Source of the DNA: Lytechinus variegatus | Taxonomy: Eukaryota; Echinodermata; Echinoidea; Temnopleuroida; Toxopneustidae | Reading direction: 5' to 3' | Assembly: GCF_018143015.1 (NCBI RefSeq) | Contig: NC_054741.1 | Location: 8,768,683-8,832,682 of the forward strand | DNA length: 64,000 nucleotides | Part shown: one piece after another, positions 1 to 64,000 of the stretch | How positions within the stretch are numbered: position 1 is the first letter of the stretch | How the letters are laid out: the number at the start of each line of letters is the position of its first letter | Notes under the pieces: generated by a model | Database searches by the model: none | The model's input: only the letters and a program-made list of their open reading frames with translations | What the model was told of the DNA's origin: nothing | Position numbers and translations under genes: made by a program

Positions 1-3000
1 TATGGCGATTTAAAAATATCGATAAGATGCAGTACACTTATCATCAACAAAATCCTTACATGCAGAGCAGATTAGATTATTGGGTGATATCAGACATTTT
101 TGTTGAAAAGGTATCAAAATGTGAAATAATACGGGCTTTGTCGCCTGATCATTCTGCAATAGAATTAAATGTTAATTTTGCCGTTACTCATCCTGTTATA
201 AAGACAGGATACTGGAAATTCAACAATAGCCTATGTTACGATGCAGAATATGTTAAAAGAATGAAAGAGGAAATAACACGTCTAAAACTTCGGTTGTCTG
301 AAGAAATTATGGATAATAGAATACTGTGGGATTATGTTAAAATGGAAATTCGAAATTTCACAAGAAAATATTCTAAGAAAAAAGCTAAAGAAAGAAAAGA
401 GAAGGTTGATAAGTTAGAAAAGGAAATTATGAAATTGGAAGAGGAGGTTCAATTACAGCAAACACCATCGAACACAAATTATATTTTGATTGATCTTTTG
501 GCAAGAAAAAGAAGTGAGCTAAAAACAATTTATGCGTACTTAAATGAAGGTATAAAAATCAGATCTCGAGCCCCATGGTTTGAAAGTGGAGAACGAGAAA
601 CTGCATATTTTAAACAACTGGTAGATTATAATGGTCGGAAGGGTTTTATTAAAGAACTTAAAGTTAATGGAAATGTAATTAAGGACGAAACTAGTATTTT
701 AAAAGAAATCAAAGAATTTTATTCTTCTTTATATTCTAAAGGAGAGGTAGAACCAGGTGATTATTTTTTTCCTAGTAACTTACCAAAATTAAGCGAAAAC
801 CAAAAGAATCATTGCGAAGTGAAAATAAACCAGGGGGATTGTATTGAAATTTTAAAAGAAATGCAACTAAATAAATCACCAGGAAATGACGGTTTAAATG
901 TCGAGTTTTATATTACATTTTGGCAGGTAATAGGTGACCTAGTCTTAAAAGCTTTTAATGATGCTATGAAATATAAAGAATTGTCACCGTCACAAAAACA
1001 AGCAATAATTACAATTATACATAAGGAAGGTAAAGATCCGATGTTTATTAGCAATTATAGACCAATTTCCTTGCTGAATGTAGATTATAAAATCCTAACC
1101 AAAATACTTTCGAAAAGAATTAAGACCATTTTGGATAATATTGTGTCTGGCGACCAAGTAGGTTACTTAAATAATAGGAATATTGGCGATGCTGTAAGAA
1201 TAATAAACGATATGATTTTTCATACATCAAATTTTAATAAACCAGGATACTTAGTTGCAATCGATTTTGAAAAGGCGTTCGACTCAATTTCACATTCCTT
1301 CCTCCAAAGGTTGCTTAAATTTTGGTTTTGGGCCGATTTTTAGTAACTGGGTTAACGTTCTTTACACCAACTCGCTGAGTTGTGTCTTTAATGTTTAATG
1401 GGGGGGGAATCGACCGGTTATTTTGCAATCGAGAGGGGGCTAAGACAAGGGATCCCCTCTCCCCTTACCTTTTTATACTTTGTATAGAATGTTTAACGCA
1501 CTGTATTCGTAATGATAATCAAGTAAAGGGTATTCGATTTGGTGAAACGGAAATTAAACAAATACTCTATGCTGATGATAATGACTATATTCGTAGAAGA
1601 CTTAGATTCAGTATATAGATTAGAATTAATTCTCGAAAAATTTAGGAAGACATCTGGATTTAGGATGAACAAAAATAAAACGTTTATTTTGCCTCTAGGA
1701 CCCTCTGTTAGCCTTACTCACCCTTTCCCTTTTGGGAGACAAGTTGATATGGTTAAAATTCTAGGTATTGTCTTTTCATTAAATCCTGACGTTGCTGAAG
1801 AAATGAATTATAAAGAAATATTAAGCAAAATTAAAAAGTTATTAAATTGGTGGAAACAGAGAGATCTAACTTTGTTTGGAAAGATTCATCTGCTTAAAAC
1901 TTATGCATTTTCTAAATTGATTTATGTACGTTCTTTAACGCCTATGCCGGAATGGGTTTTTTAAAGAAATTGAAGAAATTTGTTTCGACTTTTTATGGCG
2001 AGGAAAAGATAAAATTAAAAGAAACACATTGTATCTGGGATATAAACAAGGGGGAATAAAAATGCTCAATTTTAAACTCTTCGTAATGGTACAGAGAGTG
2101 ATGTGCATGGGTCAAAAGACTGGTAAACGGTGATCAGAAAGTGAAATGGAAAAAATATTTCAAATTTCTGCTAAGACCATTAGGTGGTAATTTAATATTT
2201 TACTGTAATTTTACACCTGACATGATCAATATAAAAATTCCAAAGTACTACCGGGAAGTGTTGAGTATTTGGTTTGATATAACTGTATTCATCAAAAAGG
2301 ACATAAGTAATAAAAGAAATGAAATTTTTTTCAATAACAGGTATATTAAAAATGCAGGAAAAGCGTATTTTCATGAAAATATTTTCTTAAAAAAACACAT
2401 ACAAATTACACCATATTGTAAATGAACATGGTGATCTTAAATCAAATACTTACTTTAGATCTATGGGCTTAAATGACGACGAAATAGTAACAATTAATGA
2501 AATATTTGCACATGTTCCTGTGGAATGGAAAGACGATTTAAAAAATAATACCTTAGTTGATGGTTTGAAGATTGAATCTATTTTCTCTAAAAATGTTTTC
2601 CAGTTTGAGTCAGTTTGTTCAAAACAGCTGTGTAGATGCTGTATAAGCAAAATTGCCGACACTCCTGTCAGTTTTTACAATCTCGAATCATCATATAACA
2701 TGTCTGAAAAAGAAATCGAGAAAGTATTTTATCGTCCAAGATTTTGCACATTAGATAATAAGCTAAGAGAGTTTCAATATAAATTATTATACAATTATTG
2801 TCTTTGTTAACCACCATTTATATAGGTTTCGTTTTACATCGAGTAATGAATGTTCTTTTTGCGGTAAAGATGAAGAAACTTATAGACATATTTTTTATGA
2901 ATGTGAAATGGTTAAAGTATTATGGAGATTGTGTAGCAATATATCAAAATTTCCGATTCTTAAAAGCTTACAGTGAAAGGATATCCATGTTGGATTAGAC

Positions 3001-3712
3001 GAGACAACAGAAAATAGACAATTATTAAATCATATCATTTTACTTATCAAATTTTTAATATATCACGGAAGGGGGAATCATAAACTACCAACTGCTGAAG
3101 AGATTCAAGTAAAGCTTTTTAAAAGTAAAGAAGAAGAAAAGAAAATTGCTATAGAGAGAAAAACATTAACACAGCATTATAAAAAGTGGGAACACCTAAA
3201 AAACAATTAAGAAGGATGAGAGAGGGATAGTTTTGCCCGGTTTCCACACGTGCGGGGTTGGCTGGTCTTTCTGTCACTGTAGACTGTCCTCTTTTTATTA
3301 CTTTGCTTGTTACTTCTTTCCTTTCTTTCTTTCTTTCTTTCTTTCTTTTCTTTTTCTTTTTTTCTCTCTTTATTTTCCTTCCTTCTGCTTTTCTTAATTT
3401 GTTTTTGTATTTTTTTGTTGTTGTACTGTCTAATTGTTTTATGTCTCTTCTGTGTGTGTCTGGGGGGGGGGGGTGCACTCGAACCCTTTTCCATTTTTTT
3501 TATTGTAAATTTCATTCAGTTTAATCAATGTTGAGTAATAAATTTTCTAAATAACTATTGTATGATTTTGTGAATTTATATTGGTTATAAGTGGTTAATT
3601 TTTGTTACTGAATTTATCCATTGTATATGATTATGTTAATACCATGAGTATTTGTACGATGATTTGTATTGAACTGAATGATTAATAAATACTATTACAA
3701 AACCAAAAAAAA
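1..3712 (+). mobile_element. Degraded LINE retrotransposon (L1/Tx1-like), 5' end outside window
   Basis: Second ORF of a non-LTR retrotransposon, broken by several frameshifts. It opens with the end of an APE-type endonuclease (SRLDYWVIS, then SPDHSAI near 145-165). Next come a lysine-rich linker and reverse transcriptase blocks: SPGNDGLN near 877, NYRPISLLN near 1054, VAIDFEKAFDS (motif A aspartates) near 1255. After a frame break near 1343, DPLSPYLFILC (motif B) lies near 1452 and ILYADD (motif C) near 1563. A further frame shift leads into a thumb-like region (LTLFGKIHLLK near 1870). A CxxC-H-C knuckle lies at about 2849-2905, in a frame different from the one before it. The 3' UTR carries a (TTTC)n tract and a G run, and the element ends in a short A tail near 3704-3712. 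It cannot code for an active enzyme as it stands. It sits upstream of gene 1 exon 2 and therefore probably in gene 1 intron 1. Clade assignment is by motif style only. Confidence 0.9.
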
Positions 3713-4324
3713 TAACCTTCATTCTCCTATAACTGCACGGTGTAAAAATGCAAGCATGCCTATGATGTAAATTTATTTTCAGCGTTCCATTATTTGTTTC
3801 CGGATTGCCAGTTCAAGAGAACATCTTTAAACGTCGGCTTATCACAATATAATACAAATTTATATGACAGCCTTCAGACAACTTTATTTGAAATTGATGT
3901 CGTTGATGTTGAAGAAACCCATTTTAAATATGATGTTCAATGCCCAATTAACATTATAATCAAAAGATGCCAGAAGTTACTGTAAATTCTGATTTCAAAT
4001 TGCGTGTATTAATCACTGGCTTACAGATGGGAGGTGCCTGGGGAGGCAACCCCCCCCCCATGTTTCACGAATAAATAGGGGAGGGCAGAACAGAAGAGAA
4101 AAGGAAAATAGTGAAATGTTATCATATTCCAGGAATACTGTGTCAAACTCTACCCAAAAAATTTTGAATAAAAATGGTAAAATTTTATTCGCTCGCTTAT
4201 AGCTCTTTTTAGAACTTTCGCTCTATCCGTCATGCCCGACTCCTCCATTTTCTTTTTGCTATTTAAGCTTCTTGTCTTAATCATCTTTCTTCTAATGTTA
4301 AGTGTTTCTCTCTATTTTCGTTAG
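3713..4324. other. Intron 1 remainder of SLC7 gene 1
   Basis: Non-coding stretch between the LINE tail and the acceptor of gene 1 exon 2. It holds a C run near 4050-4059 and no recognisable gene. The first exon of gene 1 (the TM1 exon with a GSGIF motif) was looked for here and is absent. Confidence 0.7.
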
Positions 4325-7300
4325 GTTCCCTTATTTTCTCAGAGCTTGCTTTGATGTTCCCTAAGTCCGGCGGGGACCACACTTATCTCCAGGAGACCTA
4401 CGGCGATGTATTAGCCTTCCTGCATGGGTGGGGTGCCGTGCTGGTTGTCCGACCTATAACGTTAGCCATCGTTAGCATAGTGTTGGGTGAATATATCATC
4501 TATCCATACTTCGATGACCTGTGTTATCGGGATGAAACGATGGTCAAACTACATGCGGCTACATTTATTAGTAAGTACAGTTTTTTGTGAGGGGACAGAT
4601 GGACGGCGAAAGAAAATGTGTTTGGGGACAAGACAAATTTTTTACAGGTTTTTCAATTCTTTAAGAAGGGAAGGTGATATTTTGGATCACTAAATGCTTG
4701 AATATGACGCTTGTAAAAACACTGGCATAAATCCGGTCCGAGAAGAGGGGGGGGGGTGATTGCAATATACTGACCTCAAAAAAAAATGGGACACCCCACA
4801 CCAAGGGGCCATGCACACGGAGATATATAACCATGCATGTACATAATACTACCATCGTTCAGTTAAGGGCCTATGATTATTTTTTTTTGATGGCTATAAA
4901 GTATTGAATTGCAGTTAATATCAATATGCGAGCGAGCGAAGCGAGACAAAATGGTGTCCAAAACCTCTTTCAAGTGCATGGTGTATAATTATCATATCAC
5001 GGGCAATGTATACGTTTATACTGTAAAGGTGAATATTGCCATATTTCGGTTAAAGGCCTATCATGCTTTTTTATAATTTTGATGGCTTTATTGTACTGGA
5101 ATTGTTAGGATATAAAGTAATAAATTACAGTAAATATCAATATGCGAGCAAGCGAAGTGAGGGAGCAAATTTTTGTAATAGTTAGAAGACAGAATGATGA
5201 CCAAAATCGTATTTCAAGGGATGTGTAATTGTGGGAGAGATGCAGGAGTGAGCGTAGTACAGTATATGGTGAACAGTCCAGCATGTAGCACTGTTCCATT
5301 CTGTATTGTTTGTTTATACCATCTATAATGTCATCTATGTTTGTATCATAATTTGGTCAAACAAATAAATAAATGAATGAATAAATAAATAAATAAATAA
5401 ATAAATAATAAATAAATAAATGAATGAATGAATAAATAAATAAATAAATAAATAAAAAATAATAATAATATATTTTGTTCAATAAAAACTCATTTGCTCA
5501 CTGGTTAAAGATGAGAATGAAAAGAAGGGATCATGAACCGGGAATAAGGGTGTTTTATGATTGATTATAGGTATCTCAGGAAACGATATATACTTCCAAA
5601 AAGGTGGAAATACTAAAATCGTGAAAATTAAAAGAAACATATTGCAGGAATGAAAGATTTTGAAGTCTTCAAGATTATTGGAAGATGATGCAGCATTCAA
5701 AATTTGTAATGAAATTAATATTTGAAATATTCATTAGATTGTTATGGATTTTAAGTGATTCTTCTTCTTTACATATTTATATTCTTATAACAAACTGATT
5801 TTGTATAAATTTATGTTTGCCAAAATTTGAGAAATTTGTGAAATGGAAGAAAATAAATGTTTATTTGAATTGTGTATGCCTATATTTTTTGTACAAATTA
5901 TCCCCCGCTTCCAAAAACGATGCTAGGATAGTATGACCCCTAAAACATACACGCCAGTGTATTCAAAGGATGTCTTGATTGGTTTATGATCAGTTATAAC
6001 CATATTTAAAAATCGTTTGTATCTGATTCATAGATGGATGTATGAATACCGATGCAGGGGATATAACATTTGTAATATGCTAAACGTATTTATAGGGATT
6101 CGTCAAGGCGAAAATCCTTTAAGATTAGATTGAGGGCGGCAGCGGAACGACCGCGCGAGAAATTTGGCATTATTAGAAGGCAAAAACTGGGTAAATTTAA
6201 GCACTCTGGTCCCATCTAAAGATGAATCCATACATTAACAGTAGAATTGTCGTTTGATGATTGAAAATGAATATACTTTCTGTCTTGAAAAGTGTGTGTG
6301 TGTGTCGGGGGGGGGGGTTGATTGTACATGCCATCCCCCTCTCTGAAAAGCGGGGGATGGATGTATCCCCCATCCCCGGGATTTACGCCCGTGTGTAACA
6401 GCATATTTATAGCCCTAAATTCTGTTACAAAGATGGGCAAATGCCCCATGCCCTCCTTTGTGCCGCCACCGGTCAGTCAAATCTTCATCAGTAAACATCA
6501 TCAGTTAAATTATTGTCCGATCCTATTTCAGCGGGCCTTTACAAAAAACACAAGCTTCAATTCATAGATTACTCCTGACTTCACATGGTTATCAGCAATA
6601 CAATGAGTTCATACTTCCGTTATTTTGAATCAATTGAATGTTCTCTTTTTTCCTTGGTAACTGCAGTTGTCATGATGCTAGTGCATGGTTCTGGATTAAA
6701 GCTCATATCAAAACTTCAAGTAGTATTCACCAGCATCAAGGTCGTTACACTCTTGCTCATCATCATCGACGGCATGATCAACATCTCAATGGGTTCGTAT
6801 TCTTTCGTTAGGGGATTGTTTTGCTTCTGCTAATGGTTTGTTAATTTGTTGAGGGGAGTATCACAAATGAATGTTTACTAACTACTATAGTATTGGTTCA
6901 AAGACGATACCCCGTGGGATGTTCGCACGGTTTTAATAGGCCTATGTCATCATCATCATCATCATCGTCGTCGTCATCATCACCATCATAATCATCATCA
7001 CCACCACAATCATAATTATCATCATCGTCATCATCATTATCACATCGCTATCGTTATCACCCTCCTTCTACTTGTCCTACTCATCATCATCATCATCAGC
7101 AGCAGCATCATCATCATCATCATCACCATCTTATTCCCGAATGTGTGTGTATTTATTTAAAAAACTAAAAATAAAGTTGTTGAGTTTTCGAAATCAGGTG
7201 ATACATACATTCATCATACGGGTTCGTATTTTCATTTATAAACATTATTCGTATGCTCGTATAACTTCCGTACGGTTATGGATCTGTTTACATTATGGTA

Positions 7301-10300
7301 CTGTAATTCTGTAACCCCGTTCTGGATTCGTTTTCTCCACTAGAGTAGAATGTATTTATTTCGCGATTGCAAAGTGAACGGACTGCTGTCCTTTTATTTT
7401 CCACTATATAGAGAGAAAAGGAGAGAACAGAAATTATCTTAATTCAGTAATAGAGTGATGTTTTATTTATTTCAGGGTACACGGATTACTTGGATGTGAA
7501 TACGTCATTTGAGGGGACAAATAAGAACGCCTTTGCTTTCGGGATGGCCTTTTATCAAGGAATGTTTGCTTATGAAGGATGGTAAGTTTTAGTCTGTTAT
7601 TATTGCGTTTTTGTTCTATAATTACATATCAAAAAAAATCTCGGGAAATTCTACTTTATTTTATTTATTCTATATTAACGAAGGTGTATGCGCGTTTTAA
7701 CAAGCCCTTTTAAGGCTTTTTTGTGCAAGCTCCATTTCCATTCATTATTTCGTTCATTCATTATGTTCATAATTATTGTGCCAGCCATTATTTCATCAGA
7801 ACCACTATTTGTTCCAGCTGTGATACCGTTCATTTTGTTTTTGCTGATATTTACATTTTCTTTGTGTATGTATAATTTTGTTCTCATTGTGTTCTTTTAA
7901 ATGAATTTGGAAATGAATACTGAATTGAATTTATTTTTTGTCCCACAGAATTTGTCTATCTCCTCCCCCACCCTTTGTTTTATTTTAGAGGCTGGTCCTT
8001 GTTAAGGTCTATGTCTGTTATCCTTGCTTTCATGTAGATTTCATACATGATTAATACTCTGGATTTATGAAATTAACTTATACCACATTTTAAAAGAGTA
8101 CGATTAGTATAGTAATTCACCGAGCACAAATCGTATTTATCATAGTTGAAAATTGATGAGTGCAGCATGAAACGACCAACACAGTATTAGCTTGCAATTT
8201 CAATTTATTATTTGGTAAATGTACATTTGTTTTTCATCATTATGGAATAATTAAGGAAGACACCCATGCAGTTGCTGAGTGGTCAAAGGCGTCTGACTAA
8301 ATACATGTCCAAAAATGGTTCGGGGCTTAATCCCGGCCACAGTACTTAATGCCCGTGAGCAAGACATTTAATCAACAATGCTCTTTTATCGTACATTCAA
8401 ATAAATGAAAATGCTATGGGGAAGGCGGGGTAAATTTGGCCTATAAGGCCGATGATGAACGAGAAATCGATCAACCCTCGCTGTTTTGGCAGAATCGACA
8501 GAAAAGGCCTTGCAGTAGACTACCATGCAAAAAAAAAAATAAGAAATAAAAAATATCAAAATGGCCGCCAACCTGTCTATAGTGGTCACTTTCGCTGCTT
8601 CCCTCGAGTGTAGACAGGTTTGACTGTATTTGAAGAATTATATTAATTCCTTATCCCATATTTCCTTGATCCATCATCATAATGACGTATAATTTAATTC
8701 ATGAAAGGAATAGCACGAAAAGGCAAATGTCAACTTAAAAATCAATAAGTATACTATTCAGTTTTATACAAACATTACGACACCAAAAATAGAAAACCAA
8801 ACTGACACATCACGTATAATTTACATCTTGATAATTTCTTAGTGATAACCCATTCTGTCAACATGTCTGTTTTCAAATTATCTAACGATGGGTTTAAATA
8901 ATTGATCTTTGATAGCCAAGAAAGTTTATTTTTAAACAAACATTACAACTACATCCAAGGTCATCCAACCATTATCTTCCTCACCCAAAGCTTAATCAAT
9001 TGTTGTATCGTAAGTTAAGTGAAAAAAATAACAAGCTTGAGAGGAGAAAAAAGAACAAGCTTGCACTAGGTAAAATGATTTAATAAAATGTCATTTTTCT
9101 TTTTTTTACAGGAACTCTTTAACATTCACAATGGAAGAAATGAAAGACCCTGCTAAGTAAGTCATTAAATCGTAGTTAAGGAACGACAAGATTATAACTT
9201 GGCAACTTAACTTAAATTACTATTACTTATTAAAGTAAACGATCACCAACATTTTTGAGTGCAAGAATACAGAAACAGAATCATCGGTCATAATGATAAA
9301 TACGTGACAAATACATACAAAATATCATACATAAACATTTTGATTTGGTTTTGATTTGATTTTATATCTACATTTCACTAACAAAGTATACAAATGTATA
9401 AACACTATTCAGCATTTCATAACAATAAACATAATGATAGCATAATGATTACGATAGCAATCATTATCATGATTATGCTATATGAGATATAAAAGCCAGA
9501 TATAAATTGCACATGGAAAATTTTATCTTAAAAAATATGTTGACATATGTATATAAACTATTAAAGATATAATATAATTAAATATATCGTGTTAAAAATG
9601 AAATGTGGGAGACCGCCATTTTAAGCTCAAAAATTATATTGGAGAATGAAAGTGAATAGATGAGCTGGAAAGAAGAATAGTCCTTATGTCATGTACGTTA
9701 GACGTTGGCCCCTTTTATCAAATAAATGTTGTAAATAATCATTGAAAGTATGAAAACCAAAAGGTGGGTGTTAGGCTTTAATAAGGCTGATACATTATGG
9801 CAGGTATAATATTGTACTTTAAGTTTTAAACATTTTAAAATTAAACAACAAATAATCAACGCCGGTCTAATTATACTTCATCAATGAATACTTTGTTAAG
9901 AATTGTGCTTTCTTAAATACATTCGATGGATTTTACAAGATTTTTTGTTTCAATATACAATTAATATGATATTTCTTACTTAACAGAACTTTACCAAGAG
10001 CCATAATGATTGCCATGCCGACAATTACAGTTCTCTACGTATTGGTTAACATTTCTTATTACACCGTACTAAGTCCGCAACAAGTCCTTATGGACGAAGC
10101 AATCGCTACGGTAAGACATCGTTTATTCCATCACACACTTTGGTAAAATCTAACATGATTTAAACTCTCTGTAATCATTTTTAATAGTTAATCTTTCTTT
10201 ATAATTTGTTTAAAAAATAATGAAAACCTCTCCCTTGTAATGTAATGATATTTCGTGAAGATCAAACCACGTTTGACCCTACTGAACACTGGAAAAGAAA

Positions 10301-11744
10301 TATTTGACTTTTTTCGAATTGAAATTAAAATTCAGTTGTTTCACTTCTAAGAAAATAAAATACAATACTTTAGGAATTCAATTAAGTATAAATTTCAAAG
10401 ACAAAAAGACATTGTTACTTCATTAAACGTTTTAATTTTCTTATTTATTGGGATTTTTATGTTTTATAGAAAATGCCCTTTATCTGATATAGATGAAATT
10501 TCAATTTAACATTTTTATTTGGCTTAAACAAGTATTCAATAAATTTAAAAATGTGTAATTTCATTGTTCGTATGAGTTTGGCATGATTTCAATATGTCAT
10601 CATTATCTCGTTGGAAAGGTATAATACTTCTTTATCCTACTCTTTTTAATATTCCTCATAAGGGAATCACTGTTTCCATGAAGACTACCATCATTTTATT
10701 TTTAAATTTCCTCAGACATTCTCATCATTCACACTGCATGGGAAAGGCATTTTACAAAGGTGTTTACCATTTCTTGTTTGCTGTGCTGCAGTTGGGACAG
10801 CTAATGGTCTTTGTTATACATATTCTAGGTGAGTATCTACGGATATCTTAATTATTATGATCATTATTTCGTTTGAGAGTGACAGTTCCACCGCCAATGT
10901 GAGAAGGGTCTCAACTATCGTCAACAGGGGCGTTAAAGGTCAAGTCCACCTCAGAAAAATTGTTGATTTGAATCAATGGAGAAAAATCAGACAAGCACAA
11001 TGCTGAAAATTTCATCAAAATCGGAGGAAAAATTAGAAAGTTATGACATTTCAAACTTTCGCTTATTCTCAACAAAATAGTTATATGAGCCAGTTACATC
11101 CAAATGAGAGAGTCGATGATGTCACTCACTCACTATTTCTTTTGTTTTTTATTGTTTGAATTATACAATATTTCAATTTTTACGAATTTGACGATTAGGA
11201 CCTCCTTGCCTGAAGCAAAAAATGTTCAAGTTAAAATAATGGAATTCCATGTGTTCAGGGAGGAATGAAACTTCATTTCACATGACAATGACGAGAAAAT
11301 ACAAATGTTTCATATTAATAATAAAATACAAAAGAAATAGTGAGTGAGTGATGTCATCAACTCTCTGATTTGCATGTAACTGGCTCGTTCATATAACTCT
11401 TTTGTTGAAAATAAGCGAAACTTTAAAATGCCATAACTTTCTTATTTTACATCCGATTTTGATGAAATTTTCAGTGTTATGCTTGTTGAATTTTTCTCTT
11501 TTTATTCAAATCAAGTTTTTGTTGGGGTGGACTTGTCCTTTACGTACACAGAACTCTCTCAAAAGGGTGATCATAGGCTTAGGAGGCTACGTCATAATGT
11601 TTGTCTCTCATTGCCAGACCTTTTACCAGGGGAGCATTAATTGGTGCATTTTGAAATTGTTTTGTCCAAGTTCAAAATTTCTGCTGAAAGATCCATTCTC
11701 GATTAAAAGTTTACCACTTGCAAACCTAACGATTAAGACCTCAT

Positions 11745-11810
<66 letters not shown>

Positions 11811-14800
11811 TAGCATTATATTATATCTAGCATTCGTCAATAAGGGGGGGGGGATAAAATTCATCCCCCTCGGAATAACAACCCTTATTTTGTTTTCGGA
11901 TTAACGAGCAATCGGAATTACGAACCTTCGGAATATTTGAACTTTCGGAATAACGTACCTTCGTAATTACGAACGCATCCCAATTATTAGTTACCCCCCT
12001 AATCGTCAAGGATTAATTTCGCAATATTTCAATAGCGCCATCTATTCGAGTATCATTATATGTTGCCTAGTTGACAACTGAGCAAACTAACATATCAATG
12101 CCCTGAACGAAAGAGGAAATGAAGCTACTGGTGTTCAATATTTGAATATCTTGAAAACATTTGAAAAGTAAACTTATGGTCACACACAGTAAAGCAACAT
12201 TCAGCTATTGAAGTACTTACATCACATCTATTACGCTGATATGGGATACCTCCAACAATCTAATTTTAACATTTCATTTGTCATGTTTGTAAAGAGATTA
12301 TGATTCTGATGTATTTCAGTTAATTTTTATTATTAATTTCATTAGAATGGCTGTTGCTCTTGGTCGAGAAGGTCACATGCCTCAGATTGTAGGCATGGTA
12401 AACCCAGACACCATGTCACCCAACTTTGCTCTATTCCTCATGGTAAGTTTGGAACCCGTTTGAAACTTGAATATATAAATTTCCACTGAATAGGATCTAT
12501 CCGTCCAGTTTACTATCGTAACGGGGGGGGGGGGGGGGGGTTACCATGATAGAAGCTTTCTGACTTATTGTTCAGTTGTCAGAAATGTCTTGCCCATCCT
12601 GACGAGGTACAAATACTTGAATACATGTCACTGAATAGGATCCAAACTTCCATTCCTATCGTACAGGGGTGGGGTAGTTTACCCTGATAGAAGCTTTGTG
12701 ACTCATTATTATTTTTGTAAGTTGTTGTCCATTTTGACGAAATACCCCAATACGATTTGATGGTCTGGAGTCCGTTTCATAAAACTTTTAATAAAAGTTA
12801 AAAGCTACTGAGATCCTGCAGTCTGAATGACTGATTTACTGAGTAAATCTGCTAAAGAAATTCGGCATTTGTTATCATAAAAAAAATCTTCCCCTGTTTT
12901 TATTGCAACTACACTCTGAGAATTTAAAAGTTTTAAAAAATGACTGTATGATAATAGATGCAACTATTGTCGCATATCGCATTCTTTACATATAATTATT
13001 TTGTATGCTCAAATGCGACTAGAAAATAATTAATACGAAATGACTAAAATAATAATTGTATACACCTAGGCCTAGTTCCTGACCCGTTCATTTAGCCATT
13101 GTAATTGATATCTTTTACCACGTAAAAAAAAAACGATGATTGTAATATGACAATGGCATGACCATGTCAGATATTGTCCATTCAAAATCAAATTTAGCCT
13201 TCGGGGATCAAGGTCATCAAAATATTTGATCCGATTTTTACATAAGTGCAAACAGGAGAATTTGATATTGTATGATGATGATTTTTTTTTGCTGAACAAC
13301 CCCTTTTCAGGCAATTACAAGTACACTTTGACGCATTGAAAACTAAGACCAAGATAAAACATAACCCAAGCATAGCTTAAGCTATGTTCTGAATGTACAA
13401 TTTTCTATTTCTATTTTTTTTCTTCCTCCAGGGCCTTATGTCTATCATCACTCTTCTCATTCCGGTCAGCTTAGAACATTTAATTGAGTTTTTCAGCTTT
13501 GCTATCTGGCTATCATACTTTTTTATCTCCATCGCTGTACTTATCTTAAGATACACAAAGCCAGACCTTCATCGTCCTTTCAAGGTTAGTAGAACGCGTT
13601 TCCCTTTTTGAAGAGTGAATGTGTTTATCGTTTTTCTTCTCAGTACTTATCTCAAGGTTCGTAAACCCAGACCCCAATCGTCCTTTGAAATATTAGTGTT
13701 CCTAGAACATATTCACCTTTTTGAATAGTAAATTGGTCCTTTTCAGGACCAACACTTGCCCAAGAAAGATGGTGTACCGTGAAACCTACTACACTATTCT
13801 TCTTCGCCATGGAAACCTTCAGAATTTATAGATTCATCGTTTTAATCTCAATACTTGTTTATCTTAAAGTACAACAAACTAGACCCCAATCCTTAAAGAT
13901 CGCGAATCCAGTTTTGAGCAGTGAGTGCGTTTCATTGTTTATCTCAGTATATCTTAAGGTACACCGACTAGAACTAACATGGCTGTCAAGTTTAGTTTCC
14001 AGAACGTATTTCTCTTTTTTTTTAATGGTGAATGTATTCCCTGTCAAGTTCGGTGTCTATTGCTTATTTTAAGTTACCTCAAACCGGACCTTAATATACT
14101 GTTTAAGGTTTGTTTCCACTCCCCCTCCATCATGCTATGTCAATCATTTGCAATCATTATTAGTAATCATCGTTTTCAAGAGCGGATTCAGAATTTTCTT
14201 AATTGGATTAGGACCTAGGAGGGGGTATAGATTTTTTTATGATAATGATGAGGAGGAGAAGGATGATGATGATGATGATGATATAATAATAATAATAAGC
14301 TGGATTTATAGAGCGCATTTTGCCTGTGGATGCAAAGTGCGGCTTTAATTACCATTTAATTATAGGCGCTCAATATTTCTTCCGACCGGATACCTATCCA
14401 CCTCACCTGGGTTGAGCGCAGTACAATGTGGGTGAAATTCTCGCTGGAGGAAAACAGACCATGGCCAAGAATCGAACCCACGTCTCTCATATTGAAAGAC
14501 GATAGTCATAACCACTAGACCACGACTACTCCACAATAGTAAAGTTTGTTTAACTAATTTTACCAGCAAACTAAAACTATTGGGCGTATTTACTACCAAA
14601 TAAGTGTTGAACAAAAGGACATTGTTCCAAGAATGAATGTAATTGCATTATTATTTCAAGTGGTAGGGGCACCAAAGTAGACAGCTCTATTCACAGGGTA
14701 GTAAATTACAAAAATTGTGTATCACTTCGAGTCAAGGAGGGAGGGGTGCAGATTACATGCCCCTTTACTGCTCCTGATCGAATGACCACCATCTTTATCA

Positions 14801-15574
14801 GATCTTTAAAAAAAATCATTTTCTTTTCACTTCAAACCAGGTACACTGGTCGCTACCCGTCTTAATGGCTATTCTCTCTGTTTTCTTGATAATTGCGCCA
14901 TTCTTCGAAGCTCACGGTGTAAATGAGGTTATTGCCGCGACAGTGATTATCGTGGCTGGATTGATTGTCTACGTGCCTTTCATCTATTACAAATATCAGC
15001 CGCCATTTATGGGTAACAATAAATCTTCATCTGTTTTGTCATATTTTCTTCTAAAATCACCTTACTTGCATATTATGCAATTATTATTATTAAGTATTCA
15101 ATATGATATGTTAGGATATGTAATATAACGTTATGTTATGTTAAGTTATGTCATGTTATGTTCCACTCTAGTATTCACTCTCCTGCAGAATAGTCCATAT
15201 AGAGAGCTACTGTCATTTAGGGGGGCTGGTGACTTCAGCCCCCTTACTTTTTCCAATACCGCGGTACAAAAACGTGAAAATGACCATAGAATTGTGATTT
15301 TTGCATGGTCAGCCTCCCCCCACTTTGGAAACCGTTCCGCTGCCCTTGTAAACCCATCACGTGTTTACAAGTTGTTGTCATTGAAATCCAAACCTACCAT
15401 GACGTATTATATGCCATTATTACGAGTTGGTCTTTAATTTTTTTTTTTTCAGATAAAATCACCATCTTCGTTCAGCTCTTTTTATGCATCGTCAACACGG
15501 AATATAAACCTCCTGAAGACTTCCCAATAGATGAAGATGATCATCATAACTCCAAGAGCCACAACCACCGTTAG
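4325..15574 (+). CDS. SLC7 family amino-acid transporter light chain, gene 1 (5' partial)
   Basis: Membrane amino-acid exchanger subunit of the APC superfamily (LAT/b0,+AT branch), normally disulfide-linked to an SLC3 heavy chain. Exons read from splice sites: 4325-4570, 6667-6792, 7476-7581, 9112-9156, 9987-10110, 10716-10828, 12346-12442, 13432-13584, 14841-15012, 15453-15574. They join in frame to a TAG stop and give about 433 residues. The TM1/TM2 exon lies left of the window. Visible family marks are ELALMFPKSGGDHTYL (TM2-TM3 loop), a cysteine in DDLCYRDETMVKL at the heavy-chain disulfide position, EEMKDPAKTLPRAI, GREGHMPQI, and the PDLHRPFK end of exon 9. The C-terminal tail is acidic and His-rich. 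Exon lengths match gene 2 except for exons 2, 7, 10 and 11. The donor after exon 3 (6793, GTTCGT) is weak. Exon 7 is strongly diverged and has its own entry. The substrate cannot be told from sequence; function may differ from gene 2. Confidence 0.88.
4571..6666. other. Gene 1 intron 2
   Basis: Intron without recognisable genes. A diverged tandem duplication of about 215 bases lies at 4855-5290; both halves contain a GCGAGCGAGCGAAGCGAG-like string (near 4928 and 5144). An AAAT/AATG microsatellite occupies about 5361-5470, and a TG run followed by a G run lies near 6292-6318. Confidence 0.6.
6943..7125. repeat. (ATC)n microsatellite
   Basis: Imperfect run of ATC/GTC triplets with a few AGC and CACC interruptions, in gene 1 intron 3. 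Short Ser-rich open frames across it come from the repeat and are not genes. Confidence 0.85.
8262..8440 (+). mobile_element. tRNA-derived SINE (Leu/Ser-tRNA-like head)
   Basis: The head contains a box-A-like TGCTGAGTGGTCAAAGGC near 8273 and a box-B-like GGTTCGGGGCTTAATCCC near 8317. The tail reads AATGCCCGTGAGCAAGACAT and then AAATGAAAATGCTA. The same head and tail occur in reverse orientation at 56592-56743, which shows a repeat family and not a single tRNA gene. It lies in gene 1 intron 4; the rest of that intron (7582-9111) shows nothing else recognisable. Confidence 0.65.
9157..9986. other. Gene 1 intron 5, no further feature seen
   Basis: AT-rich intronic sequence between the 45-base exon 5 and the LPRAI exon. 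No repeat unit, RNA gene or coding signal was recognised. The following intron (10111-10715) is equally plain. Confidence 0.5.
10716..10828 (+). CDS. Gene 1 exon 7 (TM6), divergent version
   Basis: Coding exon at the position of the TM6 exon of the sister genes. It has a CTCAG acceptor and a consensus GTGAGT donor, starts in phase 0 and ends in phase 2. It is 113 bases, three codons longer than the 104-base copies. The frame reads TFSSFTLHGKGILQ, then CCAAVGTANGLCYTYSR. Only the first TF, a central P, ANG and the final SR are kept. The Ser-Thr-Phe-Gly core is replaced by Ala-Ala-Val-Gly, so the TM6 gate phenylalanine is missing. The open frame and good splice sites argue for a real exon. The divergence suggests altered substrate use or relaxed constraint. 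Confidence 0.72.
10932..11543. mobile_element. Large foldback (MITE-like) element
   Basis: Long imperfect inverted repeat of about 610 bases. The left end reads GTTAAAGGTCAAGTCCACCT; the right end is its near reverse complement (GGTGGACTTGTCCTTTAC at 11526-11543). The inner arms also pair: GAGTGATGTCATC near 11345 faces GATGATGTCACTCACTC near 11114. There is no coding capacity. A related copy with the AAGTCCACC end lies at 25081-25503. It is in gene 1 intron 7. Confidence 0.75.
11750..11808. repeat. (TA)n microsatellite
   Basis: Nearly pure TA dinucleotide run in gene 1 intron 7. Open frames that read it as alternating Ile-Tyr are repeat artefacts. Confidence 0.95.
12486..12765. repeat. Two-copy tandem duplication with an 18-G run
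   Basis: Two units begin with CTGAATAGGATC at 12486 and 12631, 145 bases apart. Both continue through TATCGTA, a G-rich run, TTACC(A/C)TGATAGAAGCTTT and a TGACGA block. The G run is 18 bases in the first unit (12523-12540) and much shorter in the second. It lies in gene 1 intron 8; the rest of that intron to 13431 shows nothing. Confidence 0.7.
13540..14130 (+). repeat. Degenerate tandem copies of the gene 1 exon 9 3' edge
   Basis: The end of exon 9, its donor and some 40 bases of intron seem to be repeated in the following intron. The real exon edge reads TACTTATCTTAAGATACAC, then CCAGACCTTCATCGTCCTTT. Diverged versions start near 13643 (TACTTATCTCAAGGTTCGT, then CCAGACCCCAATCGTCCTTT), 13853, 13947 and 14060. 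The copies contain stops and lack a good acceptor, so they are not alternative exons. They indicate local tandem duplication that included an exon boundary. Confidence 0.6.
14283..14533 (-). mobile_element. tRNA-derived SINE with (TAT)n tail
   Basis: Read on the minus strand, the head has GTCGTGGTCTAGTGGTTATG (box A) and GTGGGTTCGATTC (box B, near 14474-14486). The body includes CTCAACCCAGGTGAGGTGGA and CTCTATAAATCCAGC, and it ends in a TTA/TAT triplet tail at 14283-14299. The box B sequence, body and triplet tail are typical of a tRNA-derived SINE. The same body recurs in part at 40072-40235 and 50335-50535. It lies in gene 1 intron 9. Confidence 0.8.
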
Positions 15575-18082
15575 CTCATTACCTATAGGCAGGAAAAGTG
15601 ACATTAATGAGCACCGAAGCTCTGTATTTTGGTATCAGTAATTGTTCAAAATAATGAAATTTTGCGCCAGGCACTCACTTTAGAATTTGTGACTTGTATT
15701 TTTCGCAATCAGTTGTCCTTACATAACATGGGCTGCTCGAAACATGTATAACCAGCTTACATTTAAGGAGAGGAGTGAAGTGACGTCACATTTCTTACTT
15801 TGAATGTAAGAAATGTTTTACTTTCTTTGGCCTGATTTCGTTCCGCAACCACTGACATTCTGTTCAGTACAGCGATCACGTCTGTTCAGTATTGCAACCA
15901 CTGACATAAGTCCAGTACCAGTTTCCACTGTTGTCTGCTTCAGACCTCCGACCGTGTGCTCCGATCTAACCATGGACAGACCAACCCGTCTGCTCTGGAC
16001 CACCAGCCGTCCGCTCCAGACTCCAAACCGTCTGCTTCCAGACCAAGCAGAGTGCAATGCATCCCGTGGGCGCCGTATTTCAACAGATCATTGCCTTTTG
16101 CAAAGCCTCACGAGCAGTATTGCCAGGTCTGAGCTGAAGAAAAGGCACTCGAAAAATCCCCAAGTTGGACCCTAAATCCCATTTTTTTTCTTCAAATTTA
16201 TGAAAAAGTGATGGTTATTGCCTAAAACTAATATGTATTCGTTTATTCAAATCATACACATGTGCAAAGTAGATTGGCAACAATACCATTGTATCGTACA
16301 ACCCACTTTAATGAATACATCGGTTGAATCGCGTGGGACTTGGCGCTGATGTACATTCTATGATCTACAGTAGATCGTATACTATTAGCATCATAATGTA
16401 GTGAAAAATAACCAATCTTCGTGCTTTTCATCAACCTTAAAAAATCCCCTAAAATGCATGAAAAATCTCCTAATATTTTTTTCCATCCCCAATATTTTTC
16501 TTCAGAATAGTTGGGATAAAAATCGCCAAAATTGCACCACTATCATAAATGTTGAAGCTTAACGTATATTGTGCATTTATTCATACACAATGTATTACAG
16601 TTAACTTCTGGTTCAATCTTAGATCAGCATTAACTTTGCTCTCTGAAATTCGATATGCAGGGATGGTATATCATATCAAAGCGTTGATTTTTCACAAGAT
16701 TGTGGAAAACAGATAAATTAGCTAAAACCCTTCAGGAATTAACTATTCCACAAAAACAGTACAAAAACATGTAAAACGTTATGTTTTTATCCGTATTATT
16801 AATAGCGTATAGACGTCTGCATGAAATATTACGATAAAAACATTATGAATCAACTAAAGATAATTTTCTAAACATGAAATGAAAACAATTTCGTGACACA
16901 ACTCCATTATTTTTCAAAGCTCGGCCCCTGAGCGGCACTACATCAGAAACTGTAGCACCTTTTAGAAATCACATCCAAGTGTATTCAACTATCCACTGTG
17001 TCTTGTCTCCAGATACTATAACTGTAAAGGAGTCTTAACAAACTCATGTTGAGGTTTAACAAAACACGACGGCTAAAATCCAAAAAAAGTATTTAAACAA
17101 TCTGGCCCAAAAAATTGTTTTAAAAAAACATGCAAAAATTTCATGTCCATTTATCAGCATTTCTCCTCTCTTTGATCCCCTCTAATACTATTTTTTATTT
17201 CGTTCAATGAATTTTTTTTTACTCTCGGTTTTTGTAAAAAGATATTTAACTGAAATTAAAACATGATTAATTAATTCATATTTACCTTTACTTCTCTCCT
17301 GTTTCCCCAAAAGAATTTCCTGCCAACTAAATTTATTTATTTCAAAATTTAAACGTCTTGCACACAGATCCTAAAGTGATTTTGAAAATTCACAAAATTC
17401 TAATCATGCATGCAGTCGATTATTACAACGGGAATAATTAATCATAAAAAACCGTATTATATAATATTTAGAATATGTAGATGAATTAAATTATGCGATA
17501 AAGATAATGGCTGTAGTGATGTTATGAATGAAAACAGAAAATAAGAACTACCCCCTCTATGGTTGACTGTCAAATAAACAAAACTTATGTCTCGGAGCAA
17601 TATTGTTTGACGCACCTCAAATGATTTGCAATTATAGACATATTTGATCGAATGCTAATTTTCCATTTTTTCTCTTATGTAATTTTTTAAAATTAATTTT
17701 TTAAAAGCTGGTGATAGGTAGGGCCTACAATAAATGTGGTGTCTTTGCAGTAGGGCTGATGAAGATGATGATGGTGATGATGGTGATATGGATGATGATT
17801 GTGCTGGAAGTGTTGACGATGTTTATGGTAGTGGTAACATTAGGGGTATTCATATTGATTCCATTATGAGTGACAAGGATGATCGGAGTCGGGGTCCTGA
17901 TCGTGTTTCTGTTTATGGTAACTCCCGTAGGAACGGGAAAGCGTTTCGCTGGTAAACGCCAAGCTGGTATAATACCTAGGAAACATTTTACGTCTAGGTT
18001 AATCAATTTATATAGTGGCTATCCTATACGGTATAGACGACATATATTACTCTCGTGCCTTTTTATCAAAGTGGAGACAATG

Positions 18083-18157
18083 GAAGAGTGGGGATTCGAA
18101 CTCACAACCTTGCGATCATGAGTCCAGTGTTCGAACCACTGGATCACACGACCTGGT
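18083..18157 (-). mobile_element. tRNA-like SINE head remnant
   Basis: On the minus strand the sequence reads GTGTGATCCAGTGGTTCGAA (box-A-like) and, further on, GTTGTGAGTTCGAATCCCCA (box-B-like, near 18093-18112). The spacing is tRNA-like, but there is no acceptor stem that closes, so it is a SINE head and not a functional tRNA. Confidence 0.5.
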
Positions 18158-19536
18158 GATATAGGTACAAAAGTGTTATATCACGGTTATTTTGGAGGTG
18201 GTCGTGAGAGTAGTATACATATGACATTGAGGGCTGTTTTCGCGGGTAAGCGAGGAACGCGATTAGAGTTTAAAAAACCCCAAAATGAGAAAAAGCCTCC
18301 TAAATCACGATGGAAACGCAAATAGGGTATGATTTGCACATTTGGGACCAAAATTGCTGTGTAGAGCGTGCAAATGTGGGACATCTGATTCTCGCGGATT
18401 CTGTCCTCTCTCCAATGAGTGACCCCACCCCCACTGTCAAAATATCCTGGCACCGTGCCTGTAAGTAGTGTTATTTTTTTTAATGTTCGGGAGGGAGTGA
18501 TGCTGCGCACGTCCCCCTTGATAATCTGTATCAGCACTATTGTTTGCTTCAAGTCAACATGAAAATCTTCTTTATCTATACTTGTGTTTTATGACGCCCA
18601 GCTAGCGCGCCCTACTCTGAAGCAGTATCTCAACAATCTAAATCAACTAATTATTCTGAAATTTTATTGCCATTTTATAGTCTTGATTTATTGTTTTTTC
18701 CATCATAAATGAAATCATGTTTGGCGATGCACGTGCCTTACTAATCTTCTTGTTAATTTAAAAGTACTCATGTAGGCCTACTTTATTGTAACTTTGTATG
18801 TCTGGTTACTGTTTTATAATGTTTTTATTTTATTTTAATAAACACAACTTAATTTTAACTTCTGTCACTTTCATAACTGTTTACTTTCACAATGTATGAC
18901 TCAAGTCTGCTCTCGCTTACGATTAAGTTTGGACGAATCCCTGCGCCGTTCTCTTTGATAAATTTGTACCAATATCTCACTACTCGAAGCCCTGATACTG
19001 ATATTATTGGCTATGGTATACAATGTAGTTTAACTAACACGCAGCTCGTGTCTCGTTAGACTTTGATCAGGCGTAAACTGGTTGGTACTGGATCCTATCT
19101 TAATTTGTTTGTATTTTGTATTTCAGTGTGAATTATCTCTCTTTATACTCTTCTTCAAAAAATGATAGTCTCTAACAATAAACTCCCCTGATCTAAACCA
19201 TTAATTGTTTAGATAATGAGATCAGGATATGGCATTTCTTGGCATGGGATTGTTTTTGTTACGTATATTTTCATATATAATCTAAAAGTCCTTCTTTGTC
19301 GACCTTAATGTGCGCCCACTTGTTTATATCATCAACAACGACCGTGTCATATCTTATTAAAATGATTCCAATGAATTAATAAATAATAAAAATTCAAGGT
19401 AAGTGTCAGTACAAAGAAGCAATGTACGTTTTGAACTGTGATGAGAAGGAATAAAACGTTGACAAAAAGAAGAACATAATGGCAGGTTTCGATAGCAATG
19501 GTAACAATAATGATAATAAAACTAACGATACAAGAA

Positions 19537-19542
19537 CTACTT

Positions 19543-19639
<97 letters not shown>

Positions 19640-19716
19640 CACTACTACTACTACTACTACCACCACCACCACCGCCGCCGCTACTACTACTACTACCACC
19701 ACCACCGCCGCTGCTG

Positions 19717-19747
<31 letters not shown>

Positions 19748-19850
19748 GACTACCCCCTACTACCACCACCACCGCCACTACTACTATACAACTACTGCCA
19801 CCACCGCCGCCATTACTACTACTACTACCACCACCACCACTCTACTGATA
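19537..19850. repeat. Long (CTA)n/(ACC)n microsatellite
   Basis: About 310 bases of CTA triplets with blocks of CCA and CCG/GCT triplets toward the right end, followed by GAT-rich sequence to about 19950. All homopolymer-like open frames here (poly-Thr, poly-Leu, poly-Ser, poly-Val) are repeat translations. Confidence 0.95.
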
Positions 19851-22800
19851 ATATAAATACTGATGTAAATCATGATGATGATTATAGTCATAATAATTAT
19901 CATGAATGATGATGATGATTGTGACTGTAATTTTAGCGATGATGATGATGATGATGAAAACAATGATATTGAAATAATAGGGGTAATGATACATATATTT
20001 AAGATAATAAATTTGTTTATTGTACTGTTATGATTGAGTAATGACACTGCTTTATAATTGTGTACAGAATTCAGGGATTTTTAATGTATTTACATTTTAT
20101 TTTAAATGAGGGACTCAAACATGTAATAATTATCAAAATTTCAGTGAAATATTTGAAACGTGGTTTTAAATATTCATTCATTTTTTCTTCAAAATCATTG
20201 AGAATTCGCACAATGATTTACCTATTTAAAACATAATAATCGGTCAGTGCAGATGCACCCTTCATGCTGCTAAGGTAAACTGAAATTCCTTTAAAATCTT
20301 AATCTCATGCAGATGTTTATATTTGCTAAGCTAGTTAACCTTACTATCTTTCTGTCGCGATATCGATGCAATTGTGTTGGGATTTAGGATTATCCACAAC
20401 ATTTTCACACTAGCCGTTCAAAACATTTAGTAAAAATGCATTGACACCAAAATTGAATACTACATTAAAACATAATTACAATATGTTTATGCATCGTAGA
20501 TATAATTTCTTGAAGTAATAAATCCCCTCTCCTAAAAGAAATCTTACAAGCAATATGGGAAATACACTCTATTATTGATAACACCAACTTTCTCCGACAC
20601 GTTGGATTTACTATCAAAAAATTTAAGTCAGCCATTTCACTATTTATAAAAAAACACTTTTAACTCAGACATTTGACGAGTTAACCTTTTCTCACAAATC
20701 ACCCCCAAAATGATATCAAACTCACTGCATCTATCTTCTTTTTCAAAGTTTCATTTAAAAATTATCTTTTATCCCAGTATTCTTAAATATCATATCTGCA
20801 CGTTTGTCTGTTTGTTTGCTTGAAATTTATTTCTGCGTTCAACATATTCAACATAATACAACATAATCAATTATTACATAGATTTTACATATATATACAT
20901 TTTAGACACACGTATCATTTACAATCTCTTTCTGAATATAAAAAAGCATATGAAAAATATTATTCAACTCAATTTCAGAACGCAGGAGACCGTCGTCATG
21001 AGCGACCTGCTTGATGTTGACGACGGCCTCAACGTTCACCCACTTGCACACACATGGACACTTCATTTGTCTTCTTTCTCCCTTTCTGATGACGTGTGGC
21101 GTCACAGACCTATGGAATATAATTGGTTTCCATGTAGCCCTTTTCCCTTTTGGCTGCTATTACTCAAGCATTTATTTTTATAGTTTGCTACTGCATTTGT
21201 TTTTGAATACTTTATTGTCTTATTCTTAAATAATATATTCATGTCTAAATTCTGTTATGACACTGTTATTAATTTGTCTCATTGCAATGTACTTTAATGT
21301 CATAATACGATTATGCTTATGTATTGTAAATTTATTTTGACTTTACAATAAATGCAGAAATTCCTGGAAAAAATACAAGTATGAGCAATATTTTCCTATC
21401 AAAGCCAATAAGACATATTTTGATAAAGCATCTTTTCCCTTTGGTTACAAAGCACTGCACACACACACTACTCCATGTTTGTGCTACTAAAACAATTAAA
21501 CACCTCAGAATGACCAGCTTAGTCCATGCAATCCATTGTCCTCAATGCAAAATAGATGGGATTTTAATAACTTTCAAGAACTTGTCAACAGAGGAGGCAG
21601 TCTTGACTGCAGCAGGTAGATGATTCCATTAAATATTTAAGAAAAAACAAAGCTTATTTTTAAAGGTATATGGTTTATTTTTTAAGTTGTAATTAAACCG
21701 ACTATGTTATGACTTACCATTCCTGATCTCCTTAAAGATGTTCACTAATCCTGGCAATTTCTGTGACCCTATATACCCTATTTTAAGGTTGCACAGCTAT
21801 CGAGAATATTGTAGTGAATAAGGTCAGGTGTGTAAATTGTATTTCTTCTGTATTTTTGGCATCTTTCTGATCGATACAGGTTTAAACCCCTGACCACGCA
21901 CAAACACGCACGAACACACACACCCACCCGCACACACGCTTACCCACCTTTTAAAATATGGATTACACTGCGTGACACTGCCTTTTTTAGTGCTGCACGC
22001 AAATTCTTGAACGGTCTCCCTTCCTAAATAGGAAACGCATCATCTGTTAACTTTTAAAAACCTACATTAAGTCACTTTTTGTAATGTAGTTTGTAGAAAC
22101 AGTAGGCTTGCCTTATTTTCCTGCAATTATGACTTGATCCCGGACTTGATACGGTTTTTCCCTTAACTTGATAACTATTGTTTCATGTTTACATGCTAAG
22201 TATTGCAATGCGCAGTTGAGTATGTATATAAATACGGATTGTGATTATGATGATGATGAAGATGATTATTTTTGTTAATAGCAAACACACACACTCTCTC
22301 CACATCTGCTCTATCATACATAACACACACTCAATTACGCACACGCACACACTCACATCCACCCTCCCACACCCTCACTCCCCATTATATTACACACACA
22401 CCCACACTCACCTTTGCACACACACTTTGCCGAAACCACTTTAGATGTGCACGATTAATACATACATACATGATGTATGAAAAACTATCATTTTACGAAT
22501 TTCTCATAACATGTAACATGAACCACGCACGCGCCAATCTAATTTTGTTTTCACGCATCCATGTTAATTCACTCATGTGAATTTTCTCAGAGTTTGACCA
22601 ATTCGTTCTCATTGTACCTTCTTGTTAACCGACCTAATGGCAGATTGATTTCCATTTCTCATATAAATTTCCAAACAAATATTGGCAGTATTTGGGGGTT
22701 TTCACACCAGTCGCTAAAGAAAAATATGTTACATTCAAGGAGAACAAAAGCATAAGATTTAGTTTAATAATTATAAAGAGTTGATATGCCTTCTATTTTA

Positions 22801-24770
22801 GGATTTGTTTATTTAGTTGCAATTAACCCCATTTTGTTATGACTTGCCATTCTTTATCTCTTTGATGATGAGGTTAACTGATCATGGCGATTTCGCTGAC
22901 CCCATTTCACATCGCCTTATTAAAATTCTTAACAGGGACTGGAGGTCTTCAACTAATATCTATAGAGTATTCTTTAGATGAAGTGTATTTTCCCTGTATT
23001 TTTGGCATGTTTCATGTCTATTGCCTGTACGGTTATGTCCTTTGAATTTTTAGGATCAAGGAAATGTTTTCGTTTGAAATCTAATAAAATGACAACATCG
23101 TTATTTCCTCCCTCGAATATCCAGTGATATTGATAGAGTTTTAGGGTATATGTGTTTGTTTATTTGTAGTACATCTGAATATTTTGGGCGTACTTACATT
23201 TACCATACCGCACATAGATATATGATCTGTGTTTTTAATGAGAAAAAGTACTCTGTCATTGCCAACCCATGAACACACACTCACAAAACCACCCATTGAA
23301 GATGTAGTCTTCAATGGTAACGAAAAAATATGGTAACGAATTGATAACATAAATTCATCTCTTTTTTTGGGGGGGGTATTCACATACATACTAAAGCAAT
23401 TTTTGTGAACATTAAAAGTTACCCAAATAATAAATCTCGTCCCCATTTGCCCATAATGTCGATACTTGAGTGCAAACATTCAGGTCCATGCTATAGGAAT
23501 CGTTTCGATCTCGATGCGAACTTGTCGAACTTTTGAGAGAAAAATGTGTCTATAAAGGGCATGTCACGATTTCAGTTGATAAATATTTGTTGTACTAGTG
23601 CGTAGGCCATCACTGTGCCGCAGTCATACCAACGGATACCAAACTGACCGATGGTTTGTCATTCAAAATAACGTACTTTTGATCGGATTGTGTGAGTCCG
23701 TTTCCCAGGTGTGACTATTGCGTCAGCCGTGGGAAGCTGAACAGGCAGTTTCTTGTTATGTCATGATAAGGGGGGGGGGGGGGGGTGGTGAGGGGCAAGG
23801 GAGTTGAGCCTTGAGGTCCTATGCTTTTAGGCCTAAGCAAGAAGGACAAGCGATACTTCTGTTCTTAATCGATTTCAGCATTTTTTCAGCTTTTCATTAA
23901 AAAGACTTTTCGATACTTTACCCCCATAATCGTTTTGAAAGAATGAAGCGATGATACTTTTAAAATATAACTTGTATTTTTTTTACACGTACTGTCTAAA
24001 AATACATGACATCCTGAGTTTTTGTTATTAATAGGTAAAGAATTAGAAGAAGTCGTTTCTTTTATTCCCTTCATTTTAACTCTTCATTGTTTATAAATTT
24101 TCCTCTATTTTTTTTCTATTATCTGTAGCTTGTGTGTAAAATTCTATGTCTCTTCCCCTCAAAGATTGTTAGTATTCAATAAAAACACAACAGAAAAAAA
24201 AACACATCAGGGAAAATATCATCTTGATTTTAAAACAATCTCAGATGAAAACATATCGGTTAAACATTCTTACATGAAATCGTCAGACGATCCTTAAAGA
24301 ATAAGTCGTTTTAGTAAAACCACAGCTTAATGTTGCTTGTCAATAAAACATATCGGCATGTACATATAGATATAAGGGGGTTGTCGGGTTTTCACTTCTC
24401 TTAGAGATAAACAGTGAATTGTATTTTATCTGAGAATGATGACGAATACTGCTTGGCGCTAATGCGTGTGTGTGTGTGTGCGTGTGTGCGTGCGAGTGCG
24501 TCTGTGTGTTTTTCTCTCCACGTGACCTAACAGTCTAGTTAGTAACGATTTATTTAGATCTCTCAAGTGCTAAGACCATCCAAATGAGTATCCGTTTCTG
24601 GTGGTATATACCGATACCGGCTTTTCAGCACGAATCGATCATTACACGGTGATTTTGTTTGTGGATAAAACCTGTTGAAATGGACCGTCTGAAATAACAT
24701 TTCAAGCTCTTAAACGATAAGAAAATATAACCATTCATAGGGTCGATCAATTGTTCATTCTTCTGGAAAT

Positions 24771-38937
<14,167 letters not shown>

Positions 38938-40071
38938 TGTATTATACTAATGATAACACGGTTCTTATATCCAAATAGAACGGGTGGAATCCTGATAATA
39001 TAGAAGGATCTATCAGTTCGTATCGATGCTGAAAATATTTGTCCATCAATAATTAGGCGAAGTGGTCCTCGGACGAATGGCCTGTTAGCCTGCGTGGCAA
39101 TTGGCCCCACTGCTCATTGCTATATAGACCACGAGTGATGGACAGAACACTGTTATTTGTGATCTTTGTATGGGACCAACAAATTCAATTCTGATTGCAA
39201 TTAGATATAAACATTCCTGCATAAAATGCTAGCTGTTGATGTGAAAGTCTTAAATTCAGCTTGGACTAAACATGTGTTGTGATTGCCCGCATAATTATCT
39301 TTGGCAGTCAAGTTAGAATTGGCCATTCCGAATATATGTGTCACCATAATGGCTTGTGCTAAAATTATACGAAACCCCAGAAAATGTCAACAAAACTTGT
39401 TTACACTTTATTTTATATATATATATATATATTAGTTAATATTTCCGGGCCAGACAGTTATTTATGATTCGAAATTGTGTTCATATATGTAATCTCCACT
39501 GTTAGAGATTTATGTCGCATGGTTATCCGTAATTAAACGACAGCTTTCGATCAGGAGTTAAGAATAAGGGCATGAAAGGGATTGCTCTGATCATTCCCCA
39601 TCAAAGAAATTGTATAAAATCAGAATTATCTTGAAAAATGTGGAAATTGGGAAAACAAACCCAATGTCTGAAACATGCCATCAATGCACTCCATCTTATG
39701 AAAAAGTGTATATATTGTATTTTAAACATTCCATTTGCTAGTCACTCTACTATTAGATGCCAAATTTATGTATGTTGATTTTCAACGGACCTGTTTTGGG
39801 TTTTTCAGATAGATATATTCTTCTTCTCGGCGGGTGTTTCATAAAGTTGTTCGTATCTATACCGTACGCATGACCGCACTAACCATGCTCTCAGGTGACC
39901 TGTTGCCCGTTTCATAAAGATATACAACTATTGTAGCTGTCAGTATGGTAACTACCATGGCAACATGACACAGTAAACAATTACAACAAAGGGTTTCCAT
40001 GGAAGTTACAATAATGACATTTTACAATAGTTGATTTTTTTTTCTGAAATAGACCCCGGTTCTTTTGCCAA

Positions 40072-40235
40072 ATGAAATACACAAATTACCCACCCACCTC
40101 ACCTGGGATGGGTGCAGTGCATTGTGGATAGATTTCTTGCTGAAGGAAATTACGCCGTGGCTGAGATTCGAACCCACGACCCTCTTTTTCAAAGTCCAGG
40201 GACGAATCCACTATAGAGTCGTATGTACGTTACAA
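40072..40235 (-). mobile_element. tRNA-derived SINE fragment
   Basis: On the minus strand it carries GTCGTGGGTTCGAATCTCAG (box B) and a body with GTGCACCCATCCCAGGTGAG similar to the SINE at 14283-14533. The triplet tail is missing. Confidence 0.55.
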
Positions 40236-40586
40236 ATAGCTGAATGAAACATCCCTGGTTGCCTAATCGTGTTAATAACAAACTATTACAAGACCGAATT
40301 ATCAGCAAAAGATTAATTATTCAAAATCGAATGTGGATACCGATATATACTTGTTGCTATCTGGAAAGCTTTTTGATAGCTTCGGACATCATTTTCGTAA
40401 AAGGATATGAGTGAAATATATATTTTTAGTTGTCTCCTCCCTATCTAATTTCTTAGACTTCTCGTCTATCCCAGTTTCTTTCTTTGCTGATCATCGCTTT
40501 CTCTCAATCCCTTTTCTATCCATTTCCTCTCTCTTTAGATCGCTAATTCTTTCATTTATCTGTAATACCTTAACTGAAGTACGTGC

Positions 40587-40592
40587 AATAAA
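40587..40592 (+). terminator. Candidate polyadenylation signal for SLC7 gene 2
   Basis: First AATAAA downstream of the gene 2 stop that I found on the + strand, about 1.65 kb away. TGTGAGTTGAGATGTTGCC follows as a possible GT-rich element. The distance makes this tentative, because a non-canonical hexamer nearer the stop could be used. Confidence 0.25.
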
Positions 40593-42956
40593 TATCTTTG
40601 TGAGTTGAGATGTTGCCTTTCCGTCTAAGCATGGGCCCTATGGTCCATGGTCTAAATAAATAGCAATAAACATCCATGGTCATTTTTTTTCTCCTTTAAC
40701 TTTCCATCGTTGTTGACTTGATTGTTTTATTGTTGGATATACAATTAACAACTTAAACACTGCATTTGTATTCCACTGCCCTGCAAAAGCATTAATGTAT
40801 AAATATTTTCGTAAGAACTGATTGTTTTCTTTCTCACATCAATTACACAATCAAATAGACAGTATAATCTTTGCCATTTATCCTCTATGCCTGAATGCAA
40901 CTGAAACATTGTAGTACATAAGATGTCAAATAAATATTGTGTATATAGCATAATCATATTTTGACTTGTGAAGATTTATTAAATATCTCTTATCAAAACA
41001 TCACTATGACTTGTTGAAGTATTAGTCCCTTTTGTATTTAGTGATAATGAATGCTTTATCAATGGAGTATATATATATTCTAAGGAGCAGAGGGGTTAAT
41101 TAAAGAGATATGATATATATAGTCATAGATGTATACGTTTTATGGGTGTGTTCGTGTGTGGGGGTGTATGTCACATAAGTATGTATCTAACAAAAAAATT
41201 ACCCCCCCCCCCATTTACCATCCCCCTCTCTCCCACAAACTCTTTCCCCCTTTTACTTTCCCCTCTCTCTCTATCACTTTCCCTCCACCCCTCCAGCTCA
41301 CTCTTCAACCTCAATCTTCCTCATCTATCCCCCTCCATCACTTCATCCACTCTCTATCATATCTACTTCTTCCTTCTCCCTTATTTTTGCTCTTTGAAAT
41401 AACTAAACAAAGAATCTGAATCTAAAATAATCTATCTCATTTTAATACAAGTATTATCTTAACAAAACAAAAAACTTCAACAAAACAGACAGGGGGTATT
41501 TCCTTATGATGAAAGTTGAACTTTATTGACTGCATGCAGGGTTTGAAATTGCCTTTCCAGAGGACCGTTTCATCAGCACTTGTCAACAACTATCCTTTGT
41601 GTTGATTGACTGAGCATCACAAATATATGTTACTATGGTAACAGTTGGAGTAAAACAACTTGTCACTGCCAACCACAAATTGCCCCAAGGCAAGCATTTC
41701 ATGAAGCATTTTGTCAGGGGTATTCACTCACTAATTTTTAAGGAGCCAATCAGATGCAAGGATTTCAGTAGCTTGTAGCAGGTATACGTGAATATCCCCG
41801 TTTCATGAAATGCTCCTCTAATCCTCAACTATTTTTTAGTAGGAATGAATGGATAAAGTGTTGTTAAGAAGTGGGAAAGCTGGCACTTTGGATATTGAAC
41901 TAATTGGTCAGGTTCAACAATATATATGGATGCTCGGGTCATAAATCACCAACACAAGTGGCATTTGTTTAAGCTATCAAATCTTGTACATGGGTTTGTA
42001 CAAAGCCAATCATGTTAAGAACCGATTACATTATTACTTTTTTTGTGTGTGAATATGTCTGTGATCAATGTGCTGATCCTATGTGGGAAGATCCTTTTAA
42101 ATATCATAGGGCATTGCATAGACTGATAGTTTAAATGTGAAATTGAAAGTGCTTCTAAGCCAATAAAACCTAAGGAAAATTGTCAGAGATGACAACTTGT
42201 CGGATGCAAATGTTGATGAATCGCTCCCCTCATCATAACCTATAATCCTGTCAATGACAACTTGAAGGTCACTGAAAAGTTGTCATTCAATTAGAATATC
42301 CCTTGAATCCTGTCACAAACATTCTGATCCACTCCTACAAACACATCAATATGACCTTGGATAGGCTTACTGTTCACCATGTGTTTAGTCCTAAATAGGA
42401 CTGTTGAATGGAGGAATTTAGAGAGATTAAAATTAAGAGATAAAGAAAGAGATAGATGGGAGTAAGAAGTATCTTTCATGAGATGAGGTGAAGTCCTGAA
42501 CAGGACTGCAAACCAGATGAGAAGTGATGACACGGAAAAGAATAGATGAGTCAAGTCTTGAGAGTAATGAGTAGATGACTAGAGGAGAGACGAAGCGATG
42601 CTCACATGATGATCATCACACCTACTCTCATCTATCACTTCCCTACCTTTCAACTTTCACCTCTATCATTCCTACATCCAACTGACCTTTTCGAGACTAA
42701 TCACAAGGTGAACCGTAAGCCTCTTCTATGATGTTCATAGACTTGTTAGTATAACAAATGCACAGTTTCAATAACAAGTTCATAATCAGTTCATCAAATT
42801 GAATGTCAGTAGCTCTATACTGTTATTTCAAATGTGTTATTATAACAATATAAACAATATTATACACAATAGTACCCCTGTAATGTCATGCAAACCATCA
42901 AAATATCATCACATTATTATGAAGTAGCAAAAAATGTCCGATATGGCAAAGCTGTG

Positions 42957-45900
42957 TCAATCTTTTGGTAAGAATTTTTTGAGATAATGGATTGGTTTTC
43001 GATGTGGCCATTTCTGTTGTGGAGCGATGTACTGCTTGGGCGCATCGTATTCAAACACAGGTTCTCTCATACCTGCATTTATCGAGAAGAAAAAAATTCA
43101 AATAATAAAATCAAAATATTAATATAATATCATCAAGCTACGTAGATCTCTCTTTTTTATACTCTCTTCTTCCCGTACTTTTTTTTTCTCCTTTTCACAA
43201 TAAATGAATATGCAGCAATGAATATTTAATGCATTAAATTAGTTTTAAATCAGTTTTTTTATTATTTCATTGAGGAAAAAGCTTAAATAAACATAATTTC
43301 ATGTGAAAAAAATACAAAAGAGCAAAAGGAATATAACATCATTAGCTTGCTCATTGAACATTCATGAAGACATGAATAGAACTGTTTCACCAAAATAATG
43401 CAATTTTTCAAAATGTCATAATGTTGTTATTCCTTGGCCGATTTGATCAAATTTTCAGTGTTTTATAAGTTTTATTTTTTTCTTTTTTTTATGTAAAATT
43501 CATTATTTTCAGCCTCAAGTATCCCTTTAAGAAATAAGACTTTGACTTACAAAGGGTTTGGTGAAAGGTTTGTTGAACTGACTGATCCCATCGACTCTGG
43601 AAGAACCCTAATCCAGCAGGTGTGATCACGTCTTGGTATTTAGCGTAAAAATCTAAGGTCTTGAATGTCCTGGCAGATAAACTATGGCTATCAAGGATGA
43701 AGACAGAGAATGAAATAAACAAGATTTTATCAAATTTCGGACGTAACAGATACAGTTTAGTTCTGGTTTAGACTTTGCATGAACTGTTTAAAAGTGATAG
43801 AGGAGACAGTTGATTATTGCATCTAAGAATGGAGGTTTGCTTGAGGGTAGAACTTCAATGATTTTAAAAAGTCACCTACATGTAATATCCATTATTGCAA
43901 AAGTATGTTTAGATAAAACAAGATAGCTCAAAATCAAAGATTGAAAATCTGAAAAATAATTATAAGTGTTGCTTAATGGGTCAGGAACCAGGCCAGATTT
44001 GAGTAGTTGAGGTGGTGCTTCTAATAGTTTTGGCCCTGTCTTACAAAAGGTTACGATTGATCCAATCAATCATAACTCTATGGAAATCCATCAGTGTCAT
44101 AATTTTTTCAACAGAAAATTTCCTCACAAAACATAACACAACAAATTGTCAAGCAGTCAATGAATTTATAAATAAACATATCTAGAATTTTTTTAAAACA
44201 AACATGCATTGTACATGTTGACTTTGCTAGCTTTTCATAGTTGCAATTGATCGGATCAATCGCAAGTCTTTACAAGACAGGCCCCTGGTTTGTATCTGCT
44301 TTTATTCATTTCCAAAAATTTAAAATGGGGTGACCTTTGGTCAAAACCTTACCATGGCAACTGCTGTTGTTCTTCATCAAATGATATCCTTGATTGTTGT
44401 TTGAATAAGATGAAGATAAGACGATGATATCCTGTACCTCTAACAGGGAAGGGGGTTAGATAGTCAACTAATGTTTCCCCTTCACCTATCCTATTACCAG
44501 GAATGTTGCCTCTGTTAAAATGAAATCAAATCAGATGAAAGATGGCAGGGAAGGGGGTCATTCTACTGTTTGAATGTTTCTCCTTGATTAAATTTTTCAT
44601 CTGGGCCCAATTGCATAAAAGTTACTATCATGGTAACTTTGCCATTCAATGGTAACTACCATGGTAACAATGCTAAGCAGCCAATCAGAATAAAAGATTT
44701 CAAGGAAGTTAACACTAGATGGCAAAGTTACCATAATAGCAACTTTATGCAATGGGGCCCAGGAATGATCCCTGCGATAGGCATAAAAATGATTTTGAAA
44801 ATATAAAATCAATTTACTGGTACTTTCCACAAGTCAAATATATGCTCAAGTCAAAGCAATCTTTTTTTGACCAGATTATTCAAAATATGTATGTATAATA
44901 TACCTCTCCTAAGTTGTATTTCACCTAGATCGAACAGATTTCTGTGGTCCGAAAAATTTGACATAAAAATTAATTGAGATGAATTCAATAAGACAAGAAA
45001 TCTGTAATACAATGTTTTGCAACTGATTGTAAAATGGAGATGGCCAATCGATCTATACCCACATTAAACAAATCAGATTTGTTGTTTGAAATCTAACATT
45101 GATTGCAAATCAACATCTTGGCTTACCTCAAATCTTTGATATAAACGTTTCTGGTTACTTTTAACATATATGTTGGCTCAAAGTATTTTTAGGAATAAAA
45201 ACTGAAATAATTTAGTCAAACAGAGAAGACAAACAACTTATTTCTACAAAAATATATTCCATGCAACTTCTAGTATTTTACTCCATACTAAAGAAAGCAA
45301 GATATGAACTGGATCAAATTTTAAGTGTAGCTGATGGAAGTCAAACTGGATCAGTATTCAATAAAGCATCTAAGAAAAGGGTCACCAGATGTGCATGAAC
45401 TTATAAACAGTATTATGAATACTGGTGTACATATGGGAGCTTGGGGGCCATGGACTCCCAAAAGTTTACCACCAAGCAAAAATGAGAAAAAGAAAGGAAA
45501 ATGGGTGAAATATATTATCCTCTAAATATGATGCCAAACTCTATCACAAAATATTACTACATATTTGTATTGAAACAGCGACGATGTTTGTTCACTCACA
45601 GCTTTTTTAGAAATTTTGCCCCATATGCCACACCAGGCTCCCTGAACATTTGTGGCTCATGACACTACTGCTTATGAAACACCATCTTGGCTAGTCATAT
45701 TTAAAACAATTGTACACAATGACTACTTACATTAACCAATGTACATATTCAGCATCATTGTCTTGTAGATGTCCATCTGTAATTATGTGAAAGTAGACAA
45801 TAATTAGGTATCTTACCAAAGTTAAAACTGTCATTTTCAATGGATTCCTGCTTCTAAAGAGCCCTTTTCCCTTATCAAAAGCAATGACGATGCAGGTAGT

Positions 45901-48900
45901 ACAGCAATTTAATCAAGCTTTTGATGTTTACTTTTCTACAGTTTTAATCTGTTATCCTGCAGGGCTACCAATCAATTCAATGAATTAATTTTTATCTCAA
46001 AGAAACTACGAAATCCTGTTTAAATAAAAAGACATCCTGTCGATTTAGATCCAAGTATTACTAAAATTGCATCTATTCTGTTGACAATTTTTTATGTAAA
46101 AATATGTCCATCCTCAGTAAGTCTTGGAGAAGTGATCAACTTTGTTTTTTAGTGGCCCAAACATATAGATCAGTGTGTGCCATGCTTTGCTTCTGCGAGG
46201 AAAATATATGTTAACTTTTATATCAGATTAGTATTGAAGGGAAAGTTCACTGATGAGAAGTTTGTTTTGACAAAAGATGAAAAATTTGAGAAAAGTACTG
46301 GTGATTATTGAATAAAAATCTGTTCAATAATAACAAGAGTTATTTTTTTTAATTTAATTTTGTGACATCACAAACAAGCAGCTCATCCATAATTGTGGAA
46401 TAAATTTTTAAAAATTACACTTTCTAAAAAATTGAAAGTAATGTTATTTGTGCAGGGGATACATCATCAGATAAGTCATTTCATACCCCTACTGTAATTT
46501 TTTTTTTTTCAATATATTTGATTAAAAAAATAAATTTATGGAATTCATATTAGATTGATATGTGATAGCTGCTTGTATAACTCTCCTATTCTTCAGCAAT
46601 ATGTTTCTGCATTTACTAAAATCAACTTATCGCCATTCCCCTTTATGTAGGTTGCCTAATCCAATGATTAACAAGATTTGATTAACTTACCAGGATTAGT
46701 CAAGAGTAGTGTCCATAAACTATCATCAGAAGCCGAATAATTAACATCAGGTGCTCGAGCAGACTGTAATTGTGAAAAATAATGAATTTGAGTGTCAAGT
46801 CCAATTCAAATTGTTGCTGCATGTTCAATTGATAATAAGTCCTAAAAAAGAATACCATAAGTTTGTTTGCCGTAACAGAGGGAAAAAATAGGTTGGTCAG
46901 TTGTTTTTTGGTTATGGTTTTTGCCTGATCAAGCTCGACTACGACATGGCATCACCATAGTCAAGATTGAATGCAGGCTTCCCATTACTGCTTCCCACAT
47001 TCTGTGTTTGAGGTAGTGTACACAGGAGGGATTCCTAAAAATAAATGCAACCATAGAAACATATGCAATCGAAAAATACACGTAAAATGGAAATAAAAGA
47101 TTTTGGTGTGACACTTGGGACATCTGAATACATCTTCAATAATACTGTAAATGTCTATGTGCCATTGGCCAGTAAAAAAATGAGATGAGATAGCCATTAC
47201 TTATTACTTTTTCTTGTATCATTCCATATCAATAATATGAACATTAATCTTTCATTGATTATGTTATAAGTCTGCTACTACTTTAAACTTAACAGAATTT
47301 TTTTTTACAGAACCTACCTCTGATGGGGTGACAATGTTCCCCCTAAAAACTGGTACACGTTCCCCTGACGTCTGATCGTAGGATATCGAGAGGGGTACAT
47401 AGGGCACAAAGCTGGCTCCATCAAATAAATCTTTGAAGATACCATAATGACTGGCTACATCTCGTATGTGATATGGTCCGCTAGTTTCTTCCCAGACTTC
47501 TTTGACTTTATCAAGAGGAATCTTCACTGCATTTATTAAAAATCAATAATTTACAACACAGTAATGAAAAGATAAAAGCCAGTTAACATCTTCAACACCA
47601 ATATGATCTTCATTAATCACAATCAACATCACATAATATCACTGATTACTTCGTGATCATGATTATGCAGGTTCATCATAATCATCCTCAAATCACCCAA
47701 TCACTTTCATTGTGAATTTCTTATGGAATGTTACTGGTTATCTCACCAACAATAGTGTTTGCTTAATCATAGGTGAAAAATGATTTTATGCAAACAAGTG
47801 ATACATGAGATTAATTACAGGTGCATTACTTTATTCTATTTCAAACCATTCAAAATTGATCTAACATTTAAACAATGCTATGCCACTTGTATTGATCAGT
47901 ACCAGCCGCACTGAAATGTTGTCAGCACTGACAATGTGCTAACGGAAGCCCTGTAACAACTGGTAATGTTGTGGCAATGCCTAAATCTCAGCAATGCTTT
48001 AAATGCTTGACAATTCACAAGATGTTACTACATTTAGGCCTAATGTTAGTGCTCTGTTAGGCTAACAATGTTTCTGTGTGGCTGGCACTAGATTCCAAGA
48101 ATTCAAAGTTGAATACAAAACTAACTAATGCTCCTTTAAAAAAAAATCTCAATTAAAAGGTTTATAAAACAATAACAATGACCAGTTTTTTAAGAGTCAA
48201 AGCATTTGATTGTAGAATATAAATATATTTAGCCCTCATTTTCATTTTCACATGTGATTTGTCATCTGTAACTTGTTGAGTAATTAGTATGGTGGAAACA
48301 ATTCATTTAAGGAGAGCTCATCTTCTTACCATATTTCTAAATGAAAAACTATTGTGTACATGTATATATTACGTTTATTATTGTGTTGTTCGAATTTGAA
48401 AAAGAAAATATATAAATTGATCTTCAAGACTTCAACTTGAACTTACATGTTCTGTGTCTTGCCTCAGCTTCTAACTGGGCTTGGCTTCTGCAGTTCCTGA
48501 TAGCCGAGGCTCTACTCCGCCTGATAATCCTCCTCTGTCTGTGAGGTGCAGCTAATCCAATATCAACACCATGGGAAGCTGAAAACATCCACAAATTATC
48601 AACAATTATCATCAAGACATCATACCTTGTCTAGGATTAAAAATAAACCAAGATTACTAGGTACTCTTGAGATCAGAGACTGTAGTCATGATTTTGAATT
48701 TGGAGTTGGGGACATCATATCAAATGTCCCCATCATGATTTGCCATAGCAGAAGAAAAAAAAAAGCTTTCCTAATTCTTATCAGTGAGATATACATCAAG
48801 TTCATGATTAATAACTTTTCCTGCCTTATTTTGAAAAAAATTGAAAATATTCAGCTACCGCTTCCTGCTCGCATGAATGAAAAATAAAAAAAAAACGCAG

Positions 48901-49869
48901 TTCGCACTTTACATGTACTAAATCACACAGATCTACTTTTGGGCAATTTGCATTCTGTTCATGGATTAAAAAAGTGATTAAGAATGATCCAGGGGACCAA
49001 AAAGCCTGCAGCATCCCTATTAACGGCACAAAAAAGTTGTTTAAAATAATGCAATTCAAATGGAAAGGAAAAAGTGGAGAAAGATTAGGAAAGGAGCAAA
49101 TGGCAATAAAGAAGCAAAAGTGAATAAACTAGTATAAAGGGGCGGGGGGAAAACATTCACAATGCTGCTTGTGTACATGTAACTGTATAGTCTATCTAGC
49201 CTGCATACCACTATGAAAACAAACACATTTTTCTACCTGCACTTAACGCCACTAGTACAACAATACACCAGTCAGTGGACTGCAGAAGGACTTTTGGCGT
49301 CCACAACAGACTTTGGCTTGATTTTTTGGTACGTGGCGGCATGTAAATGAACCCTTGTCTTGAGTCTTGACTCTTTCTTTGGCATGTTTAGATCTGTGAT
49401 GTGAGTGTGAACATGTGACATGTCAGACTGAGTTTTAGTGAGATAACCAGGTTGTTGATGAATTAAATAAGGGCTAAAAATGTTAAATTTCTCGCCCTAA
49501 TCTTTAAAAATCGCGCTCTCAGTATTTATTTACTGACAGACGTAAAAACAATGGTTCATTCACGTAAAGTACCCGCACCAATGTCCATGGCATGCGTACG
49601 GACGGTACTGCATTGCCGACCGCATGATCCGCTCTCGGCCGGGGCGTCTGGCGGTCCGGAGGTAACAGGCGAAAGGGCACTGCAGCTGCCTTTGCGTGAT
49701 GATGCCTGATGAAACTGGAAGAAAAAAAAGCAAAACATAAGTGCTCATTCACACATTTACACCTACCATTTTGTGAAAGGAAGTTGTGTGATGTTACGAA
49801 CGTTCTGACAGAATTCAAACCTCTATTCAAATACGCAGTCCTCTGCATACACGAAACAAAACAAGCCAT
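42957..49869 (-). CDS. MRPL38: Mitochondrial large-subunit ribosomal protein mL38 (PEBP-like)
   Basis: Nuclear gene for mL38, a mitoribosome large-subunit protein with a phosphatidylethanolamine-binding-protein fold. Exons in transcript order: 49767-49869, 48447-48578, 47318-47526, 46691-46763, 45731-45776, 44353-44511, 43551-43669, 42957-43072. They join in frame to 318 residues and a TGA stop. Exon 1 encodes an Arg-rich, acid-free start ([18 protein letters not shown]) like a mitochondrial presequence. Family marks are [105 protein letters not shown] and [11 protein letters not shown]. These match human MRPL38 closely as remembered. The human protein (about 380 residues) has roughly 55 more residues between presequence and the IDIGL block. 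Either an exon between 48579 and 49766 was missed or the animal lacks it. Exon 1 is therefore less certain than exons 2-8. Confidence 0.93.
44032..44285. mobile_element. Foldback MITE with GGCCCTGTCTTACAAAAGG ends
   Basis: Left end GGCCCTGTCTTACAAAAGGT followed by TACGATTGATCC pairs with right end GGATCAATCGCAAGTCTTTA and CAAGACAGGCCCC. The interior is A/T-rich. It lies in the MRPL38 intron between 43669 and 44353. Confidence 0.65.
44601..44762. mobile_element. MITE with GGGCCC...TTGCATAAAAGTTACT ends, copy 2
   Basis: Left end CTGGGCCCAATTGCATAAAA and right end TTTATGCAATGGGGCCCAG pair well. The interior GGTAACTACCATGGTAAC and AGCCAATCAGA match copy 1 at 28544-28699. It lies in the MRPL38 intron between 44511 and 45731; nothing else was recognised in that intron. 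Confidence 0.75.
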
Positions 49870-50334
49870 TTTCGTGGCGATAGTTTTTCAAAAGTGTGAC
49901 AATCGTGCAAGCATGTAATGGTGTCTGTCATGGGGAAAAAAATTGAAAATGTCAGCACATACACGCAGCAAACAAAATTGCTGCAGGAGTGTGTTTCCAT
50001 TAATGCCTCCCTCCTTCCTGATCCTGAAACATGCATAGATATTTTCTTGAATTTACTTTTTAGAACCACTTTAATTCATGCAGTATGCTTTCATTTGCTA
50101 TATAAAAATGCCACTGATTCTGAGCGACACTGTAATTTGCAAGCAATTAACATGAGATGGTATTTCAGGCCCATTTTTAATTTCCTGGAATATCTTTCAG
50201 TTTTTCAGTTTTTATTTGCTCTAATTTCCAACAAAAAATACAATTCATACATTTATCAATAAATCAAAAATCAAAGTAAATCAATGCATGCAACATACAA
50301 TTACACTTATAAATCATAACTTTGATTATTAGTA

Positions 50335-50535
50335 CTCATTTCTGCTGCACTCAACCCAGGTGAGGTAAATGGGTACCTGGCAGGAATTTATTCCTTGAAA
50401 CGCAGCGCGCGTAACAGCTGCACTGCTAAAGCCAGTGTAATTATCCTGCATATACTGTAGAGCGCTTAGAGACTTCTGACAAAGTAAGTATTGAGCGCTA
50501 TAAAAGCATGTATAATTATTATTATTATTATTGAT
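50335..50535 (+). mobile_element. tRNA-derived SINE, 3' part with (ATT)n tail
   Basis: Body CACTCAACCCAGGTGAGGTA, CTGTAGAGCGCTTAGAGAC and TTGAGCGCTATAAAAGCATG is followed by an ATT triplet tail (50514-50533). The CAACCCAGGTGAGGT and GAGCGC...TATAAA blocks match the SINE at 14283-14533. The tRNA-like head is not evident, so the copy is 5' truncated. Confidence 0.65.
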
Positions 50536-51559
50536 TTACTCAATTAAGTATTCTATACAAAAATATACAAAAATCATAATTTTCAGAAATTTTGCCGACA
50601 GATTTGTTTGTTTGGAGTCCACATCTCCTGTAAGAGTCGACTGTTGTACCCAGTACGATAATACACCCGTAAAAAGGTTAGCCATTAATTAAACGCATCT
50701 GTGATTTTCACGATGAAAAAAGTAGCAGTAATGCAATCAATAATTAAAAAAGTAAGATGATTGCTAATCATTTTTTTTATTTATTTAACTTCACAACTTC
50801 AAACGTTGCCCTTATGAAGAAGAACAATCACTCTTTCACATAATGAGATATTTGTCTATTAGTTTGTGAAAACCAGGATATCATTCTGGCTATTTACAGA
50901 CCTTCCTTAACGACTTATTGCTTTAGGGTGGAAGGTCACATGTATCGGCTTGATGAAAAAACAAAACACTTACCTAGGAGGGTTTTTTAAGAACTATCTG
51001 TACAAATTAGTAAAGAGGATGGGTATCACAGTACATAATTTGTGAATGCGAAGCGCCAGTCATTTTTATTTATATTCAAGACTGTTAAACATCTTCTGTA
51101 ATAATGAATATATAGTGCATTTAAAATTAAGTAATGAATATGCAGAGAGCGAACTAAATTGATTTCTTCTATATTGACTTAAAACGATATATTTTAAGCT
51201 CCATGAAATCCTTTTGAATGGGATAATTAAACGGACACTCGAAAAGCGCTATTGGAATTTTTAAAATGTATTTTCAGAAAGGGAACTGAGAGGTTTGTTA
51301 TTGGCTAATTCACTTTTCTTCTGTCTTTATTGTTCTTCCTCTTCTACTTGTTATCATTTTCCCCTTTGCACCTTGTTCTTCTCCCCCCCGTTCCTTCTTT
51401 GTTTTGCGCCGCCAATAAAATAGTATGGCAGCCGCTCCAGCCCTCGGATCCACCTATATCGTCCCGTATAAATTCCTGATCTTTTTATTTGACACAATTA
51501 AGAGGAGGCAAGAGCTTTTAGGCTCCTAGATTCAAAATTTTATGGGGGTAAAATAACAT

Positions 51560-51850
51560 CTGCCCCTGACTCTATGATCTCCCCCTCGCTTTTGCTTCTC
51601 TCTCTCTCTCTTTCCATCCCTTCATTTATTTACCCCCTCACTCTCTATTCTGTTGCATCTCTTTCTTTCTGTTCCCAATTCATTTTCTTTCCCCTACTTC
51701 TGTCCCTTCTCTTTCTCTCCCTTTCCCCTTCCATTTATTTCTCCTATCCCTCTATCCCTTTTACTTATCTTTATCTCTCTTCTCCTTTCCTTCCTCCCCC
51801 TCCCTCTGCCTTACCCCTCTCTCTCCCTCTCTCACCCCTTCCTCTCACAT
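51560..51850. repeat. CT-rich (polypyrimidine) tract
   Basis: Nearly pure C/T sequence on the + strand, ending in CTCACATGTCTCAG before a short open frame. Hydrophobic open frames across the tract are compositional artefacts. It could resemble a strong acceptor, but no exon family was recognised behind it. Confidence 0.7.
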
Positions 51851-53975
51851 GTCTCAGGCAACATGACGCGGGAAACAGACACAAATTCTGACGTATGCAT
51901 GGTATATTAAGACTTTTATATTTTTCGTTTCAACACTGATATTCTCAGATATTTCCTGTTATTAATAGAACTGATAATGTTAATTTATTTTCTATGTACA
52001 AAATGATTTTTAGTAATTCTAACATTATATTAGAATCGTTTGTTTCTTGTTGAATTAGATAAGTAGTCATATTTTATTGATTAAATCAGTCTCTCTTCTT
52101 CTTTCTTTATTTACTGGCAGTGGAAGGCATATTGGATAAAAACTGCTATATGACTGAAACTCCCGGTGCGATATTGTTAGGCAAGTATAACAATTAATGG
52201 CAAAATTTACATTGACATATAATATATACATGGAATTATAGCTTTAATACATTTATATTTTTTTAATCCAATGCAATGAAAGAAAATTGATCAGAAATGT
52301 AAACACACAAGAACCGTTCACTGCCTAGCGATTGATTAAAATTACATTACAGAAGCCAATTTTTGACAGCAATGTTAATTTTTTTGATTAAACGACAAAA
52401 TTTAAACATATTTTCTTCTTGATAAGTATTTACAATGTACAAGTGAAATATAGAACGAATGTGACGTATTGATAATTGGTCTATATCCGCAATGTCTACT
52501 TTCGTTTTGGTCTCGTCCTATAAGGTCTAATTCTACTTCCTCTACAACAAGTGTGTCTACTAAACCATTTGGTCTGATTACATTTTAGCCCATTTATAAT
52601 TTTACTAATTTCTTGTTGTATATACAAATTTTATCTGATATCCACTTGATCTAACACCACTTCAATCTATATGAACCGAATTTCGTTAGACAAGGTGTAC
52701 AATAATAAGTAGTCTAAGTGGAAATTCGATCATCGGTGCATTAGACTGAATGACATTTAATATAAGTGTAGTGTGTAGTGTAGGCCAAATGGGTTTTAGT
52801 CTATATGATATCAGACTAACTGGGAAGAAATCCAGCTGCTCGTAGACCAAGTGAAAATAAATCGATCTCATCTCATCATCGAACATAAAGGTAAATATCC
52901 TTGTTCATTCTCAAAAGCTTCACATAAAAATAACACAATCCTTCAACACGGAATAAGGTTGCTGAGAGAACAATAAGACAAACGAAAATATCTTACTCAC
53001 AGCTAGATGAGAAAAAAGTAAACAGATCGTTAAGTAAAAAAAAACTTCATGCTTTTCTTTTTGTGCCATTGACATATGATAAAGGTTATGAAATCTAAAG
53101 GAATTCAGTATTTCGCATACTGACCATCGATCTATCTAATTCTCACTGTCAGCCTTCAATAATCATAGTCTGAAATGCTTTAACAGAATTGATACCACAA
53201 TTTTTTCTGATTTTTAAAAGCTTACCAATTTGTGTTAAGTTTTTTTTAAACGTCATCCAGATAAATTACTGAAAAGCGTCTTTATGATAAGAATTGTTGA
53301 TTGATATGATTGCTGAACATTCAAACAATTACAATGCAGACATCACACTCTTCGATCAAAATGTTGATAAAATACAAAAAAATATAGTCGAAAAACACGA
53401 GTTAGATTGATTGTGAATTTTACCTTTCTCTTTGTAATAATGATGCTTGTTTCTATCGGAATAATTTTGTAATTTACATTTTAAATGGCCAGGTAAAAGT
53501 TTAAACAAACATAATTTAGTAAAAAGAAGGGATCATGTGTGTTTATTGGGTGAAATATCATGTAAAAATCTTCTTTCATGAGTACACTTTCACACAATAT
53601 TAGATTATAAGGCGTCATCTTACATAGCAAACACTGAAGAATGTCCCTTTTAATAGTGTTATTGGATACATTCTTACACTATCCTTCGAATCGTCTTGTG
53701 ACTGCATGAGGCCATGTCAAGACTTTATAACAAACATTACAAGTAATCCCAATGTCTTAAGACAATACAGAAATCAATAATCATAACTTTACAAAAATAA
53801 TTAGTTTTCTAGCGATTATTAACAAAAATGGAGGAATGTTTCATCGAGTGAATATCAGTTTTGTTGATATATTTTGGTTTAGGTTTCAATGGTCATCTTC
53901 AACGTGTTTTTTTTAAAGTACCATCACTTGCCATATACAGTCCCATTAACACAATATATGACAGAAAAGTTAGAT

Positions 53976-53985
53976 TTTATTTATT
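53976..53985 (-). terminator. Candidate polyadenylation signal of SLC7 gene 3
   Basis: On the minus strand two overlapping AATAAA hexamers (AATAAATAAA) lie about 170-180 bases past the gene 3 stop codon. This is a normal distance for a short 3' UTR. No transcript evidence is available. Confidence 0.45.
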
Positions 53986-54157
53986 TAAAGGTACATGATT
54001 TGAGCGTCCAGCTCCCTTTTTATACCACAATTATGGCTACATTTAAAAGGCCACAATAATATAAAAGTTCATTTACCAAATATCAACCATGCCGATTTAT
54101 AGTATTGCTTGCTGGTTAAATTGGCTGAATGGTTAAACTGGTGTTATGTACAGACAA

Positions 54158-57100
54158 TCATGATTCCACAACAATGGCTTGTTCGTCTTCCTCCTGACTG
54201 ACATCTTCCTCAGGGGCCACAAACCTAGAGGGGGCTACTTCAAAGAGCAACTGAAAGAATATTGTAAGGTATTCTGAAATAAAGAGTGAAAATAAGAAAG
54301 AAAGTTATTTGAATAATGTAGGCAGCTGATGGATATATTAAAGTAATATAAAGATCATTTTACCAAAATGTATTAAACCTATGACATGAAACTTCCTCGT
54401 GGATAAAGCAATATTTGCAATATTTGTTATAAATTCAGCTTCGACTTTAACGAAATCAAATCGACTAAGAGGTTCATCATATATTGCCTCAGCTTGAATC
54501 CTCGCCTTATTCGAAGTGAGCTTTTGCATATATATAGACACCTGTAACAATGGTAACAGTACATGCATGTGCCTCTTTTCCACACTGTAAAAACTGTGGT
54601 GTTAAAACTGACACCAATTGGTGTTAATAGAGGACCACACCCTGAGGTGTTAAAATTACACCCTATAGATTGAACATAACACCGAAGAGTGTAAATGCAA
54701 CAACGAAAGGTGTTGTAATAACACCTATAGGTGTAAAACTAACACCACCAATTTAACACTGGTGTAAAATAACTGGTGTGGTCCTCTATGTACACCGGTT
54801 AACACCACAGTTGTTTTTGCTGTGCACAAAGGAAATCTGCACCCCTCCGTATATTCTATCCCCATTCCTCTCTCCCACACACTCTCTCTCTCTCCATTCC
54901 CTCCTCTCCTAACACAGTAGACTCAACTTCAACTTACTCATGCATCCTAATTCCTTCTTGTAGTAAACGAACGGGAGATATAGGATGAGACCAGATAGAA
55001 TGAAGAGGAATGCATACAGATATTGGAGAGCAGGTTCGTCAATGATAGGTGCTATCACAAGGTATACTGCCGCTATCAATACAATGATAGGTAACACAAT
55101 CGGAACCTGTCATTAAAAAGAAAGAAAAATCAGTAACACATCCTTGTTCATCAGAGGCGTAGATCCTGGGGGCAGGGGGGGGCGATCGCCCCACCAATTA
55201 AAATATTGGGGGGGGGGCAATCATATCGTCTTGCCCCCCCCCATTAATTCCGCTGAATGTGTAAAAATGAAATAAGATTGTAATGTTACACAGAAATCAG
55301 CAAGCGAGATTGAGATACCAACTCGTTCTTTATTTAAAATTGTGCTCAAAATGTCCTCTTTTTAGATTGGAATATCAAAATTTTCAGCTCGCGCTTCGCG
55401 CGCTCGCATTAATTTGTTGATGAGATATGTGTTTCTATCTCATGAGTCAAATATATGTATATATATAAATGCATACGTACACATATATGAGTGTGTGTGT
55501 GTGAGTTTGTTTTGTTTTGCCTTTGGAAAGTTGATTCAGGATTTTGCCCCCCAATCTGAAAATGGATCGACGCCCCTGTTGTTCATGTAGGCATAGTTTT
55601 CAGAGATAGCACAGCGCATATACTTTTCTGCCTTAATTGCGTAACATAACATATTGAAGGACAAAAAGAGAGTAATGGAGAATAATGGAGAGTCACATGG
55701 ATGACAGGCGAGGAATGGTAATAAGAGCAGTATATAAAACATCTGGGGTCCTTTTCATTAAGCTGTTCGTAAGTTAAGAGAGACTTTATGAACGACTGGT
55801 GATCCTTTCTTACGCGCTAAACCATCGCCGATTCCATATACTACTTACCGCAAGAAGGGATCACCATTCGTTCTTCAAGTCACTCTTAACTTACCAACAG
55901 CTTTATGAAACACCCACCTGTGATTATATTTTATTTATTATCAATTCAAACAGTAATGCCATTTTTATTATTATCATTATTTTCATTATTTTTCATTATT
56001 ATCATCATCATTATTATTATTATCGTTATTATTAGTATTTCCATTATCATTATTATAATTATTATTAGTAGTATTTCCATTATTTCCATAATTATTATCA
56101 TCATCATCATCATCATCACCACCACCATCATCATCATTATTATTTTTCGTCGTCGTCTTCAAAATCATCAAAAAAAACTTTATTTACAATACCTTTATTG
56201 GCCTTTTTGCATCAGGCCATTTATATCTGAGGTAAAGCAGTGCTGTTACTGTAATACCGTAGAACATCCAAGCTGCGAAACTGAAGTAGTTCACCAACGT
56301 ATCAAAGTCACTGGGTATCAACATCGCTATGGATAGAATCGTCTGAAAGATATCACAACAAATTAATTTAAGTAAAGTACAACGATAAAACAAAATATAA
56401 GACTGTTGACGAGTATTGTGAAAAGAGTGAGATGGGCTGAAATACGATTTAATCACAAACCTGACATTATTTTTTTGCAGGTTCTTTATTATTGTTATGT
56501 AATTTAAGTAACATTTGTCATTTTTTGTTTGGTTGAGCAATAACATTGGGTCACATTATACTTAAAAAAAAGGGCACACCTATTTATCAATAATGCATTT
56601 AGCATTTCCATTTATTTGAAAGCAAGATAAGAGAGCTTTGTAGATTAAATGCTTTGCTCACGGGCATAGGTGCCGCGGCCGGGGATCAAACCCCGGACTT
56701 TCCATGTATAGCCAGGCGCCTTAGACCACTCGGCCACGGCACCTCTACTACGGGTCACGTTATATTCATTTTTTTTTCTAGAGCGTATAAATGACGATGG
56801 GACGGTATAGAGTATATCAAAGTTTATCGCTTGAGAGTAGCCTAATTATCATTATCTTACCGTGAAAATCATAGCAGGAAAAGGAGTTAATCTCTTAACA
56901 TGAACCATGGACAATAGCTCCACCATATGACCTTCTCTTGCTGCTACGTAAGTAAGTCTGTAAATCAAGCAATTACATAAATCTTCAGAGTATAAATCTA
57001 TAAATTTGGAAAATAGACTAGGGCATATTTTCTTGAAAATATATAGGTAGAAGCTGCTTGGGTTTCCTTAACTTTGGGGAAAATTCTGAAAAAAAAATTA

Positions 57101-60100
57101 TGATAGGAAATTCACGATTTCCATTTTTATTAATATCGTGAAATCAAAATTTTCCATGAAAAAAATCTGTTTCCAGTTTCAAATGCTGAAAACCTGAGAA
57201 GTGATGTTGTTGTTGTTTTTTCTTCTTTATGTTGGAAATGTCTGAACAATTTTATTTTAAAAAACATTTAGAGGGACTGGATACTTCGTCTTTTTTCACT
57301 TTCTTTTGGTATGAGATCAAACTTCCATCAAAAGAAAGGGGAAGGATGTGTATGTTCTTTTTGATGGGAACTGGATCCAAAACTAAAACCCCACAAGAGA
57401 AAAATTCTTATATTGTTCTTTTAAGTGGTTATTTGCTATCACATTTTGTAAAATCGAATACATGTCGAGCGAAAATTATTTTGGATGCTAATCTACTATA
57501 AACACTATGCCAACAAGCATTAATGTAAGGGCCTATCCATCTCTTACCCCCGTTTATCTAAATATGATTATATGCCATTTGCCTTATCAATCCAGTGATG
57601 AATTATATACTAAATTCATGTCGTTGAAATAGTTCACGCATTGTGATTAAAATCAGTGTATCCTGGTAAAAGATATCTACATAATCTAAAGAAGATATGA
57701 ACTAAGCATTGCTATAATAGAAGACTACATAATAAATGAACTTTCGAAAGTATAACCTTTTGCTTACTAAAACCGACTTTGTTATCGATTACTACATTAC
57801 AATAGCTTGAAGTGCTGAGCCGAAAGAAGGGTTAGTAATCATTTCGCTACATGTACCAGTTTAAAACATCATTTCAAATTTTATAAATTGTACATTCTAT
57901 TGAAATCAACAATGAGGATTAATTTTAATTTTGTTGCAGCTTTGACTCGACTTCATTTTCTTATGTATACAATCTGTACAGTCTCTGGTATTTTACAGCT
58001 GGATCAGATCAATGTAAAAAATAAAAGAAAATAAATAGAATTGTTATCCTACGGCATGTAAGTGGAGACCACTTCTATAATGGTTGTTAAATTATACGCT
58101 TTCAATCTTATATCAGCATCATGGCAATGCCTTTAATGAATTTCAAACAATAAAAGCTGGTTGCTTAATTTGCATGATGTATATCATTTTATGTTAATTA
58201 GCTAGACGATTGATTCCTCCCTACACCTTAAAAAATAATTATGGAAAGTTTGACTCATAAAGAAACTGACAGGGCAAGTTAATTAAACAAATAATAGAGC
58301 CAATAGACATATACATGTATAATTCTATTTATACTGGAAAATGACACTTTAATTGAATTGCCTAAACGACAAATTTTAACCCCTGTCAAATTATGCTACT
58401 TTGAAATAAAAGATGGAGCATTGCTATGGAAAAATATATATCAAGCTTTCTTCTTTGTATGACAAAATGACACAGCAATAATGTAATATGAGAGATAAAT
58501 GAGTGAATAAATTAATTTGAGACTGCATGGAGACATTACATGAAAGAGACGATTGCACATAATATTTCACAACAAAAGCTGATACAGCACACACAATTTT
58601 GTTTACATCACACACACACTTACGCTCAGTTATGTAGTATGAGCGTTACGTAACATGATAGACCCGTGCACACAATTGCAGTGTTTTAAGAAAGTATATT
58701 AAAGGATTAAATGGTGCAATAAAATAGGAAGCAATGTAAATAAGAATTAATCAACAAGAGATTATCAGCAAAGAAAGATTTTTTTCCATCAACATCATAA
58801 ACAAAAATTCGTAATAACTTTTTTATTCTGCTTTTCAATTTCGAAAAGAAAGTGATTCAATTAGATCATTAAGAACTGATTTTAAGTGGCTGTATAGAAA
58901 TAGAGAGTGAATAAAAGTGAAGACAACTATAATAATGGCTAGACAGTTTAGAAAGTCTAATTTTCTGATCTAAGCTCTGCTTTATATATACTTCATTTAG
59001 ATACAATGTATACCTTCCCGCGGTAAACAAAGTACCGTTAGCTGAGCCAAATGTTGACAGGGCAACAGATACAGGTATAATCCAAGTCATCAAACCAAGA
59101 GTTCGATTTCCTAACGTCTTCAGATAGTGAGTCCAATGAGAAGAAAATAACACACACTTGATTTTTCCATTTATTTAATAACTAGCATAGCTGAGAAGGG
59201 GGGATAGGGGAAGGGGTTATTATTTAAGTTGGTCAAGGGATAGAAAACATACATATAACATAAAAAAATAACATGTTAGGTTAGAGGATCTTCTCGGGTA
59301 TATGTTAGGGTGAATGGTCATAAGAATGTACGCCTTTTGATCCATCAATTTTGTGATGAAAATAATTTTTACAATAAAGACTGAAAACTGTGAAATAACA
59401 CATATATAAATCAATTGCATGATTCGTAACATCTATGAACATCCGAGCATGATTATGTGTTTGCATGCATGAAATATCGTCATGAAAAAGGATCGGCATT
59501 GAATGATTTTTAGGTACATAGCGTATGACAGATTCATAACAATGATTTCTGATTGCATTGTGCTGAAAATGTAGTGATCTGCATATTTACAATCTCAAAC
59601 AGAAATAATCAAGAAATAATTTATTTGATTAAACTATGTGTGATACAACGAGCGTGATAGGAGTGATTGAATGTTTCTAATACGAGGGTGTGCCGCCCTT
59701 TAACACATTATGGACATGATATACTTTTGATCGTTAAAATGTTTATAATAACTCCAGTCTCTGGAGTTAAATAATTTTAATACACAATTGGTCAAAGTAA
59801 CCAATCTGATGGTTAATGTGTCCGACGGATTAAAAAAAAAGTCAATATTACCTAAATTCTGGTAGATTCTAACCATTACTTTGGTTGATTTTAACATTTT
59901 TTTTATCGGTCGGACACAATAACCAACACCGTACTGGCTATTTGACAAATCTCTTCAGAGTATTGACACTTCAAAGGGAATAGGCCTATTTTTCTTCTCA
60001 TTTATTCAGTACAAAGATTGTGTACAAAGTTCATTTATAGCAAAATTTATACACTCTTGATAGTAACTCTTTTCGCAACGGACCGTTGAATTATGAGTTG

Positions 60101-63100
60101 CAAAGGTGCTTTATTTCCACTATTTTTAGGATACTAGTAGAAAAAAAATGTAAAACATGAATACTCATAGTAAGATTTAGGTCATGTTATATTATTCACG
60201 TTATGTAGACGATTGCATGATTTGCATTTAACTATTGGAAATATTATTTTGAACAAATACAGTCCTTTTCATTTGAGAAGAGAGAACAAAGAGGTGAAAA
60301 ATAAAAAGAACAATATTCAAAGACCTTTGTTTTAGATATCTGTTGCAAATACTTATGTATATGACGACCACATATCAAGTTGTTTGATATCGATATTCAT
60401 GAGAGAGAAGCGTTGATATTTTCTTTTTTGCATTTCTTTTTAAGATCATCCTTTATTTCATAATATATGAGCGCAAATTTTGATAGAAAATATTACCTTC
60501 CTGCTGAAAAAATCGTCCCGTTTGCTGCCCCAAACGTCGACATAGCAACAAATATTGGCATAATCCAAGCTATGGGACCAAGTGTACGGTTTGCGTACGT
60601 CTGCATTTTACAATATTGATAATTCCGTATTACTATATAAGCATTTACGAAAGTATTTGGGGGAAATATGTGCCATTAGAAAACGAATGTTAATCGTGAA
60701 ATGTCAAGTTTTACATTTATTTCTATTCTAAATGTTTATAATTGTTATAAACCACGTTTGCACCATTCGGAAATCAGTGAAATGTATGTTTAAATTAACC
60801 AAATTAAATTATACATTTTTAGCAGAAACTTTGAAAAATAGAATATTTCTTCCTTGATTCATTTAAAAAGTGAGCTATTTTCACTGCAAATGATGTCAGC
60901 GTACATCGACTTGTAAAACATCTTAAATAATTTTTAAAAAGAAATCCATTTTGAAAAGAAATGAAGCAAAAAGAACAGCCATATCATTTGAACCGAAAAA
61001 ATGTGATGATGTCACGACATAAACGAATAAAACAAATTAATGCCAACACGAAGCAAGAACACGGAGTCACACAGAGTAAAACTATGATAATTACAAAATA
61101 ATGATACATTTAGATAAAATGTTATGTGAGTGGGACCATATAAACAAGAGTAAATTTTAATATTGACAGGGTCACTGGAGGAGGGATTGGTACATGGGTG
61201 GGAGGGGTGCAAAGTGGTATCTGTTGCTATGACTGACAAATTACGGAGATGCGCAAAGATAATCAGGTATATGGGTCTCTTAGGACAAGGCCGCGACAGG
61301 ATAAAGAATATTATCCCCCAAAACAACGACTTTACAAGCCATCAAGGTCGGGCAAGGCCATGCAGCCTCGCCCCAATCCCTGACGGTGACTGATGATCGG
61401 TAATGCGAACAATCGGAAGGGAAGCATGGGTGATTGGGCGGGGTGCATGCATGGGCGTGGTCATCTAATACCTTCCCGCTGCAAATGTTGAGCCGTTGAG
61501 AGCGCCAAATGTAGACATTGCCACAAATACAGGCATGATCCAAGACATTACTCCAAGGGTACGATCACCGAACGTCTATGCAAAAATCATCAACAACAAC
61601 AATACAACAGGCATGGTGGTAATTAAAAAAAAACGGTGTGCTTTTTAATAAGTGTCGGGATGACTAACAAATGGGATGTTATAGAAGACATCATGGTGAT
61701 CGTGGTACCTCGTATCCACAGTAGGCCTATTACCGATTGCCTGCTTTAGTGAAGAGCAAAACTATTATTCAGATGCACAAAATAAATGTAGACATACACG
61801 ATTAATGAGATGACTGAAACATTGTACTTTCTATCCGACAAAATGAAATTCAATCGAAAATCGAATTGTTAACTCAACCGGGCTGACACACACATATATA
61901 TATAAATATTAAATGGTCTCAGTCATGGTTCAGTCCTTGGCAGTGAAATTTACATTGGGACTATATAGAGGAAGCATATTTCAAATTCGGCTTCTATGTA
62001 AACTTGTGAAAACTCGACTGACTATGCTGACGTAGACATGATGAGATGAGATGTCAAAAACACATCACGGGAAGTGGACTAGCTACACAGACATTGTGAT
62101 ATAACTATACTGAATTATGAAGCATTACTGTATGATCCTTTTTACGCTCTTATTTACCTTTGATGTGAAGAAGCAGAAGCGCAACAAACGATTAAAAACA
62201 ACGTGATATAAAGACAGACGATGCTACAAAAAGAAAAGCCCGGAGCGCAAGGCTATTTTACAGGCGCGGTGCAGGGGGATGGGCAATACAACCATTCTTC
62301 AGCTGATTAGCAGGGTAATAATTAGATTAACACGACCAAGATATTTTTATTATACCCTTCTCTTATCCTCTTTCTCCTCTTGAATTCCCTTTATATTTTT
62401 TAACTACTTAAAAAAAATCAAAGGGGGAGTCGGACCCATGAACCCTTTCAGCGCCGCCCCATGCGACAAGCAACAAAATAAATGATAAACGACAACTTTA
62501 TTTTGGCAACAATTTTCACAACACTGCAGCATGATAAAATAGTCTACCTTCCACCTGTAAATAGTGTTCCGTTTGCAGCACCAAATGTAGAACATGCTAC
62601 TGATAGTGGCATTATCCATGCCATAACACCCAACGTTCGCTGACCAAACGTCTGTCAATGATAATTTACAGGAATTTATAGAAGAATGATTCTTTTAATC
62701 AATCGAAAAAAAGGGTTTCGGTCATTCGTTCTAGAACCGTTATAAACTCGATCGTGATATTGTTAGAATTGTATGTAAATGCACATACAGTTATGAAGGG
62801 CTATAGATGTATGGAGCCACAAACACAGGCATGTATGGTCCAAGAAAATGACTCCAAAATGCGACCATCCAACGTCTATTCAAAATCAAACAAGATAATG
62901 AATAATAAACCATTTACTTGAAAAAAAAATTATTATCTGGGGGTACTTAAAAAGGAGAGGAACTTTCATTCAAATGTTAAAAAATAACATAAACGATTAA
63001 TGAGTTAACTAAAATATTGTTAAGAATAAACTTTATGTGAAAATGGAAATAAAATTCAAAGAGAACCCATTTAACCCATACAGATTTAACGATAATCGAA

Positions 63101-63597
63101 AAAAAAGTCTACATTGACAACCTAAAGGCCTTTTATGAAAACTAGCAGGAAGCACGACTGATGTATGTGATGTCAAAACAATATAACTGTGTAAACCAAA
63201 CGAAGGATGCACAACTATAGAATGGAATTGGAAATGGCCAAATGAAACCATGGCTATCACGAGAAGTGGACCCAAATAATTATGGTCAGACAGTGTGACA
63301 TCCGATTAAGATTTGTAGTGTCATTCTAGAAGCCATTTCGTTAAGAAGAAAAACAAGGGACAAAATATGATGAAACATCGTAATATATAGAGACAGATGA
63401 ACTAATATGGATTACGATATATAGACACTACTGGTACGGTAACTGAACTAGAGAACGATTCCATTTGGGCAACGATTGTCACAAGTAGTCTACCTTCCAG
63501 CCGTAAAAAGTGTTCCGTTTGCAGCACCAAATGTAGAACATGCTACTGAGAATGGCATTATCCATGCCATAACACCCAATGTTCGCTGGCCAAACGT
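54158..63597 (-). CDS. SLC7 family amino-acid transporter light chain, gene 3, with multiple alternative TM6 exons (5' partial)
   Basis: Minus-strand gene homologous to genes 1 and 2 and sharing their intron positions. Constant exons in the window, in transcript order: exon 8 at 56861-56957 ([19 protein letters not shown]), exon 9 at 56193-56342 ([28 protein letters not shown]), exon 10 at 54938-55106 ([28 protein letters not shown]) and exon 11 at 54158-54273 ([19 protein letters not shown], acidic tail, TGA). Upstream of exon 8 lie five intact copies and one broken copy of the 104-base exon 7, each encoding TM6 with its gate motif. Any single copy plus exons 8-11 gives 211 residues and a stop. 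Exons 1-6 must lie right of the window. TM6 sequence ([19 protein letters not shown]) resembles LAT2-type transporters. Product: amino-acid exchanger light chain whose substrate-binding helix is probably chosen by alternative splicing. Confidence 0.9.
54581..54826. mobile_element. AACACC/GGTGTT-rich foldback element, copy 2
   Basis: Left end CACACTGTAAAAACTGTGGT and right end CCACAGTTGTTTTTGCTGTG are inverted repeats. The interior is a series of GGTGTT/AACACC palindromes, with GAGGACCACACC near 54633 and GGTGTGGTCCTC near 54775. About the same length and word order as copy 1 at 25818-26037. It lies in gene 3 intron 10. Confidence 0.75.
55152..55578. mobile_element. Non-autonomous hAT element with 8-bp target duplication
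   Basis: Ends CAGAGGCGTAGATCC and GGATCGACGCCCCTG are imperfect inverted repeats of the CAGNGGCG type. Flanks are identical 8-mers TTGTTCAT at 55144-55151 and 55579-55586. An 8-bp duplication with CAG...CTG ends is the hAT signature. The interior holds a GCTCGCGCTTCGCGCGCTCG string (about 55385) and G/C runs, with no transposase. It lies in gene 3 intron 9. Confidence 0.85.
55746..55915. mobile_element. MITE with TTTCATAAAGCTGTTCGTAA ends, copy 2
   Basis: Left arm CTTTTCATTAAGCTGTTCGT, right arm CCAACAGCTTTATGAAACAC; interior CTTACGCGCTAAACCATCGCC as in copy 1 at 36847-37012. No clear target duplication. It lies in gene 3 intron 9. Confidence 0.75.
55950..56150. repeat. (ATT)n/(ATC)n microsatellite
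   Basis: Imperfect ATT, ATC and ACC triplets immediately downstream (in transcript order) of gene 3 exon 9. Ile-rich and Asn/Asp-rich open frames here are artefacts. Confidence 0.9.
56592..56743 (-). mobile_element. SINE with Leu-tRNA-like head and intact acceptor stem
   Basis: The minus-strand head (56743-56669) starts GGTGCCGTGGCCGAGTGGTC and ends CGGCACC, so the 7-bp acceptor stem GGTGCCG/CGGCACC pairs fully. The T-arm CCGGGGTTTGATCCCCGG also pairs. The anticodon arm does not fold normally, and the 75-base length lacks the long variable arm of Leu/Ser tRNAs. The tail matches the SINE at 8262-8440 (TGCCCGTGAGCAAAGCAT). It lies in gene 3 intron 8; the rest of that intron (56343-56860) shows nothing. 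Confidence 0.7.
56958..59013. other. Gene 3 intron between exon 8 and copy A
   Basis: AT-rich sequence of about 2 kb. It was searched for further copies of exon 7 (reverse complement of the STFG core and GGAAGGTA donor) and none was seen. No other feature recognised. If a shared docking element for exon choice exists, this intron is one place to look. Confidence 0.5.
59014..59117 (-). CDS. Gene 3 alternative exon 7, copy A
   Basis: Copy nearest to exon 8. It opens with ACG after a GAAG acceptor and reads [15 protein letters not shown], then [18 protein letters not shown]. 104 bases, phase 0 in and phase 2 out; the AG left over joins the A of exon 8 to make Arg. The donor is GTATAC, without G at +5. 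It keeps the gate Phe in STFG and has Leu before it. Confidence 0.88.
59811..59924. repeat. Small inverted repeat between copies A and B
   Basis: Arm GGTTAATGTGTCCGACGGAT (59811) pairs with ATCGGTCGGACACAATAACC (59905-59924) with few mismatches; A and T runs inside extend the stem. The loop is about 55 bases. It may be a small MITE or an RNA hairpin in the pre-mRNA of gene 3. Confidence 0.55.
60497..60600 (-). CDS. Gene 3 alternative exon 7, copy B
   Basis: Acceptor ATGCAG, donor GTAATA. Reads [15 protein letters not shown], then [20 protein letters not shown]. 104 bases, phase 0 to 2. It differs from the other copies by YAN at the start and IF after the proline, with Met before STFG. Confidence 0.9.
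60601..61471. other. Introns between alternative exons B to F
   Basis: No coding sequence beyond the exon copies was seen in 60601-61471, 61576-62547, 62652-62804 or 62876-63493. The intron between C and D and the one between E and F share several blocks (CGATTAATGAG near 61800 and 62994; GAAGTGGA near 62071 and 63263), which shows they were copied with the exons. Confidence 0.55.
61472..61575 (-). CDS. Gene 3 alternative exon 7, copy C
   Basis: Acceptor GCATAG, donor GTATTA. Reads [15 protein letters not shown], then [20 protein letters not shown]. 104 bases, phase 0 to 2. It is the only copy with Leu in GALNG. Its flanking introns resemble those of the dead copy E. Confidence 0.9.
62548..62651 (-). 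CDS. Gene 3 alternative exon 7, copy D
   Basis: Acceptor TTGACAG, donor GTAGAC. Reads [15 protein letters not shown], then [20 protein letters not shown]. 104 bases, phase 0 to 2. It has Cys before STFG. By hand count it differs from copy F at 7 of 104 bases, five of which fall in three changed codons or codon pairs, so the two arose recently. Confidence 0.9.
62805..62875 (-). pseudogene. Gene 3 exon 7, decayed copy E
   Basis: Keeps the AATAG acceptor and the ACG start. Reads [13 protein letters not shown], then loses frame by one base (ATGCCTGTGTTTGTGGCTCC is the old MPVFVA). The STFG core and donor are gone, and an in-frame stop follows. Its closest relative is copy C (shared ATGCCTGT(A/G)TTTGTGGC). 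It cannot give a working TM6. Confidence 0.78.
63494..63597 (-). CDS. Gene 3 alternative exon 7, copy F
   Basis: First copy in transcript order within the window. Acceptor GGACAG, donor GTAGAC. Reads [15 protein letters not shown], then [20 protein letters not shown]. 104 bases, phase 0 to 2. Near-identical to copy D. More copies may exist right of the window. Confidence 0.9.
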
Positions 63598-63714
63598 CTG
63601 TCCATGCATGATAACATTTACAAAGATTTACGAAAAGAAAGATATGTATTCATGAGTAGAATCAATAGGCGAAAAGGCTCTGGTGAAGGCTACTCGTCTA
63701 CCCAACAAATTCAA

Positions 63715-63798
63715 TCATCATCATCATTATCATCACCATCAACATCATCATCATCACCATCACCATCATCAATCATCATCATCATCATCATCATCATT
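63715..63798. repeat. (ATC)n microsatellite
   Basis: ATC/ACC triplet run in gene 3 intron sequence upstream of copy F. The Ser-rich open frame is an artefact. 63799-64000 holds AT-rich sequence with nothing recognised. Confidence 0.9.
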
Positions 63799-64000
63799 AG
63801 AGATTTAATTTAACAGTAATTTTTGAAATTTTAGTAATTGAAATTGAACTGAATCGACTTCAGATGAATTGAATTAGTGTCAATATAAATACAATTAATC
63901 CAAATATTTTTGGGGAAAATAACTACAGTAAATCCGAATTAAATGGAAATTAAAACGCTTTAATCAATTCAATAATGTCTTTGTAGTAGTTGGTGTTATG

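Follow-up and report, generated by a model that had tools for sequence, protein, structure and literature searches.

Results

The window, a stretch of 64,000 nt from the sea urchin Lytechinus variegatus, holds on its minus strand the 3' part of an SLC7 transporter gene with an array of similar exons. Five intact copies, here named c1 (63494..63597), c2 (62548..62651), c3 (61472..61575), c4 (60497..60600) and c5 (59014..59117), are each 104 nt long, with AG on the upstream and GT on the downstream side, and all are open in one common reading frame. An earlier note on this DNA had described five such exons, and all five lie where it placed them. The decayed copy that it reported is likewise present at 62804..62875 on the same strand, with only 24 codons open; it resembles c3 (BLAST identity of 76% over 71 aligned columns). 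A repeat finder run on positions 54000-64000 assigned the five intact copies to a single family. Only 403 nt of the window remain upstream of c1, so the array may be longer than five intact copies and one decayed copy.

A TM8 profile built from 40 relatives was run on the open stretches of at least 15 codons in the six frames of the window. Copies c1 to c5 scored 72.7-83.8, the decayed copy 7.2. Two plus-strand matches scored 55.8 (34648-34751) and 18.9 (about 10716-10828), and the next match in the window reached 8.9. These two represent the single TM8 exons of two neighbouring SLC7A9-like genes, gene B (TM8 exon 34648..34751, coding exons found from 24771 to 37888) and gene A (TM8 exon 10716..10828, 113 nt, matches from about 4297 to 15541). 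Both served as internal controls and neither has an array. The idea of a gene with one ordinary TM8 exon and resemblances due to chance was dismissed, because the scores of the copies stand against at most 8.9 outside the TM8 exons of the three genes.

One set of shared exons follows the array on the minus strand: e8 (56861..56957, 97 nt) with frame and splice sites, encoding the end of TM8, a cytoplasmic loop and the start of TM9; e9 (56193..56342, 150 nt; TM9-TM10); e10 (54938..55106, 169 nt; TM11-TM12); and the last coding exon e11 (54158..54273), which carries the stop codon. Each of c1 to c5 joins e8 in frame, and all five spliced products read through e8-e9-e10-e11 to one stop codon. Products with two copies would terminate after 36-47 residues in 10/10 combinations in gene order, and a product that skips the TM8 exon after 20 residues. 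Since two copies or none break the frame, each mRNA would make a complete transporter with one copy. The donor sites of the array copies match the consensus at 6-7 of 9 positions and the other donors checked at 6-8 of 9; with so little difference, splice-site weakness lends little support. A search for an RNA-pairing control element found none, 3 of 24 shuffles scoring as well.

By sequence, the encoded protein is nearer to b0,+AT than to LAT1, LAT2, xCT, y+LAT or Asc-1, and b0,+AT is also its best match in the structure database (1.3e-63 vs 2e-46 for LAT2 and 7.5e-40 for LAT1). A LAT1-type system L transporter (SLC7A5/SLC7A8) was therefore rejected. The fragment also hits the NCBIfam model TIGR00911 ('L-type amino acid transporter') with 172.9 bits, against a cut-off of 701.8 that applies to a whole protein; we take this model to span the whole LAT branch, b0,+AT included. 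The earlier description as 'LAT-type' thus holds for the heteromeric (LAT) branch of SLC7 but not for a likeness to LAT1. Human SLC7A9 (b0,+AT) is the closest characterised protein by sequence, and its TM6 landmarks are shared by protein P0001 of the sister species L. pictus (W246, D249 and N252); the TM6 exon of the L. variegatus gene itself, like all of exons 1-6, lies beyond the window. Human SLC7A9 forms a heterodimer with rBAT (SLC3A1), and the position of its Cys144, presumably the disulfide residue, is occupied by C158 in P0001 and is invariant in 40 aligned proteins.

The protein segment specified by the array exon is the last part of extracellular loop 4 together with most of TM8. It aligns to residues 292-325 of b0,+AT, 314-347 of LAT1 and 306-339 of xCT, and the corresponding residues 308-341 form extracellular loop 4 and TM8 in the AlphaFold model of P0001. 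The note had assigned the exon to TM6 and placed the Phe252 gate in it, which alignment and model contradict: measured from the array exon, the b0,+AT residues W230/D233/N236 that mark TM6 sit some 60 residues upstream, and the Phe252-type gate 62 residues upstream. Since the exon corresponds to LAT1 314-347, the Phe of the S-T-F-G motif is LAT1 position 336.

The copies share 22-32 of 34 residues in the 10 pairwise comparisons. Differences between them number 72, 36 and 188 at first, second and third codon positions, and dN/dS is 0.07-0.26 in 10/10 pairs, which indicates purifying selection, with synonymous sites near saturation in several. Synonymous divergence among the intact copies is about 0.9-2.7, and about 0.2 for c1/c2. 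Copy c2 is the nearest duplicate of c1 (95/102 nt identical, dS 0.22, dN 0.03), and their surroundings are alike at 86% over 161 nt; except for this pair and one 34-nt intron match, homology is limited to the exons and a few flanking bases. The copies split long ago and are still constrained in their amino acids.

At the pocket positions LAT1 335, 338 and 342, copies c1, c2 and c4 are identical. Copy c3 has S for T at LAT1 342, as well as L for A at the adjacent position 339, and c5 has S for A at LAT1 338, which corresponds to xCT Ser330. Two known contact positions hence vary, each conservatively and in one copy apiece. The variable positions showed no clustering on the side of TM8 that faces the pocket (permutation P = 0.18, assuming an ideal helix), nor on any helix face (P = 0.69).

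Similar versions occur in other echinoderms. P0001 of L. pictus matches in 174/177 residues over the shared downstream part and carries a c4-type exon. Copy c4 agrees with L. pictus isoform X2 in 34/35 residues and with S. purpuratus isoform X2 in 28/35, c5 with an S. purpuratus protein fragment in 21/26, and c1 with a Diadema protein in 30/35. The c4-type protein and the c5-type fragment of S. purpuratus have nearly the same C-terminal part. For c3, no clear partner was found among the other-species segments compared. In a tree of TM8 exons, the cross-species pairings have supports of 0.755-0.927 on 35 columns. Versions from starfish and amphioxus are likewise similar to the c1 type (up to 29/35), which may mean that 'c1-like' is simply ancestral. 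Among the starfish entries, the 52 differences between A. rubens X1 and A. amurensis X4, which are entries of two Asterias species and not isoforms of one, divide into 35 in the TM3-4 exon, 13 in the TM8 exon and 4 elsewhere. Between Patiria X4 and X6, 38/38 differences lie inside the TM3-4 exon and the TM8 exon is the same.

Discussion

We consider it likely, with a probability of roughly 80%, that the locus is the 3' part of a b0,+AT-like gene with an array of TM8 exons from which one candidate copy is spliced into each mRNA. According to PMC3228551, clusters of mutually exclusive exons are recognised as neighbouring exons of like length, with conserved splice-site type and reading frame, and with homology to each other. 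Copies c1 to c5 share their length (104 nt in each), retain splice-site type and frame in 5/5 cases and are homologous in all 10 pairs (22-32/34 residues). These features are best explained by an array of mutually exclusive exons, and exclusive use in RNA is what we infer from them, with indirect support from the proteins predicted for other species. The central proposal of the note, an alternative-exon array in an SLC7 gene of the LAT branch with splicing as the likely selector, is thereby upheld. An exon upstream of the window would be joined to one TM8 copy and that copy to e8 (56957-56861), with the 104-nt length enforcing the choice through a frameshift and early stop whenever two copies or none were included. 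Each transporter would then receive one TM8 helix out of a set of at least four that differ clearly, and the choice would not touch TM1 and TM6, where the amino-acid backbone is held.

Alternatively, a single copy might be used and the others be silent or decaying relics of exon duplication. The copy at 62875-62804 is indeed visibly decaying, but five copies have kept frame, length and splice sites at a synonymous divergence of mostly 0.9-2.7 (0.2 for c1/c2) with dN/dS of 0.07-0.26, and sea urchins of other species have predicted proteins with c4-, c5- and c1-like segments, so that we regard this explanation as improbable. Even less credit is due to an assembly artefact in which haplotypes or separate paralogues were collapsed into one locus. 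The gene sits in a cluster with two more SLC7A9-like genes, where misassembly is conceivable; however, the introns between copies are unalike save for the 161 nt around c1/c2 and the one 34-nt match, the array is served by a single e8-e11 set while each of the two neighbours has separate downstream exon matches, and similar versions exist in other species. We regard an artefact as very improbable.

A more serious alternative accepts exclusive use of the copies and concerns its effect. According to the note, exon choice retunes the substrate pocket. The idea is a plausible one, since the TM8 of relatives touches the side chain of the substrate: PMC8399266 describes Trp293 of AdiC as important, with LAT1 Cys335 and Ser342, GkApcT Met321 and SteT Lys295 as equivalents, and PMC8654953 describes Ser330 and Gly334 in TM8 of xCT as important. 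The claim is weakened by the scatter of the variable positions and by contact changes that are conservative and confined to single copies. The copies could instead tune affinity, turnover, trafficking, stability with the SLC3 partner or the response to lipid or pH, rather than substrate choice. In favour of this, the differences are spread round the helix, known contact positions are the same in c1, c2 and c4, flexibility of xCT TM8 is reported to be important besides contacts (PMC8654953), and the alternative exon of SLC7A2 is reported to alter affinity (PMC7584565). Against it, c3 and c5 alter known side-chain-contact positions (LAT1 342 and 338). We give such tuning a substantial chance, somewhat short of even. 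Under mutually exclusive splicing, TM8 choice may alter affinity, substrate range or turnover via the pocket wall and its packing.

This type of arrangement is known from few other transporters, and the copy number is unusual. Human SLC7A9 is not known to have more than one exon for the segment that matches the array. The precedent in SLC12A1 (NKCC2), a cation-chloride cotransporter, involves a different helix, and SLC39A14 and SLC25A3 have unrelated folds and exon pairs. The latter two are listed as solute carriers with mutually exclusive exons in PMC5740500. Closest are SLC7A2 (CAT-2A/CAT-2B) and teleost slc7a1a/slc7a1b (exon 6a/6b), whose alternatively spliced exons are homologous and, for CAT-2A and CAT-2B, change substrate affinity (PMC7584565). 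They likewise belong to SLC7, and their swapped region takes in part of TM8. They belong to the CAT branch and offer two versions; the urchin gene, with its five intact copies, belongs to the heteromeric b0,+AT-like branch. The exchanged part covers roughly the second half of TM8 and the first half of TM9 in the CAT genes, but extends from extracellular loop 4 across most of TM8 in the urchin. An SLC7A2-type exon was accordingly rejected, as the array stops at residue 341 of P0001 and shared e8 encodes the remainder of TM8 with the loop. In agreement with the note, which knew of no multi-copy TM6 array in a LAT-type gene, we found no earlier description among the best-ranked matches in the open-access literature.

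The b0,+AT-like entries of Patiria and Asterias belong to the same gene family, and the TM8 exon differs between the Asterias entries. In starfish the TM3-4 exon varies too; its urchin counterpart lies beyond the window. It is conceivable, if rather doubtful, that echinoderm b0,+AT-like genes are combinatorial, with splicing swapping TM3-TM4 and TM8 exons independently while TM1 and TM6 stay constant, and that the sea urchin has expanded the TM8 choices to at least five. If true, one gene would yield a panel of amino-acid pockets, as the two swapped scaffold segments contain TM3 and TM8, the helices turned towards the side chain of the substrate.

Overall, one urchin gene probably gives rise to several transporter variants by splicing. 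Echinoderms absorb dissolved amino acids from sea water, and comparing the isoforms would bear on why they maintain several TM8 versions. Among human relatives, SLC7A9 is the gene of cystinuria, and LAT1 and xCT supply tumours. If the copies are used, they would amount to a naturally occurring set of TM8 variants on a single scaffold, made by splicing, and comparison of the isoforms would test how far TM8 alone sets affinity and selectivity.

Results

Five intact exon copies of 104 nt, each preceded by AG, followed by GT and open in one common reading frame, lie in tandem on the minus strand at 63494-63597 (c1), 62548-62651 (c2), 61472-61575 (c3), 60497-60600 (c4) and 59014-59117 (c5), and a repeat finder placed them in one family. 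The earlier note had located these five correctly and had also mentioned one decayed copy; that copy lies between c1 and c2 (62875-62804, minus strand), is c3-like and retains 24 open codons. Only one downstream set of four minus-strand exons exists, common to c1-c5: e8 (56957-56861, 97 nt), e9 (56342-56193), e10 (55106-54938) and e11 (54273-54158). Spliced to these shared exons, each copy yields a reading of 211 residues that differs only in the copy's own 34 residues. Introns measure 842-1379 nt between copies and 2056 nt from c5 to e8; copies were counted within the window, exons 1-6 and any further copies lying beyond it. The c4-c5 intron holds an imperfect palindrome of ~122 nt (77%, 59807-59928), perhaps a small mobile element. 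A tRNA-like stretch (GCCGTGGCCGAGTGG...GGTTTGATCCCCGG...) at about 56668-56740 (minus strand), in the intron 3' of e8, is perhaps a tRNA-derived repeat; neither ARAGORN nor Rfam made a call there.

A single 104-nt copy would hold the frame into the 97-nt exon e8. By sequence arithmetic, two copies shift the frame and lead to a stop after 36-47 residues, and zero copies to a stop after 20. The same arithmetic predicts that the frame is kept only in mRNAs that include one copy (or four), and we infer that each mRNA would use one copy exclusively.

The earlier note had assigned these exons to TM6 with the Phe252 gate of LAT1. Both labels are wrong because the exon aligns past the TM6 residues and models as EL4/TM8. 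It corresponds to residues 292-325 of b0,+AT, 314-347 of LAT1 and 306-339 of xCT (chain numbering of the structure matches, adjusted for tag lengths). Asp233 and Asn236 of b0,+AT are described as TM6 substrate residues, Asp233 being equivalent to LAT1 Gly255 (PMC9110406). In our alignment, TM6 residues Trp230, Asp233 and Asn236 match W246, D249 and N252 of the SLC7A9-like protein of the sister species L. pictus (P0001, our numbering reference), 56-62 residues upstream of the exon start (residue 308). The AlphaFold model of this protein (pTM 0.82, 40 sequences) agrees with SLC7 structures over about 37-498 and has helices at 234-256, 264-293, 296-301, 305-313 and 315-349; numbered on this model as TM6, TM7, EL4 and TM8, they place the exon (308-341) in EL4/TM8.

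The spliced product of the c3 version had b0,+AT (SLC7A9) as best match in a structure-database comparison (E 1.3e-63), followed by an engineered consensus xCT (1.2e-51), LAT2 (2e-46), xCT (1.7e-42) and LAT1 (7.5e-40). The best NCBIfam model for the array product was TIGR00911 'L-type amino acid transporter', below its whole-protein cut-off. A protein-database query built from the shared exons and four of the five copies gave 1,680 matches; among the best 120, sea-urchin and starfish entries annotated as b(0,+)-type amino acid transporter 1 (or as 1-like) ranked top, followed by mostly other deuterostomes, some arthropods and one annelid. Of 177 residues in the shared part, 174 are identical in the protein of Lytechinus pictus, which makes a Lytechinus species the probable source of the window.

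With two plus-strand SLC7A9-like neighbours the array gene forms a cluster of three. Gene A (matches about 4297-15541) is more divergent and has a single TM8 exon of 113 nt (about 10716-10828); gene B (24771-37888) also has a single one (34648-34751), and each has downstream exon matches of its own. A and B serve as controls: the array belongs to one gene of the cluster, not to the family as such. Nine assembled exons of gene B are open in two blocks; a short exon after 31100 is placed uncertainly (candidate match 32329), and the last exon stands outside these nine. In its TM8 exon, gene B carries Val (NGV) as the selectivity residue. Two open frames at 1527-2810 (plus strand) give the impression, in translation, of a partial reverse transcriptase from a non-LTR retrotransposon.

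A profile of the segment scored 72.7-83.8 on c1-c5, 55.8 and 18.9 on the exons of genes B and A, and at best 8.9 elsewhere in the window. In each of the 10 copy pairs the nonsynonymous rate is far below the synonymous rate (dN/dS 0.07-0.26), and 188 of 296 pooled differences fall at third codon positions. Beyond the exons and a few flanking bases the copies are unalike, with two exceptions: 161 nt at 86% around c1/c2 and a single 34-nt intron match. The copies are probably old and separately maintained rather than haplotypes of one exon; a dS of 0.22 suggests that c1/c2 duplicated more recently than the others.

Counterparts occur in other species; their names follow the sources, where several are marked as predicted. 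Copy c4 matches isoform X2 of L. pictus at 34/35 and of S. purpuratus at 28/35 residues, c5 an S. purpuratus protein fragment at 21/26, and c1 a Diadema protein at 30/35, with starfish and amphioxus versions almost as near to c1 (up to 29/35); c3 had no clear partner among the other-species segments compared. Tree supports over 35 columns were 0.927 for c4 with L. pictus, 0.83 for these with S. purpuratus, 0.755 for the c5 grouping and 0.787 for c1/c2 with Diadema.

In the same gene family, starfish seem, from protein comparisons, to swap the TM3-4 exon (bounds taken from gene B, exon 27400-27648) between two types, and crinoids possibly do likewise (pairs P0005/P0006, P0009/P0014, P0015/P0018). 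Patiria X4 and X6 differ at 38 aligned positions, all at P0001 101-174 and inside this exon; they are otherwise identical, TM8 exons included. Of the differences between Asterias rubens X1 and A. amurensis X4, an indirect comparison across two species, 35 fall in the TM3-4 exon, 13 in the TM8 exon and 4 outside both, and a crinoid pair from two genera is identical at 47/78 residues in the TM3-4 exon versus 86-95% elsewhere. The database was clustered at 90%, which probably hides many isoforms of one gene. For teleosts, SLC7A9-like entries of 12 species (mostly named isoforms, between P0037 and P0116) were paired by hand within species. All 16 pairs have identical TM8 exons, and 14 show no difference from about P0001 position 264 onwards; 75-134 positions differ in the first half (TM1-TM6). 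This pattern may reflect either a constant 3' half joined to a 5' half that varies, or tandem paralogues that annotation has merged.

Discussion

Alternative exons of SLC7A2 and fish slc7a1a are reported to extend from roughly mid-TM8 to mid-TM9, and affinity differs between CAT-2A and CAT-2B (PMC7584565). SLC12A1 is described as having a third mutually exclusive exon (PMC9741552), and some human clusters are reported to comprise three to ten of them (PMC5740500). The earlier note knew of no array like the present one, and likewise none previously described in echinoderms or for the SLC7A9 type appeared among the literature matches listed.

Copy choice may affect transport. According to PMC8399266, the substrate side chain in this transporter family faces TM3, TM6, TM8 and TM10, mutating SteT Lys295 or GkApcT Met321, equivalents of AdiC Trp293, widens selectivity, and LAT1 Cys335 and Ser342 are listed as further equivalents. 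For xCT, TM8 residues Ser330 and Gly334 are reported to contact substrate and control helix flexibility (PMC8654953). At the LAT1 335 position all copies have T; at 338, c5 has S and the others A; at 339, c3 has L and the others A; at 342, c3 has S and the others T. Residues at contact positions thus set c3 and c5 apart, whereas c1, c2 and c4 do not differ there. Across the whole helix, variable TM8 positions showed no pocket-face bias (P = 0.18, assuming an ideal helix with the pocket direction from LAT1 335, 338 and 342). Choosing among the copies would have equal odds of altering the affinity or turnover of the transporter and of altering its list of substrates.
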